Assembly (NCBI RefSeq): GCF_025506335.1
Contig: NZ_JANZYO010000002.1
Location: forward strand, 172,221 to 236,220
DNA: 64,000 nucleotides
Reading direction: 5' to 3'
Origin: Mumia quercus
Lineage (GTDB): Bacteria > Actinomycetota > Actinomycetes > Propionibacteriales > Nocardioidaceae
In this document: positions 1-64,000 of the stretch, one piece after another
Layout of the letters: every line of letters begins with the position of its first letter
How positions within the stretch are numbered: the stretch's first letter is position 1
Notes under the pieces: model-generated
What the model was told of the DNA's origin: nothing
Databases searched by the model: none
What the model saw: only the letters and a program-made list of their open reading frames with translations
Program-made: the position numbers and the translations under genes

Positions 1-1
1 G

Positions 2-481
2 TGCTCGCCGTCGTACCTGGAGAAGCGCATCCTGCCCGAGCTCCAGGCCGGGATCGAGGCAGCAGGCCGAGAGCGCGGCGACGTCGACGTCGTCGTCTCG
101 GCCTGCTGCTCGGTCGCCGACGACGCCGCGACCGCGACCCGCCGCGTGGCGGGCACGGTCGGCTTCTACGCCAGCGTGCGGACGTACGCGGAGTTCTTCG
201 CGTTCCACGGTCTCGCCGAGCAGCAGCAGCGGGTCATCGACGCCTTCCGGGCGGGCAACGGCGCGGACTACCTCGCCGAGTCCGTCGACCCGGAGATGGT
301 CGATGCGCTCACGCTCAACGGCGACGTCGCCCGGGTCGCCTCCCAGCTCGAGGCGTACGAGGGCCTGGCCGACGCGGTCAAGCTGAGCCCGCCGACCCAC
401 GGCATCACGCCCGCGGAGACGCGCGCCGCGCAGGACCAGATCATCACGCTCATCGCCGAGCTCGCCGGAGGTACCGCATGA
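2..481 (+). CDS. LLM-class (luciferase-like, F420-type) oxidoreductase, C-terminal part
   Basis: Only the last 159 codons lie in the window; the 5' end is cut off. The visible part runs through PSYLEKRILPELQAG, GTVGFYASVRTYAEFF and ALTLNGDVARVASQLEAYE, the usual C-terminal pattern of LLM-class flavin/F420-dependent oxidoreductases (conserved tail of the TIM barrel). Such enzymes in actinobacteria move hydride between F420 and a substrate. The substrate cannot be read here. The stop overlaps the ATG of the next gene (ATGA), so it is the upstream member of the 1-8 kb operon. Confidence 0.75.
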   Translation, partial: CSPSYLEKRILPELQAGIEAAGRERGDVDVVVSACCSVADDAATATRRVAGTVGFYASVRTYAEFFAFHGLAEQQQRVIDAFRAGNGADYLAESVDPEMVDALTLNGDVARVASQLEAYEGLADAVKLSPPTHGITPAETRAAQDQIITLIAELAGGTA

Positions 482-1692
482 AGCCGTTGGAGGACGTCCG
501 CGTCATCGCCGTCGAGCAGTACGGCGCCGGGCCGTTCGGCAGCGTCCACCTCGCCGACCTCGGCGCCGAGGTCATCAAGATCGAGGACCCGCGCGTGGGC
601 GGCGACGTCGGCCGCTACGTCCCCCCGTACGCCGAGGACGAGGACTCGCTGTTCTTCGAGACGTTCAACCGCAACAAGCGGAGCCTCTCGCTGGACCTGA
701 CGACCCCGGCGGGTCGGGCGGTCTTCGAAGAGCTGGTCAAGAACGCCGACGCGGTCTACTCCAACCTGCGCGGGGACGTGCCGGCGAAGATCGGGATCAC
801 CTACGACGACCTCAAGCACCTCAACCCGGCGATCGTCTGCTGCTCGCTCACCGGCTTCGGGATGACGGGCCCGCGCAGCAAGGAGCCCGGTTACGACTAC
901 ATCCTCCAGGGGCTCGCCGGCTGGATGGACCTCACCGGCGAGCCCGACGGCCCGCCGACGAAGTCCGGCCTGTCGCTCGTCGACTTCTCCGGCGGGTACG
1001 TCGCGGCGATCTCCCTTCTCGCCGGTCTGCACGCGGCCCGGCGCGACGGCGTCGGCATGGACTGCGACGTGAGCCTGTACGACACCGCGATCGCGATGCT
1101 GACCTATCCGGCGACGTGGCACCTCAACGCCGGTTTCACCCCCACCCGTACGCGGCACTCGGCGCACCCGTCCCTCGTGCCCTTCCAGGCGTTCGAGGCC
1201 TCCGACGGCTGGCTGGTCGTCGGGTGCGCCAAGGAGAAGTTCTGGGCGCGCCTCGCCGTCGTCGTCGGGCACCCCGAGTGGGCCGAGGAGGGCTCGCCGT
1301 ACGGGAGCTTCGCGGGTCGTCAGGAGCGCAGCCAGGAGCTGCTCGCCCAGCTGGAGGAGATCTTCCTGACCCGTACGGTCGCGGAGTGGCTCGAGGTCCT
1401 CTACCCCGCGTCCATCCCGTGCGGACCGATCAACGACGTCCCGCAGGCGCTGCGCGAGGAGCACACCCTGGCCCGCAACCTGGTCGTCGAGACCGAGCAC
1501 CCGCGCTACGGGGCGGTGCGGCAGGTTGCCTCGCCCGTGCGCGTGGGCTCCGAGCCGCCGACGTACCGCCGCGCGCCGCGCCGCAACGAGGACGCCGACC
1601 ACGTCCTCCGCGAGGTCGCGGGGTACGACGCCGAGCAGGTCGCCAAGCTCGCCGCGGACGGCGCGTTCGGGCCGGCGCCGTCGGAGGGCTGA
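478..1692 (+). CDS. CaiB/BaiF (family III) CoA-transferase
   Basis: A 404-residue family III CoA-transferase, which moves CoA between carboxylic acids through an aspartyl-CoA thioester. The N-terminus (LEDVRVIAVEQYGAGPFG, then LADLGAEVIKIEDP) and the RNKRSLSLDL segment are typical. The catalytic aspartate falls at residue 169 (SLVDFSGGY), the position known in formyl-CoA transferase. Length is normal for the family. The ATG overlaps the stop of the LLM gene and the next gene follows after 4 bp, so it is part of a tight operon with PrpD, MaoC and thiolase-like genes. The acid it activates is unknown. Confidence 0.9.
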   Translation: MKPLEDVRVIAVEQYGAGPFGSVHLADLGAEVIKIEDPRVGGDVGRYVPPYAEDEDSLFFETFNRNKRSLSLDLTTPAGRAVFEELVKNADAVYSNLRGDVPAKIGITYDDLKHLNPAIVCCSLTGFGMTGPRSKEPGYDYILQGLAGWMDLTGEPDGPPTKSGLSLVDFSGGYVAAISLLAGLHAARRDGVGMDCDVSLYDTAIAMLTYPATWHLNAGFTPTRTRHSAHPSLVPFQAFEASDGWLVVGCAKEKFWARLAVVVGHPEWAEEGSPYGSFAGRQERSQELLAQLEEIFLTRTVAEWLEVLYPASIPCGPINDVPQALREEHTLARNLVVETEHPRYGAVRQVASPVRVGSEPPTYRRAPRRNEDADHVLREVAGYDAEQVAKLAADGAFGPAPSEG

Positions 1693-1696
1693 GCCG

Positions 1697-3097
1697 ATGA
1701 TCGCCCCGTCGCTCGCCTCGTGGGTCACCGGTGACCTCGAGATCCCGGCAGCCGTCGACGAGGCCGCCCTGCGGCACCTCCTCGACGGCTGCGGCACCGC
1801 CGTCGCCGCGGTGCGGCTCGACGCCGCGCTGCCCGCCCTGGCGGTCGCGCGCGGGCTCGGCGGCCCGGCGGAGGCGACGGTCCTCGGCTCGTCGTCGCGG
1901 CTCGGGGCACCCGCCGCGGCGCTCGCCAACGGCACGCTCGTCCACGCCCTGGACTTCGACGACACCCACGCGGGCGGCCTCGTGCACGCCACCGCCGTCG
2001 TGCTGCCGGCGGCGCTCGCGGTCGGCGAGCAGGTCGGGGCGAGCGGACGCGAGGTCCTCGACGCGGCAGTGGTCGGGTATGAGGTGGCGTGCCGCGTCGC
2101 AGCCGCCGCGCCGCACGGCTTCCACCGACGCGGCCTGCACGCCACGATGGTCGCAGGCGTCTTCGCCTCCGCAGCGGTCACCGCCCGTCTGACCGGTCTC
2201 GACGCGGCGACCACGACGCACGCGCTCGGGATCGCCGGCTCGCAGGCGGGCGGCCTGCTCGCGTTCCTCGGCACCGGTGCGAGCACCAAGCAGCTGCACC
2301 CCGGCCTCGCGTCGCAGTCCGGGATCCTTGCGGCGCGGCTCGCGGCCGCGGGGGCCACGGGACCGGCCACCGTGTTCGACGGGCCCCACGGGGTCTACGA
2401 CGCGCTCGCCGACGGCCCCGTCGACACCTCGACGATCCTCGAAGGCCTCGGCGAGCAGTGGCAGACCACCGCGATCGGCATCAAGCCGTGGCCGACCTGC
2501 CAGCTGGCGCACGTGACGATGGCAGCGGCGCAGGACGCGCTGCAGCGCGCCGGCGTCTCCGCTGCAGAGGTGCGTGCGGTGCACGCGTGGGTCCACCCCG
2601 ACTCAGCGAGCGTCGTCTGCGCCACCGACCGTGACCTCACCCGCCCGGCCAGTCCGTACGCGGCCAAGTTCTCCCTGCCGTGGAGCGTCGCCGCCCTGCT
2701 GGTCGACGGCCGCGTCGGCACCGACACGTACGAGGCGGCGGCGCTGGACCGTGCCGACGTCCGCGACCTCGCTGCCCGCCTCACCTGGGAGGTCGACTCC
2801 GCCCCGCAGACCGTGGCAGCGGACGCCGCCGGCGAGGTCCTGCTCGTCCTCGACGACGGCTCGCGGGTCGCCGGCCACGTCGACGCCAGCCCGGGCACGG
2901 CGGCCGCTCCCCTCGACGACGTTGCGCTCGATGCCAAGCTGCTCGGCAACGTCGGCCCGCACGCCCCCGCGCTCGCCGCCGCCGTCCGCGCTCTCCCCGA
3001 CGCACCCGGCCTCGGCACACTGCTCGACGCGGCAGCCGCTGCCGCCTCATCCGTTCCGCCCAGCACCGCACCGCGCCCTCAGGAGGCCACCGCATGA
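1697..3097 (+). CDS. MmgE/PrpD family protein (first copy)
   Basis: A 466-residue member of the MmgE/PrpD family, which includes 2-methylcitrate dehydratase and cis-aconitate decarboxylase. Visible family signatures are ANGTLVHALDFDDTH near residue 85, GLHATMVAGVFASAAVTARL, the GIAGSQAGGL stretch and KPWPTCQLAH. The ATG at 1697 is the first one after the preceding stop. Members act on tri- or dicarboxylates (water addition or removal, or decarboxylation), but family members of this length are often uncharacterised. A second PrpD lies at 11136-12581. Here it may hydrate or dehydrate a substituted maleate or citrate analogue (inference). Confidence 0.88.
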   Translation: MIAPSLASWVTGDLEIPAAVDEAALRHLLDGCGTAVAAVRLDAALPALAVARGLGGPAEATVLGSSSRLGAPAAALANGTLVHALDFDDTHAGGLVHATAVVLPAALAVGEQVGASGREVLDAAVVGYEVACRVAAAAPHGFHRRGLHATMVAGVFASAAVTARLTGLDAATTTHALGIAGSQAGGLLAFLGTGASTKQLHPGLASQSGILAARLAAAGATGPATVFDGPHGVYDALADGPVDTSTILEGLGEQWQTTAIGIKPWPTCQLAHVTMAAAQDALQRAGVSAAEVRAVHAWVHPDSASVVCATDRDLTRPASPYAAKFSLPWSVAALLVDGRVGTDTYEAAALDRADVRDLAARLTWEVDSAPQTVAADAAGEVLLVLDDGSRVAGHVDASPGTAAAPLDDVALDAKLLGNVGPHAPALAAAVRALPDAPGLGTLLDAAAAAASSVPPSTAPRPQEATA

Positions 3098-4314
3098 CCG
3101 TGTCCGCGATCCGCCCCGACGACTTCGGTTGGCTGCCCGCCGACGGGTTCACGTTCAGCCTCGGCCTGACCGAGGAGGGCCACGCCTGGACCTCAGGCCA
3201 CACCGCCGCCGCGCTCGACGCGTCGGTCGGCAAGATGACGGTGTCGGGCTCGATGACCGACCAGGCCCGCACCGCGTACGAGAAGGTGCTCCGCCTCGTC
3301 GAGGCCGCCGGCCTCACGCCTGCCGACATCACCCACGTGACGGAGAACGTCACGATCGCCGGGCTCGCGTCGTACGAGGAGGCCGTCGCGGTGCGCCGCG
3401 AGGTGCTCGGGCACGAGCCGACGGTCACCACCGTCGTCGTCGAGCGGCTGGTGCGCTCGGCTGCGCTGCTCGAGATCGAGGTGCGGGCGTCCTCGGGAGG
3501 CGGCAAGGTGCTCGCCGCCAGCGAGGCCCGCGACGCCGGCGTCTGGGCGGCCTCCCCCGTGGTGGAAGGGCACGACGGCACCGTCCACCTGCCGACGATG
3601 GTCCCGATCGACGCCACCGGCGACCTCGTCGCGCCCGGCGACTTCGTCGCTCAGTACCGCTACTGCCTCGAGCAGGCCGACGTCCTGCTCCGCCGCGCCG
3701 GGCTGTCGCTCGACAACGCCGTCACCACGTACGACTACTCGACTCCGCAGACCCGCACGGTCTACCGCAAGACCCACCACGTACGGAAAGACCTGCTCGG
3801 CGGCGCGGGGGTCTACCCCGGCGCCGGCGGCATCCTCATGAGCCGCCTGCACCAGCCCGGTCAGCTGGTCGCGATCGACGTCACCGCGTCGCGGCACCCG
3901 CTGGAGCTCGTCAACCCCGGATGGTCGCGCTACGACACGCTGACGTACGCGCCCGGCGTGCGGGCCGGGCGGACGCTGTTCATGTCCGGCTTCGCCGCGC
4001 TGGACATGGAGACGCAGGAGGCACTCTTCCCCGACGACCTCGAGGCCCAGGCCGAGGCGACGTACGGGGCCATCCTGCACCTGCTCACGTACGCGGGGCT
4101 CGAGGCGAAGGACCTCGTCCGGACGGTCGAGTTCTGCGTGGCGCGCGAGCTGCCGCGCTACAAGGTCGTCGCGGACGTGCGCGAGCGCCTGCTGTCGCCG
4201 CCGTGGCCCGCCTCCACCGGCGCCATGTGCGCGGACCTGCTGCGGCCCGAGTTCCTCCTCGAGGTGTTCCCCACCGCGCTCTTCCCTGAAGAGCACAGCC
4301 CTGCGGGCGAGTGA
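3094..4314 (+). CDS. RidA/YjgF-like protein with two tandem domains
   Basis: A 406-residue protein that looks like two YjgF/YER057c/UK114 (RidA) barrels in tandem. The first half carries GLTEEGHAWTSGHTAAALD and ARTAYEKVLRLVEAAGLTPADITHVTENV. The second half carries APGVRAGRTLFMSGFAALDME and AEATYGAILHLLTYAGLEAKDLVRTVEF. Single-domain RidA proteins deaminate reactive enamines/imines; double-domain members in catabolic operons are mostly uncharacterised. Start ATG overlaps the PrpD stop. A role in removing an imine or enamine intermediate would fit a nitrogen-containing substrate (inference). Confidence 0.75.
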   Translation: MTVSAIRPDDFGWLPADGFTFSLGLTEEGHAWTSGHTAAALDASVGKMTVSGSMTDQARTAYEKVLRLVEAAGLTPADITHVTENVTIAGLASYEEAVAVRREVLGHEPTVTTVVVERLVRSAALLEIEVRASSGGGKVLAASEARDAGVWAASPVVEGHDGTVHLPTMVPIDATGDLVAPGDFVAQYRYCLEQADVLLRRAGLSLDNAVTTYDYSTPQTRTVYRKTHHVRKDLLGGAGVYPGAGGILMSRLHQPGQLVAIDVTASRHPLELVNPGWSRYDTLTYAPGVRAGRTLFMSGFAALDMETQEALFPDDLEAQAEATYGAILHLLTYAGLEAKDLVRTVEFCVARELPRYKVVADVRERLLSPPWPASTGAMCADLLRPEFLLEVFPTALFPEEHSPAGE

Positions 4315-4315
4315 G

Positions 4316-4816
4316 ATGGGACTGCTCACCGAGGAGATCAAGGCCCTGGTCGGCACCACGCGCGTCTACACCGCGCCGGAGGCGATGGGCGCCGCCGCGG
4401 GCCGCTACTTCGCGCTCGCGGTCGGCGACGACAACCCGCTCTACACCGACGACGCGTACGCGCGCGAGCACGGTCTGCCCGGCGTGACGCTCCCGCCGAC
4501 GCTGATCTGCGAGACCAACCAGTACGCCGGGCTGCCCGCGGACGCGGAGGGCTACGCGGGTCACACGTGGGGGCTCCACCTCCCCGGCACCCGTCAGGTC
4601 CGCGGCGGCAACCGTTACGTGTTCCACCGCCGCGTGCGCCCCGACGACGTCGTCACCGCGACCTGGGAGATCACCAGCGCGACGGAGAAGACCAACCGCG
4701 CGGGCGCGGACATGCTCGTGGTCGGCTCCCGGGCGACGTACACGAACCAGGACGGCGACCTGCTGGCCGAGAACACCGAGACGCTCATCTTCATCGCCCT
4801 CGGAGGCGCCGCATGA
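4316..4816 (+). CDS. MaoC-like N-terminal (FAS1-like dehydratase) domain protein
   Basis: A 166-residue hot-dog-fold protein of the FAS1-like dehydratase/MaoC N-terminal type. The opening YTAPEAMGAAAGRYFALAVGDDNPLYTD and the middle VRGGNRYVFHRRVRPDDVVTA are typical. It follows the RidA-like gene by 1 bp and overlaps the next MaoC gene. Such half-proteins pair with a MaoC C-terminal partner to form heteromeric enoyl-CoA hydratases, as ChsH1/ChsH2 do in steroid side-chain breakdown. Probable role: hydration of an enoyl-CoA, working with the next gene. Confidence 0.8.
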   Translation: MGLLTEEIKALVGTTRVYTAPEAMGAAAGRYFALAVGDDNPLYTDDAYAREHGLPGVTLPPTLICETNQYAGLPADAEGYAGHTWGLHLPGTRQVRGGNRYVFHRRVRPDDVVTATWEITSATEKTNRAGADMLVVGSRATYTNQDGDLLAENTETLIFIALGGAA

Positions 4817-5244
4817 CCCCCACCACTCCCCCGGCCGTCGGCACGAAGGTGCCGCCGCTGGAGCGCACGGTCACCCTGACCGACATGGTCGCCTACGCCG
4901 GCGCCACCTGGGACTGGCACCGCCTCCACTACGACCCCGCGTACGTGGCGGAGAAGCGGCTGCCGGGCCCGGTCGTCGACGGGCAGGTGTTCGGCGCGTA
5001 CCTCGTCGAGATGCTGCAGGACTGGCTCGGCCCCGACTGCTTCGTGGCGACGCTGGAGTTCTCGTTCCGCAACCTGATGTTCGCCGGAGAGACGATCCGC
5101 TGCGAGGGCGAGGTGAGCGCCGTCAGCGACGACGCCGTCGAGGTCGACCTGAGCGTGACGATCCTCGGTGCCGACGGCGCGGAGGACCGCTACGCCGTGA
5201 AGCCGGCGAGCGCGCGGGTCCTGCTCGGGAGCGCAGGCTCGTGA
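4813..5244 (+). CDS. MaoC-like dehydratase/hydratase, catalytic partner
   Basis: A 143-residue MaoC/hot-dog protein. The segment ATWDWHRLHYDPAYVAEKRLPG resembles the hydratase-2 motif, with an aspartate (position of WDWHRLHYD) and histidine in the catalytic loop, followed by PVVDGQVFGAYLVEML. Start ATG overlaps the previous stop by 4 bp, so both halves should be made in equal amounts and probably assemble together. It is followed, with a GTGA overlap, by the thiolase-like gene, the usual order of a beta-oxidation or side-chain-cleaving module. Confidence 0.8.
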   Translation: MTPTTPPAVGTKVPPLERTVTLTDMVAYAGATWDWHRLHYDPAYVAEKRLPGPVVDGQVFGAYLVEMLQDWLGPDCFVATLEFSFRNLMFAGETIRCEGEVSAVSDDAVEVDLSVTILGADGAEDRYAVKPASARVLLGSAGS

Positions 5245-6386
5245 GCGGCGTCGCGATCGTCGGCGCGGCCGAGTGCGACCTGGGCGTCACCGACCGGTCG
5301 ATCCTCGGCCTGCAGACCCAGGCGGTCACGCGGGCGCTGGCCGACGCAGGCCTGACGCTCGCCGACGTGGACGGGATCGCGACCACGGGGGTCTCGCGGT
5401 TCTCGGCCTCGCAGCTCGCGGACTACCTCGGCGTCGTCCCGCGCTGGACGGACTCGACCTTCGCGGGCGGGTCCGCGTACGAGATGTTCGTCGCGCGCGC
5501 CGCCCAGGCGATCGAGGCCGGGCAGTGCGAGGTCGTCGTGATCTCGTTCGCCTCCAACCAGCGCTCGGCGAAGTCGCGCCGGCTGGGTGGCGTCCACGAG
5601 CCGTGGGTGCCCGAGGCGCAGTTCGAGGAGCCGTACGACCCGCTCTACCCGCTGTCGTACTACGCGATGGCGGCGCGCGCCTACCTCCACCGGTACGGCG
5701 GCACCCGCGAGCAGCTCGCCGAGGTCGCGATCGCCGCCCGGGAGTGGGCGCTGCTCAACCCGAAGGCGTTCCGCTACGGGAAGGGCTCGCTGAGCGTCGA
5801 GGACGTCGTCGGGTCCCCCATGATCTCCTCGCCCCTGGCCGCGGCCGACTGCTGCCTGGTCACCGACGGTGGGGGCGCCGTCGTCCTCACGTCCGCCGAG
5901 CGGGCGCGCGACCTGCGCCAGAAGCCGGTCCACGTCCTCGGGTACGGCGAGCGGACCACCAACACGTCGTTCACCGCGGTCGACGACCTGACCGTTCCTG
6001 GCGCGGCAGCCTCGGGCGCGGACGCGTTCGCCCGCGCCGGGATCACGCCTGCCGACGTCGACGTCCTCGAGGTGTACGACTCGTTCACGATCACCGCCGC
6101 GCTCTCGGTCGAGGCGCTCGGGTTCTGCGGCGAGGGCGAGGTGCTCGACCTCATCGCCGACGGCGCAATCCGACCTGGCGGCAGCCTGCCGCTGAACACC
6201 AACGGCGGTGGCCTGTCGTACTGCCACCCCGGCCAGTACGGGGTCCTCCTGCTCGTCGAGGCCGTGCGCCAGCTGCGCGGCGAGTGCGGGGACCGCCAGG
6301 TGGACGGCGCCGAGATCGCCGTCGCCCACGGCACGGGCGGCATCCTCTCCACCCACGCCACCGTCGTCTTGGGAGCAGACCGATGA
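5241..6386 (+). CDS. Thiolase-fold protein lacking the nucleophilic Cys (Ltp2/SCP2-like aldolase candidate)
   Basis: A 381-residue thiolase-fold protein with a GTG start coupled to the MaoC stop. The fold signatures are clear (GVAIVGAAECDLG at the start, ARAAQAIEAGQCEVVVIS, and LNTNGGGLSYCHPGQYG near the C-terminus). At the place of the nucleophilic cysteine the protein reads FAGGSAYEMFV, with no Cys. The C-terminal Cys of thiolases is replaced by VAHGTGG. This pattern and the DUF35 gene directly downstream match Ltp2-type proteins, which act as retro-aldolases with a DUF35 partner in steroid side-chain cleavage (established for mycobacteria/rhodococci). An inactive or differently acting thiolase is the alternative. 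Confidence 0.8.
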   Translation: MSGVAIVGAAECDLGVTDRSILGLQTQAVTRALADAGLTLADVDGIATTGVSRFSASQLADYLGVVPRWTDSTFAGGSAYEMFVARAAQAIEAGQCEVVVISFASNQRSAKSRRLGGVHEPWVPEAQFEEPYDPLYPLSYYAMAARAYLHRYGGTREQLAEVAIAAREWALLNPKAFRYGKGSLSVEDVVGSPMISSPLAAADCCLVTDGGGAVVLTSAERARDLRQKPVHVLGYGERTTNTSFTAVDDLTVPGAAASGADAFARAGITPADVDVLEVYDSFTITAALSVEALGFCGEGEVLDLIADGAIRPGGSLPLNTNGGGLSYCHPGQYGVLLLVEAVRQLRGECGDRQVDGAEIAVAHGTGGILSTHATVVLGADR

Positions 6387-6814
6387 GCACCGACTGGGTC
6401 CCCGGCGACGTGCCGCCCGCCGACGAGGTCACCGCTGACTTCTGGGACGCGACGCGCGAGCACCGCCTCACCGTCCAGACGTGCGCCTGCGGGCACCGTC
6501 AGCACCCTCCCCGGGCGCTCTGCACCTCGTGCGGGGCGACCGAGGCGCTCTCGCAGGCGGCGAGCCCGGGCCGCGGGGTCGTCGACGCGTACACGGTCGT
6601 CCACCGCGCTCCGCGTCCTGACCTCGCCGTCCCGTACGTGGTGGCCCGCGTCCGCCTCGACGAGGGCGTCCTGCTGCTCAGCCGCCTCGAGGGACGCCAC
6701 GACCCCGAGGCGTGGTCGATCGGTGACGCCGTGGGCGTCGCCTGGGCCGACCTCCCTGACGGCCGCGCTCTGCCCTTCTTCCTTCCCACCGACCCGACCG
6801 AGGAGTCCCGATGA
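6383..6814 (+). CDS. DUF35 OB-fold protein with rubredoxin-like zinc ribbon
   Basis: A 143-residue protein with the classical DUF35 layout: a short helix (TADFWDATREHRLTVQTC), a four-cysteine zinc ribbon (CACGHRQHPPRALCTSC, residues about 33-49) and an OB-fold acyl-CoA-binding domain beginning near GVVDAYTVVHRAP. In Ltp2-type aldolases and archaeal HMG-CoA synthase the DUF35 partner binds the CoA ester and shapes the active site. Its ATG overlaps the thiolase-like stop, which supports complex formation with that protein. Confidence 0.85.
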   Translation: MSTDWVPGDVPPADEVTADFWDATREHRLTVQTCACGHRQHPPRALCTSCGATEALSQAASPGRGVVDAYTVVHRAPRPDLAVPYVVARVRLDEGVLLLSRLEGRHDPEAWSIGDAVGVAWADLPDGRALPFFLPTDPTEESR

Positions 6815-7971
6815 AGTTCGCGCTCGACGAGGACCAGCGTGAGTTCAAGGCGCTGCTGCGCCAGTTCGTCGACAACGAGATCGTGCCGGTGGCGCGCGAC
6901 TGGGAGCAGGCGGGCCGCTACCCGACCGAGATCGTCGACGGCATGAAGGACATGGGGCTCTTCGGGATCACCGTCCCCGAGGAGTATGGCGGCCTCGACC
7001 TCGACCCCGTCTCGTTCGCGCTCGTGTTCGAGGAGATCGCCCGCGGCTGGATGGGCATCGCGGGCATTCTCGGCAGCCACTCGCTCGCGTGCCGGCTGAT
7101 CGCCATGCACGGCACCGAGGAGCAGAAGTCGACGTACCTCCCCGACCTCGCGACCGGCAAGCGCCGCACCGGCATCGGGCTCACCGAGCCCGACGCCGGC
7201 ACCGACCTCCAGGGCATCCGGACCACCGCCCGCCTCGACGGCGACCACTACGTCGTCAACGGCGCGAAGATGTGGATCACCAACGCCCGGTACGCCGATC
7301 CGCTGCCGGTCCTGGTCAAGACCGACCCGACCGCCTCCCCCGCCCACAAGGGGATGAGCGTCCTGCTCATCGAGGCCGGCACCCCCGGCTACACGGTCAC
7401 GAAGGACATCCCCAAGCTCGGCTACAAGGGCACCGAGTCCTGCGAGATCCTCCTCGACGACGTCCGCGTCCCGGTCTCGCAGCTCGTCGGCGGCGTCGAG
7501 GGCCGCGGCATGCAGCAGGTGCTCTCCGCACTCGAGTGGGGGCGCGTCAACATCGCCGCCCGGTCGGTCGGGATCGCCCAGCGCGCCCACGACGAGGCGC
7601 TCGCGTACGCCCAGCAGCGCAAGGCGTTCGGCAAGCCCATCGCCGACTTCCAGGCGATCCAGCTCAAGCTCGGCGAGCTTGGCACACAGGTGCAGGCCGC
7701 GCGTCTGATGGCGTACTGGGCGGCCGACGCGGTCCGCAACGGCCGCGCCGACGGCGCCACCGGCATGGCCAAGATCTTCTGCTCGGAGGTGGCGCTGCAG
7801 GCGGCGATCGACGCGATGAAGGTCCACGGGGGCTACGGCTACTCCACCGAGTTCGAGGTCGAGCGCCTCTACCGCGACGCCATCCTCATGAGCATCGGCG
7901 AGGGCACCAACGACATCCTCCGTACGGTCGTCGCCAAGTCCCTCGTCAGCGGCGAGACCGTCGTCGGATGA
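6811..7971 (+). CDS. Acyl-CoA dehydrogenase
   Basis: A 386-residue flavoprotein of normal length. FALDEDQREFKALLRQFVDNEI opens the helical N-domain. GIGLTEPDAGTDLQGI and VVNGAKMWITNA are the FAD/substrate motifs, and SIGEGTNDILR near the end carries the glutamate in the usual catalytic-base position. It oxidises an acyl-CoA to the enoyl-CoA, passing electrons to ETF. Last gene of the first operon (ATG overlaps the DUF35 stop); a strong hairpin follows. Confidence 0.92.
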   Translation: MKFALDEDQREFKALLRQFVDNEIVPVARDWEQAGRYPTEIVDGMKDMGLFGITVPEEYGGLDLDPVSFALVFEEIARGWMGIAGILGSHSLACRLIAMHGTEEQKSTYLPDLATGKRRTGIGLTEPDAGTDLQGIRTTARLDGDHYVVNGAKMWITNARYADPLPVLVKTDPTASPAHKGMSVLLIEAGTPGYTVTKDIPKLGYKGTESCEILLDDVRVPVSQLVGGVEGRGMQQVLSALEWGRVNIAARSVGIAQRAHDEALAYAQQRKAFGKPIADFQAIQLKLGELGTQVQAARLMAYWAADAVRNGRADGATGMAKIFCSEVALQAAIDAMKVHGGYGYSTEFEVERLYRDAILMSIGEGTNDILRTVVAKSLVSGETVVG

Positions 7972-7985
7972 CCCGCCCGTACGTG

Positions 7986-8030
7986 AGCGCGGTCCTGAGG
8001 TGTCACCGGGGGGCACCTCAGGACCGCGCT
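7986..8030. terminator. Bidirectional terminator hairpin
   Basis: Perfect 17-bp inverted repeat (arms 7986-8002 and 8014-8030, 11-nt loop) in the 74-bp gap between two convergent genes. No long T-run, as is common in GC-rich actinobacteria. Confidence 0.75.
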
Positions 8031-8045
8031 GCGTCCCTCGCGGCG

Positions 8046-8903
8046 TCAGCGCGCGAGCGCGATGACGCTGCGCGCGCGGCGGACGACGGCCTCGTCCACC
8101 ATGCGTCCGTCGGGTCCGACGACCACGCCGCGCCCCTCAGCGACGGCCTGGTCGAACACCTCGACGAGTGCGCGTGCTCGGGCGAGGGAGTCCTCCGAGG
8201 GCGTGAAGACGTCGTTCACGACCCCGACCTGCGCGGGGTGGATGCAGGCACGCCCGACGTAGCCGCGCCGCGCCAGCGCACGCGTCGACGCGGCAAAGCG
8301 CTCCAGGTCGCGGAAGTCGGTCGAGACCGGCGCGACCGGAGCGCTGATCCCGGCCGCGGCGCTGACCAGCACGACCTGGCTCCGGATCGGGGCCCAGTCG
8401 GCGTCGTCGACGTCTTCCCCGAGCCCCAGGTCGGCGGCCAGGTCGGCCTCGCCCACCTGGAGGCGGACGACCCGCGGGGCCGCGGCGATCGCGCGCGCCT
8501 CCAGGACCGCCGACGCCGACTCCAGCAACGGGACGACGCCGACGGATCCCGCGTCGAGGCCTTCGCGCGCCTCGGCCTTGCCGAGCGCGTCGTCGATGGC
8601 GTCGAGGTCGGCTCGGGACTCCGTCTTCGCGACCATCACGCCGCGCAGAGCGGGCGCGACGACGGCGGCGACGTCCTCGACCCCGAGCGGTCCGGGGTTG
8701 ACCCGTACCCAGATCTCGACGCCCTCGGTCTGGCCGCCGAGCGCCTGCAGCCACGCGGCGACGGTCGCGCGCGCCTCGTCCTTCGACGCCCAGGGCACCG
8801 CGTCCTCGAGGTCCACGATCACGGCGTCCGCACCCCTGCCCAGCACCTTCGCGAGCTTGTCGGGCGCGTTGCCGGGGACGTACAGGTACGAGCGAGCGAT
8901 CAC
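8046..8903 (-). CDS. HpcH/HpaI (CitE-like) CoA-ester lyase
   Basis: About 285 residues. The start IARSYLYVPGNAPDKLAKVLGRGADAV and VIVDLEDAVP are typical of CitE-like lyases (citramalyl-, malyl- or citryl-CoA lyases). The metal-binding glutamate lies in VPLLESASAV. I placed the start at the GTG at 8903, because the family begins just before RSYLYVPG; a longer GTG start at 8936 would run into a palindromic site (8921-8935). Divergent from a CaiB CoA-transferase with a shared promoter region. A CoA-transferase plus CoA-lyase pair is the known way to split citramalate or malate analogues into acetyl-CoA and a 2-oxoacid. Confidence 0.85.
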   Translation of the reverse strand: MIARSYLYVPGNAPDKLAKVLGRGADAVIVDLEDAVPWASKDEARATVAAWLQALGGQTEGVEIWVRVNPGPLGVEDVAAVVAPALRGVMVAKTESRADLDAIDDALGKAEAREGLDAGSVGVVPLLESASAVLEARAIAAAPRVVRLQVGEADLAADLGLGEDVDDADWAPIRSQVVLVSAAAGISAPVAPVSTDFRDLERFAASTRALARRGYVGRACIHPAQVGVVNDVFTPSEDSLARARALVEVFDQAVAEGRGVVVGPDGRMVDEAVVRRARSVIALAR

Positions 8904-8920
8904 GTGCGGGCTCCCAAATC

Positions 8921-8935
8921 TGGAACGGCGTTTCA
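8921..8935. promoter_or_regulatory. Imperfect palindrome, candidate IclR-type operator
   Basis: TGGAACGGCGTTTCA reads nearly the same on both strands and resembles the TGGAA-N5-TTCCA pattern of IclR-family operators. A related site (11 of 15 bases identical) sits at 9021-9035. Both lie between divergent CoA-lyase and CoA-transferase genes. The IclR-family gene at 14087-14896 is the obvious candidate regulator (inference). Confidence 0.5.
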
Positions 8936-9020
8936 CGGCACGCTAGCCCGCCACTCGGCGCGCCGTCAACGCAGAGATCACCAATGCGTTGACCACGACA
9001 GCGCCCGACACCTACGATTC

Positions 9021-9035
9021 CGGAATGGTGTTTCG
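9021..9035. promoter_or_regulatory. Second copy of the IclR-type operator candidate
   Basis: CGGAATGGTGTTTCG, sharing GGAA-N-GG-N-GTTTC with the site 100 bp upstream. It lies just before the CaiB start candidates at 9040 and 9082, as a repressor site overlapping the promoter would. Confidence 0.45.
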
Positions 9036-9081
9036 CACAATGGAACGTGACCAGTCCGACCTCCGCCCCGACCCCGCAGCG

Positions 9082-10275
9082 ATGCCTGACGGGCCCCTCA
9101 CGGGCGTGCGCGTGATCGACGCCTCGACGATCCTCGCCGGACCTCTCTGCTGCCAGATCCTCGGCGACTTCGGCGCGGAGGTGGTCAAGATCGAGCACCC
9201 CGTCGCCGGTGACAGCATGCGCGGCCACGGGGAGAGCAAGGACGGCGTGCCGCTGTGGTGGAAGGAGATCTCCCGCAACAAGCGCACGCTCGGGCTCAGC
9301 CTCTCCGCTCCCGAAGGCGCGGCCGTCTTCGAGCGCCTCGTCGCCACCGCCGACGTCGTCGTGGAGAACTTCCGTCCCGGCACGCTCGAGCGGTGGGGCC
9401 TCTCCCCCGAGCGCCTGCACGAGATCAACCCCGGCCTCGTCCTCGTCCGCATCACCGGCTTCGGCCAGCAGGGCCCGTACGCCGCGCGGGCCGGGTTCGG
9501 CACCCTCGCCGAGGCGATGAGCGGGTTCGCCCACCTCACCGGGCAGCCGGACGGCCCCCCGACCCTGCCCGCCTTCGGGCTCGCGGACTCGATCTGCGGC
9601 ATCGCCGCCTCCTCCGCGGTCGCGATGGCGCTGCTCGCCCGTGAGCGCGACGGCCGTGGCCAGGTCATCGACATGAGCCTGCTCGAGCCGATCATGACCG
9701 CGGTCGGCCCTGGACCCACCGTCTTCCAGCAGCTGGGCAAGGTCGGCACCCGCAACGGCAACCGCTCGCACAACAACGCGCCTCGCAACACCTACCGGAC
9801 GAAGGACGACCACTGGGTCGCCATCTCCACGAGCGCCCAGGCGATCGCCGAGCGCGTCATGCAGCTCGTCGGGCACCCCGAGGTGATCGACGAACCGTGG
9901 TTCGCCGCGGGCCACAGCCGCGCGCGCCACGCCGACCTGCTGGACGGGTACGTCGGCGACTGGATCGGCGCGCGCACGCGCGACGAGGTCGTCGCGGCCT
10001 TCACCGACGCCGGCGCGGCGGTCGCTCCCGTCTACACGGCTCGGGACCTCGCCGAGGACCCGCACGTCCGCGAGACCCAGATGCTCGTGGAGGTCGACGA
10101 CGACGACCTCGGGCCGGTGCTCCAGCACAACGTGATGTGGCGGATGTCCGAGACGCCGGGTCGCATCCGGTTCACCGGACGCGACCGAGGTGCCGACACC
10201 GACGCCCTCCTCGCCGAGCTCGGGCTCGAGCCGGACCTGATCGACGACCTTCGTACCCGCTCCGTCGTCTGCTGA
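9082..10275 (+). CDS. CaiB/BaiF CoA-transferase (second copy)
   Basis: Family III CoA-transferase, 397 residues from the ATG at 9082. LTGVRVIDASTILAGPLCCQ and LGDFGAEVVKIEHP give the CoA-binding N-domain, RNKRTLGLSLSAPEG follows, and the catalytic Asp (LADSICG) comes at residue 169 with this start. ATGs at 9025 and 9040 and a TTG at 8989 are in frame, but the first two lie in or next to the palindromic site and none has a good ribosome site, so the start is uncertain. Likely activates a dicarboxylic acid for the divergent CitE-like lyase. Confidence 0.88.
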   Translation: MPDGPLTGVRVIDASTILAGPLCCQILGDFGAEVVKIEHPVAGDSMRGHGESKDGVPLWWKEISRNKRTLGLSLSAPEGAAVFERLVATADVVVENFRPGTLERWGLSPERLHEINPGLVLVRITGFGQQGPYAARAGFGTLAEAMSGFAHLTGQPDGPPTLPAFGLADSICGIAASSAVAMALLARERDGRGQVIDMSLLEPIMTAVGPGPTVFQQLGKVGTRNGNRSHNNAPRNTYRTKDDHWVAISTSAQAIAERVMQLVGHPEVIDEPWFAAGHSRARHADLLDGYVGDWIGARTRDEVVAAFTDAGAAVAPVYTARDLAEDPHVRETQMLVEVDDDDLGPVLQHNVMWRMSETPGRIRFTGRDRGADTDALLAELGLEPDLIDDLRTRSVVC

Positions 10276-10300
10276 CGTGGCCGAACCGAAAGAAGAACCG

Positions 10301-11143
10301 ATGACCACGCTCTCGACAGCTCCCACCGCCGCCCTCCTCGACGCCGTGCGCGCCGGGGTCCGCGTCGTCGACCTCGGTCGGATGCTCACGGTCGGCATGC
10401 CGCAGTCGCCCAACCACCCGGCGTACTGGCACGCCCTCCCCCGTCGTCACGGCGACATGGTCCGTACTGACGGGGGCTCGGCGGCCAACGACATGATCTC
10501 GATGGGCACCCACGTCGGCACGCACATCGACGCGCTCGCGCACGTCTCCCAGGACGGCAAGCTGTACGGCGACCTGGACGTGGCCGACGCGCTCGCCGGC
10601 GGGCGGTACGTGGAGCTCGGCGCCCACACGATCGAGCCGATGGTCCGCCGCGGCGTCCTGCTGGACGTGCCCGCCGCGCTCGGCACCGGCCGCCTCGACC
10701 CGGGCTACGAGATCACCGTCGCCGACCTCGAGCGCACGGTCGAGCAGCAGGGCACCGCGATCGAGCGCGGTGACGTCGCCCTGGTCCGCAGCGGCTGGGG
10801 CCAGCACTTCGACGCCGGCGACAAGACGGCCTTCGTCGGGCACGACTCCGGCGTCCCGGGAGTCGGGGCGGCGGGTGCGCAGTGGCTCGTCGACCAGGGT
10901 GTCCACGCCGTCGGCGCCGACACGATCGCCTTCGAGTGCCTGCCCCCGGGTTCGGGCCACGCGACGCTGCCCGCGCACCGCGTCCTGCTCGTCGAGAACG
11001 GCGTCTACATCGTCGAGACGATGGACCTCGAGGCGCTCGCCGCCGACCGCCTCCACGAGTTCGTGTTCGTGCTCTCGCCCCTGGCGTTCTACGGCGCGAC
11101 CGGCTCCCCCGTGCGTCCGCTGGCGGTGGTCGCCGGTGAATGA
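10301..11143 (+). CDS. Cyclase/kynurenine-formamidase-like metal hydrolase
   Basis: 280 residues. The metal site of the cyclase family is visible as GTHVGTHIDALAHV (H-x-G-T-H-x-D). SGWGQHFDAG and GVHAVGADTIAFECLP are further family segments. Members open amide or lactone rings or hydrolyse formamides, for example kynurenine formamidase. I chose the ATG at 10301 (AGAAG 6 nt upstream) over a GTG at 10277. It sits between CoA-transferase and PrpD genes and could hydrolyse a cyclic amide or lactone intermediate. Confidence 0.82.
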   Translation: MTTLSTAPTAALLDAVRAGVRVVDLGRMLTVGMPQSPNHPAYWHALPRRHGDMVRTDGGSAANDMISMGTHVGTHIDALAHVSQDGKLYGDLDVADALAGGRYVELGAHTIEPMVRRGVLLDVPAALGTGRLDPGYEITVADLERTVEQQGTAIERGDVALVRSGWGQHFDAGDKTAFVGHDSGVPGVGAAGAQWLVDQGVHAVGADTIAFECLPPGSGHATLPAHRVLLVENGVYIVETMDLEALAADRLHEFVFVLSPLAFYGATGSPVRPLAVVAGE

Positions 11144-12581
11144 GACGACCCTCGGCGCGCAGCTCGCGTCCTTCGCGGCCGACGCCGCCCGAGACGGCGT
11201 GCCCGACGACGTCGCGGCCAGCACCCGCCAGCGCGTGCTCGACGTGCTGGGCCTCTGCGTCGCCGCGCACCGCCTCGACACGAGCGCGGCGATCGTCGGT
11301 CACGTCCTCGACCAGGGCGGGCACCCGCAGGCGACCATCGTCGGTGTACCCGATCGGGTGACGGCGGCGCAGGCGGCACTGGCCAACGGCGTGCTCGCCC
11401 ACTCCCTCGACTACGACGACACGCACCTCCCGTCGGTGCTGCACCCGAGCGCGAGCGTCGTCCCGGCAGCGTTGGCCGCCGCCGAGCACGCCGGCGCGGA
11501 CGGCGCGCTGACCGTGCGGGCGATCGCGGTCGGGCTCGAGGTCGCGGTCCGTCTCGGCATGGCCGGGTACGACCAGGAGCTCGGCAACTCGGTCTTCTTC
11601 GAGCACGGGCAGCACGCGACCTCGATCACAGGGGCGATGGGCAGCGCCGTGGCCGCGTCGCTCCTCTACGGCGCCGACGAGCGCGGTGTGCTCGACGCGC
11701 TCGGCCTCACCGCGTCGATGGCGTCGGGCATCATCGAGGCCAACCGCACGGGCGGCACGGTCAAGCGCCTCCACTGCGGCCTCGCCGCGCAGGCGGGCGT
11801 GACCGCCGCCCAGCTCGTACGCCGCGGGTTCACCGGGCCGCCCACCGTGCTGGAGGGCAGGTTCGGGTTCTTCGAGGCGTGGCTCCACGGGCGCTTCTTC
11901 CCCGAGGCGGTCACCGAGGGCCTCGGCAAGACCTGGGCGGTCCCGGACATCTTCTTCAAGCCCTACCCGGCCAACCACTTCACGCACACCTCCGTCGACG
12001 CCGGGCTCGCGCTGCGGGCGCGCGGCGTGCGGCCGGAGGACGTCGAGTCGATCACCATCGGCGCCCCGACCGCGGTGATCCGGACCATCGGTGCCCCGCT
12101 GGAGACCAAGCGGGCTCCCGAGACCGGCTACCAGGCCCAGTTCAGCGGGCCGTACGCCGTCGTCGCCGGACTGCTCGGCGGAGGCGGCCTCGGGACGAGC
12201 CTCGACGACTACACCGACGCGCTCGCCCAAGACCCGGTCCGGCGTGCCCTGATGGCCAAGGTCGACGTCGTCCCCGACGCCCGCTGCGACGCCGTCTACC
12301 CGCACCAGTTCCCCGCGGTCGTCACCCTGCGGACGACCACGGGCGAGGTCCTCGTCGAGGAGGTCCTCACCAACCGTGGCGGACCGCAGCGACCGCTGAG
12401 CGACGACGAGCTCGCGAGGAAGTTCCGCGACAACGTCGCCGGCCGGGTCAGCGACGCCGACGCCGACACCGTACGCCGCGAGGTGGAGTCGCTCGAGACG
12501 CGCCCGCGCGTCGACGACCTGCTCCGCCCGCTCACCACCCTGTCCACCCCCACCCCCACCACCGAGGAGGAGTCCGCATGA
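11136..12581 (+). CDS. MmgE/PrpD family protein (second copy)
   Basis: 481 residues from a GTG that overlaps the cyclase stop by 8 bp. DVLGLCVAAHRL, ALANGVLAHSLDYDDTHLPS, SMASGIIEANRTGG and FKPYPANHFTH are family signatures. Relationship to the copy at 1697-3097 is clear in the ANG-H-LD(F/Y)DDTH motif but the two differ widely, so they probably act on different substrates or steps. Downstream gene overlaps by 4 bp. Confidence 0.88.
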   Translation: MNETTLGAQLASFAADAARDGVPDDVAASTRQRVLDVLGLCVAAHRLDTSAAIVGHVLDQGGHPQATIVGVPDRVTAAQAALANGVLAHSLDYDDTHLPSVLHPSASVVPAALAAAEHAGADGALTVRAIAVGLEVAVRLGMAGYDQELGNSVFFEHGQHATSITGAMGSAVAASLLYGADERGVLDALGLTASMASGIIEANRTGGTVKRLHCGLAAQAGVTAAQLVRRGFTGPPTVLEGRFGFFEAWLHGRFFPEAVTEGLGKTWAVPDIFFKPYPANHFTHTSVDAGLALRARGVRPEDVESITIGAPTAVIRTIGAPLETKRAPETGYQAQFSGPYAVVAGLLGGGGLGTSLDDYTDALAQDPVRRALMAKVDVVPDARCDAVYPHQFPAVVTLRTTTGEVLVEEVLTNRGGPQRPLSDDELARKFRDNVAGRVSDADADTVRREVESLETRPRVDDLLRPLTTLSTPTPTTEEESA

Positions 12582-14044
12582 GCGACCTCGACCTGATCAT
12601 CAAGAACGCCGACGTCGTCGTCGCCGGCTCGGACCTGCCGCAGCAGGTCGACATCGGGATCAAGGACGGCCGGATCGCCGTCCTCGCCCCCGACCTCCCG
12701 GTCGAGCCCGGCGTGGATCTCGTCGACGCCACCGGCAAGACGGTCTTCCCCGGCGTCGTCGACGCGCACCAGCACTGGGGCATCTACAACCCGCTGTCGG
12801 TCGACGCCGCCAGCGAGAGCCGCGCCTGCGCGCAGGGCGGCGTCACCACGGCGCTCAACTACATGCGGACCGGGCAGTACTACCTCAACCGCGGCGGCGC
12901 GTACGCGGACTTCTTCCCCGAGGTGCTGGCCCAGACCGAGAACCAGTCCGTCGTGGACTACGCCTTCCACCTCGCCCCGATGTCGCGTGGCCACATCGAC
13001 GAGATCCCGGCGCTGGTCAAGGAGCACGGTGTCACCTCGTTCAAGATCTTCATGTTCTACGGCAGCCACGGGCTGCACGGCCGCTCGGACGACCAGCGCG
13101 CGTTCCTCATGACGCCGGAGGGCGAGCGCTACGACTACGCGCACTTCGAGTTCGTCATGCGGGGGGTCCAGGCGGCTCGTGAGCAGCACCCCGAGATCGC
13201 CGACCAGATCTCGCTCTCGCTGCACTGCGAGACCGCCGAGATCATGAGCGCCTACACCAAGCTCGTCGAGGAGGACGGCTCGCTCACCGGTCTGCCCGCC
13301 TACAGCGCGTCCCGCCCGCCGCACTCCGAGGGCCTGGCGGTCACCATCGCCTCGTACCTCGCGCACGAGACCGGTCTCCCGACGATCAACCTGCTCCACC
13401 TGACCTCGCGCAAGGCGGTCGACGCGTCGCTGCGGATGGCCGAGGCGTTCCCGCACGTCGACTTCCGGCGCGAGGTCACGGTCGGCCACCTGCTGGCCGA
13501 CTGCGACACCGCCCACGGCGTCGGCGGCAAGGTCAACCCGCCGCTGCGGCCCCGCGAGGACGTCGAGGCCCTGTGGCAACACGTCCTCGACGGCACCGTC
13601 GACTGGGTCGTGAGCGACCACGCCTGCTGCCGCGACGAGCAGAAGTTCGGCGCCGACCGCGACGACGTGTTCCTCGCGAAGTCCGGCTTCGGAGGGGCGG
13701 AGTACCTCCTCGCGGGCATGATCAGCGAGGGCCGCAAGCGAGGCCTCGCGCTCGCCCGGATCGCCGAGCTCACTGCGACGAACCCGGCGCAGCGCTACGG
13801 CCTGGGTGCGACAAAGGGCGCGATCGAGGTCGGCAAGGACGCGGACCTCGCGGTCGTCGACATGGACGCGACGTGGACCGTGCGCGCGGAGGACTCGGAG
13901 TCCTCGCAGGAGTACACGCCTTTCGAGGGCGCCGAGCTGACCGCCAAGGTCACCGACACCTTCGTCCGGGGACGTCAGGTGATGACCGACGGCGTGGTCA
14001 CCGCGACGGGCGGCGGCCGCTACCTCGCGCGGCCGACGGCCTGA
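12578..14044 (+). CDS. Dihydropyrimidinase/hydantoinase-like cyclic amidohydrolase (imidase candidate)
   Basis: 488 residues of the metal-dependent amidohydrolase superfamily. Visible are the HxH metal motif (VVDAHQHWG), the lysine expected to be carboxylated (SFKIFMFYGS), later metal histidines (SLHCET, NLLHLTS) and the final aspartate (VSDHACC). Enzymes of this clade open hydantoins, dihydropyrimidines and cyclic imides; mammalian imidase is dihydropyrimidinase. The usual DPHVH is replaced by DAHQH, which sets it apart from typical hydantoinases. Substrate unknown; a maleimide or succinimide would fit the neighbouring amidase and maleate-isomerase-like genes (inference). Confidence 0.85.
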   Translation: MSDLDLIIKNADVVVAGSDLPQQVDIGIKDGRIAVLAPDLPVEPGVDLVDATGKTVFPGVVDAHQHWGIYNPLSVDAASESRACAQGGVTTALNYMRTGQYYLNRGGAYADFFPEVLAQTENQSVVDYAFHLAPMSRGHIDEIPALVKEHGVTSFKIFMFYGSHGLHGRSDDQRAFLMTPEGERYDYAHFEFVMRGVQAAREQHPEIADQISLSLHCETAEIMSAYTKLVEEDGSLTGLPAYSASRPPHSEGLAVTIASYLAHETGLPTINLLHLTSRKAVDASLRMAEAFPHVDFRREVTVGHLLADCDTAHGVGGKVNPPLRPREDVEALWQHVLDGTVDWVVSDHACCRDEQKFGADRDDVFLAKSGFGGAEYLLAGMISEGRKRGLALARIAELTATNPAQRYGLGATKGAIEVGKDADLAVVDMDATWTVRAEDSESSQEYTPFEGAELTAKVTDTFVRGRQVMTDGVVTATGGGRYLARPTA

Positions 14045-14086
14045 CGGGCTCCGACCGTGGCCGCCGACTGCCCTGACGGACCTGCG

Positions 14087-14896
14087 TCAGCCGTCCCAGC
14101 CGAACCGACGCGACAGGGTCGCCGTCGTGTCGAGCAGGGCGTCACGGCAGTCGTCGGCCGCGCGGGCGAACCGCTCCGCGGGCCCGCAGACGCTCACGAC
14201 CGCCACGGGCACGCCGTCGTGCCCGAGCACGGGGGCGGCGACCGAGGCGGCACCGTCCATCCGCTCGCCGTACGAGCGCGCCCAGCCCTGGGAGCGGACG
14301 GTGGCGAGGTCCTCGCGCAGGGTCGCGACGTCGACGACCGTGTGCGGCGTCAGCGCGTCCAGACTGCCTCCATCGAGGTAGGCGTTCACGTCGTCCTCGG
14401 GGAGGAACGCGAGAAAGGCCCGCGAGGACGCTCCGGCGTGCAGCGGGTACGGCTCACCGAGGGTGACGGCCATGATGACCTCCCGGTCGGGCGTCACCTG
14501 GTCGACGTAGATGCGGCTGCGCTCGCCCAGCCGGATCGAGAGCGTCGCCGTCTCGTCCGTACGCGCCGAGAGCTCCTCGAGGTACGGCCGGGCCGCGCCA
14601 CGGACGTCGATCCGGTCGAGGTAGGTCAGCCCGAGGCGCATCGAGGCAACACCCAGCGAGTAGCGCCGGGTGCGTTCGTCGAGAGCGACGAGGTCGCGGC
14701 TGCGCAGCGAGGCCAGCACGCGGTGCACCGCCGCCTTGGAGAGCCCAAGGGCGTCGGCGATCTCGGTCACGCCGAGATCGGGTCCCGGGGTCTCGGTGAA
14801 CAGCAGGAGCACGTCGGCGGCCCGCTCGACGGTGGCGATGGTGGCGCTGCCGCCGTCGGCGGACTCGTGCGCCGCCGTTCTGGTCCTCGGGGACAC
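14087..14896 (-). CDS. IclR-family transcriptional regulator
   Basis: 269 residues. N-terminal winged helix (ATVERAADVLLLFTETPGPD, then IADALGLSKAAVHRVLASL) and a C-terminal effector-binding domain (GASSRAFLAFLPEDD, RMDGAASVAAPVLGHDG). GTG start with GAGGAG 8 nt upstream. It is transcribed divergently from the acyl-CoA ligase and convergently with the amidohydrolase. Likely controls the 8-16.6 kb genes. The 13-bp palindrome in its own promoter region is a probable target. Confidence 0.9.
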   Translation of the reverse strand: MSPRTRTAAHESADGGSATIATVERAADVLLLFTETPGPDLGVTEIADALGLSKAAVHRVLASLRSRDLVALDERTRRYSLGVASMRLGLTYLDRIDVRGAARPYLEELSARTDETATLSIRLGERSRIYVDQVTPDREVIMAVTLGEPYPLHAGASSRAFLAFLPEDDVNAYLDGGSLDALTPHTVVDVATLREDLATVRSQGWARSYGERMDGAASVAAPVLGHDGVPVAVVSVCGPAERFARAADDCRDALLDTTATLSRRFGWDG

Positions 14897-14943
14897 GGAT
14901 TCTCCTCTACGTCAACGACTCGTCCGGCGCGCGCGGCACCGGC

Positions 14944-14956
14944 GAGAACCGTTCTC
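14944..14956. promoter_or_regulatory. Perfect 13-bp palindrome in a divergent promoter region
   Basis: GAGAAC-C-GTTCTC lies midway in the 149-bp gap between the IclR gene and the ligase gene. It shares GAAC/GTTC half-sites with the sites near 8.9-9.0 kb, though with a shorter spacer. A natural site for autoregulation. The rest of this gap shows only the two ribosome sites. Confidence 0.55.
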
Positions 14957-15045
14957 TCACGAAGCCGGGTGGAGAGCAACATCCGCCGCGCCGCCACCTT
15001 CCAACCCCGCCCTACGAGTCCATTGTCTCGAACAAGGAGACCGAC

Positions 15046-16593
15046 ATGACCCTTACTGCCGTCGGAGCCCCGCTGAACATCGCCAACGGCGTGCGGGAGT
15101 TCGCTCGCGCCACCCCCGCCGCGACCGCCGTCATCGACGGCGAGCGGTCGCTGACGTACGCCGACCTGGCGGGCCGCGCGGCCCGCTGGGCCAACGCGCT
15201 GATCGCGCTCGACCTCCCCGACGGCGCCCACGTCGCGGTGTGCGTCGGCAACCGGCTCGAGCACCTCGAGATCGCCTGCGGGACCGCGATGGCCGCCATG
15301 ACGATGGTCCCGGTGAACCCGCGCTACACGCCGGTCGAGGCGTCGTACGTGATCGAGCACTCAGGTGCCCGGGCCGTCGTCGCCGATGCCGCCCTGCTCG
15401 ACGTCGTCGGACCGGCGGCCGCCGAGCACGGTCTGCCGGTCGTCGCGATCGACCTCGACACCGCCGACCAGGACGACCGTGTGCGGGACTACGACACGCT
15501 GATCGGCGCCGCGTCGGACGTCGACCCGCAGCGGCAGGTCGACGAGAGCGACCCCTTCTGCATCGCCTACACGTCGGGGACGACCGGCCGCCCGAAGGGC
15601 GTGATGATCAGCCACCGGTCGCGGGCGCTGACGTTCTACCAGGCCGCGGCGGAGTGGGGCCTGGGCAACGGCCGGGTGTCGCTCGCGGTCGCGCCGCTCT
15701 ACCACGGGGCAGGGTTCGCGTTCGGGTACGCACCTGTCTTCACCGGCGGCACGGTCGTGATGCTGCGCGCGTGGTCCCCCACCACGATGCTCGAGCTCGC
15801 CTCCCGCCACGGCGTCCAGTCGGTCTTCCTCGTGCCCGCGCACGCGCAGATGCTGCGCGCGCTCGGTGAGGAGACGATCGCCTCGTACGACCTGTCGCGG
15901 CTGGACACGCTGTACTTCAACGCGGCCGCGCTGCCGTGGGAGCTCAAGCAGTGGGTCATGTCGACGTTCCCGGGCGTGGACGTGCACGAGCTGTACGGGT
16001 CGACGGAGAGCGGGATCATCACGAACCTGCGCCCCGTCGACGCCTCACGCAAGCCGGGCTCCGTCGGGCAGCCGTGGTACATGACCGAGATCCGGGTGCT
16101 CGACACCGAGGGCAACGAGGTCGGCAACGGCGGCACGGGCGAGCTCTACAGCCGCTCCCCGTACCTCATGCGCGGCTACTACAAGGACGATGCGGCGACC
16201 ACCGCCTGCACGACCGAGGACGGGTTCGTCACCTGCGGCGACCTCGTACGCCTCGACGACGAGGGCTACGTCCACATCGTCGGTCGGACGAAGGACATGA
16301 TCGTCTCGGGCGGGGTGAACATCTACCCGCGCGAGATCGAGGACGTCCTCGCGACGCACCCCGACGTCGTCGAGGCATGCGTGCTCGGAGCGCCGTCGGA
16401 GAAGTGGGGCGAGGAGGTCGTCGCCGTCGTCGTGCCGGCGGCCGGTGGCACCCTCGACGTCGCCGCGCTCGAGGAGCACTGCCGCGAATCCTTGGCGGGC
16501 TTCAAGATCCCGCGCCGCTGGTCGACGATCGACGCCCTCCCGCGCAACGCGGCGGGCAAGGTCGTCAAGCGGGACGTGCCGCTTCCCTCATGA
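15046..16593 (+). CDS. AMP-dependent acyl-CoA synthetase/ligase
   Basis: 515 residues, ATG with AAGGAG 7 nt upstream. The A3 motif is YTSGTTGRPKGVMISH, the A5 motif is ELYGSTESG, and the C-terminal catalytic lysine is in PRNAAGKVVKRDV. It activates a carboxylic acid to the acyl-adenylate and then the CoA thioester. The product could feed the acyl-CoA dehydrogenase, MaoC and thiolase-like enzymes of the first operon. Its 3' end overlaps the convergent esterase gene by 29 bp. Confidence 0.92.
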   Translation: MTLTAVGAPLNIANGVREFARATPAATAVIDGERSLTYADLAGRAARWANALIALDLPDGAHVAVCVGNRLEHLEIACGTAMAAMTMVPVNPRYTPVEASYVIEHSGARAVVADAALLDVVGPAAAEHGLPVVAIDLDTADQDDRVRDYDTLIGAASDVDPQRQVDESDPFCIAYTSGTTGRPKGVMISHRSRALTFYQAAAEWGLGNGRVSLAVAPLYHGAGFAFGYAPVFTGGTVVMLRAWSPTTMLELASRHGVQSVFLVPAHAQMLRALGEETIASYDLSRLDTLYFNAAALPWELKQWVMSTFPGVDVHELYGSTESGIITNLRPVDASRKPGSVGQPWYMTEIRVLDTEGNEVGNGGTGELYSRSPYLMRGYYKDDAATTACTTEDGFVTCGDLVRLDDEGYVHIVGRTKDMIVSGGVNIYPREIEDVLATHPDVVEACVLGAPSEKWGEEVVAVVVPAAGGTLDVAALEEHCRESLAGFKIPRRWSTIDALPRNAAGKVVKRDVPLPS

Positions 16594-17263
16594 GGAGGTC
16601 GGCCACGACGCCCGGCGCGGTCAGCGGGGCGTCGTGGCCGGCACCGATCACCTCGTACGCGACGCCGCGCGCGTCGAGACGCCCACGCGTGGTCTGGGAG
16701 GGATAGCCCTCCGGAGTCCCGTCGCAGAACACGTACGTCACCGGCACCCCGTGCTCGTCGGCGACCGTCAGAGGATCCAGGGAAGGCGCGACCGGGGTGG
16801 GTGTCAGGCGGTCGGCCAGCCATGCGGCGGTCGCGGCATCGAGGTCGCCCGCGGGCTGGGGTGCCCGTGGCGGCACCAGCGCGTCGCGGGGCGGGAGGGC
16901 AAAGCCGGGCGGCGCGGGCGTGAGGTCGACGGCCCGCTCGCCGGCGTCGGGGACCCCCGCGTCCAGGTAGACGACGCGGCGCAGCCGGTCAGGGAGGCGG
17001 TCGGCGACCGCCCGGACCACGACGCCGCCCTGGCTGTGGCCGACGAGCACGACGTCACGGAGGTCCTCCATCTCGACGAGGGCGACGAGCTCGGCGACCC
17101 AGTCGTCGAGACCCGAGACCTGCGCCGCCGCGGGGGCACGCTCCCCCGCCCCGGCGAGGCTCGGCGCGTAGACGTCGTGCCCGGCGGCCACCAGGTACGG
17201 GCGGACCCGCCGCCACGCCCAGCCGCCACGGAACGCCCCGTGGACGAGGAGGAAGGTGGTCAC
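16565..17263 (-). CDS. Alpha/beta-hydrolase, methylesterase (MES/EstC)-like
   Basis: 232 residues. TTFLLVHGAFRGGWAWRRV gives the oxyanion-hole strand and VLVGHSQGGVVV the nucleophile elbow. APSLAGAGER and a terminal EVIGAGHDAP with the catalytic His complete the picture. This N-terminus is the layout of the plant methylesterase/hydroxynitrile lyase-like group. In plants MES16 removes the methyl ester of chlorophyll catabolites, which is of note given the RCCR-like gene next door (inference only). GTG start overlapped with the upstream ABM stop. Confidence 0.8.
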   Translation of the reverse strand: MTTFLLVHGAFRGGWAWRRVRPYLVAAGHDVYAPSLAGAGERAPAAAQVSGLDDWVAELVALVEMEDLRDVVLVGHSQGGVVVRAVADRLPDRLRRVVYLDAGVPDAGERAVDLTPAPPGFALPPRDALVPPRAPQPAGDLDAATAAWLADRLTPTPVAPSLDPLTVADEHGVPVTYVFCDGTPEGYPSQTTRGRLDARGVAYEVIGAGHDAPLTAPGVVADLLMREAARPA

Positions 17264-17577
17264 CGGGGGTCCGGCTCGTCGAGCACGACCTCGAGGTACT
17301 CCCGCGGGTACGACTCGTACGGGCGGAGGTGCTCGTACATTGCCTCGGTGTGGGCGACGTATTCCGGGTGCTTGGTGCACTCCTCGTACGCCTCGACCGT
17401 GTCGAAGAACCGCAGGTGGGTGAAGTGGGTCGGGTCCTCCAGGCCCCGCACGAGCCGGCGCCCGCGAAAGCCTGGGTGGTCCTTGAAGAACCGGCCGAAC
17501 TCGCCCGAGAGGGCGATGTACGCCTGCGCGTGCTCCTCGCCGGGCTTGGTCCACGCCTGGCTGACGACGACGATCAT
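17260..17577 (-). CDS. ABM-fold (antibiotic biosynthesis monooxygenase-like) small protein
   Basis: 105 residues of the dimeric alpha+beta-barrel type: MIVVVSQAWTKPGEE as first strand, FKDHPGFRGRRLVRGLED, then FFDTVEAYEECTKHPEYVAH. Members oxidise quinols or polyketides without cofactor; IsdG/MhuD heme-degrading enzymes share the fold. The Asn and Trp known from IsdG are not seen here (Gln at residue 7, no Trp before the AHTE histidine), so IsdG-like activity is unsupported. Forms a two-gene operon with the esterase; divergent from the RCCR-like gene. Confidence 0.7.
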   Translation of the reverse strand: MIVVVSQAWTKPGEEHAQAYIALSGEFGRFFKDHPGFRGRRLVRGLEDPTHFTHLRFFDTVEAYEECTKHPEYVAHTEAMYEHLRPYESYPREYLEVVLDEPDPR

Positions 17578-17607
17578 GCGAGCTCTCCCAGGGGTATCGA
17601 CTCGTAG

Positions 17608-17621
17608 ATGATATATCATTA
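17608..17621. promoter_or_regulatory. AT-rich operator D in the ABM/RCCR-like divergent promoter
   Basis: Contains a perfect 12-bp palindrome, ATGATATATCAT (17608-17619). The core GATATATCATT is identical over 11 bases to the reverse strand of site F (30727-30737). A -10-like TATGCT (17620-17625) lies 6 nt before the ATG at 17632, so the RCCR-like gene is probably leaderless and the operator would cover its promoter. Confidence 0.6.
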
Positions 17622-17631
17622 TGCTTCGGCT

Positions 17632-18462
17632 ATGACAAGCAGTGCTCAGACCAAGACAATCCCGGAGTTCCTCGCCGAGGCGCCGGACGTCGACAGCCGT
17701 GAGCTGTGGCAGGCGTTCTGGGACATCCTCACCGCGGCGAAGGACAAGATCACCGCGGAGCTGCCGGTGCAGCCCCACCCCAACAGCGCGGGGCTCGCCG
17801 CCTGGAGCACTCCCGACGACTCGTACGAGGGCTCGCTCAACACCTACGCGGGCGACCCGGACAACGGCGCGGAGTGGCTCGTGCACTCCTGGATCGGCAA
17901 CCGCAAGGCGTCGATCCTCGACATGAACCTGCAGGTGTGGCTCGGTCCTCACATCGACGTGCCGCACCTCATCCTCGTGTTCGGGACGATCCCCAACATC
18001 TTCCACTTCAGCGATTTCGTGCCGCGTCGCGACCTGGCGATCGACGTCGACTACCTCGAGCGCTACTACGAGCCCGAGAATGCTTCCTGGCTCGCGCTGC
18101 GCGGCGACGACCGGTTCACGTGGTCGGTCAGCCACGGCACGTACATGCGCGCCTTCCTCTCCCCCGTCGGCAACTCCTACGTCGCCGACCGCACCGACGA
18201 CGTGGTCGAGACGCTGCGCGCTGCCGTCGAGCAGAGGGTCGACACGTGGCTGCAGATGGTCCGCGACGCAGCGCCCGTGCCGGCAGAGGAGCGCGCCGCC
18301 CTGCGTGAGCGCGACCACCTGCTGCGCCGCTACGGTTACACGCTCGACCCGATGAACGAGCTGTCCAAGAAGTTCCTCGGCGCCGAGCGCGTCGAAGAGC
18401 TGGTCTCGGTGCGCGCGGGCCTTGACCAGATCCACGCGAGCCGCGAAGGAGACCTGTCGTGA
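17632..18462 (+). CDS. Red chlorophyll catabolite reductase (RCCR)-like protein 1
   Basis: 276 residues. The pattern follows RCCR of the ferredoxin-dependent bilin reductase superfamily: WLGPHIDVPHLILVFG (PH at 111-112), DFVPRRDLAIDVDYLERYYEP (131-148), MRAFLSPVG, and a C-terminal RERDHLLRR (215-223) followed by KKFLGAERVEELV. In plant RCCR the R-D-x-x-(I/L)-R segment holds a catalytic aspartate. RCCR reduces an open-chain chlorophyll product using ferredoxin. Substrate here unknown. ATG 17632 preferred, since an upstream in-frame ATG (17608) lies inside the operator. Two relatives lie at 34961 and 37988. Confidence 0.65.
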   Translation: MTSSAQTKTIPEFLAEAPDVDSRELWQAFWDILTAAKDKITAELPVQPHPNSAGLAAWSTPDDSYEGSLNTYAGDPDNGAEWLVHSWIGNRKASILDMNLQVWLGPHIDVPHLILVFGTIPNIFHFSDFVPRRDLAIDVDYLERYYEPENASWLALRGDDRFTWSVSHGTYMRAFLSPVGNSYVADRTDDVVETLRAAVEQRVDTWLQMVRDAAPVPAEERAALRERDHLLRRYGYTLDPMNELSKKFLGAERVEELVSVRAGLDQIHASREGDLS

Positions 18463-19322
18463 AGATCCTCGTCCTGGGTGCCGGACTCGTCGGCTCGATG
18501 GCAGCGACGACGCTGCGCGAGCGCGGCCACCACATCACCGTCACCACGACCACGCCGGCGAAGGAGGCCGGGCTCCGTGAGCGCTTCGACGACGTCGCTG
18601 TGCTCCGCGGGTCCGACCGCGACGCCGTCCACGCGCGCGTCGCCGACGCCGACGCCGTGGTCGTCACCGCGGGTCCGTCGGCCGCGCAGTCGATGACTCC
18701 CGAGGAGCGCGCGGTGACCTACCGCGAGATCCTCGTGACCACCGCCGAGAACGTCACGAGCGCCCCCGGGTCACCGCACCTCGTCGCGCTGTCGGCGCTC
18801 TCGGTCTTCGGCGACGCGGCCGACCACCTCGAGGTGGTGACGGAGGACTCTCCTGTCACCGACTCGGACGACCCGAGCCCGGCGATGTTCCTCGCGATGG
18901 AGGCCACCTACCGCGACGCCGCGGGCGACCGCGCGACGATCTTCCGCTGCGGTGACGTCTTCGGGGCCGACGACCCGCCGGTCGAGGCCAAGATCGCGAT
19001 GGCCCACCAGTATCTCGGCGGCTCGCTCCCGTTCTGCGCCGACGCGCTCTTCTACCGGCTCGCCGTGGAGGACGCGGCCGACGCGATCGTCCACGCGGTC
19101 GAGAACCGTCTCGTGGGGACCTACAACCTCACGCACCCGGAGCTGCCCCCGACCAACCAGGAGCTGTTCGACACGATCAGCGCGGCGCAGGGCCTCCCGG
19201 CCCTCACCTACCGCGGCGAGATCACCGCCCCCGCGGTGCCGATCTCGGTCGAGCGGCTGCGCGAGGCCGGCTTCGTGGCGCGTCGTTCGTACGTCGCTCA
19301 CCCGCTGCTGGCCGCACACTGA
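18459..19322 (+). CDS. Extended SDR, NAD(P)-dependent epimerase/dehydratase-like
   Basis: 287 residues from a GTG overlapping the RCCR-like stop (GTGA). MKILVLGAGLVGSMAATTLRE gives a Rossmann GxGxxG. SALSVFGDAADH and RCGDVFGADDPP are extended-SDR segments. The usual YxxxK is not clear (FLAMEATYRD stands at its place), so it may be an atypical SDR that binds NAD(P) without classical catalysis. It is the second gene of the RCCR1 unit and probably works on the same compound. Two hairpins follow. Confidence 0.75.
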   Translation: MKILVLGAGLVGSMAATTLRERGHHITVTTTTPAKEAGLRERFDDVAVLRGSDRDAVHARVADADAVVVTAGPSAAQSMTPEERAVTYREILVTTAENVTSAPGSPHLVALSALSVFGDAADHLEVVTEDSPVTDSDDPSPAMFLAMEATYRDAAGDRATIFRCGDVFGADDPPVEAKIAMAHQYLGGSLPFCADALFYRLAVEDAADAIVHAVENRLVGTYNLTHPELPPTNQELFDTISAAQGLPALTYRGEITAPAVPISVERLREAGFVARRSYVAHPLLAAH

Positions 19323-19329
19323 CACCTCA

Positions 19330-19371
19330 CTGCGGGGCGGGGCCGACCTGCGGGTCGGTCCCGCCCCGCAG
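19330..19371. terminator. Terminator hairpin 1 between convergent genes
   Basis: 19-bp arms (19330-19348 and 19353-19371) with one G-T pair and a 4-nt loop. Confidence 0.75.
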
Positions 19372-19380
19372 GGAAGAAAG

Positions 19381-19420
19381 AGCGGGCCCCCCACGATGAC
19401 AGGTACGTGGGGAGCCCGCT
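19381..19420. terminator. Terminator hairpin 2 between convergent genes
   Basis: 15-bp arms (19381-19395 and 19406-19420) with one mismatch, directly after the first hairpin. Two hairpins in a row probably serve the two directions. Confidence 0.65.
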
Positions 19421-19445
19421 CGTCTGACGCCGGGACGGGTCCCGG

Positions 19446-20675
19446 TCAGCTGGTGGCGCGACTCCTGCGGGGCAGGAGGATGATCCCCGCGGCACCGAGC
19501 AGGACGAGCGCGCCCGCCCAGAGCCCGATCACGGGAAGCCCGTCGGTGGGACCGGTCTTCGGCAGCGCGTCGCCGCCTGTGCCGCCGCCGTTGCCGTCGT
19601 CACCGCCGTCGCCGCCGTCGTCGTCGGGCGGCTCGCTGCTGACGCCCAGCTTCGACAGCGTGGCCGACCCGACGCACGTGGCGCTGATGTTCGAAGCCGG
19701 GAAGTCGAAGGCGAAACCTGACGCCTTGACCTCGAGCTCGTCACCCGCTGCGTCGGCCGTCCCCTTGAGCTTCGGGACCGCGACGTCGGCCTTGGGCGGC
19801 ACCTTCACCGTGCTGTTCGCCTTGAGGGTGGTCGCCTTCCCTCCGACGCTCAGGTCGACCGAGAAGTCCATCGACCCGTCGATCGGCACCGGCGCGATGC
19901 CTGGCAGGTCGCTCATGGTCGCGACCAGCGAGACGGGGTCACCCTCCTTCGCGCGGTAGCCGGAGACGGAGAGGTCGGCGTTGTAGTCGAACTTCGAGCC
20001 GATGTTGAGCTCGCACTTGAACGCGACCTTGCCCTTGGCCGGCTTGCCCGGGTTGCCCGGAGGCTCGGTCGCGGGCGGCTCGGTCGTCGGCTCCTGGGTC
20101 GGCGCGGTCGTCGGCGGCACCGTCGGAGGCGGAGTGGTCGGCGGAGCGGCGCCGTCACCGACCGTGAGCGTGGACAGGTCGGAGGAGGCCGTGCACACAC
20201 CCTCGATGCCGCTGACCACGAAGTTGAACGCGGTGACCTTCACAGCAAGCTCGTTCTCGGCCGCGGTCACCTTGCCCGACACGTCGGGGACCGGCACCGG
20301 GGCCTTCGCTGCGGCGGTCGAGCTGCCGGAGCCCTCGAGCGTGACCTGCTGGCCGCCGACCGTCACGCTCAGCGTCGTCTTCATCACCGCGTTGTTGAGC
20401 GGGACCGGCGACACGCCGGGCATGTCGCTCATCGTCGCGCGCAGCTCGACAGGGGCACCCTCAGACGCCCGGAATCCCGCCAGAGAGACTTGCGCCGGAT
20501 AGTCGAAGTCTCCCGTGGGGAAGGCCGGCATCTTGCAGTCGAACGCCACGGTGCCCGTGGCAGGCGTGCCCTCCGCGGCCGCGGCGGACCCCGCTCCCGC
20601 CATCAGGGCCGTGCCGGCGAGCGTGGCCGCCGACGCGACCACGGCGAGTCGGGCGACTCTCGTGCGTACGCTCAT
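19446..20675 (-). CDS. LPKTG-anchored surface protein with two repeated beta domains
   Basis: 409 residues. Signal peptide (ends near AGAGSAAAAEG), then two homologous domains of about 140 residues, one starting TGTVAFDCKMPAFPTG and one starting KGKVAFKCELNIGS. Each has a MSD(M/L)PG(V/I)(S/A)PVP segment and a closing cysteine-containing strand. A Pro/Thr linker separates them. A DDGGDGGDDG linker, an LPKTG motif, a hydrophobic helix and an RRSR tail give the sortase signal. The domains look like the unclassified beta domains of actinobacterial surface proteins (possibly DUF6801). ATG overlaps the upstream stop. Confidence 0.8.
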   Translation of the reverse strand: MSVRTRVARLAVVASAATLAGTALMAGAGSAAAAEGTPATGTVAFDCKMPAFPTGDFDYPAQVSLAGFRASEGAPVELRATMSDMPGVSPVPLNNAVMKTTLSVTVGGQQVTLEGSGSSTAAAKAPVPVPDVSGKVTAAENELAVKVTAFNFVVSGIEGVCTASSDLSTLTVGDGAAPPTTPPPTVPPTTAPTQEPTTEPPATEPPGNPGKPAKGKVAFKCELNIGSKFDYNADLSVSGYRAKEGDPVSLVATMSDLPGIAPVPIDGSMDFSVDLSVGGKATTLKANSTVKVPPKADVAVPKLKGTADAAGDELEVKASGFAFDFPASNISATCVGSATLSKLGVSSEPPDDDGGDGGDDGNGGGTGGDALPKTGPTDGLPVIGLWAGALVLLGAAGIILLPRRSRATS

Positions 20676-21322
20676 GCGCCCGCCCTCCGGTTGCGACGGC
20701 TCGGCATGGCGATCATCAGACCGGCCCCGGTGAGCACGAACGCACCCGCGATCAGCAGCATGACCGGAAGGCTGTCGGTCGGACCGGTCTTCGGCAGTGC
20801 GCTGGCGTCGTTCGTGTTCGTGGGCGCGGGCGCAGCGGTCGGCGCGGGCGTCGTGGCTGCGGCCGTAGCCTGGGCGACCGGCGAGCCGAACGTCAGCTTG
20901 ATCGCGACGGAGTTGGCGGCGACGACGTCGGCGGCGTTGGTGGTCGGCAGCGGCGCGACCGCGACCACGCACGTCTGCTTGGTGCAGTCGATGCCCTCGC
21001 CGAACACCTTGCTCAGCGTGAGCGTGGTGTCGGGGATGTTGCCGTTCGCGTCGGCGTTCACGATCGTCGCGCCGCCCGCGACGTTGCAGTCGGCCGGGCC
21101 CTTCTGCTTCTCCTTGCACTGTCCGACGCCGATGTTCGTGAGCTTGGGGGTGAAGCCCGACGCCTTGACGACGATCTTCTGGCCTTCCTTCACACCCTCA
21201 CCGCTGGTGCCGATGTCGAGCTTCGGCGCTGCTGACGCACCGGGGGCACCGACGAGCATCACGAGTCCGAGCACGGCCATGACGGCTATGGCGCGGAGGG
21301 GGGTCGAGATCTTGGGTGTCAT
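20672..21322 (-). CDS. LPKTG-anchored protein with neocarzinostatin-like domain
   Basis: 216 residues. Signal peptide ending near GASAAPKL; a neocarzinostatin-type Ig-like domain (GVKEGQKIVVKASGF, IGVGQCKEK, ADCNVAGG, IDCTKQTCVVAVAP, with the two disulphide pairs expected for the family); an Ala/Pro/Thr linker; LPKTG; transmembrane helix; RRNRR tail. The fold is known from enediyne-binding apoproteins, but many wall-anchored members have no known ligand. It lies 48 bp after the ABC transporter gene with no terminator between, and could help capture a hydrophobic ligand at the surface (inference). Confidence 0.8.
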   Translation of the reverse strand: MTPKISTPLRAIAVMAVLGLVMLVGAPGASAAPKLDIGTSGEGVKEGQKIVVKASGFTPKLTNIGVGQCKEKQKGPADCNVAGGATIVNADANGNIPDTTLTLSKVFGEGIDCTKQTCVVAVAPLPTTNAADVVAANSVAIKLTFGSPVAQATAAATTPAPTAAPAPTNTNDASALPKTGPTDSLPVMLLIAGAFVLTGAGLMIAMPSRRNRRAGA

Positions 21323-21370
21323 GTCATCGTTCTCCGGATTGGTGGGAGGGACGGGCGAGTCGTGTCGAGG

Positions 21371-24229
21371 TCATGGCGTCCCCGCAGGAAGCGTCGTGAC
21401 GGAGCTGAGGCGCGGGCCTGAGCGTTCGATGGCGGCGTGGTCCGAGCCGAGGTAGGAGGTGACGACCTCGGGATGCGTACGGACCTCTTCCGGGGTGCCC
21501 GACGCGATCAGACGGCCGAGGTTCATCGCGACCATGCGGTCGCACAGGCGACCGAGGAGCGGCAGGTCGTGCTCGATGATGACCATCGCCGTCCCGAGCT
21601 CGCGCCGGACGTTGAGCAGCAGGTCGCCGAGGGCTTCGCTCTCGCTCTGCGCGATGCCCGCCGAGGGCTCGTCGAGCAGGAGGACGCGCGGCTCCATCGA
21701 GAGCATGCAGGTCAGCTCCACGACGCGACGGGTGCCCGTGGACAGCTCCGCGATCGTGCGCTCGGCGAACGGCCCGAGACCCATCCGCTCGATCAGCTCG
21801 TCGGCGCGCTTCGCCTTGAGCCGGTCCGGCAGGGGCGTGCCGAGCGCCGCGACGCCGAGGCGGCTCGGACTCGTCCGCTCCGCCGCCACCATGACGGTCT
21901 CGCGCACGGTCATCGTCGGGAACAGCGCCGCGTCCTGGAAGGAGCGGACGAGGCCTTCCTTGGCCCGCCGCTCCGGCGTCGCCCGCGTCAGGTCCGCACC
22001 TGCGAAGACGATCTGCCCGGTGTCCGGCGTGGTGAATCCCGCGATGAGCTCGAAGAGCGTCGTCTTGCCCGCACCGTTCGGGCCGATCACGCCGACGATC
22101 TCGCCCGGCGCCACGTCGAGGTCGACGTGGTCGACCGCCACGACCCCGCCGAAGTGGCGGCTGACGTCGCGCACGACCAGCAGCGGTGGTGCGTCGGGCC
22201 CCGCGTCGGCGTCCTGCGTGTCCGGCGTGAACAGCCCGGCGAGCTCCGCCGAGCTCTGGAGCGGCGAGCGCTGCGAGAGGTCGGGCTCCGCGTGTGCAGC
22301 TGCAGGGTCGACCCCGGCGCGGGCGGCGAGCCAGTCGTAGAACCTGTCCCTGAGCCGCATGCCGACGCCGCCGAGGCCGTCGGGCAGCAGGATGACCACG
22401 AGGAGCCAGCCGACGGCGAGCGCGGCCTCGCCCGGCATGCCGAGGATCACCAGGCTCGGGAGCGCGACGATGATCAGGGTGCCGACGAGGGGTCCGACGA
22501 TCAGCCCCAGGCCGCCGACGACGGTGAGCGCGACGACGTCGATGCTGGCCGATGCTGGGAAGGAGTTGACGGTCAACGTCATCTGACCGTGCCCGATCAC
22601 GACACCGCCCAGCCCGGCGATCGCGCCGGCGACGGCGTACAGCTGCAGCTTGCGGAGCGTCCGCGGGACGGTGAACGCGCGAGCCGCGTCCTCGTTGTCG
22701 CGCAGGGCCTGCAGCGAGCGGCCGAACCCGCTGCGCCAGAGGTTGGCGCACACGAAGACGCCGATCGCGAGCATCGTGATCGCGAACAGGTAGTAGTCGC
22801 GCGCGAGGGTGACCTCGTAGCCCCACCACGTCGGCTTCGCGGGCGCGACTCCGTCACCGAGGAAGATGTCGAGGCGCAGCACCCAGGCGGTCGTGGCGAG
22901 CGCGAACGCGAGCGTCGAGACCGCGAGCGCCAGTCCCTTGAGGCGCAGCGCCGGGATGCCGACCAGCGCAGAGACGAGCGCAGCGACCGCGATCCCGCCG
23001 ATGACGCCGAGCACGAAGCTCCCCGTGAGGTCCACGAGGTGCACCGACGCTCCGGCACCGATGCCCGCGTACGCGAACTGACCGAGGGAGAGCTGGCCCG
23101 CCACACCCGTGATGAGGCCGACGCTGAGACCGACGAGCGCGAACCCGGCGGCGTTGGTGAGGATCGCCGCGGTCTCGTTGCTCACGAAGTAGGCCAGCGC
23201 GAAGGCAAGGATGGCCGACACGATGGGGAGTCCGATGCGGACGGCCTGGATCGAGCGGACGGCGGCGTACGCGGCCGGCACGGGCGGCGACCCGACCCGT
23301 CGCCAGCCGCCGCGCTCGGTGTCGGCGCGACCCAGCGTCGGCTGGCGCAGCAGCGCGACGACGATGACGAGACCGAGGACCACCGGCACCAGACCGCGGG
23401 TGTCGGGGTTCGAGAGCAGGATCTGCTCGAGGACACCGATGGCGATCGACGCGCCGAACGCGACCGGGATCGACGACATCCGCGCGATGACGGCGCCCGC
23501 GAGGCCCTTGAGCAGCAGCTCCGGTCCGAGGGTGTCGATCGACTGGCCCGCCGTGGGCGTCACCAGGATCGCCGACAGCGCCGCGATCCCGCCCGAGATC
23601 GCCCAGGCGTACGACGCCATGCGCGGGGCGCGGATGCCCTCCAGCGCGGCGGTGTCCGGGGCGTCGGCAGCCGCACGGATCGCCAAGCCCTGGCGGGTGC
23701 GGCGCAGGAACCACGAGAGACCGAGCAGCACGGTCGGTGCGAGCAGGACCATCGCGAGGTGCGCCGGGCCCACCGGCATGGTGCCGATCGTGAACGACGG
23801 CAGCAGCGGAGGCTCGGGGAAGCTGAACCCGCTCACCCCGTCGCTGTTGATCATCAGCGCCAGGATGAGGATGAACTGCGAGAGGCCGAGCGTCGCGATC
23901 ATGCCGATGAGGCTGGGTCGACCCGCGAGCCGGCGGACGACCACGACCTCGATCGCACCGGCCAGCGCTGCAGCCGCGGCGATCGCGATCGGGAACGCGA
24001 GCAGGTACGGGGCACCCCAGTCGATGACGAGGAGGCCGAGCATCGACGCGCCGAAGGCGCCGATCGAGCCGTACGCGAAGTTGACGAACTTGCTCGACCG
24101 GTAGACCAGCACCAGGCCGACGGCGAGCAGTCCGTACGTGAGGCCGGTGAAGACGCCGATGAGGAGGCGGTCGATGCCGATCTGGAAGCCGACCACCTCG
24201 ACGGCGAGGACGGTCTCCGCGGGGCTCAC
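21371..24229 (-). CDS. Fused Liv-type ABC importer: permease-permease-ATPase (LivH-LivM-LivG)
   Basis: 952 residues, three subunits in one chain. Residues 1 to about 290 are LivH-like (LIGVFTGLTYGLLAVGLVLVYR). About 310 to 620 are LivM-like (FALVGLSVGLITGVAGQLSLGQ). About 680 to the end are a LivG-type ATPase with Walker A GPNGAGKTT (near 712-720), Walker B VLLLDEPSAG and an H-loop IIEHD. The family signature is altered to ELSTGTRR. LivH-M fusions occur; the triple fusion is less usual. GTG start overlapped with the LivF-like stop. Imports amino acids or small carboxylates/amides in known relatives. Confidence 0.9.
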   Translation of the reverse strand: MSPAETVLAVEVVGFQIGIDRLLIGVFTGLTYGLLAVGLVLVYRSSKFVNFAYGSIGAFGASMLGLLVIDWGAPYLLAFPIAIAAAAALAGAIEVVVVRRLAGRPSLIGMIATLGLSQFILILALMINSDGVSGFSFPEPPLLPSFTIGTMPVGPAHLAMVLLAPTVLLGLSWFLRRTRQGLAIRAAADAPDTAALEGIRAPRMASYAWAISGGIAALSAILVTPTAGQSIDTLGPELLLKGLAGAVIARMSSIPVAFGASIAIGVLEQILLSNPDTRGLVPVVLGLVIVVALLRQPTLGRADTERGGWRRVGSPPVPAAYAAVRSIQAVRIGLPIVSAILAFALAYFVSNETAAILTNAAGFALVGLSVGLITGVAGQLSLGQFAYAGIGAGASVHLVDLTGSFVLGVIGGIAVAALVSALVGIPALRLKGLALAVSTLAFALATTAWVLRLDIFLGDGVAPAKPTWWGYEVTLARDYYLFAITMLAIGVFVCANLWRSGFGRSLQALRDNEDAARAFTVPRTLRKLQLYAVAGAIAGLGGVVIGHGQMTLTVNSFPASASIDVVALTVVGGLGLIVGPLVGTLIIVALPSLVILGMPGEAALAVGWLLVVILLPDGLGGVGMRLRDRFYDWLAARAGVDPAAAHAEPDLSQRSPLQSSAELAGLFTPDTQDADAGPDAPPLLVVRDVSRHFGGVVAVDHVDLDVAPGEIVGVIGPNGAGKTTLFELIAGFTTPDTGQIVFAGADLTRATPERRAKEGLVRSFQDAALFPTMTVRETVMVAAERTSPSRLGVAALGTPLPDRLKAKRADELIERMGLGPFAERTIAELSTGTRRVVELTCMLSMEPRVLLLDEPSAGIAQSESEALGDLLLNVRRELGTAMVIIEHDLPLLGRLCDRMVAMNLGRLIASGTPEEVRTHPEVVTSYLGSDHAAIERSGPRLSSVTTLPAGTP

Positions 24230-25014
24230 GGGGCGACCGCCGGGGTCACATGCCCGCCGAGCATGAGGTCACGTACGCGGTCGGGGTCGGCCGCGAGGTC
24301 GGACGCGGACTCGCAGGCCACGATCTGTCCCTTCTCCATGAAGTAGGCCCGGTCGACGAGCGAGAGGGCGACGTTGACGGACTGCTCGACGAGCAGCACG
24401 GCGGTCCCGCGTTCGTTGAGCCGGCGGACGAGCTCGATGAGTCCGCCGACGACCACGGGCGCGAGCCCGAGGGAGAACTCGTCGACGACGAGGATGCGCG
24501 GATCCTGCACGATCGCCTTGGCGAGGGCGAGCATCTGCCGCTCGCCGCCGGACAGCGTCGAGGCCGGCTGGTCACGTCGGGCGTACAGACGGGGGAAGAC
24601 GGCGAGAGCGGCGTCGACCGCGTCGTTCGCCCACGCCCGGTCCTCGATCGTGAACGCGTGCATCCGGAGGTTCTCGACGACGGTCAGCGAGCTGAACGTG
24701 GCTTGCCCGACGACCTGACCGAGGCCGCGCGCGATGCGCTCGCGCGTCGGCGCCGACGTGACGTCGACGCCCCCGAGGCGGACGGTGCCGGCGTCGGGGC
24801 GGAGCAGGCCGGCGAGGACCTTCAGCGTCGTGCTCTTGCCGACGCCGTTGGGTCCGAGGAGGGCGACCATCTCGCCCTCGTCGACGTGGAGGCTGGCGTC
24901 GAAGAGGACCTGCACCTGCCCGTACGAGCACGCGATGCCCTCGAGCGCGAGTGCAGGGCCGCCGGACCGCGGGGTGAGGATGTCGAGCCCGGCGTCACGA
25001 CGTCGGGAAATCAA
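24226..25014 (-). CDS. Liv-type ABC transporter ATPase (LivF-like)
   Basis: 262 residues. Walker A GPNGVGKSTTLK, signature TLSGGERQMLALA, Walker B ILVVDEFSLGLAP and VLLVEQSVNVALSL are all present. The E of Walker B follows D directly, as in LivF. The best start is the TTG at 25014 with GAGGGGG just upstream; it overlaps the end of the binding-protein gene by 20 bp. It works with the fused subunit downstream to power import. Confidence 0.88.
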   Translation of the reverse strand: MISRRRDAGLDILTPRSGGPALALEGIACSYGQVQVLFDASLHVDEGEMVALLGPNGVGKSTTLKVLAGLLRPDAGTVRLGGVDVTSAPTRERIARGLGQVVGQATFSSLTVVENLRMHAFTIEDRAWANDAVDAALAVFPRLYARRDQPASTLSGGERQMLALAKAIVQDPRILVVDEFSLGLAPVVVGGLIELVRRLNERGTAVLLVEQSVNVALSLVDRAYFMEKGQIVACESASDLAADPDRVRDLMLGGHVTPAVAP

Positions 25015-26380
25015 CGTCGCCCCCCTCGTACTTGAAGCAGTTGCAGCCGCCGTCGTAACGCAGGACGCGGAAGGCGCCCGAGGCCGCGTGACGGCCCTCG
25101 CCGAGCGCACCGGTGAACCCGGAGGACGGGACGAACGCCGAGCCGAGGCTCTGGACCGCCGCGCCCCAGGTCGCCGCGTTGAAGTCGTCGGTGAGGTCCT
25201 GGGAGCCGGCCTGCAGAAGCAGCGCCGCGTCGCAGTACGGGAGGGCGATCCGGGCTGCCTCACGGGACTCGAACGTGATCCCGGCCGCCGAGTAGATGTC
25301 GACGCACTTCTTCTCGGCGTCGGTGCTCGGGAACGGCAGCTGCTCGTCGAGCACCTCCTGCGACGGGGCGAACCCGATGCCGACCATGCCCTTCATGGCC
25401 GACGACGGAACGAGCTGGGGGTTGTTCACGAAGAACGTCGGGTTGTCGAACGTCGAGACCGCGTACCGGGCCTTGAACCCCTTGGGCTCGGCCAGGGTGG
25501 CGAAGATCGACGCCAGGCGTGCGCCTCCGAGGAACATCACCCGGTCGATCCCTGCGGAGCGGAAGGTGACCGCGCCCTCGCCGGCGCCCATGAAGAGGCT
25601 GCCCTGGTCGGTGGTGTCGACCCAGGCGACCTCCGCCTTGACACCGGCCTCCTCGAGCAGCGGCACGGCGAGCTCTTCGATGGTCTTGTGGTTGATCGGG
25701 CTGTCCGCGGCGACGACACCGACCTGCGAGCGGCCCTTGAAGAAGCCCTCCTCGGAGAGGGTCTTGATGTAGGCCCTCACGAAGCCGTCGTAGGACGGGT
25801 AGGCCGGCGACCAGAGGTAGGGCGACCACTTCTTGTAGGTGGCCTCGTCCGTCGCGACGAGCGTCGCGTCGAGCACGAGCGTCTTCTCTCGTGCGTAGCA
25901 GGGACGTGCGTTCTCCATGAACTGCCCGGTGAGCACGGCGGCGAACGCCTTGTCGTCCTGCACGATCCGCTTGCAGAGGGCCTCCTCGGCAGCGGCCGAG
26001 TCGTTCTGGGCGTCGTACATGCGGAAGACGGCGTCGAGCTTCCTGCCGCCACCGAGGCCGCCGTTGGCGTTGACCCAGTCCTCGAGCGCCTGCACCTGCT
26101 TCTCAGGGTCACCCGCGTGGGCGGTCTTGAAGCCCGTCGTGCTCTTGACGGCCTCGAGGTCGGTCCCCACGAAGACCACCTTCACGGAGTCAGCGGTGAC
26201 ACCGGGGCCGAGCCCCTCGGCAGACGCCTCGACGCTTCCCTCGGAACCGCCACCGACGACGCTGCCCGGCATCACGCTGCCGCATCCGACGAGGGCCAGC
26301 GCAAAGCACGCCAGTGCCGCGCTGGCGCGGACGACCAGCGATCGATCCGCGGTCCCTCGGGTGTCCCTGTGGTGCCGCAT
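24995..26380 (-). CDS. Liv-type ABC transporter substrate-binding lipoprotein
   Basis: 461 residues, ATG with GGAGG 6 nt upstream. Lipobox ALVGC gives a lipid-anchored protein at about residue 33. The body follows the periplasmic-binding fold of branched-chain amino-acid/amide receptors (VKVVFVGTDLEAVKSTTG, QALEDWVNANGGLGGGRKL, QVGVVAADSPINHKT). The start is more diverged than in amino-acid receptors, so the ligand may be something else. First gene of a unit that runs through the ATPase and fused permease and perhaps the LPKTG genes. AT-rich site A lies 35 bp upstream. Confidence 0.85.
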   Translation of the reverse strand: MRHHRDTRGTADRSLVVRASAALACFALALVGCGSVMPGSVVGGGSEGSVEASAEGLGPGVTADSVKVVFVGTDLEAVKSTTGFKTAHAGDPEKQVQALEDWVNANGGLGGGRKLDAVFRMYDAQNDSAAAEEALCKRIVQDDKAFAAVLTGQFMENARPCYAREKTLVLDATLVATDEATYKKWSPYLWSPAYPSYDGFVRAYIKTLSEEGFFKGRSQVGVVAADSPINHKTIEELAVPLLEEAGVKAEVAWVDTTDQGSLFMGAGEGAVTFRSAGIDRVMFLGGARLASIFATLAEPKGFKARYAVSTFDNPTFFVNNPQLVPSSAMKGMVGIGFAPSQEVLDEQLPFPSTDAEKKCVDIYSAAGITFESREAARIALPYCDAALLLQAGSQDLTDDFNAATWGAAVQSLGSAFVPSSGFTGALGEGRHAASGAFRVLRYDGGCNCFKYEGGDVDFPTS

Positions 26381-26414
26381 TGGGCCTCCGTCCTCGTCTG
26401 AATGTGGGCGCTAG

Positions 26415-26427
26415 AATATACGATATT
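26415..26427. promoter_or_regulatory. AT-rich operator A before the ABC binding-protein gene
   Basis: AATAT-ACG-ATATT is an inverted repeat with a 3-nt centre in otherwise GC-rich DNA. Closest relative is site B (46662-46674) next to gntR. It overlaps the stop codon of the upstream gene; a -10-like TATTCT on the minus strand falls inside it. Confidence 0.6.
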
Positions 26428-27769
26428 AGTTGGCCTGGGAAGATCTCTTGTGCTCACGACGGTCGAGCCAGGCGTCGGCGGCAGCGACGTCGACGATGGC
26501 GTCCGCCGTCCGCTCCGCACCGTCCGTGCCCTCCGCTCCCCCGGCGTCGTGGGCGGACGCTCCCGGGTGCAGGCGGGTCAGCCACGCGTCGAGCGCCCGC
26601 AGGTCCACGACCGCCGCGCCCGGGTCGCCGGACGCTCCGACCGGCCCGAGCCCCTGGACCGCTTCCGCGCTGAGGACGGCGGTCGGGTCGTGCAGGAGGC
26701 CCTCGAGGTCGCCACGCTCCAGACGGCCGTCCAGCTGCTTGATCAGGCCGGTCTTCCCGACGGCCTTCGGGCTGACCAGGAACCCGCCGACGGCGTCGAC
26801 GTAGACGACGTCCGGGAGCGGGTACGGCCGCTCGAGCAGGCTCGCAGCCTGCGCGGGATCACCCACGCGTGCCTGGCGCTCGCGCCTTGCGGCCAGGCGG
26901 CGTCGGATCCCCCAGACGAGGAGGATGAGGAGCGGGACGTAGAGGGCGATGAGACCCCACGGGTACGCCGTCCACGTCGTCGCGAACGGTGCGGCGACCT
27001 CGCCCTCGCCGACCGCGCCGACGACGTGGTACGTACCGAAGGCGAAGACCGGAAGCGTCACCGACGTCTTGACGGTGGCGGTCTGCAGCGGCTCGATCGT
27101 GAGGTCGCGCCCGTCGACGACGCTCGGCTTGGCCCGCTCGGACTTCTCCACGCCGATCTTCACCGGCGGATTGACAGCGGCGGCCGTGCCCTCGTTACGG
27201 ACCGTGACCACCAACGTCCGTGCCGGCGCCAGACCGAACAGCGCACCGATCGTCGCGCCGAGGCCGCCGCCACCTTCGAGGCTGACGTCGCTGATCGCCA
27301 GGTTCGGCATCGGGATCGTCGGCGTCGGCGGGGTCCCCACCGGGTGCCCGGTGATGACGAACGGCGTGTCGACGGCGAGGGCCGGGCCCGTGTAGGAGGC
27401 GATGCGGACGACGCAGGGGCAGGGGCGCGGCGGGTTGCCGACGACCAGGTCGAGCTCGACCTTGCCGTCGACGTCGGAGAGGCCGAGGACCCCGGTCGTC
27501 TGGTCGCAGGCGGCCGAACCACCGATGGCGAGGTCACCGCACACGACCGCCTGCACCTGCGTACGCGCCGGCCATCCCGAGCTCTCGACGCGCACCCGCT
27601 CGGCGCGACCGGCCTCGCCGGGCGTCACGCTCGCGGTGAGTCCTGCCCCGTCGGCGGCCGGGACGGCGGCGGCCGTCACCGCGCTCACCGTCGCCGAGGC
27701 GACCCCGACCTGGAGGACTACCAGGACTGCGACCAGCAGCCCTGCCGCAAGAGTGCGGAACAACTTCAC
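26426..27769 (-). CDS. Secreted, membrane-anchored protein of the WxL surface locus
   Basis: 447 residues, GTG start coupled to the stop of the DUF916-like gene. Signal peptide (FRTLAAGLLVAVLVVLQVGVASA), an extracellular part with two cysteine-rich beta regions (VVCGDLAIGGSAACDQ, PPRPCPCVVRIASY) and a CARDB-like segment (RTLVVTVRNEGTAAAVN). One helix follows (PWGLIALYVPLLILLVWG), then a basic stop-transfer and a cytosolic tail of about 120 residues. I recognise no family for the whole. Position suggests it completes the WxL/DUF916 surface complex. Confidence 0.65.
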   Translation of the reverse strand: MKLFRTLAAGLLVAVLVVLQVGVASATVSAVTAAAVPAADGAGLTASVTPGEAGRAERVRVESSGWPARTQVQAVVCGDLAIGGSAACDQTTGVLGLSDVDGKVELDLVVGNPPRPCPCVVRIASYTGPALAVDTPFVITGHPVGTPPTPTIPMPNLAISDVSLEGGGGLGATIGALFGLAPARTLVVTVRNEGTAAAVNPPVKIGVEKSERAKPSVVDGRDLTIEPLQTATVKTSVTLPVFAFGTYHVVGAVGEGEVAAPFATTWTAYPWGLIALYVPLLILLVWGIRRRLAARRERQARVGDPAQAASLLERPYPLPDVVYVDAVGGFLVSPKAVGKTGLIKQLDGRLERGDLEGLLHDPTAVLSAEAVQGLGPVGASGDPGAAVVDLRALDAWLTRLHPGASAHDAGGAEGTDGAERTADAIVDVAAADAWLDRREHKRSSQAN

Positions 27770-28773
27770 TGACCGGCTCCGATCGTCAGACGGGGCGCCT
27801 CGCCGACAGCGGCGAAGGCGCGTTTCTTCTCGGCACGGCGGCGCAGCAGCCACCAGGTCGCGAGAGTGAGCAAGAGCAAGAAGAGGAGGACGGCCGGCCA
27901 CGGGAGGATCCACTCGGTGGTGGTGTCCTCGGCGGTCACACCCTCGGCGGTGGAGGCGGTGACGGTGACGCTCAGGCGGTCGACGGCGCCGATCCCGGTG
28001 ACCTTGGCGCGCAGGCGCGCGACCTGTCCCGGCAGAAGGTCGACGACGCCGGGATTCTCGACGGTGTCGACGTGACGCCCGATCATGCCGGAGACCTTGA
28101 TGACACTCTCCGGCGTGAGGCGGAGGTTGCCGGTGTTGCGCACGGTGTAGGTCACCGTGCCCTTGCCGGACCCCGACCACGGGAGGAAGCCGCGATCGTG
28201 CGTGAGCGCGACGTCCTCGACACTGAGGGCCGGTGTCGTCGGACCGGCGACGCGCAGGTAGAGACGAGCCGCGACGGCGCGCTTGATCCCGACGTCCACC
28301 CCGCCGCTCTCGGTCGTGCCCTCCACGGCCTCGTTGAGCGCGACGATCCCGCCGACGTGGTCACCGGGCGTGGCGTTGGCCGGGATCGACAGCGTGAACG
28401 GCACGTCGACCTGCGTACGCTTGGCGACCTTCACGGTCTGCACCGGCATCTGCAGCCACGCCCCCACGCCCTCTTGCGGCCGCTCGAGGCTGCGCAGGGC
28501 GAAGAAGCCGCCCTCGGCGGTGTTGTAACCGTCGGCTCCGTAGAGCCGGAAGGTCAGCGGACGGTTCGTGTAGTTGCGGATGCGTACCTTGTCCGTGATC
28601 GTCGCGCCCGGGTTGCCTTCGAGGACGAAGTAGCTGCGGGGCGTCGGCGAGCTGGCGTCGGCGGGCGTCGGGGTCACCGACCAGGCCCCGTTGTCGGCGG
28701 CGGTGGCAGGCGCGGACGGCACCACCACGAGCGCCAGCAGAGCAGCGCACAGGAGGCGGAGCGGACGTTTCAC
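27766..28773 (-). CDS. DUF916-like WxL-associated surface protein
   Basis: 335 residues from a GTG with GAGGAG 7 nt upstream. Signal peptide (RLLCAALLALVVVPSAPATA). Two Ig-like beta domains follow (YFVLEGNPGATITDKVRIRNYTNRPL; then VTYTVRNTGNLRLTPES). The C-terminus has a helix (PWPAVLLFLLLLTLATWWLL) and an RRRAEKKR anchor. This matches the DUF916/WxL-interacting proteins known from Firmicutes, which display WxL proteins at the wall. The gene after a WxL-type gene is also the usual arrangement. Confidence 0.75.
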   Translation of the reverse strand: MKRPLRLLCAALLALVVVPSAPATAADNGAWSVTPTPADASSPTPRSYFVLEGNPGATITDKVRIRNYTNRPLTFRLYGADGYNTAEGGFFALRSLERPQEGVGAWLQMPVQTVKVAKRTQVDVPFTLSIPANATPGDHVGGIVALNEAVEGTTESGGVDVGIKRAVAARLYLRVAGPTTPALSVEDVALTHDRGFLPWSGSGKGTVTYTVRNTGNLRLTPESVIKVSGMIGRHVDTVENPGVVDLLPGQVARLRAKVTGIGAVDRLSVTVTASTAEGVTAEDTTTEWILPWPAVLLFLLLLTLATWWLLRRRAEKKRAFAAVGEAPRLTIGAGQ

Positions 28774-28798
28774 GGACGTCTCCTCGGTGTCACGTGGA

Positions 28799-28845
28799 CG
28801 TACGGTCCGGGCGGCTTCGTCGAAGACGAGCACCCGGACCGTACG
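28799..28845. terminator. Hairpin between WxL gene and DUF916-like gene
   Basis: Perfect 13-bp inverted repeat (28799-28811 and 28833-28845), 21-nt loop, in the 117-bp gap. Probably attenuates readthrough, so the WxL protein may be made in excess over its partners. Confidence 0.55.
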
Positions 28846-28890
28846 GCCAGCTGGTGTTGCTGATTCAGCAGACGTGCCCGAAGCCTAGGC

Positions 28891-30603
28891 TCAGGACAGC
28901 GTCAGCGTCAGGAGACCGGTGTAATTGCCGGCTGCCTGACCCGAGTCGACCGACAGGGACAAGTCCGCGTCGGCCAGGGTGTCGCCACCGCTGGTCTCGT
29001 CAGCACCGAGACCAGACGTCGCCACCGAGCAGAGCGGCAGGTCGGTCGAGGCATCGGCGAACGATCCCGCGGACCCCGCGACGACGGTGTCGTCGTTGTT
29101 CGCCTGCGCGTCGCAGGAGGGGGTCCAGGTGAGGTTGGACGGCGCGATGGTGAAGTTGCCACCGGACGCCTTCGCCGGGCCGGTGAGGCCCGAGAAGCGA
29201 CCGACGAGCGACCACCCGAGGGTGCCACCGCGGTAGTCCTTCACCGTGACGTCCTGGAGGTTGCCGGTGGAGGTCTGGTCGGTGCCGTCGAGCGAGATGC
29301 CCGACATCGCGACGTTGCCTGCTTCCTTCGACATCTTCAGGTCACCGGCGACGACGGTCAGGTCGACCGTCTCGAGCAGCGCGCAGCTGCCCGTCGCCGA
29401 GAGTCCGACCTTCGCCGTGCACGCGTCACCAGAGAAGGAGAACGCGGTCGAGGCGAAGATCTGGGTGGCGCCGTGGACGCGGCTGCCACCGATGTACGCG
29501 GTCGTCGAGTCGTTGACCGTGAACGTCGCCGAGATGTTGCCGGCTGCGTTCGCGGTCGTCGAGACCGTCGGGTCCGCCGTCGCTCCCGGGGGGAACGGCG
29601 GTCCAGCCTTGTAGCCACCGATGGTGACGGCCTGGCTGGGGTCCCAGTTGGTGCCCGTGACGGTCACCACGGTCCCGGCGCCACCGCCGGCGACGTTGGT
29701 CGCCACCGTCGGGTTGCCGAGGATGGTGATCGGCGTGAGGCTGACATCGCTGCCCGACGTCACCTTCAGCGATCGGGAGCCGGTCGTCGCAGCCGCCGGC
29801 ACGGTGAGCGAGCCGCTGCCCGTGCCGTTGGACGCGATGGAGACCGATCCAGCGCCCGCGTCGCACGCAGTACCGCTCACGTTGCACAGCTCGACCGTGC
29901 CGGTGCCGGCGGCACCGAACAGGGTGAGGTCGAAGCTGATCGCGTCACCGCGACGTGCTGCGGTCGTGACGACCTGGTTGCTAACGGAGGTGATCGTGGC
30001 GGTGGGGCCCACCACGTTGAAGGACGTCGCGATGTTGGTGTCGACCGGCGTGCTGACCGGGTTGACGCCAGGGTTGACGCCCGAGGTCTGGCCGTTGCAC
30101 TGGACGCGCACGCCGAAGCTCGGGATGTCGTAGATGACCTTGCGCAGCCGGACCTCGTTGGAGCCGGAGGCCGTGATCGGGAACGATCCGTTGACGGTGC
30201 CGCCAGGGATCGGACCGAAGGCAGGTGCGTTGAACGCCGTCTCGAACGGTGCCAGGTTGGAACCGTTGACCGAGAAGTAGTAGTACGCCGTGCCCGAGGC
30301 CGCCGGACCACCGTTGGTCGGTCCGGTGTTGAAGGTCAGCGAGACGTTGCGGGTGCCGCCCGGAGCCGTCGCCCCACTGGTGGTGAGGTTGTAGTCGGCG
30401 TCGGTGCCCCACGACGCGAGCGTCTGCGTGAGGCTTCCGGTCATCGCGGTGGTCTCGAGCGGCGCACCAGCGTCGACGGTGTACACCCAACAACCGCCGA
30501 CCGGAGTGGCCGCCGAGGCCGAGCTGGCCCCCACGATGCCCGCTGAGGTCGCCAGCAGGCTGAGGCCTGCCATCGTGGCGACGGTGCGGATTCTTGATCT
30601 CAT
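28891..30603 (-). CDS. Large secreted WxL-domain surface protein
   Basis: 570 residues. Signal peptide (SLLATSAGIVGASSASA), two or three beta-sandwich domains, an IPT-like part (AGTVVTVTGTNWDPSQAVTIGG), and a C-terminal domain with the paired tryptophan motifs of WxL proteins (LGWSLVGRFSGL and PSNLTWTPSC) ending GNYTGLLTLTLS. WxL domains bind peptidoglycan non-covalently; the protein has no LPXTG. ATG start with AAGGAG upstream. Ligand unknown. Confidence 0.75.
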   Translation of the reverse strand: MRSRIRTVATMAGLSLLATSAGIVGASSASAATPVGGCWVYTVDAGAPLETTAMTGSLTQTLASWGTDADYNLTTSGATAPGGTRNVSLTFNTGPTNGGPAASGTAYYYFSVNGSNLAPFETAFNAPAFGPIPGGTVNGSFPITASGSNEVRLRKVIYDIPSFGVRVQCNGQTSGVNPGVNPVSTPVDTNIATSFNVVGPTATITSVSNQVVTTAARRGDAISFDLTLFGAAGTGTVELCNVSGTACDAGAGSVSIASNGTGSGSLTVPAAATTGSRSLKVTSGSDVSLTPITILGNPTVATNVAGGGAGTVVTVTGTNWDPSQAVTIGGYKAGPPFPPGATADPTVSTTANAAGNISATFTVNDSTTAYIGGSRVHGATQIFASTAFSFSGDACTAKVGLSATGSCALLETVDLTVVAGDLKMSKEAGNVAMSGISLDGTDQTSTGNLQDVTVKDYRGGTLGWSLVGRFSGLTGPAKASGGNFTIAPSNLTWTPSCDAQANNDDTVVAGSAGSFADASTDLPLCSVATSGLGADETSGGDTLADADLSLSVDSGQAAGNYTGLLTLTLS

Positions 30604-30668
30604 CTACCCGTTCTCCTTCTCGGGTAGGGGGTCTAGGACCCGTGTGAGTCGCAGCCCTGTCTACTGCA

Positions 30669-30689
30669 TTGCACTCATCCGGAGTGCAA
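30669..30689. promoter_or_regulatory. Perfect 8-bp inverted repeat upstream of the WxL gene
   Basis: TTGCACTC-atccg-GAGTGCAA in the 148-bp divergent gap, about 66 bp before the WxL start. Could be an operator or a hairpin in the 5' leader. It is unrelated to the AT-rich sites. Confidence 0.45.
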
Positions 30690-30726
30690 GTACGAGATAG
30701 GCTGGAGCACGCAGCACGATATTGTC

Positions 30727-30737
30727 AATGATATATC
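30727..30737. promoter_or_regulatory. AT-rich operator F before the sortase gene
   Basis: AATGATATATC, the reverse complement of GATATATCATT in site D (11 of 11 bases). It lies 15 bp before the sortase ATG. If functional it links the surface genes to the same regulator as the RCCR-like genes. Confidence 0.5.
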
Positions 30738-30751
30738 CGAGAGGATTTTTG

Positions 30752-31426
30752 ATGGGCCGACCAGCACAGCTGGTACGCGGCACCGTGCGTGGAGCGGCCG
30801 AGCTGCTGCTGACGTGCGGTGCCGTCGTCCTCCTGTTCGCGCTCTACCTGGTCGTCTGGAGCGACGTCCAGACCGCCGCCGCCCAAGGAGACCTGCGTGA
30901 CGACTTCGCGCGGCTCACCGAGCAGGCCGCACCGGCCACGAAAGCGGCGGCCGCGAAGGCGGCGGCCGCCCCCGCACCCTCCACCGGCACCGGGATCGCC
31001 CAGCTGCGCATCCCGCGGCTGGGCGAGGACTGGTCGTGGGTCGTCGTCGAGGGCGTCAGCACCGACCAGCTCAAGCAGGGACCGGGCCACTTCCCCGACA
31101 CCGCGATGCCGGGCCAGCTCGGCAACGCGGCGATCGCCGGCCACCGCGCGACCCACGGCGAGCCCTTCGCGCACCTCGACAAGCTGCAGGCGGGCGACCC
31201 GATCTACGTGACGACCCCGACCGCGACCTACACGTACGAGGTCACCCGTCAGGCGCTCGTCGCCCCGTCGGAGGTGGGCGTGCTGCTGCCCGTCCCGAAC
31301 AAGCCGGAAGCCAAGCCTCGCAAGGCACGACTCACGCTCGTGACGTGCCACCCCCGGTGGGGCTCCAGCGAACGCCTCATCGTCCACGCCAACCTCGTCG
31401 CCCAGACCACAGGGATGGAGAGCTGA
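30752..31426 (+). CDS. Class E-type sortase
   Basis: 224 residues. N-terminal membrane helix (LLLTCGAVVLLFALYLVVW), an Ala-rich linker, then the sortase domain. The catalytic His is H131 (IAGHRATHG), the Cys C199 (TLVTCHP) and the Arg R208 (SERLIVHA). It cleaves LAXTG/LPXTG-type signals and links proteins to peptidoglycan. The two LPKTG proteins at 19.4-21.3 kb are likely clients. I chose the ATG at 30752 (GAGAGGA 6 nt upstream); an earlier ATG at 30728 lies within site F. Confidence 0.9.
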   Translation: MGRPAQLVRGTVRGAAELLLTCGAVVLLFALYLVVWSDVQTAAAQGDLRDDFARLTEQAAPATKAAAAKAAAAPAPSTGTGIAQLRIPRLGEDWSWVVVEGVSTDQLKQGPGHFPDTAMPGQLGNAAIAGHRATHGEPFAHLDKLQAGDPIYVTTPTATYTYEVTRQALVAPSEVGVLLPVPNKPEAKPRKARLTLVTCHPRWGSSERLIVHANLVAQTTGMES

Positions 31427-31428
31427 TC

Positions 31429-31617
31429 GTGTACACAGCCTTGTGGCGGGTCCTGCCCGGCCCCACGCCGGTGAAGGTCCTCCTGGCCGTCCTCCTCGCC
31501 CTCGCGGCGGTCGCCGCCCTCTTCCTCTGGGCCTTCCCCGCGCTCGAGCCGCTGCTGCCGTTCGACAAGATCGTGCTGGAGGCTCCGCCGGCCGACGGCA
31601 CGTCCGCCACCGGTTGA
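31429..31617 (+). CDS. Small single-helix membrane protein after sortase
   Basis: 62 residues from a GTG 2 bp after the sortase stop. One hydrophobic helix (VLLAVLLALAAVAALFLWAFPALEPLLP) and a short acidic tail. Short proteins of this kind often follow actinobacterial class E sortase genes; function unknown. Confidence 0.7.
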   Translation: MYTALWRVLPGPTPVKVLLAVLLALAAVAALFLWAFPALEPLLPFDKIVLEAPPADGTSATG

Positions 31618-31651
31618 CCCGAGCCGGACGTCAGAGACCCCCAGACCACAA

Positions 31652-31692
31652 CCGTGCGGGGCCGGCCCGGGGGAATTGCCGGCCCCGCACGG
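31652..31692. terminator. Bidirectional terminator hairpin
   Basis: Perfect 15-bp inverted repeat (31652-31666 and 31678-31692) between the convergent small membrane protein gene and the 31.7-38.8 kb operon. Confidence 0.75.
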
Positions 31693-31721
31693 TGGCTGGG
31701 GGATCTGCTGGTGAGGTGAGG

Positions 31722-32468
31722 TCAGTGCTCGCGCAGCAGCGAGCCGAATCCCTGGATCTTGTCGTCGATGCCGTTGTCGCGCAGCGCCATCCACCAGGTG
31801 GCGGCGTTGATCGCGATGACCGGCTTGTCGAGCCAGCGCTCGGCCTCGTCGGCGAGCTCGGTCATGCACAGGTTCGTGCCGCACTGGACGAGTGCGTCGA
31901 CGTCGGAGTCGTTGACCGCCTGGAGGGACTCCCGCAACGTCTTCTCGGACACGTGCGCGATCGACACGGCTGTCGGACAGCTCAGGCCCTTGATCTCGCC
32001 GACCTCGAAGCCGAGCTCGGTGAAGAACTTGCGGACGTTCTCGTCGCCGATCGGGGTGTACGGCGTGATGATGCCGATCTTCTTGGCGCCGTACAGCTGG
32101 AGCGCGCGCTCGCACGCCTCCGCGCCCGTGGCGACACCGAGGCCGCCGGAGAGGTCCTTGATCTGCTGGACGAACTGGCGGTTGCCCTCCACGCCGTCCC
32201 AGAAGGTCTCCGCGCTCATACCCATGACCATGTAGTCGGGCTCCATGGTCATGATGCCCTCGACGCAGTCGGCCATCGCCGCACGGATCTGGACGAGGAG
32301 GTTCTGCATGCCCTCGTCGTCGGCGATCCGGCCGTCGCGGATGAGGATCCGGCCGTAGTGCGACGTGACGCCGGGGACGCGCATCATGTCGAACTCGGGC
32401 TGGACGATCGTGTTGGTGCTCGGGGCGATGACGCCGAACTTGCGGCGGTAACCGAGGCGGTCGGTCAT
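31722..32468 (-). CDS. Asp/Glu-racemase-superfamily protein, maleate isomerase/arylmalonate decarboxylase-like
   Basis: 248 residues. RRKFGVIAPSTNTIVQPEFDMMRVPGV at the start is typical of maleate cis-trans isomerase-like members. The two half-site cysteines can be sought in MGMSAETFWDG, where the first Cys is replaced by Ser/Ala, and VQCGTNLCMTELADE, where Cys is present. One active-site cysteine thus appears missing, as in some decarboxylases of the superfamily. Last gene of the operon; its ATG overlaps the membrane-protein stop. Maleate isomerases end maleimide/maleamate routes, which fits the imidase and amidase genes elsewhere. Confidence 0.75.
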   Translation of the reverse strand: MTDRLGYRRKFGVIAPSTNTIVQPEFDMMRVPGVTSHYGRILIRDGRIADDEGMQNLLVQIRAAMADCVEGIMTMEPDYMVMGMSAETFWDGVEGNRQFVQQIKDLSGGLGVATGAEACERALQLYGAKKIGIITPYTPIGDENVRKFFTELGFEVGEIKGLSCPTAVSIAHVSEKTLRESLQAVNDSDVDALVQCGTNLCMTELADEAERWLDKPVIAINAATWWMALRDNGIDDKIQGFGSLLREH

Positions 32469-33142
32469 GACAGGGAGGCTCCTTCGGGGACGGAGGGCTG
32501 CTCGGCGCGCGGGAGCCGCCTGCTGAGGCGGAGCGCGCCGATGAGGAAGCAGAGCTGGACGCCGGTGTTCGTGAGCTGCTCGATCCACTGCAGCGTCTCG
32601 GTCTGGTGCGGTCGGGCCGCCAACGGCGGGAGCACGAGCGTGCCGACGAGGTAGACGATGAACAGCCAGCGGCCGAGCTGGTCGCGGTGGCGTGCGGCGA
32701 GCATCGAGGCCATCGCCCCGACCGCGACGGCGCTCAGCGCGGCGATCGCGAGCATCGGCGTGAGGTTGCGCGCGGCACCGGAGATGCAGGCGCCGACGAA
32801 CGGGACGAGGGCGAACGGCACCCACGACACGACTCTGCCGACGTACACGCTCGCCAGCGCCCACGCGAGGGCGGAGAACCCGATCGCGAGGCAGGGGAAG
32901 AGCATCTGCTCGAGGAACGGGATCTCGATGCACGGACCGGCGACGAGGAGCTTCCACAACGCCTTGCCGAGCCCTCCCGCGGTGACGACCACGCCACCGA
33001 GCAGCGCGCCCGCGCGTACGGCCGGGAGCGACCTGCCGAGGGCGTGGGCCAGGACGAGGAGTCCCGCGCCGGCGAGGATCACGGGGACGAAGTCCTCGAT
33101 GGCGAGCGCCAGGCCGTACTCGACGCACGGATCGATCGCCAT
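32465..33142 (-). CDS. Multi-pass membrane protein of unknown function
   Basis: 225 residues with about six or seven hydrophobic helices (FVPVILAGAGLLVLAHAL, AGALLGGVVVTAGGLGKAL, FPCLAIGFSALAWALASVY, FALVPFVGACISGA, MLAIAALSAVAVGAMA, FIVYLVGTLVLPPL, GVQLCFLIGALRL). I recognise no family. Several cysteines lie near helix ends (DPCVE, GPCIEIPF). Start ATG shares one base with the SDR stop (TGATG). Being inside the operon, it may carry the substrate or product, or seat other enzymes at the membrane. Confidence 0.7.
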   Translation of the reverse strand: MAIDPCVEYGLALAIEDFVPVILAGAGLLVLAHALGRSLPAVRAGALLGGVVVTAGGLGKALWKLLVAGPCIEIPFLEQMLFPCLAIGFSALAWALASVYVGRVVSWVPFALVPFVGACISGAARNLTPMLAIAALSAVAVGAMASMLAARHRDQLGRWLFIVYLVGTLVLPPLAARPHQTETLQWIEQLTNTGVQLCFLIGALRLSRRLPRAEQPSVPEGASLS

Positions 33143-33972
33143 CAGACCTTCGCCTCCGCGTCGCTGAAGATGTCGCGCGACCGGAAGCTCGCGGCCATGA
33201 ACCGACGCATCGCCTTCGGCCCGGTCAGCCACGCGACGCGTGTGCCGTTCTTGGTCGCCGCGAGGAGCCGGTCGGCCAGCCACGGGGTGACGGTCTCGAC
33301 GCGGTCGCCGAGGATGTTGAAGATCTTGCGCGCCTTCTCGAACGCCTCGGGCTGCCCGTCGTAGTCGGCGAGGAGGAGGTCGGTCGCGACGATGCCGGGC
33401 GACAGGAACCCGACGCGGACGTCGGACCCCTTCGCCTCCTTGACCAGGGCCTCGGTCAGGTAGGTGACCCCGCGCTTGCTCGCACCGTAGATCGCCATCC
33501 CCGGCTGGATCTGTCCGTTGGAGCCGAAGCCCTCCATGTTCCAGACCCACCCGCCGCCGGCCTGCTCGCGCAGCCCGGCGAGCGCCACCGCGCAGCCGTT
33601 CATCGCCCCGACGAGGTTGGTGCGGACGACGTCGTCGGCAACGTCGGCGGAGACCTCGGTCATCGAGCGACGCGGCGCCGAGATCCCGGCGTTGTTGATC
33701 CACACGTCGACCCGACCGAAGGTCTGCGTCGCGTGGTCCCACAGCTTCTGCAGCGACTCGCGGTCGGTGACGTCGGCGGGCAGTCCGGTGACGCGGTCGG
33801 CGCCGTGCTCGGCGAGCGCGGCGACAGCCGTGTCGACCGCCGCCGACGAGCGCCCGCACACCACCACGCGGCACCCGCGCTGCAGGAGCTCGCCGGCGAG
33901 CCCGAGGCCGATGCCCCGGGTGCCGCCGGTGACGACGACGACGCGGCCGCCGCCCGCCGACGCCGTGCTCAC
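33142..33972 (-). CDS. Short-chain dehydrogenase with NYC1/NOL (chlorophyll b reductase)-like motifs
   Basis: 276 residues, GTG start. Cofactor motif TGGTRGIG (15-22), WINNAG (91-96) where most SDRs read NNAG, TNLVGAMNG, then WNMEGFGSNG (144-153). Active site Y162-x3-K166 (YGASK), then SPGIVATDLLL (191-201), RKIFNILGDRVETVTPWLADRL and WLTGPKAMRRF near the end. The NM(D/E)G-G-S stretch and the LTGxKAxxxF tail recall plant NYC1/NOL, which reduce the 7-formyl group of chlorophyll(ide) b. This resemblance is from memory and needs a search; a general SDR of another substrate remains possible. Confidence 0.72.
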   Translation of the reverse strand: MSTASAGGGRVVVVTGGTRGIGLGLAGELLQRGCRVVVCGRSSAAVDTAVAALAEHGADRVTGLPADVTDRESLQKLWDHATQTFGRVDVWINNAGISAPRRSMTEVSADVADDVVRTNLVGAMNGCAVALAGLREQAGGGWVWNMEGFGSNGQIQPGMAIYGASKRGVTYLTEALVKEAKGSDVRVGFLSPGIVATDLLLADYDGQPEAFEKARKIFNILGDRVETVTPWLADRLLAATKNGTRVAWLTGPKAMRRFMAASFRSRDIFSDAEAKV

Positions 33973-34964
33973 GCGGCCGGCTCCCAGGTCAGGAGCCCGT
34001 GGACGAAGTGCGTCGTACGCTCGCCGCTGAGCAGCTGCCACACGATCGACAGGTCGCGGGTCTGCGGGTCGAGGAGGAACTCGCGTCCGCGGATCTTCTC
34101 CACGCCGCGGGCGTCCGCGCCCATCAGGTGCTGCGTCGTGAACAGCGCGCGACCGTACGAGATCGCGTTGCCGAACACGTCCGGGCCGTCGTACTGGACC
34201 CGTGCACCGTCGCGGTAGCGGTCGAGCGTGTACGCACGGTCGAGCGCGCCCTCCCACGTGATGTGCTGGCGGGCGCGCAGCAGCGACTGCGGCTGGTGGT
34301 CGATGTGCACGCGGGTCTCGCCGACGGTCGTCTGCGTGGCGGCGTCCTCGACCGAGAGCGTCCCGGTCCAGGCACCCATCTCCTTCGTGGGCAGCACCTG
34401 CGGGATCGAGCCACGGCGCGTCTCGTCGGCGATCCACTGGTCGACGAACGCCTGCGTCTCCGGGTTGGTCTCGTGGTCGAACGTGCGCTTGTAGACGCCG
34501 TTGAAGACCGCGCACACCGCCCAGCCGTCGTGCAGCACGGACGAGTAGACCTGCGTCACGCCGTCGGGCAGCACCTGGTTCCAGGTGCGCAGGTCGGCCT
34601 GCCAGCCCGGGGAGTAGTAGTTGGCCTCGACGAAATAGCCGTACGGCTGCCCCGTCCCGTAGAAGTCCGGGCCGCAGTAGACGCGGTTCTGGTCGGAGTC
34701 GACGATCCCGAAGTCGAAGTGGGCGCCGAGCTCGAACCGGTTGCGGAGCGGACCGCTGCCCTCGAGGTTGGTGCGCATCCAGTAGCGCGACACCCCGTCC
34801 TCGACGACGCTGGCCCGCACCACGTGCTCGTAGCCGACGTGGTTACCCTGCGCGTCGAAGAGCGACGGACGACCGTGCCACTCCCCCTCGATGCGCTGCT
34901 GCCACTCGCTGGTGGCCGCCTCCGCCTCGCTCGCGCCGGAGGAGGCGTCCACGGTTGCGGTCAC
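33969..34964 (-). CDS. Unknown protein with two lipocalin-like halves
   Basis: 331 residues, GTG overlapped on both sides. No family recognised. It is rich in beta strands and Trp/Tyr and carries a G-x-W-x-G motif twice: GEWHGRPSLFDAQGN near residue 28 and GAWTGTLSVED near residue 197. Each is followed by strands with an aromatic-rich ligand-like pocket (RFELGAHFDFGIVDSD, then QHITWEGALDRAYTLDRY). This suggests two calycin/lipocalin-type barrels in tandem, a fold also used to bind bilins (inference). It might carry or present the tetrapyrrole-like substrate. Confidence 0.6.
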   Translation of the reverse strand: MTATVDASSGASEAEAATSEWQQRIEGEWHGRPSLFDAQGNHVGYEHVVRASVVEDGVSRYWMRTNLEGSGPLRNRFELGAHFDFGIVDSDQNRVYCGPDFYGTGQPYGYFVEANYYSPGWQADLRTWNQVLPDGVTQVYSSVLHDGWAVCAVFNGVYKRTFDHETNPETQAFVDQWIADETRRGSIPQVLPTKEMGAWTGTLSVEDAATQTTVGETRVHIDHQPQSLLRARQHITWEGALDRAYTLDRYRDGARVQYDGPDVFGNAISYGRALFTTQHLMGADARGVEKIRGREFLLDPQTRDLSIVWQLLSGERTTHFVHGLLTWEPAA

Positions 34965-35746
34965 CCGGCCACCCCGTTGTCGAGGAGCTGCGCGCGCACC
35001 TTCTCGGACGCGTCGTCACCGATGAGCTGGGCGACCTGGGCCCAGACCTTGTCGACCTCGGGGCTGAAGATCAGAGCGCGGTTGCGCGCGTCGCGCGCGG
35101 GCAGGTCGGTGTCGGCGACGTCGGCGACGACCTCCGCGGGCACGCCTCCGTCCAGCAGGCCCAGCCAGTGGTCGAGGTAGGTGGTGACCGCGCTCTCGAT
35201 GGCCACGAACGCATCGGTGTCGGCCCGGTTGACCAGCATCCACGGCGACATCATCGCGTTCTGGCGCGGGCCGATCTCGGCCTTGGTGAGTCCCTCCCAG
35301 GTCTGGACGTCCTCGAACGTCGGCGTGAGCGGCTCGTACGCCCAGTCGAGGTACGGGAGGTGGGTGCCGAGGTCGGCCCGCGGGATCAGGTCGAGGTGGA
35401 AGGCGAACGTGCCGTGGCCCTGCACCGAGTCGAGCGTGAAGTGCGGGATCGGCAGGCCCTCGCGGGTGAAGGCGAAGACCATGTGGCTGTCCAGGCCGAT
35501 CATGGCGACGGTCAGGCCGACGTACACGAGCTTGGCGACCGGCTCGTCCTCGCTCGCTGCGGCGAAGACACGGACCTCACCGACCGGGTCCGGGGACATG
35601 GGCGAGGTCAGGATCTGCGCCGGGCCACCGCCCTCCCCCGTGACCTCGACCAGACCGCGCTCGGCGACGACGCGCTCCCAGGCGCGCTGGCACAGACCGT
35701 GCGGCAGGCTCAGGCTCTCAGGCGCGACGGACTCGGTGGTGCTCAT
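34961..35746 (-). CDS. RCCR/bilin-reductase-superfamily-like protein 2 (divergent)
   Basis: 261 residues. Shares with the two other copies the order P-H (101-102, IPHFTLDSVQGHGTFAFHLDL), IPRADLGTHLPYLDWAYEPL (121-140), MMSPWMLVN and a C-terminal ARDARNRALIFSPEV helix, but is otherwise far diverged. Its N-terminal half reads EVRVFAAASEDEPVAKLVYVG. The ferredoxin-dependent bilin reductase fold is likely. It lies directly after the Rieske gene with an ATGA overlap, so the two are probably made together. A second substrate, a second reduction or a non-catalytic subunit are all possible. Confidence 0.55.
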   Translation of the reverse strand: MSTTESVAPESLSLPHGLCQRAWERVVAERGLVEVTGEGGGPAQILTSPMSPDPVGEVRVFAAASEDEPVAKLVYVGLTVAMIGLDSHMVFAFTREGLPIPHFTLDSVQGHGTFAFHLDLIPRADLGTHLPYLDWAYEPLTPTFEDVQTWEGLTKAEIGPRQNAMMSPWMLVNRADTDAFVAIESAVTTYLDHWLGLLDGGVPAEVVADVADTDLPARDARNRALIFSPEVDKVWAQVAQLIGDDASEKVRAQLLDNGVAG

Positions 35747-36966
35747 GCGGGGACCTCTTCCTCACGGGTCTTCTCGGGCATGCTGTCGGTGCGGGGCAGG
35801 TCGCCACGCTCCTCGCGCTCGGTCTGCTTGCCGAGCAGCTCCTTGCTGCGGACCTCCTTGAAGTTCCACGCCGACGCGAGCTCGGGAACCTCCTTGCGGG
35901 TCGGCGACGGGATCACGCGAGCCTCGACGCGGGCAGGGCCCTCACCCACGATCGTGTTGCCCTCGACCGACCAGCCGGCGTCGATGAGCTCCTGGCGGCG
36001 ACGGCGGTAGAGCACCGCGTTGTAGTCGCTCTTGACGTGGAGCTCGGACGACAGGTCGAACGGGAGCAGCTCGGGGCGGACGGCGTCGACGATCACCTGG
36101 TCCTCACGGAGCACCTTGAAGACACGGCGCAGCGCGTCGCGGTCTGCCCACTTCCCCTTGAAGAACGTGCGCAGCGCGACGAACTTGACGAGGGTGGTCT
36201 CCTCGTCGATCGGGATGTTGACGTCGAAGATCTTCATCGCGCCCATCGGGGTGCCGACCTCGAGCTGGATCATGTTGGGCAGGTACCACGTCGTGGAGAC
36301 GGGCACGGGCGGGCGGTTCTTGAGGTCCTGCTTGTTGGGGTTGATCAGGCCCCACATGCCCTTGGAGCGCGGCGGGTTGAGCTCCACGGACACCTTGCAG
36401 TGCCAGGGCGACTCCTCGATCTTGAGGTCGGGGACCTCCGGCTTCTCGCGGTTGCCGAAGACGCCGCCGTGCACGAACGGCGTGTGCGCGACGTCGACGC
36501 CGTTCTCGAGGATGCGCTCGTAGTTGGACTTCCAGAGGAACTCACCGCGCACCGCACGGTACGTCTCGGTGTCGTCGATCGCCGACCAGTCAGGGATCGG
36601 GGGGCGCTCCGACTCGGGGATGTCTCCCATGAAGACCCACACGAAGCCGTACTTCTCCTGGACCGGGTAGGAGTCGACGCGCGCCTTGCGCGGAATGCCC
36701 CGCTCCGGGTGCGCCGGGATCTTGCGCACGGCGCCGTCGGGCTCGTACTCCCAGCCGTGGTACGGGCAGACGATGCAGTCGTCCTTGATCTCGCCGCCCG
36801 ACAGCGCCGCACCGCGATGCACGCAGAGGTCGGACAGGCAGACGATCGAGTTGTCGCTGGTCTTGCGGTACAGCACGAGCTGCTGCCCGAGTAGCTTGAC
36901 CTTCTTCGGCTTGCCGGCGACGACGTCGTCGATGAACTCGACGGCATACCAGAAGTTCTTGAACAT
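35743..36966 (-). CDS. Rieske non-heme iron oxygenase, PAO/VanA-like
   Basis: 407 residues, ATG with AAGGAG 5 nt upstream. The Rieske [2Fe-2S] site is C48-x-H50 (CVHRG) and C67-x2-H70 (CPYHGW). The mononuclear iron site is ENGVDVAHTPFVH with D158, H161 and H166. The LENxxDxxHxxFxH arrangement is the one of the single-component-type oxygenases that include pheophorbide a oxygenase (PAO), Tic55 and vanillate demethylase. The C-terminal CxxC and membrane anchor of plant PAO are absent. It should insert oxygen into a ring compound using electrons from a separate reductase, none of which is encoded nearby. Confidence 0.85.
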   Translation of the reverse strand: MFKNFWYAVEFIDDVVAGKPKKVKLLGQQLVLYRKTSDNSIVCLSDLCVHRGAALSGGEIKDDCIVCPYHGWEYEPDGAVRKIPAHPERGIPRKARVDSYPVQEKYGFVWVFMGDIPESERPPIPDWSAIDDTETYRAVRGEFLWKSNYERILENGVDVAHTPFVHGGVFGNREKPEVPDLKIEESPWHCKVSVELNPPRSKGMWGLINPNKQDLKNRPPVPVSTTWYLPNMIQLEVGTPMGAMKIFDVNIPIDEETTLVKFVALRTFFKGKWADRDALRRVFKVLREDQVIVDAVRPELLPFDLSSELHVKSDYNAVLYRRRRQELIDAGWSVEGNTIVGEGPARVEARVIPSPTRKEVPELASAWNFKEVRSKELLGKQTEREERGDLPRTDSMPEKTREEEVPA

Positions 36967-36977
36967 CGGATCTCCTT

Positions 36978-37991
36978 CTAGCGTCGCCGGATGTCGGCGA
37001 TCTCCGGGCGGGGCTGCTCGGCCAGCAGCTCCAGGTCGTTCTTGGCCTCGACGTCCCCGCGCACGGTGGCGCGGAAGAACGACGTGACGGCGGCGGCGAG
37101 CGCCTCGCGCAGGGCGGCGACGTCGCCGGTCGGCGGGTCCTCGAGGAACCCGCGCGCGGTCGTGGGGTCGTCCGGGTGGACGGCCAGCATGTGGGTGGCG
37201 GCCTCGATCACGACGAGCCACGCCTCGGTGGTCGCCGGCAGGGCACGTTCCCAGGTCGCCGTGACAGGGTCGTGCTCCGGCGCGCCCGGGTCCTCGCCGT
37301 ACCGGACGGCGCTCGCGGCGACGACGCCGTCGGCCGTCCCGGCCAGCAGCATCACGGGCGCCTGGGCCGGCGACGGCAGCAGGGTGCTCGGGGGGTGGCC
37401 GAGCATCTGCGACGCCATCGTGTGCGCGGCGTACGTGGCGACGGCCCGCACCTCCGGGAACCACTGCGGGCTCGCGGACTGGAGCGCGACCGTCCCGCCG
37501 GCCGAGTGGCCGAAGAGGCCGACCGAGCCGGTGTCGAGGAGCCCTGCCAGCGGGCCGTCCTCCCCGAGCGCGGTGACGGCGTCGAGCACCGGGCGCAGCG
37601 CCTGGGTGGTCGGACCGGTGCCGTAGGTCTCGGGTCCGACCACCGCGAGGTCGACGCCAGGGCTGAGCCCGTAGTCGCCGGGGCCGTGCTCGCTGGGCGG
37701 GAACAGCTCGGCCACCCAGTCGTACGTGACCGCGACGAACCCGGCCTCGACGAGATGCACCGCGAGCCACGCGTACGCGTCGCTGCTGACGTTGACGCCT
37801 GGGAGGACGACCGCCAGCGGGTACGGCGCGCGCTCGGGGGCGGCCGGGAGCCGACCGCTCATCCGCTCGGCCGTCGTCGACGCCGCCCGCGCCGGGTAGC
37901 GCACGGTGACGTGCGCGGTGTCGTACGGGGCGGCGGCGCCCGGGACCCGCACCGCGGTCCGGAGCGCACGGACGAGGACGGGCTGGCTCAT
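36978..37991 (-). CDS. Alpha/beta-hydrolase, chlorophyllase/PAF-acetylhydrolase-like
   Basis: 337 residues. YPLAVVLPGVNVSSDAYAWL (57-76) provides the oxyanion-hole strand and GLFGHSAGGTVAL the nucleophile Ser163. A late His is seen in AATHMLAVHPDD. The N-terminal arrangement (PYPLAVVLPG-N-SS-AY-WLA-HLVEAGFVAVTYDW) resembles chlorophyllase and cutinase-like hydrolases, which split ester bonds of hydrophobic alcohols. In chlorophyll breakdown this would remove phytol. ATG overlaps the RCCR3 stop and the Rieske gene follows after 11 bp. Confidence 0.75.
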   Translation of the reverse strand: MSQPVLVRALRTAVRVPGAAAPYDTAHVTVRYPARAASTTAERMSGRLPAAPERAPYPLAVVLPGVNVSSDAYAWLAVHLVEAGFVAVTYDWVAELFPPSEHGPGDYGLSPGVDLAVVGPETYGTGPTTQALRPVLDAVTALGEDGPLAGLLDTGSVGLFGHSAGGTVALQSASPQWFPEVRAVATYAAHTMASQMLGHPPSTLLPSPAQAPVMLLAGTADGVVAASAVRYGEDPGAPEHDPVTATWERALPATTEAWLVVIEAATHMLAVHPDDPTTARGFLEDPPTGDVAALREALAAAVTSFFRATVRGDVEAKNDLELLAEQPRPEIADIRRR

Positions 37992-38812
37992 CGCGTCGGG
38001 TGTGCCTCGTGATCGAGGGCGCGCGGGAGGACGCGGTCGCCGCCCCACAGGGCGCGAACGAGCCGGTCGGTCGTCTCGGCGCCGAAGTAGCGCTCGCCCA
38101 TGACGTTGGCGGGATCGCGCTCGGCGATGTTGCGGCGGATCGCCTCGTCGTCGGCGGTGAGCGTGGCGCGCTCGGCGACCGGGACGGCCTCGGCCGCGTC
38201 GACCCAGCCGAGCCAGCGGTCGAGGTGCTCCTCGGCGACCTCGGTGACCAGTGCCGTCATCGCCTCGTCGGCGGGTGCCATGTGGCAGAACGCCGTCGGC
38301 GAGAGGCCCGCCCGGACGAAGGCGGAGCGGCTGATGAACGGCTCGAGCGAGCTGTCGTTCTGGAGCTGCTCCCACCGCGCGTTGACGGGCTCGTAGTAGC
38401 GGTCGAAGGAGTCGACGTCGGTGACGAGGTAGCTGCGCGGGACCGAGTCGAGGAAGAACCAGCCCTGCGGGAAGCAGCCGAGCGCCATCCCGAAGTGCGG
38501 CACCTTCACCTGCGGGCCGAGCCAGATCGTGAGGTGCACGTTGCAGAAGCCGGCGGCGGCGTTCTCCATGTGCGAGTGGACCATCCAGTCGATCTCCGGG
38601 CCGGCGTACGTCCGGACACGACCCTTGGCGCCGGTGTCGCCGGCGAAGTCCTCGAGAGCCTCCGACGACGGGTCGCGCTCGACGTCGAAGCGGTCCATGA
38701 CGCGGTCCTTCAGGCGCTCGACGAGTGCCAACCAGGCCTGGAACGTCTCGGTGACGTCGGTCGGACCCGACTCGTCGAGATGCTCCTGGACGAACTTCAG
38801 ACTCTGGCTCAC
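37988..38812 (-). CDS. Red chlorophyll catabolite reductase (RCCR)-like protein 3
   Basis: 274 residues from the GTG at 38812, which has AGGAG 7 nt upstream; a GTG at 38848 would add 12 residues. Best RCCR pattern of the three: IWLGPQVKVPHFGMALG (PH at 105-106), LDSVPRSYLVTDVDSFDRYYEP (122-142), ISRSAFVRAGLSPTAF (160-175), DRWLGWVDAAEAV, then ADDEAIRRNIAERDP (220-234) and RYFGAETTDRLVRAL. Plant RCCR shows the same order of F-VR-SPT, a catalytic-region D-x-x-(I/L)-R and FG-E-ADRV. First gene of the eight-gene operon; promoter with site E lies just upstream. Confidence 0.7.
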   Translation of the reverse strand: MSQSLKFVQEHLDESGPTDVTETFQAWLALVERLKDRVMDRFDVERDPSSEALEDFAGDTGAKGRVRTYAGPEIDWMVHSHMENAAAGFCNVHLTIWLGPQVKVPHFGMALGCFPQGWFFLDSVPRSYLVTDVDSFDRYYEPVNARWEQLQNDSSLEPFISRSAFVRAGLSPTAFCHMAPADEAMTALVTEVAEEHLDRWLGWVDAAEAVPVAERATLTADDEAIRRNIAERDPANVMGERYFGAETTDRLVRALWGGDRVLPRALDHEAHPTR

Positions 38813-38861
38813 TTGCAGGCTCCTCACCGGTAGTGCGACGTGGCTCACGTTCGAGTGAGAC

Positions 38862-38876
38862 TATATATGATCTATA
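38862..38876. promoter_or_regulatory. AT-rich operator E at the promoter of the RCCR/Rieske operon
   Basis: TATATATGATCTATA. Its ATATATGATCT matches 10 of 11 bases of the reverse strand of site C (53152-53162). A minus-strand TATAGT -10 candidate falls inside it, about 11 nt before the upstream GTG. Confidence 0.6.
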
Positions 38877-38879
38877 CCG

Positions 38880-38902
38880 TGTCCGGACAGGGTTCCGGAC
38901 AG
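38880..38902. promoter_or_regulatory. Paired TCCGGACAG repeats upstream of the RCCR/Rieske operon
   Basis: TGTCCGGACA (38880-38889) is a perfect 10-bp palindrome. TCCGGACAG occurs at 38882 and 38894, exactly 12 bp apart. Placed directly upstream of site E, so this may be a second regulator's site. The remaining bases to 38973 show nothing. Confidence 0.5.
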
Positions 38903-38973
38903 AATCTTGGCCTCGTTCGCCGCCGTTTCGGGCGGCATGTCCAGAGCCGTAACCGAAACTTGATGACAGCTCG

Positions 38974-40428
38974 TCAGATCGGGTACGCGGTCGCGCCCAG
39001 GCCGGCGCCGCCCGCCCGGAACGCCGCCGGCGCGTGGACGACGCAGGTCTGCACGTGCTCGAGGATCCCCTCGTCGCCGTACTCGCGCCCCCACCCCGAA
39101 CGCTTCACTCCACCGAAGGGGGCCCGCAGGGACATGCCCGTCCGGTTGTGCGTGTTCACGAAGGTGAAGCCCGCATCGAGCCGCGCGGCGAGAGCGAAGG
39201 CACGCTCCTCGTCCACCGACCACACCGACGCGCCGAGCCCGAGCTCGCCGGCGTTGGCCCGCACGACCGCCTCGTCCTCGGTGTCGAAGGAGAGCACGGG
39301 CAGGGTCGGGCCGAACTGCTCGTCGGCGACGACCGCGTCGGTGTCCGAGGCGCCGAGGACCAGCGTCGGCAGCACGAAGTAGCCGTCGGACAGCGTCGTC
39401 CCCGGATCCACCGTGCCGACGGGGACGACCTCGGCTCCCGCGGCACCTGCCGCGTCGACCAGGTCGCGGACCCGCTGCGCGGAGGCGGCGCTCACCACCG
39501 GCCCCATCGTGACGCCGGCGGACAGCGGGTCGCCGACGCGCAGCACCCGCTCGGCGGCCGCGCGCAGACCGGCGACCACCTCGTCGTAGCGCGACCGGTG
39601 GACGTACAAGCGCTTGGCCGCCATGCACACCTGCCCGCTCGTCGCGAAGGACGCCATCAGCAGGCGCTCGGCGACAGCGTCGTCGAAGGCCGCGTCGGCG
39701 AGCAGGATCGCGGGGTCGTTGCCCCCGAGCTCCAGCAGCGACGGCGTCAGCGCCCCGGCGGCCGTACGCGCGATCGCCCGACCGGCGACGTCGCCGCCGG
39801 TGAATGCGACACGGTCGACGTCGGGGTGGCCGACGAGCGCCGTCGCGGTCTCGGCGTCGCCGTGGACCACCTGGAGGAGGCCCTCGGGCAGCACCGTGGC
39901 GAGGGTGGCGACGACCTCGCCCACCGCGAACGGCGCCAGCGGGGACGGCTTCACGACGACGGCGTTGCCCGCCACCAGCGCCGGTGCGACCTTCAGCATC
40001 GCGAGGATGACCGGCGCGTTCCAGGGGGTCACCGCGGCGACCACCCCGTACGGGCGGTGGCGCATCAGCAGCCGGCCCTGGGCGTCGTCGATCTCGCGGT
40101 CGACGAGCAGCTCCTCCGCCCGGCCGGCGACCCAGCGCATCGCTGTGACGGCGAAGCCGGCCTCGCCCCGGCAGTCGGCCAGCGGCTTGCCCGTCTCGCG
40201 GGCCATCAGCTCGGCGACGGCGTCGAGCCGCGGCTCGAGGAGGTCGGCGGCCGCGCGCAGGGCAGCCGCCCGCTCCGCGACGGCGACCTCGCGCCACGCG
40301 CGCTGCGCGGACCGCGCCCGCCCGACCGCGGCGTCGACGGCCGACGGGTCGTCGAACACCACCTCCCCGACCACCTCGCTCGTACGGGCGGGGTTCTCCC
40401 GGCGCGCGCCGGCGGCCGTGACGGTCAC
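38974..40428 (-). CDS. NAD(P)-dependent aldehyde dehydrogenase
   Basis: 484 residues, GTG start 4 bp after the monooxygenase stop. PYGVVAAVTPWNAPV gives the cofactor strand, LLELGGNDPAI the general-base glutamate, SFATSGQVCMAAKR the catalytic cysteine, and EQFGPTLPVL and NTHNRTGMSLRAPFGGVKRSG the C-terminal motifs. Oxidises an aldehyde to the acid. Last gene of a six-gene overlapped operon with a second aldehyde dehydrogenase, two flavin oxygenases and a lyase. Confidence 0.9.
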   Translation of the reverse strand: MTVTAAGARRENPARTSEVVGEVVFDDPSAVDAAVGRARSAQRAWREVAVAERAAALRAAADLLEPRLDAVAELMARETGKPLADCRGEAGFAVTAMRWVAGRAEELLVDREIDDAQGRLLMRHRPYGVVAAVTPWNAPVILAMLKVAPALVAGNAVVVKPSPLAPFAVGEVVATLATVLPEGLLQVVHGDAETATALVGHPDVDRVAFTGGDVAGRAIARTAAGALTPSLLELGGNDPAILLADAAFDDAVAERLLMASFATSGQVCMAAKRLYVHRSRYDEVVAGLRAAAERVLRVGDPLSAGVTMGPVVSAASAQRVRDLVDAAGAAGAEVVPVGTVDPGTTLSDGYFVLPTLVLGASDTDAVVADEQFGPTLPVLSFDTEDEAVVRANAGELGLGASVWSVDEERAFALAARLDAGFTFVNTHNRTGMSLRAPFGGVKRSGWGREYGDEGILEHVQTCVVHAPAAFRAGGAGLGATAYPI

Positions 40429-40432
40429 CGCG

Positions 40433-41617
40433 TCACCCCGCCGGCTCGAGGGGCCGCAGCGAGTCGATCATCGACGTCCGACGCAGGTACGCCCGCGACG
40501 CGGCCGGGTCGGCGGCCAGCGCCCGCAGCTCGGCGTGGTGCGCGGCGCGCGCAGCCGGGTCCTGCTCACGCAGCTGCTTCCAGTTGTCGTGGGTGACCGT
40601 GCGGACGTACGAGAGCGCGACGTCGCGACGCCCTTCGACGACCGTGTCGAGAGCTGCCAGGTCGGCCTCGCCCGTGAGGACGTCGGCCAGCGCGCGTGCG
40701 GTGAGGACGGCGTCGTGGATCCCGCTGTTCATGCCCATCCCGCCGAGCGGGTTGTTGACGTGGGCGGCGTCGCCGACGAGCAGCACACGGCCGGTGCGGA
40801 AGCGCTCGGCCACCCGCTGGTGCACGTGGTAGAGCGACGCGTGCAGCAGCTGCCACGGCCGGCCGAGATCGGCGACGCCGCGCAGCCGCTCCTGCACGCG
40901 CTCCGCGTCGACCTCCACCTCTGCCGGGCTGTTCGGGTCGGTCGGGAAGAGGATCCGCCAGTGCTCCGGCGTCTTGAGCAGCACGAGCCACTCGTGCGGG
41001 TCGAAGACGTAGTTGACGTCGGCGATCCCCGGCAGCACGCTCGCGAGGTCCTCCGTCGTCGACGCGACGAGGAAGCGCTCGGGGTAGGTGATCCCCTCGA
41101 ACGCAGCACCCGTGCTCTTGCGCACGACCGAGCTCGCACCGTCGGCGCCGACCACCCAGTCGGCGCTCCAGGAACGCCCGCTCGCCGTGGTGACGGTGAC
41201 GCGGTCGTCGGCCTGCTCGACCGACGTGGCCGCCTCGCCGAACTCGACGACGCACCCGTCGTGCCGGAGCAGCCGGTCGAGGAGGATCGGCGTCAGCTTG
41301 CTCTGCTCGCACTGCACCCGGAACGGGTACGGGGTGTCCTCGGACAAGATGCCGAGGTCGAGCTCGGCCACGGGACCGCTCTCGCGGTCGCGGTACTGGA
41401 AGGCCTGGGAGACGATCCCGCGCTCGATCAGCTCGTCGAGGACGCCGAGCTCGGCGAGCATCTCCAGCGTCGGCGGGTGGTACGTGCTCGCGCGCGACTC
41501 CGAGGAGAGCGACTCCCCCGCCTCGAGCACGGTCACCGCATGGCCGGACCGCGCCAGTACCAGCGCCGTAGTGAGGCCGACCGGGCCCGCTCCCACGACC
41601 AGGATCTCGTTCGTCAC
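40433..41617 (-). CDS. FAD-dependent monooxygenase (class A, PHBH/UbiH type)
   Basis: 394 residues from a GTG with AGGAGG 8 nt upstream. GAGPVG (9-14) binds FAD, DWVVGADGASSVVRKS carries the DG motif and VGDAAHVNNPLGGMGMNSG the GD motif. It hydroxylates an activated ring using NAD(P)H and oxygen. Relatives include 6-hydroxynicotinate and resorcinol-type hydroxylases; the substrate here cannot be read. GTGA overlap with the upstream lyase gene. Confidence 0.88.
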   Translation of the reverse strand: MTNEILVVGAGPVGLTTALVLARSGHAVTVLEAGESLSSESRASTYHPPTLEMLAELGVLDELIERGIVSQAFQYRDRESGPVAELDLGILSEDTPYPFRVQCEQSKLTPILLDRLLRHDGCVVEFGEAATSVEQADDRVTVTTASGRSWSADWVVGADGASSVVRKSTGAAFEGITYPERFLVASTTEDLASVLPGIADVNYVFDPHEWLVLLKTPEHWRILFPTDPNSPAEVEVDAERVQERLRGVADLGRPWQLLHASLYHVHQRVAERFRTGRVLLVGDAAHVNNPLGGMGMNSGIHDAVLTARALADVLTGEADLAALDTVVEGRRDVALSYVRTVTHDNWKQLREQDPAARAAHHAELRALAADPAASRAYLRRTSMIDSLRPLEPAG

Positions 41618-42501
41618 TGTGCTGCCTCCTCGGCGTACGCCGCCTCCAGGACGAGCTGGTCCCCCAGCCCGACGAGTGCGGTCAGGTCGTCCCACGCCAT
41701 CCGTGAGACGTCACCGGCGTGGCCGGTGCGGGCGATCGCCGCGTACGTGTCCGCGGCCGCACGAGCGGCGGCCAGCAGCGCGGAGACCGGGTGGATCACG
41801 AGGCGGACGCCGAGCGCGGCGAGGGTCTCGTCGTCGGGCCCCTCCACGGAGCCGGCCGCCTCCGAACGGTTCATGACCAGCGGCACCGCGCCACCGAGCA
41901 CCGAGGAGACCTCGGCCAGCTCCGGCACGCCGGCGCCCTCGACGAAGACCGCGTCGGCCCCGGCCGCGACGAACGCACGCGCGCGCGCGACCACTTCGTC
42001 CAGCCCTTCGACGGACAGCGCGTCCGTCCGCGCGACGATCACGACGTCGGTCCCGGCCTCCACGGCAGCACGGACCCGACCGGCGGCCTCGGCGACCCCC
42101 ACCACGGCCTTGCCGGTCATGTGACCGCACCGCTTGGGCGCCACCTGGTCCTCCAGGTGCAGACCGGCGACGCCCGCCGCGGCGTACGCACGCGTCGTGT
42201 GCCGTGCCTGCAGCGCGTTGCCATAGCCGGTGTCGGCGTCGGCGAGCAGCGGGACGCCGTCGAGCGCCGGCACGACCTCGCGAGCGCGGGCGGCGATCTG
42301 GCTGCCGTGGACGAAGCCGAGGTCGGGAAGGCCGAGCCCGACCGCCGACGCGACCGCGCCGGACAGGCACGCCGCGCGGGCGCCGGACACGACCGCGAGC
42401 CGCGCGGTCACCGCGTCGTACACCCCTGGGAGGTGGACGACCTCGTCACCGGCGAGGAGCGTGCGCAGCGCAGCGGCAGGAGTCGAGGCTGACCCCGTCA
42501 T
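41614..42501 (-). CDS. Isocitrate lyase/PEP mutase-family C-C lyase (2-methylisocitrate/2,3-dimethylmalate lyase-like)
   Basis: 295 residues. VVHLPGVYDAVTARLAVVSG, PLLADADTGYGNA (metal aspartates), GLHLEDQVAPKRCGHMTGK (catalytic K-R-C-G-H) and VIVARTDAL are all present. The retained KxCGH cysteine marks a C-C lyase rather than a phosphonomutase. Relatives split 2-methylisocitrate, oxaloacetate or 2,3-dimethylmalate. A substituted malate made from a substituted maleate would be a fitting substrate in this neighbourhood (inference). Confidence 0.85.
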   Translation of the reverse strand: MTGSASTPAAALRTLLAGDEVVHLPGVYDAVTARLAVVSGARAACLSGAVASAVGLGLPDLGFVHGSQIAARAREVVPALDGVPLLADADTGYGNALQARHTTRAYAAAGVAGLHLEDQVAPKRCGHMTGKAVVGVAEAAGRVRAAVEAGTDVVIVARTDALSVEGLDEVVARARAFVAAGADAVFVEGAGVPELAEVSSVLGGAVPLVMNRSEAAGSVEGPDDETLAALGVRLVIHPVSALLAAARAAADTYAAIARTGHAGDVSRMAWDDLTALVGLGDQLVLEAAYAEEAAQ

Positions 42502-44003
42502 CGCCCGTGCAGCGCGAAGCTGCCCTCGACGCCGACGACACGAGCGTTGGTGAAGCAGCGGATCGTCTCCACCGTGCCCTCCTCGCCCAGGCCGGACAGT
42601 CCCCAGGCCGGCCGCGGCGTCATGAGGTGCAGGCTCATGATGGTCGAGCCGTTGACCTTGACCTCGCCGGCGTGCACCTGCCGGGCGAACGCGAGCGCCC
42701 GCTCCGTGTCGGTGCCGAGCACGTACCCCTCCAGCCCGTACGCGGTGCCGTTGGCGAGCGCGAGCGCCTCGTCCTCGGTCGTGTAGGTGTGCACGGTCGC
42801 GATCGGACCGAAGATCTCCTCGCGCGCGTCCTCGCCCGCCACGCCCGTGACGAGCGCCGGCGCCAGGAAGTTGCCCGTGCCGGGGACCGCGGTGCCGGTG
42901 TGGACCTCGCCACCTGCGGCGCGCAGCGCGTCGAGCGCGGACTCCAGGCGGGCACGGTGGACGGAGTGGACGATCGGCCCCAGGTCCGAGTCGGCGTCGA
43001 GCGGATCGCCTGCGCGCAGCCCGGAGAGCCGCTGCACCGCCCGGGAGACGACCTCGTCGGCCAGCTCCTCGGGGACGATGAGTCGCCCGAGCGCACGGCA
43101 CCACTGGCCGTTGAGCGTGGTCAGCAGGTCGACGGCCGCACGAGCGGCCGCCTCCGGGTCGGCGTCGGGCATGACGACGAGCGGGTTGTTGCCACCGAGC
43201 TCGAGCTGCAGCGCAGCGAGCTTTTCGGCGCACGCCGCGGCGACCGCGCGACCGCCGACGGCTCCGCCGGTGAACGACACCGCGCGGATCCGTGGATCGG
43301 TGACGACCGCGCCGCCCACGGCGGGACCACCCTGCAGCAGCTGGAACACGCCGCCGTCCACGCCGGCGTCGGCGAGCACCTGCGCGACCGTGGTGCCGAG
43401 GAGCGTCGTCGCGTACGGGGCGTACTCGCTGGGCTTGAGGATCGTCGGGCACCCGGCGGCCAGCGCGCTCGCGACCTTGTGCGCCGCCATCGGCGCGGGG
43501 GCGTTCCACGGGACCAGGCACACGGCGGGCCCGACCGGCAGGCGCAGGACCTCGACGGCCTGACCGTTCTCGCCCGTCACCGGGGGGTCGACGAGGGCGC
43601 CCGAGCGGAGCATCTCGGCGGCCAGGTGGAAGGCGCCGGGCACGATCATGCCCACGATGGACGTCTGCCGGACCGGGACGCCGGTGGCGAAGGCCTCCAG
43701 CGCAGCCAGCTCCGCCTGCCGGCCCTCGAGGGCGACCGCGATCGCGTCGAGCAGGTCGGCGCGCTCGGCCGGTGACGTCGAGGACCACGCGCCGCTGGTG
43801 TGCGCGGCCTGCGCAGCGGCGAGCGCGCGCTCGACGGACTCCGGCGCGCTCGCGACGGCGCTGCCCAGCGCAGCACCGCGCGCCGGGTCCTCGAGGACGA
43901 GGTCGAGGGTGCCCGTCGCGGCAGCGACCTCGCCCGCGACCACCTCGACGAGCGCGGGCAGCGTGACCGCTGCAGCCGTCCCGTCCTGCGCCGTGCTCGT
44001 CAT
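42498..44003 (-). CDS. Aldehyde dehydrogenase (second copy)
   Basis: 501 residues, ATG overlapped with the upstream stop. PAVCLVPWNAPAPMA, LQLELGGNNPLVV, TTLNGQWCRALGR (catalytic Cys) and EEIFGPIATVHTYTTEDEALALANGTAYGL are present. LMTPRPAWGLSGLGEEGT near the end is unusual for the family. Differs strongly from the copy at 38974, so the two probably serve different aldehydes. Part of the six-gene operon. Confidence 0.9.
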   Translation of the reverse strand: MTSTAQDGTAAAVTLPALVEVVAGEVAAATGTLDLVLEDPARGAALGSAVASAPESVERALAAAQAAHTSGAWSSTSPAERADLLDAIAVALEGRQAELAALEAFATGVPVRQTSIVGMIVPGAFHLAAEMLRSGALVDPPVTGENGQAVEVLRLPVGPAVCLVPWNAPAPMAAHKVASALAAGCPTILKPSEYAPYATTLLGTTVAQVLADAGVDGGVFQLLQGGPAVGGAVVTDPRIRAVSFTGGAVGGRAVAAACAEKLAALQLELGGNNPLVVMPDADPEAAARAAVDLLTTLNGQWCRALGRLIVPEELADEVVSRAVQRLSGLRAGDPLDADSDLGPIVHSVHRARLESALDALRAAGGEVHTGTAVPGTGNFLAPALVTGVAGEDAREEIFGPIATVHTYTTEDEALALANGTAYGLEGYVLGTDTERALAFARQVHAGEVKVNGSTIMSLHLMTPRPAWGLSGLGEEGTVETIRCFTNARVVGVEGSFALHGR

Positions 44004-45307
44004 CCCTGTCCCGCCTTCGCCTTCGCGTCCACTGCGTCGGGCGTGGTCAGCCCGATCCACGACTCGTCGGTGACCAGCAGCTGGGCGAGGTCGAGCTTGC
44101 CCCGCTCGGCGGGGAACGCCTGGACCAGGCCCATCGCGGTGTCACGTACGGCGCGACCGATGACGTTGTCCATCAGTGCGCCCGACGTCCCACACATCTT
44201 CAACGACGTGATGGCCACCGCGAAGGCTTTCTCGCAGACCGAGCCCTTGGCGAGCTTCCAGTTCTTGACGACCTCGGGCTTGGGCAGGATCGGCGGGTCG
44301 CTCGCCTCGAGCTCCACCTGGTAGCGCAGCCACAGGTGCATGTCGGTCAGGTCGTGCTGGGCCTCGCCGATCAGGACCTGGTGCATCGGCGAGGACGCGA
44401 TCGGCTTGCCGGTGTCGGCGAAGGTCGCCTTCATCGTGCGCGCGAACGCGTAGTCCCACGCGCCCTTCGCGATGCCCGCGTAGATCGCGGCGATCGCGAT
44501 CTGGTTGCCCACCCACGACCCGCGCGACATCGACGTCGCCCGGGCGAATCCCGCAGGGACCGTCAGGGCGTGGTCGGCGGGGACGAAGCAGTCCTCCATG
44601 ACGAGACCGAAGTTGTCCGAGGCCCGCATGCCCAGACCGCTCCACTCCGTACGCGGCCGGATGCCCTCGGAGTCACGGGCGACGAGGAAGAGCGAGATGC
44701 CGTCGATGCCGTCGATGTCGGCGCGACGTGCGGTCACGAGGTAGTAGTCGGCGGTGCCGGAGAGGCAGCCGAACGACTTCTCGCCGTTGAGGCTCCAGCC
44801 TCCCTCGACCGGCGTGGCGGTGGTCGAGATGAGGACGTTGGCGTTGCTCGCCTTGGCGGCCTCGCTCGCGAAGTTGGCGAGGCACCGCTCCTCGGTCCCC
44901 ATCAGGTGCAGGACCTTCTCGGCGAACGCCCGGACCTCCTCGGCCTCGTCGTCCTCGTACAGCCCCGCCTCCAGCGCCGCGAGCGGCAGCAGGCCGCGCG
45001 ACGAGGCCGAGCAGTGGAAGAAGTACGCGAGCGCGGTCGACCCGCAGACCGTGCCGAGCGCGTACGTGGTGGCGACCAGGTCGCGCAGGCCTCCGCCGAG
45101 GCCGCCGTACTCCTTCGGGACGACGAGCCCGAGGAGCCCGGCGTCGGCGAGGAGCTTCACGTGGCCCTCGGGGAAGGCGCCGCTGGCATCGGCTGCCTGA
45201 GCGGCGTCGCGCACCGCGGGGAGGATCTCCTCGACCCGCTCGGCGCGCGCACGCTCCTCGGGGCTGAGGTCGGTCAAGAGGTGTTCGGCAGTCAGCATGG
45301 CCGTCAT
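44000..45307 (-). CDS. Acyl-CoA dehydrogenase-fold flavin monooxygenase (class D) candidate
   Basis: 435 residues with the acyl-CoA dehydrogenase fold (GLLGLVVPKEYGGLGGG, WSLNGEKSFGCLSGTAD, GLGMRASDNFGLVMEDCFVP). The E-G-T-N catalytic-base segment of true dehydrogenases is missing near the end (AMGLVQAFPAERGKLDLAQLL). The neighbouring upstream gene starts with a flavin reductase domain. Both facts fit a two-component oxygenase such as HsaA or DszC, which uses reduced flavin. True dehydrogenase activity is the alternative. Confidence 0.78.
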   Translation of the reverse strand: MTAMLTAEHLLTDLSPEERARAERVEEILPAVRDAAQAADASGAFPEGHVKLLADAGLLGLVVPKEYGGLGGGLRDLVATTYALGTVCGSTALAYFFHCSASSRGLLPLAALEAGLYEDDEAEEVRAFAEKVLHLMGTEERCLANFASEAAKASNANVLISTTATPVEGGWSLNGEKSFGCLSGTADYYLVTARRADIDGIDGISLFLVARDSEGIRPRTEWSGLGMRASDNFGLVMEDCFVPADHALTVPAGFARATSMSRGSWVGNQIAIAAIYAGIAKGAWDYAFARTMKATFADTGKPIASSPMHQVLIGEAQHDLTDMHLWLRYQVELEASDPPILPKPEVVKNWKLAKGSVCEKAFAVAITSLKMCGTSGALMDNVIGRAVRDTAMGLVQAFPAERGKLDLAQLLVTDESWIGLTTPDAVDAKAKAGQG

Positions 45308-45313
45308 CAGCTC

Positions 45314-46633
45314 CTACAGGGAAGGCATCGGGGTGGGGTGGGCGGTGCTCGCGGACGTGCCGTTCGGAGACGGCGCCGGCGGGCCTGGTGGGTGTTCGCG
45401 GAGGCGGCGCGCGACGCGGTCCAGCGCCACGGCGTCCGCCGGGGTGGTGACGTCGAGCGTCTCCAGGAGGCGCAGGAGGTCCTCGGTGGCGACGGCGCCG
45501 TCGAGGCCGCCGAGCGTCGTGTCGAAGTGGTGGACCCCGGACTTCAGCGCGGTGAGGACGTTGACCAGGCCCAGCCGGTCCTTGTCCCGCAGCCGAAGAC
45601 GCAGCGGGACCGGACGGGCGAGCCCGACGGCGTCCTGGAGGAGGGCGCGCACCTGCAGCGGCGTCGCCGCCCCGGAGGTGTCGTCCAGGCAGATCTCGGT
45701 CGCCCCGGAGTGAGCGAGGACGTCGATGGCCGCGAGCGCGGGCTCGTTGCCGGCGAGGGCGAACGCGTCCTCGAGGATCACCACGCGGCCCGTCGTCCCC
45801 TCGTCGCCCGCGAGCTCGCGGGCGAGCACCGCAGCGCGCTCGACGGAGCGCGGGTCGTGGCCGTCGGCCTTGAACTCGAGGACGGAGATGCCCCGGTCCA
45901 CGGCCTGGCGAGCCTGCACGGCCGACTCGACCAACGCGCTGCGGTGGTCGGCGTCGGCAGCGGCCTCCACTGCGGCGCCGCCCCACGGGAGGGTCTCGAG
46001 AGGTGCCCCCGCGGTGAGGTCGGCCACCCGTACGCGGATGCCGGAACGACCGACGTGGTGGGCCGTGCGGCGGACCGAGTCGGCGATCTCGCCCCGCGAG
46101 GCGAGCGAGTTCACGAGGCCGCTGTCGGCCAGCGTCGCGACGTCGGGGAGGACGTCGGCGAACTGGCCCCAGCCGCGCGAGTGGAACAGCAGCGGCGCGG
46201 TACGGCGCGCGGCGTGCCCGGCGAGGACCTCGCCGACGAAGATCGTGTGGTCGCCGCCCGGATAGGCGTGCAGCACCCGGCAGTCGAGCCAGCCGAGCGC
46301 GGAGTCGAGGAGCGGGACCCCGGTGGCCGCCGTGGACCACGTCTCGCCGTCGAAGCGGTCGGCGACGTCGCCCGCCATCCCCGCGAACCGGCGCGCGACC
46401 TCGGCCTGGTCCTTCGCGAGGACGCTGATCCCGAAGACGCCGCTGCTCTCCACGAGCCCGTGGCTGTAGAGCCTCCGGTCCAGGCATATCGACACCAACG
46501 GCGGGTCGAGACTCACGCTCGAGAACGAGCTCGCCGTCATGCCGTGCCGGACTCCGTCGACGACGGTGGTGACGACGGTGACGCCGCTGGGCCACTGGGC
46601 CAGCACGTCGCGGAACGTCGAAGCCTCGACCAC
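45314..46633 (-). CDS. Fusion: flavin reductase (HpaC-like) + degenerate HMG-CoA-lyase-like barrel
   Basis: 439 residues, GTG with AAGGAGG upstream. Residues 1 to about 160 are a flavin reductase-like domain (WPSGVTVVTTVVDGVRHGMTASSF, VSICLDRRLYSHG, FGISVLAKDQ, DHTIFVGEVLAG). From about 190 to 410 follows a TIM-barrel segment of the HMGL/DRE-TIM type (VHHFDTTLGGLDG-AVATEDLLRLLE). In this second part the R-D-G-L-Q-N-E opening, the H-x-H metal pair (here LRLRLRDKDRLG) and the catalytic Cys loop are missing. It probably supplies reduced flavin to the oxygenase downstream; the second half may only bind a CoA-ester-like ligand. First gene of the operon. Confidence 0.75.
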   Translation of the reverse strand: MVEASTFRDVLAQWPSGVTVVTTVVDGVRHGMTASSFSSVSLDPPLVSICLDRRLYSHGLVESSGVFGISVLAKDQAEVARRFAGMAGDVADRFDGETWSTAATGVPLLDSALGWLDCRVLHAYPGGDHTIFVGEVLAGHAARRTAPLLFHSRGWGQFADVLPDVATLADSGLVNSLASRGEIADSVRRTAHHVGRSGIRVRVADLTAGAPLETLPWGGAAVEAAADADHRSALVESAVQARQAVDRGISVLEFKADGHDPRSVERAAVLARELAGDEGTTGRVVILEDAFALAGNEPALAAIDVLAHSGATEICLDDTSGAATPLQVRALLQDAVGLARPVPLRLRLRDKDRLGLVNVLTALKSGVHHFDTTLGGLDGAVATEDLLRLLETLDVTTPADAVALDRVARRLREHPPGPPAPSPNGTSASTAHPTPMPSL

Positions 46634-46661
46634 TGATCCACCTCCTTCAAAGGTGGTAGAG

Positions 46662-46674
46662 AATATACAATATC
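46662..46674. promoter_or_regulatory. AT-rich operator B between the oxidation operon and gntR
   Basis: AATAT-ACA-ATATC, 12 of 13 positions close to site A (AATATACGATATT, two differences). It lies 29 bp before the flavin-reductase-fusion GTG and 103 bp before gntR, so it may serve both. A natural place for autoregulation. Confidence 0.6.
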
Positions 46675-46730
46675 GACTTGCGGTTGTGCCACGTCGTTCT
46701 TCGCCAAGTCGTCGAGGGCCTGCGAGAATC

Positions 46731-46736
46731 TATGAT
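46731..46736 (+). promoter_or_regulatory. gntR -10 element
   Basis: TATGAT matches the sigma-70 -10 consensus at 5 of 6 bases, 41 bp before the gntR ATG; no clear -35. The flanking AATCTATGATGTAG resembles a half AT-rich site. Confidence 0.4.
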
Positions 46737-46776
46737 GTAGACGCACGAAGGTCCTGACTCATAGAGGAGCACCCGC

Positions 46777-47484
46777 ATGGCACGACGTAGCCGATCCGAC
46801 CGCACCACCCGGCCGATCGCCCACGTGTCACTCGTCGACCGCGTGACCAGCGAGCTCCGCGCGTCGATCCTCACCGGAGAGATCCAGCCGGGGTCGTCGG
46901 TCTCCATCGTCGAGCTCTGCGAGCTCTACGACGTCAGCCACATCCCCGTGCGCGAGGCGCTGCGCCGGCTGGAGAGCGAGGGCATCGTGAGCCTGCGGCC
47001 CGGCCGCTCCGCGCTCGTCGCCGCGCTCAGCGCCGAGGACCTCGCCGACATCTACCGGCTCCGGCGCCTGATCGAGGGCGACCTCGCCGCGCAGGCCGCG
47101 CGCCAGATGACCGACGAGCTGATCGCCGAGGCCGAGGAGGCCCTCGACGAGTACGTCGCCATCGAGCGTGAGCCGGCCGCCCTGACGGCCGCGCACCACG
47201 CCTTCCACGCCACGCTGCTCTCCGACGTCATGGGCAACGCCGACAAGAACGTGCTCGACCTCCTCTGGCACTCGGCAGACCGCTACCTGCACCTGCTCAT
47301 GCGCGACCTCGACCACGCGCCCGAGACCAAGGAGCACCGCATCGACGAGCACCGCGAGCTCCTCGACCTGGCACGGGCACGCAAGTCGGCGGCGTTCAAG
47401 AAGGCGTGGATCGCCCACCTCGACGGCAGCGAGCGCTCGCTGATGGCCGCCCTGGGGAACCGCGCGGTGGCGGACTCCGCCTGA
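46777..47484 (+). CDS. GntR-family (FadR/FCD) transcriptional regulator
   Basis: 235 residues, ATG with GAGGAG 9 nt upstream. N-terminal winged helix (LVDRVTSELRASILTGEIQPGSSV, ELYDVSHIPVREALRRLESEGIV) and an FCD effector domain. The usual metal ligands of FCD domains are plausible as HHAFHATLL, DEHREL and AHLDGS. Effectors of this subfamily are mostly organic acids. Sits at the centre of the units that carry the AT-rich sites, and is the best candidate to bind them (inference). Confidence 0.9.
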   Translation: MARRSRSDRTTRPIAHVSLVDRVTSELRASILTGEIQPGSSVSIVELCELYDVSHIPVREALRRLESEGIVSLRPGRSALVAALSAEDLADIYRLRRLIEGDLAAQAARQMTDELIAEAEEALDEYVAIEREPAALTAAHHAFHATLLSDVMGNADKNVLDLLWHSADRYLHLLMRDLDHAPETKEHRIDEHRELLDLARARKSAAFKKAWIAHLDGSERSLMAALGNRAVADSA

Positions 47485-47497
47485 GCGGCCCGCGACG

Positions 47498-49117
47498 TCA
47501 GGGCTTGACCAGCGCGTCGGCGATCGCCCACGGGCGCCCGTCGACGACGTCCGTGCCCCGCGAGACGAGGCGGTTCGACGCCTGCTCGGGGCTCAGCGAG
47601 GCGAGCGTGACCGCCTGCTCGGTGAGGACGGGGTCCGGGCGGCTGATGACGCCGTCGAACTGCCACCCTCCGCTCCACAGCGTGAAGTCGGCGGACAGCG
47701 GCACGAGCATCCCCGCCCCGTACGCCCCCGGGCGTGAGGCGACGACGAGGTTGAGCCGGTTCTCTGCCGCCCGCTCGAGCAGCAGCAGGTCGAGGTCGTG
47801 GGGCGCCGCCGTCGTGAACGGGACGGCGACCACGTCGGCGTCCTGCAGCGACGCGAGGCGGAACGTCTCCGGGTGCAGCGCGTCGTCACCGACCACGACG
47901 GCGAGCCGCCCCCAGGGCAGGTCGACGACCTGGAGCGCGTCACCCAGGCCCGTCGCCCACGCGGCGTGCCGCGCGCTGGCGTGCAGCTGCGGCTGACGGA
48001 CCACGACGCCGTCCGCGTCCACGGCGACCCCGACGTGCTGGTCGCCGTCGCGCAGGCTCGTCACCGCGGTCGCCGTCGTGCCGGCGAGCACCGCGTGGAG
48101 GTCGTCGAGCGCGACGCCGGCCAGCTCGGGGAGGACGACGAGCTGGGCGCCGTCGACGACGGCCTGGCGCACCAGAGCGACGAGGTCGTCACCGTCGGCC
48201 GGGCAGATCGACGCCGCGACGAGGGAGGGAGCGCCGGCAGGCGCCTGACGCCCGCGCGGCGCAGCGATGATCGGGCCGTACAGCTCCGGCCGCCGGGCGG
48301 CCATGACGTCCGTGCCGTCCGGACGCCGCTTGTCGTCCGCGAGGGTGACGTCGATGTCGGCGACGACGACGGCCTCGCCCGTGAGCGGACCGCGCGCGAC
48401 GACCGTGCCGTCCGGCGCGACGATCTGGCTCTCCCCCGCACCGTGGAGGCGCTCGACCGGCACGCCGACCGCCTGGGCGACGGCACCGATGCTGTGCTCG
48501 GGGACGAGCGGCCCGACCTTGTTGGCCGCCACCACCCAGACACGGTTCTCGACCGCACGTACGGGGACGTGCAGGGAGGCCTCGTCGAGCGCGAACGAGT
48601 TGAGGCTGTTGAGAAGGACCTGCGCACCTCCGACGGCGAGCATCCGCGGCGTCTCGTTGATGACGCCGTCCATGCAGGAGTACAGACCGAGGCGGCCGAG
48701 CGGCGTCTCCACCACGAGCGAGGGCTCGGTCGCAGGATCGAGGTGGTCGCGCTCGCTGCCCATGAGGACCTGCTTGTCGCTCGTCGCGAGGATCGCGCCG
48801 TCCGGACCGATGAGGACGTTGCTCCCGGTCGTGCGCCCGTCCTCGCGCAGGAGGGTGCAGTTCACCAGCAGGTGGATCTCGTGCGTGGCCGCGGTCTCGG
48901 CCAGCGTGCGGACGAACTCCCCGTCGAGCGTCTGGGCCATGCGGCGCGCGTGCGCGCGGTCGGCGTACCAGGACACGTGGTTGCCGAACTCGGGAAGGAC
49001 GACCAGCTGGGCCCCTTGGGCGACCGCGTCCTCGACGAGGCGAACGGCGGTGGCGAGATTCTCGGCGACGTCCTCGGTGGCGGCGAGCTGGACGGCGGCG
49101 ACGCGTACGACAGTCAT
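47498..49117 (-). CDS. Carbon-nitrogen hydrolase (nitrilase superfamily) with tandem domains, second degenerate
   Basis: 539 residues, two nitrilase folds in a row. The first keeps the catalytic triad: Glu in VVLPEFGNH, Lys in SDKQVLMGSE, Cys in GLYSCMDGVIN. The second (from about 300) has LPELAGV for the Glu, but RQPQLH where the Lys should be and VVVGDDALHP where the Cys should be, so it is likely inactive. The family splits amides and nitriles. Start ATG 49117 follows a -10-like TATGGT by 7 nt (leaderless); ATG 49129 is also in frame. Possible role: half-amide hydrolysis. Confidence 0.82.
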   Translation of the reverse strand: MTVVRVAAVQLAATEDVAENLATAVRLVEDAVAQGAQLVVLPEFGNHVSWYADRAHARRMAQTLDGEFVRTLAETAATHEIHLLVNCTLLREDGRTTGSNVLIGPDGAILATSDKQVLMGSERDHLDPATEPSLVVETPLGRLGLYSCMDGVINETPRMLAVGGAQVLLNSLNSFALDEASLHVPVRAVENRVWVVAANKVGPLVPEHSIGAVAQAVGVPVERLHGAGESQIVAPDGTVVARGPLTGEAVVVADIDVTLADDKRRPDGTDVMAARRPELYGPIIAAPRGRQAPAGAPSLVAASICPADGDDLVALVRQAVVDGAQLVVLPELAGVALDDLHAVLAGTTATAVTSLRDGDQHVGVAVDADGVVVRQPQLHASARHAAWATGLGDALQVVDLPWGRLAVVVGDDALHPETFRLASLQDADVVAVPFTTAAPHDLDLLLLERAAENRLNLVVASRPGAYGAGMLVPLSADFTLWSGGWQFDGVISRPDPVLTEQAVTLASLSPEQASNRLVSRGTDVVDGRPWAIADALVKP

Positions 49118-49127
49118 GGGCGAAACC

Positions 49128-49137
49128 ATATATCCTT
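49128..49137. promoter_or_regulatory. AT-rich operator G between nitrilase and MFS genes
   Basis: ATATATCCTT differs in one base from ATATATCATT in sites D and F. Located 11 bp before the nitrilase ATG and 69 bp before the MFS GTG. Weakest of the seven sites. Confidence 0.45.
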
Positions 49138-49205
49138 CTACGATCCTCCCCTAGAGTTTCCCAGAGGACTTCCCCGCCGATGTTTCCCCGTGACAGGAGC
49201 CCGAC

Positions 49206-50615
49206 GTGAGTGACCAGCCCCTCGATCCTCATCCTCCCCAGGAGGAGGCCGTCCCACGGGCAGCCGTCCAGGGCACCGTACCCCTGACGGCCTTCGTGGG
49301 TCGCCCCCCGATGGAGGTCGACCTGGCACGCTCGGCGCCGTTCGGCTGGTGGGCGGCCATCGTGATCGCGCTGGTGGCGTTCATCGACCGGATCGAGGTC
49401 AACCTGATCGCCGGCGCCCTGCCCGCGATCCAGGACGAGTTCGGCTTCAGCGACACCTGGGCCGGCGCCATCCCCACCGCCGCCTCCCTCGCCGCCGTCG
49501 TCCTCCTCCTCCCGGCCGGCCGTCTCGCCGACAAGGGACGGCGGACGTGGATCGTGGCGCTGGTCGTGCTGACGTGGGCGTTGTTCTCGGTGGCCAGCGG
49601 GCTGGCGACGACGTTCGCGATGTTCTTCGTCATCCGCATCCTGCTCGGCGCGGCCGGCCAGCTGTACAACCCGCCGGCGTCGAGCCTCCTCGCCGACTAC
49701 TACCCCGGGAGCACCCGCGGCAAGGCCTTCGGCCTCGAGCGCGCGGGCTACTACATGGGTCTGCCCGTGGGCGTCGCCGTCGGCGGTGCCGTCGCCGAGG
49801 CGCTCGACTGGCGCGCTGTCTTCTTCATCGTCGCGATCCCCGGCGTCCTCGTCGCCGCGCTCGTCCTCACCGTCCGTGAGCCGGTCCGCGGGATCGGCGA
49901 CCGCATCGACCGCCTCCGGGCCGACAGCCTGTCCGCCGCCGACCGGGGCGTGCACGCCGAGACCCCGAGCCTGAGCACCTCGATGCTCCAGGAGGCGCGC
50001 GCGGTCCTCTCGATCATGTCCCTGCGCGGCATCACGATCAGCCTGGGGCTGCTCTACCTCGGGCTCGGCGGCCTCTTCTACTGGCTCCCGACCTTGCTCC
50101 AGCGCACCGAGGACATGTCGTACGACGCCGCGGCGGGCATCGCCGGTGGCGTCGGCGGTGTCGGCATCGTCATCGGCATCATCCTCGGCAGCCGCATCGG
50201 CGACCGGGGTCATGGCGTGAAGTCGGGGTGGCGGATCCGGATCAGCGTCTGGTTCCTCCTGGTCGGCGCCCTGTCGATCACCGGTGTCGTCCTCCTGCCC
50301 GGCGTCGCCCTCCGGGTCACGCTCGTCGCGCTGGCCTGCGTCGGCTTCGCCGGCGCCATCCCGAACCTCACGGCGGCCTCTGCCGACGTCGTCCCCGCCG
50401 CCCGGCGCGGGCTGGGCTTCGCTGCCGTGCAGTTCCTGCTGTCGCTGGGCGGCGCGCTCGGACCGTTCCTCATCGGCGTGGTCTCCGACGCGACCGGCTC
50501 CATCAACATCGCGTTCCTCGCGCTGGTGCCGCCGCTGTTCGCCAGCGTGCTGATCCTGCGGTGGGCCGCGATCACCTACGACGACGACGCACGCAAGGCG
50601 CTCACCGGGACCTGA
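49206..50615 (+). CDS. Major facilitator superfamily transporter
   Basis: 469 residues from a GTG with AGGAG 6 nt upstream. About 12 hydrophobic helices. The loop after helix 2 reads GRLADKGRRTW, the MFS signature, and a further DRxE-like segment (AFIDRIEVNLIAG) lies in helix 1. A charged N-terminal tail of about 45 residues precedes helix 1. Spinster/aromatic-acid transporter-like members carry carboxylates. Divergent from the nitrilase, so it probably imports or exports an acid or amide of the same pathway. Confidence 0.88.
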   Translation: MSDQPLDPHPPQEEAVPRAAVQGTVPLTAFVGRPPMEVDLARSAPFGWWAAIVIALVAFIDRIEVNLIAGALPAIQDEFGFSDTWAGAIPTAASLAAVVLLLPAGRLADKGRRTWIVALVVLTWALFSVASGLATTFAMFFVIRILLGAAGQLYNPPASSLLADYYPGSTRGKAFGLERAGYYMGLPVGVAVGGAVAEALDWRAVFFIVAIPGVLVAALVLTVREPVRGIGDRIDRLRADSLSAADRGVHAETPSLSTSMLQEARAVLSIMSLRGITISLGLLYLGLGGLFYWLPTLLQRTEDMSYDAAAGIAGGVGGVGIVIGIILGSRIGDRGHGVKSGWRIRISVWFLLVGALSITGVVLLPGVALRVTLVALACVGFAGAIPNLTAASADVVPAARRGLGFAAVQFLLSLGGALGPFLIGVVSDATGSINIAFLALVPPLFASVLILRWAAITYDDDARKALTGT

Positions 50616-50630
50616 GGCCCGGCGCCCACG

Positions 50631-50673
50631 CACGACGAAACCCCCGGCGCGGTGCGCCGGGGGTTTCGTCGTG
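50631..50673. terminator. Strong bidirectional terminator
   Basis: Perfect 20-bp inverted repeat (50631-50650 and 50654-50673) with a 3-nt loop and a TTT in the arm, between the convergent MFS and cupin genes. Confidence 0.85.
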
Positions 50674-50697
50674 GTGCGGGTCGTCAGCCCTGTGGTG

Positions 50698-51276
50698 TCA
50701 GCCCCAGTGGCGGACGACGACCGGGCCGTCGTACGTCGGCGCCGTCTCGCCCGCCGGGAGGTGCGCCCAGCGGCGCTGCGCAGTCCAGCACAGGTCGACG
50801 TCCGTCGCGAAGGTGCTGATCTGGGCGCCGTCGAGCACCTCGACCGATCCCGGCAGCGCGCCGCCGGCCGGGCGTACGACGCCGGGGGCGACCTCGCGCA
50901 CGGCGAGCGTGCCGGCCTCGTCGGACGGCCCTTCGGTCCACCCACCGGGCGCACCGCTGAACCACACGAGCGCGCGCGTCGCCGTCGGCGTGCCGGTCTG
51001 GGAGCGGGTCGCCTTCGGCTCGACCACGAGCATCGAGCCCGGCTCGCAGGTCTCGCCGCTCATCGACAGCGCACCCTCGAGGACGAGCATCTCCTCCCCC
51101 GCCGGCTGGTGGCCCGTCATCGCCCGCTCCCAGCCCTCGGGGAACTGGACGAGGACGGTCCGCGACGTCGCGTCCGGCGACGCGTACAGCAGCACCATCT
51201 CGGCCTTCTGGGCGGCGCCGGCAGGGGCGAAGCTCGTCCACTCCAGCGTGTCGTCGTACAGGTCCTGCTCGATCAC
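50698..51276 (-). CDS. Cupin-fold protein
   Basis: 192 residues, GTG overlapped with the amidase stop, AAGGAG 8 nt upstream. Beta-rich double-stranded helix; the cupin motif GHQPAGEEMLVLEGALSMSGE and GSMLVVEPKATRSQTG is visible, with the H and E metal ligands of motif 1. The N- and C-parts look like two related halves (ChrR/DUF4437-like). Function unknown; last gene of the CaiB-amidase unit. Confidence 0.78.
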   Translation of the reverse strand: MIEQDLYDDTLEWTSFAPAGAAQKAEMVLLYASPDATSRTVLVQFPEGWERAMTGHQPAGEEMLVLEGALSMSGETCEPGSMLVVEPKATRSQTGTPTATRALVWFSGAPGGWTEGPSDEAGTLAVREVAPGVVRPAGGALPGSVEVLDGAQISTFATDVDLCWTAQRRWAHLPAGETAPTYDGPVVVRHWG

Positions 51277-51938
51277 TGCATCGCTCCTTCTCGGGGTTCG
51301 GGGGTGGGACTGGTCGTACGGAGGTGGTCGACGGCGTCGGCGAGGCGCACGACGTCGGCGTACTTCGCGTCGAGGTCGAAGAGGTTCTGCGCGTGCACCT
51401 GGGCGTCGCGGTCACCGCACGCCTCGTCGACGACGATCGGACGGAAGCCGTGCTGCAGCGCGTCGGTCGCGGTCGCGCGGACGCAGCCGCTGGTCGAGAA
51501 GCCCACGACGAGGACGGTGTCGACGTCCCAGAACCGCAGGGTCGACGCGAGGGACGTGCCGAAGAACGCCGACGCATACTGCTTCGTGACGACGACCTCG
51601 CCCGGCAACGGGGCCGGAGCCTCGGGGAACTCCGCCCACGGTGACCCGGGCTCGAATGCGGCGAGCGCCGGAACCTTGCGTCGGAAGTGACCGCCGTCCG
51701 TCCCGTCGGCGGCGAGGCGGACCTCGGTGAACACGACCGGGACCCCGTGAGCACGCGCCGCCTCGACGAGCTCGGCGCTCGCGGCGCGGGCGGCCTCGAA
51801 GCGCCCTCCCTTGTCGCTCAGCGGGGAGGACGGGTCGAGGTAGGCGGTCACGACGTCCACGACGACGACCGCCGGGCGCGCGCCGAAGCCGACGCGGCCG
51901 AGGAACCCTGCCGCGGCGTAGTCGTCGCCGCGGTCCAT
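51273..51938 (-). CDS. Isochorismatase-superfamily amidohydrolase
   Basis: 221 residues. Catalytic triad of the cysteine-hydrolase branch: Asp in VVVVDVVTAYLD, Lys in VTKQYASAFFGTSL, Cys in GFSTSGCVRATATDALQHGF. The SGCVRATxxDAxxxGF motif is that of N-carbamoylsarcosine amidase and maleamate amidohydrolase relatives. It would hydrolyse a half-amide to the acid and ammonia. Start ATG shares one base with the CaiB stop. Together with the imidase- and maleate-isomerase-like genes it would complete a maleimide route (inference). Confidence 0.85.
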   Translation of the reverse strand: MDRGDDYAAAGFLGRVGFGARPAVVVVDVVTAYLDPSSPLSDKGGRFEAARAASAELVEAARAHGVPVVFTEVRLAADGTDGGHFRRKVPALAAFEPGSPWAEFPEAPAPLPGEVVVTKQYASAFFGTSLASTLRFWDVDTVLVVGFSTSGCVRATATDALQHGFRPIVVDEACGDRDAQVHAQNLFDLDAKYADVVRLADAVDHLRTTSPTPEPREGAMQ

Positions 51939-53146
51939 CAGATGACCCCGGCCTCGGCCAGCGCCGCCCGCTCGTCCGCGGCGATGCCGAGCAGCTCGCC
52001 GTACACCTCGTCGTTGTGCTGCCCCAACGACGGGCCGGTCCACCGGACGCTTCCCGGCGTGCCCGACAGACGCGGGACGACGTTCGGCATCGCGAGCGAC
52101 CCGAAAGTCGGGTCGGGCACCCGCACGACGGCCTCGCGCGCGGCGTAGTGCGGATCCTCGAGCATGTCCGCGGCACGGAAGATCCGGCCGGCCGGGACGC
52201 CCGACTCGTGCAGCAACGCCAGCAGCGCCTCCGCGTCGTGCTTGGAGGTCCAGGCGGCGATCCGCTGGTCGAGCTCCTCCTGACGCGCACCGCGCGCGCC
52301 GTGGGTCGCGTAGTCCGGCAGCTCGGCGAGCTCGGGCTCCCCCATCGCCGCTGCCAGGCGAGTGAACACGGTGTCCTGGTTGGCCGCGATGAGGATGGTG
52401 TGCCCGTCGGCGGTCGGGTAGACGTTGCTCGGGGCGACGTTCGGCAGGATCGGGCCGGTCCGCTCGCGCTGGTAGCCGGCGACGTCCCACTCCGTGACCA
52501 GGCTCTCGGTCATGGCGAGGACGGCCTCGTAGATCGCGCTGTCGACGACCTGCCCCTCCCCCGTGCGCTCGCGGTGCAGGAGCGCGGCGAGGGTCCCGAC
52601 GGTGGCGTGGGTCGCGGCGAGCGAGTCACCGATCGACAGACCCGTGCGCGACGGCGGCCGGTCCGGCTCGCCCGTGATGTAGCGCAGGCCGCCCATGGCC
52701 TCGCCGATCGAGCCGTACCCAGCCCGCTCGGAGTACGGGCCGGTCTGGCCGTACCCGCTGACCCGGACGAGGACGATGCCGGGGTTGCGCTCCTTCAGGC
52801 GCTCGTACCCGAGGTTCCAGCGCTCGAGGGTGCCCGGGCGGAAGTTCTCGACGACGACGTCGGCGTGCTCGACGAGGCGCAGGAAGAGCTCCTGGCCCTC
52901 GGGGCGCCGGAGGTCGAGGGTCACCGAGCGCTTGTTGCGTGCCACGATGGGCCACCAGAGGGAGTGGCCGTGCGGCTTCTCTCGGCCCCACTGCCGCATC
53001 GGGTCGCCCACACCGGGGGGCTCGACCTTGACGACGTCGGCGCCGAGGTCACCCATCAGCTGGCCGGCGAACGGTCCGGCCAGGAGCTGGCCGGCTTCGA
53101 TGACACGCACCCCGGCGAGCGCGCCGGGAGTCTGCTCGGTAGACAT
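51938..53146 (-). CDS. CaiB/BaiF CoA-transferase (third copy)
   Basis: 402 residues. LAGVRVIEAGQLLAGPFAGQLMGDLGADVVKVEPP opens the N-domain, RNKRSVTLDLRRPEG follows, and the catalytic Asp is in GLSIGDSLA (residue 174). Closest of the three to the copy at 9082. The ATG lies 7 nt after a TACGAT -10 candidate, so the message is probably leaderless; site C covers this promoter. Divergent from the HMG-CoA-lyase-like gene, a CoA-transferase/CoA-lyase pair again. Confidence 0.9.
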   Translation of the reverse strand: MSTEQTPGALAGVRVIEAGQLLAGPFAGQLMGDLGADVVKVEPPGVGDPMRQWGREKPHGHSLWWPIVARNKRSVTLDLRRPEGQELFLRLVEHADVVVENFRPGTLERWNLGYERLKERNPGIVLVRVSGYGQTGPYSERAGYGSIGEAMGGLRYITGEPDRPPSRTGLSIGDSLAATHATVGTLAALLHRERTGEGQVVDSAIYEAVLAMTESLVTEWDVAGYQRERTGPILPNVAPSNVYPTADGHTILIAANQDTVFTRLAAAMGEPELAELPDYATHGARGARQEELDQRIAAWTSKHDAEALLALLHESGVPAGRIFRAADMLEDPHYAAREAVVRVPDPTFGSLAMPNVVPRLSGTPGSVRWTGPSLGQHNDEVYGELLGIAADERAALAEAGVI

Positions 53147-53151
53147 GGGCC

Positions 53152-53162
53152 AGATCGTATAT
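53152..53162. promoter_or_regulatory. AT-rich operator C between CoA-transferase and CoA-lyase genes
   Basis: AGATCGTATAT; its reverse strand, ATATACGATCT, matches site E at 10 of 11 bases and site A at 10 of 11 (ATATACGATAT). It lies 6 bp before the CaiB ATG and 42 bp before the lyase ATG. Confidence 0.6.
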
Positions 53163-53203
53163 CAGATAGACTCGCCATTCCCACCTTCCCCAGGAGGACG
53201 TGC

Positions 53204-54133
53204 ATGACGACCCAGCCGCCGGCGACCGTCGAGATCGTCGAGGTCTCCCCGCGCGACGGGCTCCAGAACGAGGCCCGCATCCTGCCCACCTCGGTCAAGG
53301 CCGAGCTGGTCCGGCGCAGCCTCGACGCGGGCGTGCGACGCATCGAGGTCACCGCCTTCGCCCGACCGGACCGCGTGCCGCAGATGGCCGACGCCGAGGC
53401 GCTCATGGCCGAGGTCCGCGACGACCCGCGGCTGAGCGCGATCGGGCTGGTGCTCAACCGCCGAGGGCTCGACCGCGCGATCGCGGCCGGGTGCGACGAG
53501 GTGACGGTCGTGGTCGTGTCGTCCGAAGGGCTCGCCGTCCGCAACCAGGGCGTCGGCACGTACGACCAGGTGGCGGCGTGGCACGCCATCGCACCAGCCG
53601 CGCGCGAGGCCGGGCTGCGGACCTCGGTGATCCTGGCGGCGGCGTTCGGGTGCCCCTTCGACGGCGAGGTCCCGGTCACCCGGGTGCTCGACGTCGCTAA
53701 GGCGGTCCTCGACGACGCGCCTGACGAGCTGGCGGTGGCCGACACGATCGGCGTCGGCGTCCCGGCGCAGGTTGTCGACCTCGTCTCCGGCCTGCGCACG
53801 CTCGCCCCCGGGCTCCCGCTGCGCGCGCACTTCCACAACACCCGAAACACCGGGTACGCCAACGCGATCGCTGCCGTGCAGTCCGGGGTGAGCGTGCTCG
53901 ACGCCTCGGCAGGCGGGATCGGCGGCTGCCCGTTCGCCCCCGGCGCGACCGGCAACATCGCGACCGAGGACCTGCTCTACCTGCTGCACCGCAGCGGGTA
54001 CGAGACCGGTGTCGACCCCGAGCAGATCGCCCGTACCGGCACGTGGATCAGCGAGGAGCTCGGCCTGGCGCAGGCGCCCGCCCAGCTCGGACGCGCAGGC
54101 TGGTTCCCGTCCCCCGCATCCACGTCGGCCTAG
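53204..54133 (+). CDS. Hydroxymethylglutaryl-CoA lyase-like enzyme
   Basis: 309 residues, ATG with AGGAGG 8 nt upstream. VEVSPRDGLQNEARILPT (catalytic R-D), AHFHNTRNTGYANA (H-x-H metal ligands) and GGIGGCPFAPGATGNIATEDL (catalytic Cys loop) are all intact, unlike in the fusion at 45314. HMG-CoA lyases split HMG-CoA or related 3-hydroxy-3-methyl acyl-CoAs into acetyl-CoA and a ketoacid; some accept citramalyl-CoA-like substrates. Overlaps the convergent ffh gene by 4 bp. Confidence 0.9.
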   Translation: MTTQPPATVEIVEVSPRDGLQNEARILPTSVKAELVRRSLDAGVRRIEVTAFARPDRVPQMADAEALMAEVRDDPRLSAIGLVLNRRGLDRAIAAGCDEVTVVVVSSEGLAVRNQGVGTYDQVAAWHAIAPAAREAGLRTSVILAAAFGCPFDGEVPVTRVLDVAKAVLDDAPDELAVADTIGVGVPAQVVDLVSGLRTLAPGLPLRAHFHNTRNTGYANAIAAVQSGVSVLDASAGGIGGCPFAPGATGNIATEDLLYLLHRSGYETGVDPEQIARTGTWISEELGLAQAPAQLGRAGWFPSPASTSA

Positions 54134-55689
54134 AACAGGTCGCGGATCTCCTTGGGGATCTCGATGTCGCCGTCGGCCTGAGGCGCGCCTCCGAAGCCGA
54201 ACGCGGACGCACCGTCAGCCTGCGGCTTGGCGGCCTCGTTCTGCGCCGCGGCGGCGCGCTTCGCCGGGTTGCCGGAGACGCGCCGTCCCTTGCCCTTGCC
54301 CTTCTTGGCCTGCTGGCGGGCGCCTGCGCGCTTGCCGCCCATGCCAGGCATCCCCGGCATGCCGGGCATCCCGGGGATACCGCCGCCCTTGGCCATCTGC
54401 TGCATCATCTTGCGGGCCTCGAAGAACCGGTCGACGAGCTGGTTGACATCACTCACCTGGGTCCCCGAGCCGCGGGAGATGCGGGCACGGCGGGAGCCGT
54501 CGATGATCTTGGGGTTCTGACGCTCGGCCGGGGTCATCGAGTAGATGATCGCCTGGATGCGGTCGATCTCGCGCTCGTCGAAGTTCGCGAGCTGGTCCTT
54601 CATCTGCGCAGCGCCGGGCAGCATGCCGAGGATCTTGGTCAGCGAGCCCATCTTGCGGACGGCCTGCATCTGCTGGAGGAAGTCCTCGAGGGTGAAGTCA
54701 CCCTTCTTGCCGGCGAGCTTCTCGGCGGCCTTCTGCGCCTGCTCGACGTCGAACGCCTTCTCGGCCTGCTCGATGAGCGTGAGCATGTCGCCGAGGTCGA
54801 GGATGCGCGAGGCCATCCGGTCGGGGTGGAAGACGTCGAAGTCGGTGAGCTTCTCGCCGTTGGAGGCGAACATCACCGGGCGTCCGGTCATCTGCGCGAT
54901 CGACAGGGCGGCGCCACCACGGGCGTCACCGTCGAGCTTCGACAGCACCACGCCGGTGAAGTCGACGCCCTGGAGGAACGCCTCGGCCGTACGGACGGCG
55001 TCCTGGCCGATCATGGCGTCGACGACGAAGAGCACCTCGTCGGGATCCGTGGCGTCACGGATGTCCGACGCCTGCTTCATCAGCTCCTCGTCGATGCCGA
55101 GGCGGCCGGCGGTGTCGATGATGACGATGTCGTGGAGCGTCTTGCGGGCCTCTTCGAGCGCTCCCTTGGCGACCTCGACCGGGTCACCGACCCCGTTGCC
55201 CGGCTGCGGCGCGTACACGTCCACACCGGCACGCTCACCGACGACCTGGAGCTGGGTGACGGCGTTCGGCCGCTGGAGGTCGGCGGCGACGAGCATCGGC
55301 GAGTGGCCCTGGCCCTTGAGGTACAGGCCCAGCTTGCCGGCGAGCGTCGTCTTGCCCGCGCCCTGGAGGCCGGCGAGCATGATGACGGTCGGCGGGTTCT
55401 TGGCCAGCCGCAGCCGGCGCGTCTCGCCGCCGAGGATCCCGACGAGCTCGTCGTTGACGATCTTGATGACCTGCTGGGCCGGGTTGAGGGCCTGGCTGAC
55501 CTCTTCGCCGCGCGCACGCTCCTTGACCCGGGCGACGAACTCCTTGACGACGGGCAGGGCGACGTCGGCCTCGAGGAGGGCGACGCGGATCTCGCGCGCG
55601 GTGGCGTCGATGTCGGCCTCGGACAGCTTGCCCTTGCCGCGCAGGTTGCGGAAGGTCGTCTGGAGGCGGTTCTGGAGTGTGTCGAACAA
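54130..55689 (-). CDS. ffh: Signal recognition particle protein Ffh (SRP54)
   Basis: 519 residues. The N-domain opens MFDTLQNRLQTTFRNLRGKGKLSE; the GTPase G1 is GLQGAGKTT, with DTAGRLG and SKLDGDARGG following. The M-domain carries GMPGMPGMPGMGG and a basic tail. TTG start at 55689, with AGGAA upstream. It binds signal peptides on ribosomes and delivers them to FtsY, encoded at 62013. The 121 bp to glnD hold nothing recognisable. Confidence 0.97.
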   Translation of the reverse strand: MFDTLQNRLQTTFRNLRGKGKLSEADIDATAREIRVALLEADVALPVVKEFVARVKERARGEEVSQALNPAQQVIKIVNDELVGILGGETRRLRLAKNPPTVIMLAGLQGAGKTTLAGKLGLYLKGQGHSPMLVAADLQRPNAVTQLQVVGERAGVDVYAPQPGNGVGDPVEVAKGALEEARKTLHDIVIIDTAGRLGIDEELMKQASDIRDATDPDEVLFVVDAMIGQDAVRTAEAFLQGVDFTGVVLSKLDGDARGGAALSIAQMTGRPVMFASNGEKLTDFDVFHPDRMASRILDLGDMLTLIEQAEKAFDVEQAQKAAEKLAGKKGDFTLEDFLQQMQAVRKMGSLTKILGMLPGAAQMKDQLANFDEREIDRIQAIIYSMTPAERQNPKIIDGSRRARISRGSGTQVSDVNQLVDRFFEARKMMQQMAKGGGIPGMPGMPGMPGMGGKRAGARQQAKKGKGKGRRVSGNPAKRAAAAQNEAAKPQADGASAFGFGGAPQADGDIEIPKEIRDLF

Positions 55690-55811
55690 GAGAGCCGTTC
55701 CTCAGGTGTCGTGACGGGTCCGCGGGGCGCGGCACGTGCCGTTCCAGCCTAGCCGCTCCCCTCCAGCCCTGATCTCGCAGGCATCGCCGTACGACGAGGG
55801 CCCCGCAGCGC

Positions 55812-57980
55812 TCAGAGCGGGAGGCTGCGGATCTGCTCGGCGAGGGCCGCCGCGTCCGACGGAGACAGAGCGGCTCCGCCCGGCCCCACGACGTAGAACA
55901 CGTCGCGTGCCTGCGGCCCGAAGGTCGACAGGTGGGCGGACCGGATCGCGTACCCCGCCGTCGCGATCGCTCGCGCGACCGTCCACACGAGACCGCGCCG
56001 GTCCTGCGCGCGCACCTCGAGCACCGTCGCCGACGTCGACGAGTCCGGGTGGACGAGGACTTGCGGAGGGACCGCCGCCGAGGCCTCCCCCAGCCCGATC
56101 CGCTCCTCGAGGGAGATCTCGCCCGCGAGCACCTGGCGGATCCGCCGCGAGAGGCGCGCCCCGTCCGCCTCGGCGTCGGTGACCTCCCAGATGCTGGTCG
56201 TCAGGCCGTCGCGTCCGACCAGGCGCGCCGAACGGATCTGCTGGCCGGCGAGGCTGAGCGCGCCCGCGAGGTCGGCGAGCAGCCCGATCCGGTCGGTCGC
56301 GGTGATCTGCACGAGGGAGCCGTCGTGGTGCGGACGCACCTCCACCGAGAACGACTCGCGGTCGCCCGCGGGGAGCGGCAACGCTGCCGGCCACCCGTCG
56401 TACGACGGCTGGTCGGGCACGGGCGCCTCCCCCAGCACGGCGCGGACCTTGGCCACGAGCCCTCTGATCAGCCCGGACCGCCACGCCGACCAGGCAGCCG
56501 GGCTCGTCGCGCGCGCGTCGGCCTCGGTGAGGGCGGCGAGGAGGTCGAGGTGCTCCAGGTCCGCGACCCGTTCCGCGACGTTGGCGGCGGTGTCGGGATC
56601 CTCGATGTCGCGCCGCGTCGCCACCGTCGGCAGCAGCAGGTGCTGCCCGACCAGGGCGCCGATCGTGGCCGCGTCGGCGTCGTCGAACCCCCACCGTCGC
56701 GCGATCCGCTCGGCGATCGGCGCACCGACCTCACTGTGGTCGCCCTCGCGGCCCTTCCCGATGTCGTGCAGCAGCGCGGCCGTGCAGAGGAGGTCCGGGC
56801 GAGCCACCCCACGGATGAGCTCGCTGGCCACGACGCACGCCTCCACCGAGTGACGGTCGATGGTGTAGCGGTGCACCGGCGACGACGAGCCGCGCAGCCG
56901 GATGGCACGCCACTCCGGCAACCAGCGGTCCACCAGCCCGGCGAGGTCGATCTCCTCCCAGACCGCGACGAGGCCACGACCGGCGGTCAAGATCTCGACG
57001 AGGAGCCGCCGCGCCTCCGGTGACCACGGTTCGGTCGGTGTCGCCGCGCTCGCCAGCCTCCGGGCCGAGGCGGCGGACAGCGGCACCCCGCGGCGCGCCG
57101 ACTCGGCGACCGCCCGCAGGGCCACGAGCGGGTCGTCGGCAGGATCCGGCGAGCCGGTCAGCACGATCTCGTCACCGACGACTGCGACACCCGGCGCGAC
57201 CGGGTCGAGGCGCGGACCCGGGGCCGTACGGGTACGCGGGCCGTCGGCGAGCACGGCGTCGAGACGACGCCAGGTCGTGGTGGCGAGGTGCGCGGTGCGG
57301 CGACCCAGATCGCGGACGTACAGGTCGAGCTGGTCCGGTGCGAACCCCATCTGCGCCGCCACCTCGGGCACCAGCTCCGGGGTGAGCCGGTCGGTGGGTC
57401 GGCCGGCGACGGCGTGCAGGACGTCGCGCACGTCGAGCATCGCCGCCCGCAGCGCTTCGAGCTCGCGGTGCGGCACGTCGACGAGCCAGCTGGCGACCAG
57501 CGCCCGCATCGTCGTCCCGTCGCGCAGCCCGCCCCCGGACTCCTTGAGGTCCATGATCGCCGACTGCGCGAGCCATCCGACGCGTTCGATGCGGTCCCGG
57601 GTGGCGCGCTGGAGCTCGGGCAGCCGCCGTCGCGCCGTACGCCGCCACGCCGCCAAGACCTCGGACCGCAGCGCGACGACCGCCGCCGTGTCACCGGCGA
57701 CCGCGCGCGCGTCGAGCATCCCCAGCGCCGCGCGGACGTCGTCGGCGGCGGTGGCCAGCATCTCGTCGGCGCTGCGGACGGCGTGGTCGAGGGCGACCCC
57801 GTCGTCCCAGAGCGGGTACCAGATCTGCTCCGCCACCTGGGCGACCCGCGCCGGAGCCACGTCCGTACGGTGCACCAGCACCACGTCGACGTCGGAGAAC
57901 GGGGACATCTCCCCGCGGCCGTACCCCCCGACCGCGACGAGCGCAAGGCCGCGTCCGCCTGCCTCGGGCAGGTCGGACAC
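55812..57980 (-). CDS. glnD: PII uridylyltransferase/uridylyl-removing enzyme
   Basis: 722 residues from the GTG at 57980. Nucleotidyltransferase motif GGYGRGEMSPFSDVDVVLVH, HD domain with LLHDIGKGREGDHSEVG, and two C-terminal ACT domains (DRIGLLADLAGALSLAG, DRRGLVWTVARAIATAG). Sensor of nitrogen status that uridylylates (or adenylylates, in actinobacteria) PII. The reading frame stays open to a CTG at 58061 that overlaps the glnB stop (CTGA), which would add 27 residues typical of the N-terminal helix, so the true start may be this CTG. Confidence 0.93.
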   Translation of the reverse strand: MSDLPEAGGRGLALVAVGGYGRGEMSPFSDVDVVLVHRTDVAPARVAQVAEQIWYPLWDDGVALDHAVRSADEMLATAADDVRAALGMLDARAVAGDTAAVVALRSEVLAAWRRTARRRLPELQRATRDRIERVGWLAQSAIMDLKESGGGLRDGTTMRALVASWLVDVPHRELEALRAAMLDVRDVLHAVAGRPTDRLTPELVPEVAAQMGFAPDQLDLYVRDLGRRTAHLATTTWRRLDAVLADGPRTRTAPGPRLDPVAPGVAVVGDEIVLTGSPDPADDPLVALRAVAESARRGVPLSAASARRLASAATPTEPWSPEARRLLVEILTAGRGLVAVWEEIDLAGLVDRWLPEWRAIRLRGSSSPVHRYTIDRHSVEACVVASELIRGVARPDLLCTAALLHDIGKGREGDHSEVGAPIAERIARRWGFDDADAATIGALVGQHLLLPTVATRRDIEDPDTAANVAERVADLEHLDLLAALTEADARATSPAAWSAWRSGLIRGLVAKVRAVLGEAPVPDQPSYDGWPAALPLPAGDRESFSVEVRPHHDGSLVQITATDRIGLLADLAGALSLAGQQIRSARLVGRDGLTTSIWEVTDAEADGARLSRRIRQVLAGEISLEERIGLGEASAAVPPQVLVHPDSSTSATVLEVRAQDRRGLVWTVARAIATAGYAIRSAHLSTFGPQARDVFYVVGPGGAALSPSDAAALAEQIRSLPL

Positions 57981-58057
57981 GGCCTTGGTGAAGCAGTCGC
58001 GCAGACGCCGGTCCAGGGCCTCGGCCCGGGACCGGCGTCGTGCGCTGAGCTCCTCGG

Positions 58058-59766
<1,709 letters not shown>

Positions 59767-59857
59767 GGAACCTCCAGGGTGAGAGCTTGCGACAGTGCCG
59801 GTGATCGAACGGCGGTGTCCGGGTCGGCTTCGTTGACGATTAGGTTCGCGGCGCTTC

Positions 59858-59895
59858 GTTTCGCGTTGGGCGACTGTCTGTTTCGCGCAAGTGAC
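59858..59895 (-). promoter_or_regulatory. GlnR-type box before amtB
   Basis: Read on the minus strand: GTCAC-N6-GAAAC, then 17 nt, then GAAAC, i.e. the a-b-(a)-b arrangement GTnAC-N6-GAAAC-N6-GTnAC-N6-GAAAC with 22-bp period; the second GTnAC is poor (GTCGC, shifted one base). GlnR is the actinobacterial regulator of nitrogen genes. It lies 92 bp upstream of amtB. Rest of this 226-bp gap: nothing else clear. Confidence 0.65.
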
Positions 59896-59992
59896 ACTTC
59901 CCTGGGTTCTGTTACGTCCAGGTTTCCCGGTTGCCGACACGCGTGACCCGTGTCTCTTCGGACCCGAACCCCGGCCAGGTAAGGATGGGGAC

Positions 59993-61876
59993 ATGTCGTT
60001 CACCTCCGTACGCCGTCTCGCTTCCGGTGCTGTCACCGCGGTTCTCGCCGCGGGCGTCCTCGCCGCCTGCAGCGGCCCCTCCCCCGACCCGGACGCTGAA
60101 CGCCTCGCCGAAGGACTCTCTGCGCTCGACCTCGCGAAGGCCCCCGTCGACGACCCGCAGGCGACGGAGGCGCTCGCGGCCATCACCCGTGGCATGGACG
60201 ACCTCAAGCCCACGGTGAAGGTCGAGCGCGTCGAGGAGGAGGACGACCGCGCGACGGCGACCTTGTCGTACACCTGGACCCTCGGACCCGACGTCGCGTG
60301 GGCGTACGAGACGAAGGCCGCGTTGACCCGCAGGGACGACTCCTGGGAGGCGACCTGGGACCCGTCGATGGTGGCGCCGGACCTCGCCGACGGACAGCGC
60401 CTGCGGGTGCGCACGATCGCCCCGCAGCGCGGCGACATCATGGGCGGCTCGGGCACCGCGCTGGTCACCGAGCGATCGGTCCTGCGGATCGGTCTCGACA
60501 AGGGGGCCGTCGAGCCCGCACGCCAGGCGAGCTCGGCGCAGGCGATCGCGCGCCTGGTCGGCATCAACCCCGGCGAGTACGCGAAGCGGGTGGCGGCCTC
60601 GGGCCCGAAGGCGTTCGTCGAGGCGCTCGCGCTCCGCACCGAGCAGGCCCCGCCGCTCGGCGCCGTCGAGGCGATCCAGGGCGGCATGGTGGTCTCGGAC
60701 ACGCTGCCGCTCGCGCCCACCCGTACGTTCGCCTCCGGGATCCTGGGATCGGTCGGTGAAGCGACCAAGGAGCTCGTCGACGAGAGCGACGGTCGTCTCC
60801 GTCCCGGTGACGTGACGGGGCTCTCCGGACTACAGCGCCGCTACGACGACACCTTGCGGGGCCGCAACGGCTACGTCGTGGAGGTCGTCAGCGACGCCGC
60901 CGAGGACCCTGCCAACCCGTCCCCCGAGCTGAAGCCGACGCCGGTGTTCGAGAAGGAGCCGGTGCCGGGCAAGCCGTTGAGGACGACGCTCGACCTGCGC
61001 ATGCAGGAGCTCGGCGAGAAGGTCCTCGCCGGGACCAAGCCGCCCAGCGCCCTGGTGGCGATCCGGCCGTCGGACGGTGCGCTGCTGGCTGCGGCGACGG
61101 GCCCGGGCGCCGAGGGGCAGGCCATCGCGACGACCGGTCAGTACGCGCCCGGGTCGACGTTCAAGATCGTGACGGCGCTGGCGGCGCTGCGTTCGGGGGT
61201 GACGCCGCAGACGGTCACGCCGTGCCCGGCCACCACCGTCGTCGACGGCAAGTCGTTCAAGAACTACGATGACTATCCCGCGAGCGCCCTCGGGCGTGTC
61301 CCGTTCGCCGAGGCGTTCGCCCAGTCGTGCAACACCGCGATGATCGGGCTCCGCGGCAAGGTCGCCCAGGCGGACCTCGCGTCGGCGGCGGCCTCGCTCG
61401 GGATGGGCGTCGACCAGGACCTGGGCTTCCCGTCGTACTTCGGCTCCGTGCCCTCGCAGGCGCCGGAGACCGAGCACGCCGCCTCGATGATCGGCCAGGG
61501 CAAGGTCCTCGCCTCCCCGTTCACGATGGCGACGGTGTCGGCCTCGGTCGCGGCCGGTCGTACGGTCGTCCCCTTCCTGCTCCCGGACGTGGCCAAGCCG
61601 ACGGTCGACTCGACGCTCACGGGCGCCGAGGCGCGTCAGCTGCAGGCGCTCATGCGCCGGGTCGTCACGAACGGGAGCGGCCGCGGGCTCGCAAGCCTCG
61701 GCGGCAAGGTCGGAGCCAAGACCGGCACGGCCGAGTACGGCTCACCCGTGCGTACCCACGCCTGGATGGTCGCCACCGACGGAGACCTCGCCGTCGCGGT
61801 CTTCGTCGAGACCGGTGAGTCCGGCTCGCAGACCGCGGGCCCTCTGCTGAAGCGGTTCCTCGCCGGCACCCGCTGA
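59993..61876 (+). CDS. Penicillin-binding transpeptidase, lipoprotein with MecA-like N-domain
   Basis: 627 residues. Lipobox LAAC at about residue 25, an NTF2-like MecA N-terminal domain (DLKPTVKVERVEEEDDRATATLSYTWTLG), a dimerisation part (TIAPQRGDIMGGSG), then the transpeptidase domain. Its catalytic motifs are STFK (S388, K391), SCN (S445) and KTGT (K576). Class B PBP-like enzyme that cross-links peptidoglycan. It is of the monofunctional, penicillin-binding lipoprotein type, not the divisome FtsI. Start ATG 59993. Confidence 0.9.
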   Translation: MSFTSVRRLASGAVTAVLAAGVLAACSGPSPDPDAERLAEGLSALDLAKAPVDDPQATEALAAITRGMDDLKPTVKVERVEEEDDRATATLSYTWTLGPDVAWAYETKAALTRRDDSWEATWDPSMVAPDLADGQRLRVRTIAPQRGDIMGGSGTALVTERSVLRIGLDKGAVEPARQASSAQAIARLVGINPGEYAKRVAASGPKAFVEALALRTEQAPPLGAVEAIQGGMVVSDTLPLAPTRTFASGILGSVGEATKELVDESDGRLRPGDVTGLSGLQRRYDDTLRGRNGYVVEVVSDAAEDPANPSPELKPTPVFEKEPVPGKPLRTTLDLRMQELGEKVLAGTKPPSALVAIRPSDGALLAAATGPGAEGQAIATTGQYAPGSTFKIVTALAALRSGVTPQTVTPCPATTVVDGKSFKNYDDYPASALGRVPFAEAFAQSCNTAMIGLRGKVAQADLASAAASLGMGVDQDLGFPSYFGSVPSQAPETEHAASMIGQGKVLASPFTMATVSASVAAGRTVVPFLLPDVAKPTVDSTLTGAEARQLQALMRRVVTNGSGRGLASLGGKVGAKTGTAEYGSPVRTHAWMVATDGDLAVAVFVETGESGSQTAGPLLKRFLAGTR

Positions 61877-61878
61877 CC

Positions 61879-62002
61879 CGCGAGAGACCTTCGGGACACC
61901 CGCGAGAGACCGCCACGTACGTCGCGAGAGACCGGCGGGCGTCCGGGTCTCTCGCGAGGGGGCTGGGAGTCTCTCGCGAGGGGGCTGGGAGTCTCTCGCG
62001 AG
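61879..62002. repeat. Six-copy 22-bp phased inverted array (bidirectional terminator or REP-like)
   Basis: CGCGAGAGAC occurs at 61879, 61901 and 61923 (22 bp apart). Its reverse, GTCTCTCGCG, occurs at 61947, 61969 and 61991 (22 bp apart). All six are symmetric about 61939.5, so the three pairs nest in one hairpin. The right-hand spacers are identical (agggggctggga); the left ones are not. It lies between convergent genes. Confidence 0.85.
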
Positions 62003-62012
62003 CGGGGTGGGG

Positions 62013-63227
62013 TCAGGCGAGGAGGGCGTCGACGAAGCCTTCGGGCTCGAACGGCGCGAGGTCGTCAGCGCCCTCACCGAGACCGACGAGCTTGACGGGG
62101 ACGCCGAGCTCGCGCTGGACGGCGATGACGATGCCGCCCTTGGCCGTGCCGTCGAGCTTCGTGAGGACGATGCCCGTCACGTCCACGACCTCGGCGAACA
62201 CGCGGGCCTGGGTGAGGCCGTTCTGACCGGTGGTGGCGTCGATGACGAGGAGGACCTCGGTCACCGGCGCCTGCTTCTCGATGACGCGCTTGACCTTGCC
62301 GAGCTCGTCCATGAGGCCCGCCTTGGTGTGCAGGCGACCGGCGGTGTCGACGACGACGGTGTCGTAGCCGCCCTCCTTGCCGGTCTTCACCGCATCGAAC
62401 GCGATCGACGCGGGGTCGCCGCCCTCGGGCCCGCGTACGGTCGGCACGCCGACGCGCTCTCCCCAGGTCTGCAGCTGGTCGGCGGCCGCGGCGCGGAACG
62501 TGTCGGCGGCACCCAGCAGCACCGTGTCGCCGTCGGCGACGAGCACGCGCGCGAGCCGGCCGACGGTCGTGGTCTTGCCGGCGCCGTTGACGCCGACCAC
62601 GAGGACGACGCCAGGCGCACCGTCGGCACCCTTCGCCGCGACCGAGCGGTCGTACGACGGGTCGACCGACGTCAGCAGCTCCTCGCGCAGGATCGCCTTG
62701 GCGCGCTCCGGGTCGGTGACGCCCTCGACCTTGATCCGGGTACGGAGGCGCTCGACCAGCTCCTGGGTCGGCGTGACGCCGACGTCGGCGGTCAGCAGGG
62801 TGTCCTCGATCTCCTCCCAGGTGTCCTCGTCGAGACGGTCCCGGCTGAGCAGCGCCAGCAGGCCACGGCCGAGCGACGTCTGCGACCGGGCGAGCCGCTC
62901 GCGCAGACGGACGAGCCGTCCGGCCGTCGGCGCCGGCTTCTCGATCTCCGGTGCCAGCGCTTCCTGCGTCGCGACGTTGCTGCCCTCGACGTTGTCGGTG
63001 TCGGCCTCGTCGATCTCCCCTGGCTCCGGCAGTGCCGGCTCGAGCCCGTCGCCGGTCGGCGTGGGCTCCTGCTCAGGGTGCTCGCGGAGGTCGTCGAGGC
63101 GACGGTCGACCGTGTCGGCAGGGGGCAGAGCCTTGCCGCGGGAGCCGATCACGAAGGCGGCGATGCCGCCGATCACGAGGACGGCGACGACCAGACCGAT
63201 GAAGACGAAAAGGGTAGCTTCAGACAC
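62013..63227 (-). CDS. ftsY: Signal recognition particle receptor FtsY
   Basis: 404 residues, GTG start. An N-terminal membrane helix (LFVFIGLVVAVLVIGGIAAFVIGS) is followed by an acidic A-domain (EHPEQEPTPTGDGLEPALPEPGEIDEADTD). Then come the N- and G-domains: G1 GVNGAGKTT, DTAGRLHTK, TKLDGTAKGG. Docks Ffh-ribosome complexes to the translocon. Its start overlaps the upstream cydC-like stop by 8 bp. The true helix at the N-terminus is typical for actinobacterial FtsY. Confidence 0.96.
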   Translation of the reverse strand: MSEATLFVFIGLVVAVLVIGGIAAFVIGSRGKALPPADTVDRRLDDLREHPEQEPTPTGDGLEPALPEPGEIDEADTDNVEGSNVATQEALAPEIEKPAPTAGRLVRLRERLARSQTSLGRGLLALLSRDRLDEDTWEEIEDTLLTADVGVTPTQELVERLRTRIKVEGVTDPERAKAILREELLTSVDPSYDRSVAAKGADGAPGVVLVVGVNGAGKTTTVGRLARVLVADGDTVLLGAADTFRAAAADQLQTWGERVGVPTVRGPEGGDPASIAFDAVKTGKEGGYDTVVVDTAGRLHTKAGLMDELGKVKRVIEKQAPVTEVLLVIDATTGQNGLTQARVFAEVVDVTGIVLTKLDGTAKGGIVIAVQRELGVPVKLVGLGEGADDLAPFEPEGFVDALLA

Positions 63228-64000
63228 GGTCAACGATCCTAGTCGGCGCGTCGAGTCGTACGACGTGCGACGCGGCCGCGAGAGCGCGTTCGTCGTGGCT
63301 GACCAGCAGGATCGACCGTTGCGGAGCGAGCGCGACAAGGTCCCGGAGGAGGGCCTCGGCGGTGGCTGCGTCGAGGTGCTCGGTCGGCTCGTCGAGCACG
63401 AGCACCCGGTGGTCGCCGAGGAGCAGCCGCGCGAGACCGAGTCGTTGACGCTCGCCCCCGGACAGGCGGTTGCCGTTCTCGCCGACCTCCGTGTCGAGCC
63501 CGTCGGGCAGCCCGTCGATGAACGGTCCGAGCCCGGCAGCACCGAGCGCGGCCCGCAGGGTCACGTCGTCCGCGTCGGGGTCGGCGATCCGGAGGTTCTC
63601 CCGGATCGTGGTGTCGAAGACGTGCTCGTCCTGTCGCAGGGTCGCCACCACGCGACGCACCTGCTCGCCGGTGAGGTCCGCCAGCGGGGTCCCCCCGAGC
63701 AGGATCGTCCCTGCGCGTGGCGCCGCGAGGCGCAGCAGGACGGCGGCGAGCGTCGACTTGCCGGAGCCGCTGGGCCCGGCGACGGCGACGACCCCTCCTT
63801 CAGGGAGGTCCAGGTCGAGGCCGCGGACCAGGTCGGGCCCGTCGCCCCAGCCGAGAGCGACGTCACGCAGCCGGAGGTCGAACCCGACCGGGTCCGGCGC
63901 GGGCGCGACAGGATCGGGGACGTCCTGCGGGGCCGAGACGAGCTCCTCGACGCGGCGGCGCGACGCGGCCGAGCGCAGGTCCTGCTGCTCGATCGCGCTC
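63220..64000 (-). CDS. cydC: ABC exporter ATPase/permease, CydC-like C-terminal part
   Basis: The last 259 codons; the 5' end lies beyond the window. Walker A GPSGSGKST, signature RLSGGERQRLGLARLLLG, Walker B VLVLDEPTEHLD and H-loop LLVSHDERAL are visible. The Q-loop TLRQDEHVFDTTIRENLRIAD and the short length after the ATPase fit CydC, which exports cysteine/glutathione needed for cytochrome bd assembly. Without the membrane part another fused-type ABC exporter cannot be excluded. Confidence 0.7.
   Translation of the reverse strand, partial: SAIEQQDLRSAASRRRVEELVSAPQDVPDPVAPAPDPVGFDLRLRDVALGWGDGPDLVRGLDLDLPEGGVVAVAGPSGSGKSTLAAVLLRLAAPRAGTILLGGTPLADLTGEQVRRVVATLRQDEHVFDTTIRENLRIADPDADDVTLRAALGAAGLGPFIDGLPDGLDTEVGENGNRLSGGERQRLGLARLLLGDHRVLVLDEPTEHLDAATAEALLRDLVALAPQRSILLVSHDERALAAASHVVRLDAPTRIVDRV

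Follow-up and report, generated by a model that had tools for sequence, protein, structure and literature searches.

Gene content of the operon and its recurrence

The DNA analysed here, referred to as the window, comprises 64,000 nt of the Mumia quercus assembly GCF_025506335.1 (contig NZ_JANZYO010000002.1, positions 172,221-236,220, forward strand). Eight open reading frames occupy positions 31722-38812 of its minus strand, with gaps from 38812 downwards of -4, 11, -4, -4, -4, -1 and -4 bp; the nearest upstream gene is 161 bp off. An earlier note on this DNA had described eight genes joined by overlaps or an 11-bp gap, and this layout holds, with overlaps of 1-4 bp. The genes, together with one further reductase gene elsewhere in the window that the note did not list, are:

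37988..38812, minus strand: w37 (RCCR-A), first operon gene, red chlorophyll catabolite reductase (RCCR) family (PF06405, E 9.2e-16)
36978..37991, minus strand: w36, alpha/beta hydrolase, possible ester hydrolase (GHSAG at residue 161)
35743..36966, minus strand: w35, Rieske non-haem iron oxygenase of the VanA_C type (PF00355, 2e-24; PF19112, 6e-23)
34961..35746, minus strand: w34 (RCCR-B), second enzyme of predicted RCCR/bilin-reductase fold (AlphaFold2 pLDDT 95.9; Foldseek)
33969..34964, minus strand: w33, predicted double lipocalin-like barrel protein (AlphaFold2 pLDDT 91.5; Foldseek)
33142..33972, minus strand: w32, short-chain dehydrogenase (SDR), NOL/NYC1-like (adh_short, 1.2e-41; NOL comparison)
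32465..33142, minus strand: w31, small hydrophobic protein, probably membrane-bound (homologues in 32/80 loci)
31722..32468, minus strand: w30, arylmalonate decarboxylase/EutA-like protein (PF17645, 7.5e-16, over cut-off; 50/80 loci)
17632..18462, plus strand: w18, further RCCR-A-type gene (PF06405, 3.6e-15; 56.3 bits against a cut-off of 24.9)

Recurrence was followed in 80 loci, drawn from 125 relatives and found through RCCR-B, which is therefore present in them by construction. Counts out of 80 are affected by the simple gene caller, which yielded no genes at all for three loci (L051, L068, L090) and only a small number on certain other contigs, and counts out of 54 refer only to those of the 80 loci that are at least 18 kb long. 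Searching these 54 loci, which span several phyla, with family profiles built partly from the same loci, we found w33 in 53, the Rieske oxygenase in 50, the SDR in 47, the hydrolase in 45 and RCCR-A in 44. Nine of the ten genomes whose locus is without RCCR-A have a strong match elsewhere (53/54 overall), and all four without a Rieske gene at the locus have one elsewhere (54/54). Two findings count against the reading we favour below: in two of those nine genomes the only RCCR-A outside the locus is a copy with one internal stop codon, and the SDR is missing from 7/54 loci, the NOL-like SDR being absent from the clusters of G252 and G294 as well. Because the same genes, in largely the same order, recur across phyla, we regard the operon as more than a chance assembly.

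Reductases, dehydrogenase and oxygenase

The earlier note had proposed that two of the operon proteins resemble the RCCR superfamily, and this is borne out, by different routes for the two. With the Pfam RCC_reductase family (PF06405), w37 scores 58.2 bits against the cut-off of 24.9 and passes, as does w18, while w34 falls short (12.4 bits, E 0.09). The RCCR-A family profile matches the solved RCCR at E 1e-21 (80.7 bits), and the only solved proteins that it finds at E ≤ 0.01, six sequences, are all tetrapyrrole reductases. For w34 the kinship comes from structure: a Foldseek comparison of the RCCR-B model gives RCCR (2zxk) as top match (E 2.6e-11, TM up to 0.73), and 43 of the 45 matches at E ≤ 0.001 are RCCR or bilin reductases, the other two being chains of Ycf2/Orf2971-FtsHi complexes. 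The RCCR-A profile also picks up RCCR-B genes, with E down to 1.2e-15. Counting against the favoured reading, the match of a larger RCCR-B profile to RCCR is no better than E 0.05, with unrelated matches starting from 0.69. Thus RCCR-A belongs to the RCCR family by sequence, and RCCR-B, as modelled, shares the RCCR/bilin-reductase fold.

Both differ from Arabidopsis RCCR (2zxk/3aga) at a position that may matter for catalysis. We take Glu154 and Asp291 to be key residues of the plant enzyme, the Glu being catalytic. As judged from sequence alignment alone, RCCR-A keeps the Asp (invariant D233) and has Ala at the Glu position, where RCCR-B carries an invariant Asp (D106).

Ferredoxin-dependent bilin reductases belong to the same fold superfamily and, as excerpts of PMC10151467 describe for pre-PcyA, occur in heterotrophic bacteria. 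This raises the possibility that the substrate is a haem-derived bilin (biliverdin, bilirubin or urobilins) or a phycobilin, with the Rieske enzyme oxidising an already open chain. The similarity of w37 to the bilin reductases (below cut-off for PF05996, at E 4e-5; 1e-8 to 4e-3 with the RCCR-A profile) and the presence of a haem oxygenase in the same genome speak for such a substrate. However, the profile scores bilin reductases at no more than 38 bits, well below RCCR; the gene for the haem oxygenase sits on a different contig, and a NOL-like SDR would be odd for a haem product. We therefore consider a bilin substrate unlikely. Within the window, the Pfam scan, which covered 50 of the 58 called genes (all but w29 and w51-w57), matched neither haem oxygenase nor V4R, a further difference from the bilin reductase systems.

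The SDR motifs that the earlier note had read as NYC1/NOL-like are where it placed them in w32: WINNAG at residue 91, NMEGFGS at 145, YGASK at 162 and LTGPKA at 249. We compared w32 with a NOL query that was not drawn from a database entry. It scores 141 bits against this query (38% identity over residues 1-250) and is the top match in its own genome, where all candidates were scored and the next SDR reaches 100 bits; it is also the best match among 198 sampled genomes, where up to 13 candidates in each genome were scored and the next reaches 112 bits. In an SDR tree, from which two background rows that gave no frame were dropped, the NOL query sides with 23 cluster SDRs at a support of 83/81, below the tool's mark of 95/80. 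This side of the tree also holds 4 of 18 background SDRs, and the cluster SDRs do not form one clade in it. Both the nature of the query and the support of this join count against the favoured reading. In terms of sequence w32 is a NOL-like SDR, with chlorophyll b formyl reduction as a putative activity.

The Rieske oxygenase and the hydrolase fit the plant families less well. In w35 the Rieske cluster motif and that of the iron site, which had been called PAO-type, are present (C-x-H...C-x-x-H from residue 48, D-x-x-H-x4-H from 158); they are common among Rieske oxygenases and hence non-specific. The PaO domain (PF08417) gave no match to w35 at E ≤ 1, and a search of the whole genomes G000, G252 and G294 at E ≤ 10 turned up a single weak match (E 0.83), located on a different contig. 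The best solved relatives of w35 are SxtDIOX (3.9e-51) and NdmA (1.1e-46), with SxtT also among the best, and we rule out membership of the PAO family. Likewise, w36 has the GHSAG motif of the proposed chlorophyllase-like hydrolase, but its score for the Chlorophyllase family (PF07224, E 0.14) is 11.4 of the 26 bits needed, and polyester hydrolases are its nearest solved relatives (1.7e-10), and we reject its membership of the Chlorophyllase family. Its best Pfam match, also below cut-off, is PETase (PF12740, 20.2 of 28 bits), a chlorophyllase-type family.

The kinship of w35, with SxtDIOX/SxtT and methylxanthine demethylases as best solved relatives, is also what might be expected if the RCCR fold had been recruited to a conjugated N-heterocycle other than a tetrapyrrole, such as a pyrrole- or lactam-type natural product or xenobiotic. 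Rieske enzymes, hydantoinases and amidases occur in other N-heterocycle pathways, the lower-pathway enzymes described below are generic, and the riboflavin pathway likewise combines hydrolytic ring degradation with a Rieske step (excerpts of PMC12746152). Against this stand the exclusively tetrapyrrole-reductase matches of the RCCR-A profile, the 43/45 fold matches of RCCR-B, and the occurrence of two to three such reductases together with a NOL-like SDR, making us sceptical of a non-tetrapyrrole substrate, which we judge distinctly improbable. Riboflavin catabolism itself was considered as the pathway and differs (PMC12746152).

Of the remaining operon proteins, w33 matches no Pfam family at E ≤ 1, DUF3598 included. 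Its model is closest to BFA1 (3.3e-8) and then to a Nostoc DUF3598 protein (4.4e-7), resembling these double-barrel proteins in fold and differing from them in sequence, with 9-12% identity. No Pfam family scores over cut-off for w31. A role for w30 as maleate isomerase was dropped, given that it fails the EutA (TIGR02990, 2e-20, below cut-off) and arylmalonate-decarboxylase equivalog cut-offs; moreover, where its C-G-T-N stretch has a Cys that we take to be catalytic, the homologues from G252 and G294 align with a Val, which also counts against this assignment.

Catabolic genes around the operon

The surrounding genes include many that could act on the products of such an operon:

8046..8903, minus strand: w9, CitE/RipC-like C-C lyase (PF03328, 2.6e-38; NF038242, 1e-45, below cut-off)
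9025..12581, plus strand: w10-w12, CoA-transferase, cyclase-family hydrolase and MmgE/PrpD (PF02515, PF04199, PF03972)
12578..14044, plus strand: w13, hydantoinase/allantoinase-type amidohydrolase (PF01979; allantoinase NF004839, 1e-69, below cut-off; 9/80 loci)
21371..26272, minus strand: w22-w24, branched-chain-type ABC importer (PF02653, PF00005; homologues in G252)
38974..40428, minus strand: w38, aldehyde dehydrogenase (PF00171, 3.8e-130; 39/80 loci)
40433..41617, minus strand: w39, FAD monooxygenase, FAD_binding_3 (PF01494, 2.2e-62; 38/80 loci)
41614..42501, minus strand: w40, PEP-mutase/isocitrate-lyase family C-C lyase, PrpB-like (PF13714, 1.1e-35; TIGR02317, 2e-61, below cut-off; 10/80 loci)
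42498..44003, minus strand: w41, aldehyde dehydrogenase (PF00171, 5.6e-109; 26/80 loci)
44000..45307, minus strand: w42, acyl-CoA-dehydrogenase-fold flavoprotein, possibly a monooxygenase (PF02770/PF02771; 25/80 loci)
45314..46633, minus strand: w43, fusion of a flavin reductase and an HMGL-like part (PF01613, 2.7e-46; PF00682, 1.5e-7)
46825..47484, plus strand: w44, GntR/FCD regulator (PF00392, PF07729)
47498..49117, minus strand: w45, tandem nitrilase-superfamily hydrolase (PF00795, 1.1e-46, two stretches; 44/80 loci)
51273..51938, minus strand: w48, isochorismatase-type hydrolase, possible amidase (PF00857, 1.7e-35; 16/80 loci)
51938..53146, minus strand: w49, CaiB-type CoA-transferase (PF02515, 1.1e-133; succinyl-CoA:mesaconate type, 2.5e-80, below cut-off)
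53204..54133, plus strand: w50, HMG-CoA-lyase-like C-C lyase (PF00682, 3e-36; NF004283, 281 bits over a cut-off of 246)

A dozen window neighbours have homologues in at least 9/80 loci (w45, w38, w39, w41, w42, w50, w49, w21, w48, w9, w40 and w13), and in many of its 44 loci the w45 homologue immediately precedes RCCR-A. The w10-w12 genes are conserved in G252 at 58-66% identity; w24, which has no Pfam match, is taken as the importer's binding protein by position. The families assigned to a lower pathway are hydantoinase-type, hydantoinase B, CitE/RipC-like, PrpB-like, HMGL and CoA-transferase, and of eight such window proteins scanned w50 alone passes a curated cut-off, which counts against the favoured reading. 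The aconitase family is present in Chloroflexi loci.

Taken together, these hydantoinase, amidase, monooxygenase, CoA-transferase and C-C lyase genes point to further breakdown via substituted maleates. It could instead be that the eight genes merely detoxify phototoxic pigments, their catabolic neighbours serving other substrates and being linked by chance, as the variation of the lower-pathway genes from lineage to lineage would allow. Given that nitrilase, FAD monooxygenase, HMGL, CoA-transferase, isochorismatase and CitE-like genes lie beside the core in G252 and G294 too, at 44-62% identity to their window counterparts, we hold this to be very improbable.

A proposed route of tetrapyrrole breakdown

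Our preferred reading, which we hold with somewhat better than even confidence, is that the operon encodes the upper half of a tetrapyrrole catabolism in bacteria, most likely of chlorophyll-derived (pheophorbide- or phyllobilin-type) compounds, working like the plant PAO/phyllobilin route and partly homologous to it. Besides the points named above, the Ala at the Glu position of RCCR-A, the kinship of the Rieske enzyme outside the PAO family, the results for the hydrolase and the failure to match Staygreen all weigh against it. From the gene content, predicted folds, homology and conserved linkage we infer the substrate, the order of steps and each reaction. The hydrolase w36 would remove an ester, w32 would reduce a carbonyl and w35 would open or trim the macrocycle oxidatively. 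The two to three RCCR-fold reductases, with electrons from ferredoxin or rubredoxin, would saturate the double bonds of the bridges, thereby breaking the pigment up, and w33 might hold or isomerise the open chain. Flavin monooxygenases, a hydantoinase or lactamase and amidases nearby would convert pyrrolic lactams or imides to substituted maleates; these would then enter central metabolism through the action of CoA-transferases, hydratases and C-C lyases.

In excerpts of PMC8219035 the plant pathway comprises NYC1/NOL, HCAR, SGR, PPH, PAO and RCCR. Like it, the operon unites an RCCR-family reductase, a NOL-like SDR, an alpha/beta hydrolase and a Rieske oxygenase; unlike it, the bacterial cluster has a VanA_C-type Rieske enzyme without the PaO domain, two to three reductases, an extra double-barrel protein and neighbours fit for further breakdown. 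Hence the plant-like pathway of the earlier note survives in its two RCCR relatives, its NOL-like SDR and the accompanying Rieske enzyme, and not in its assignments to the PAO and chlorophyllase families. The note knew of no established bacterial operon of this kind, and we agree to this extent: among the matches listed in the open-licence PMC literature (without preprints, and thus not proof of absence), no paper describes a bacterial RCCR catabolic cluster.

To our knowledge, no bacterial pathway has been defined for the carbon skeleton of chlorophyll. Its turnover is put at about a billion tons per year in the abstract of PMC12930011. According to excerpts of a 2009 survey (PMC2716323), RCCR homologues outside land plants were cyanobacterial, and the source of the RCCR genes of cyanobacteria and land plants was "problematical". 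An operon with RCCR- and NOL-like enzymes in heterotrophs of several phyla makes both the breakdown of the chlorophyll skeleton and the origin of RCCR directly testable. More speculatively, and with doubts outweighing confidence, the cluster might achieve complete aerobic mineralisation of chlorophyll (or phyllobilins), and heterotrophic bacteria of this kind might be the source from which plants took their RCCR and NOL. The non-PAO Rieske enzyme would then open the macrocycle, the paired RCCR-type enzymes would reduce the product stepwise, and the pyrrole units would end up as acyl-CoA and pyruvate by way of imides and dialkylmaleates. If experiments confirm the preferred reading of chlorophyll-type catabolism, a soil-type bacterium and bacteria of several other phyla would have a means of feeding on chlorophyll-like pigments.

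Some partners were sought beyond the operon. Staygreen (SGR, the Mg-dechelatase) is, in excerpts of PMC8531759, a plant chlorophyll-breakdown family with homologues in non-photosynthetic bacteria, of unknown physiological role; RCCR here offers a parallel case of such a family in bacteria. Staygreen itself was matched in 0/18 cluster-bearing genomes, in a search whose controls gave no match either. By Pfam there is no ferredoxin among the eight operon genes, a point against the preferred reading, and two crude motifs found no ferredoxin-like short protein among those called in the 80 loci. In the reading's favour, a motif search of the same proteins did find a rubredoxin-like protein, in three Microbulbifer loci.

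RCCR-type reductases in the operon

The operon of the earlier note is confirmed: the eight genes at window positions 31722-38812 are open frames on the same strand, and adjacent genes overlap by 4 or 1 bp, except at a single 11-bp gap. The start positions of the genes are the output of a simple, purpose-made gene caller.

Genes of the operon (31722-38812, minus strand), in order of transcription
w37, first: RCCR-A
w36, second: alpha/beta hydrolase
w35, third: Rieske oxygenase
w34, fourth: RCCR-B
w33, fifth: 331-aa protein without a Pfam family
w32, sixth: SDR
w31, seventh: hydrophobic protein
w30, last: arylmalonate-decarboxylase/EutA-like protein

The operon encodes a member of the red chlorophyll catabolite reductase (RCCR) family. 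RCCR-A exceeds the Pfam RCC_reductase cut-off (E 9e-16), as does the product of a further RCCR-A-type gene, w18 (17632-18462; E 4e-15), and a profile built from 33 RCCR-A-type sequences, compared with solved proteins, matches Arabidopsis RCCR at 1e-21; its matches to a plastid bilin reductase (1e-8) and to phytochromobilin synthase (2e-6) are weaker. The neighbourhood of w18 (16565-19322), which is conserved in the genus, holds genes for an alpha/beta hydrolase, an ABM-domain protein and an NAD epimerase-like protein.

RCCR-B reaches an E of only 0.09 against Pfam RCC_reductase. A profile of 8 RCCR-B sequences gave four matches in the PDB at E <= 10: the best was to phytochromobilin synthase (0.017), the other three were to chains of RCCR (0.42-0.54). 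A larger profile, of 45 sequences, gave six matches at E <= 1, half of them to RCCR chains (0.05-0.07) and half to unrelated proteins (0.69-0.99). Structure search with the predicted RCCR-B model (pLDDT 95.9) placed RCCR at the top (E 2.6e-11, TM up to 0.73), followed by phytochromobilin synthase, PcyA and PebB, and the RCCR-A profile retrieves RCCR-B genes with E down to 1.2e-15. We consider that the predicted structure, together with the RCCR-A-profile matches, settles the kinship of RCCR-B with RCCR. By sequence alignment, an invariant Asp of RCCR-B (D106) falls at the place of plant RCCR residue Glu154, where RCCR-A carries Ala instead, and an invariant Asp of RCCR-A (D233) falls at the place of Asp291.

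Our literature searches found no description of a bacterial cluster of this kind among the top-ranked results from open-licence PMC papers. The closest paper among those results is that of Rockwell (2023) on pre-PcyA, in which the outgroup consists of RCCR and related sequences together with those of Candidatus Schekmanbacteria (PMC10151467).

The remaining enzymes and the reading of the operon

The w35 Rieske enzyme has both iron motifs and a VanA_C domain, and its closest solved proteins are SxtDIOX, SxtT and NdmA. No match to the PaO domain was found in it, and membership of the pheophorbide a oxygenase (PAO) family is rejected. The enzyme may still act like PAO. According to a 2009 survey, the PaO motif is as a rule missing from PaO-like sequences of bacteria, except for cyanobacterial ones (PMC2716323). 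The w36 hydrolase falls under both the Chlorophyllase and the PETase Pfam cut-offs and is closest, among solved proteins, to polyester hydrolases, and its membership of the chlorophyllase family is likewise rejected. The w33 protein is modelled as a double lipocalin-like barrel (pLDDT 91.5), with BFA1 and a Nostoc DUF3598 protein as closest folds, and may have a pigment-holding role.

For the SDR, the query was a provisional sequence of Arabidopsis NOL, of the plant NYC1/NOL chlorophyll b reductases, and not a database entry. Among 17 matches to it in the genome of M. quercus, w32 ranks first with 141 bits (residues 1-250), ahead of one at 100 bits, and the others reach at most 62.5; w32 is also best across 198 phylum genomes, where the next scores 112 bits (at most 13 candidates scored per genome). 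In a 42-row SDR tree the provisional NOL lies on the side of the 23 cluster SDRs with support of only 83/81, and 4 of the 18 background SDRs lie there too. In genomes G252 and G294, no w32 homologue is present in the stretches read, and the best matches to the provisional NOL score 68 and 62 bits, respectively. The top score bears out the NYC1/NOL-like SDR of the earlier note, with tree support of 83/81 only, and w32 likely belongs with NOL. A second NOL-like SDR of the same genome lies outside the window (G000 contig 8, 423344-424051; L120), at 100 bits to the provisional NOL.

The earlier note had likened the operon to the plant PAO/phyllobilin route of chlorophyll breakdown, a reading that is partly supported: RCCR membership stands, NOL membership is likely (with the provisional query), and membership of PAO and of chlorophyllase is rejected. 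Judged by its gene content, the operon somewhat more probably works like the PAO/phyllobilin pathway than in some other way, and because of the RCCR and NOL kinship we favour chlorophyll as its putative substrate.

Conservation across genomes

PF06405 genes occur two each in 6/6 genomes of the genus (M. quercus included) and in none of the other 52 of 58 relatives; in the phylum sample they were found in 3 of 396 genomes, those of M. quercus, G252 and G294. In the latter two, the RCCR-A, Rieske, RCCR-B and w33 genes are grouped together, near genes for CitE-like, nitrilase, HMGL, CoA-transferase, AMDase-like, FAD monooxygenase and isochorismatase proteins.

Scanning genome contigs for RCCR-B, we kept 80 of 125 relatives, from Nocardioides, Actinomadura, Nocardia, Nonomuraea, Streptosporangium and Actinoplanes, many Anaerolineae and other Chloroflexi, Microbulbifer, Pseudomonadales and others. 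Counting only loci 18 kb or longer (54), 53 have w33, 50 the Rieske gene, 47 the SDR, 45 the hydrolase and 44 RCCR-A; the same-strand partners within 150 bp include the Rieske gene for 46 RCCR-B genes and w33 for 45. For the four loci that lack the Rieske gene, it is present in 4/4 genomes (E 1e-129 or better), ∼31-36 kb off by coordinates. For the ten that lack RCCR-A, a strong match (E 1.7e-72 or better) lies elsewhere in 9/10 genomes, in some at a distance of tens of kb and in others on a different contig; in two of these nine (L054, L063) the sole strong RCCR-A copy is interrupted by one stop codon. In the tenth (L072) the sole RCCR-A match coincides with the RCCR-B position.

It is unlikely that the substrate is something other than a tetrapyrrole. 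To our knowledge, the known relatives sharing the RCCR/bilin-reductase fold act on tetrapyrroles in every case. In view of the stop codons in RCCR-A copies and the unrelated proteins matched by the larger RCCR-B profile, we have slightly raised the weight of a non-tetrapyrrole substrate and slightly lowered that of a PAO/phyllobilin-like pathway, which remains our best explanation.

As in M. quercus, RCCR-A is matched strongly at two places per genome in three Microbulbifer genomes, one of them with a stop codon. Three Microbulbifer loci encode a rubredoxin-motif protein (the one checked is a rubredoxin/reductase fusion), which is plausible as electron donor. In Anaerolineae loci, three Pfam-less families with N-termini recalling w33, possibly lipocalin-like, lie directly before the core (e.g. 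L063:4786-7833), as does a DUF3891-type protein (e.g. L063). Two MAGs labelled Bifidobacterium breve (L039, L043) have a cluster layout like that of the uncultured actinobacterium L042, and the label looks wrong.

Neighbouring genes and a putative lower pathway

Core-associated neighbours in the window
w13: hydantoinase/allantoinase-type protein
w39: FAD monooxygenase
w42, w43: acyl-CoA-dehydrogenase-fold flavoprotein and flavin reductase
w45: tandem nitrilase-type hydrolase
w48: isochorismatase-type hydrolase

Further core-associated neighbours are CaiB CoA-transferases and C-C lyases of the CitE/RipC, PrpB and HMGL kinds. A hydantoinase B gene is present in G252 and three MAG loci (L079, L088, L109); a representative is closest to the caprolactamase kind, under that cut-off, and its partner, judged from the sequence start only, resembles hydantoinase A. 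An aconitase-family large subunit occurs in 15 loci, mostly of Chloroflexi, and at L063, the one locus checked, it adjoins a small subunit. In an NCBIfam scan, only w50 of eight lower-half window proteins passed a curated cut-off, and the L063 large subunit passed three subfamily cut-offs. These neighbour families suggest that a cyclic imide or lactam would be hydrolysed, and a substituted maleate then hydrated and cleaved; we infer these specific reactions from the families. Oxidation of tetrapyrroles classically yields maleimides and haematinic acid imide.

The stretches 19446-21322 and 30785-31426 hold the genes of two secreted-looking proteins with LPKTG near the C-terminus, one with a neocarzinostatin-family domain, and a sortase gene; surface capture of the substrate is possible. 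Of the 80 loci, 16 encode a homologue of the neocarzinostatin-type protein, and 13 of these are from Nocardia. A single 952-aa protein (21371-24229) combines two branched-chain-type permease stretches with an ATPase. At 478-7971, on the plus strand, lie CoA-transferase, MmgE/PrpD, MaoC-like, thiolase-like and acyl-CoA dehydrogenase genes. Homologues of w3-w8 are absent in G398, a sister stretch reaching that side (most sister stretches end short of it), and in Nocardia transvalensis (L106) w4-w8 adjoin its cluster.
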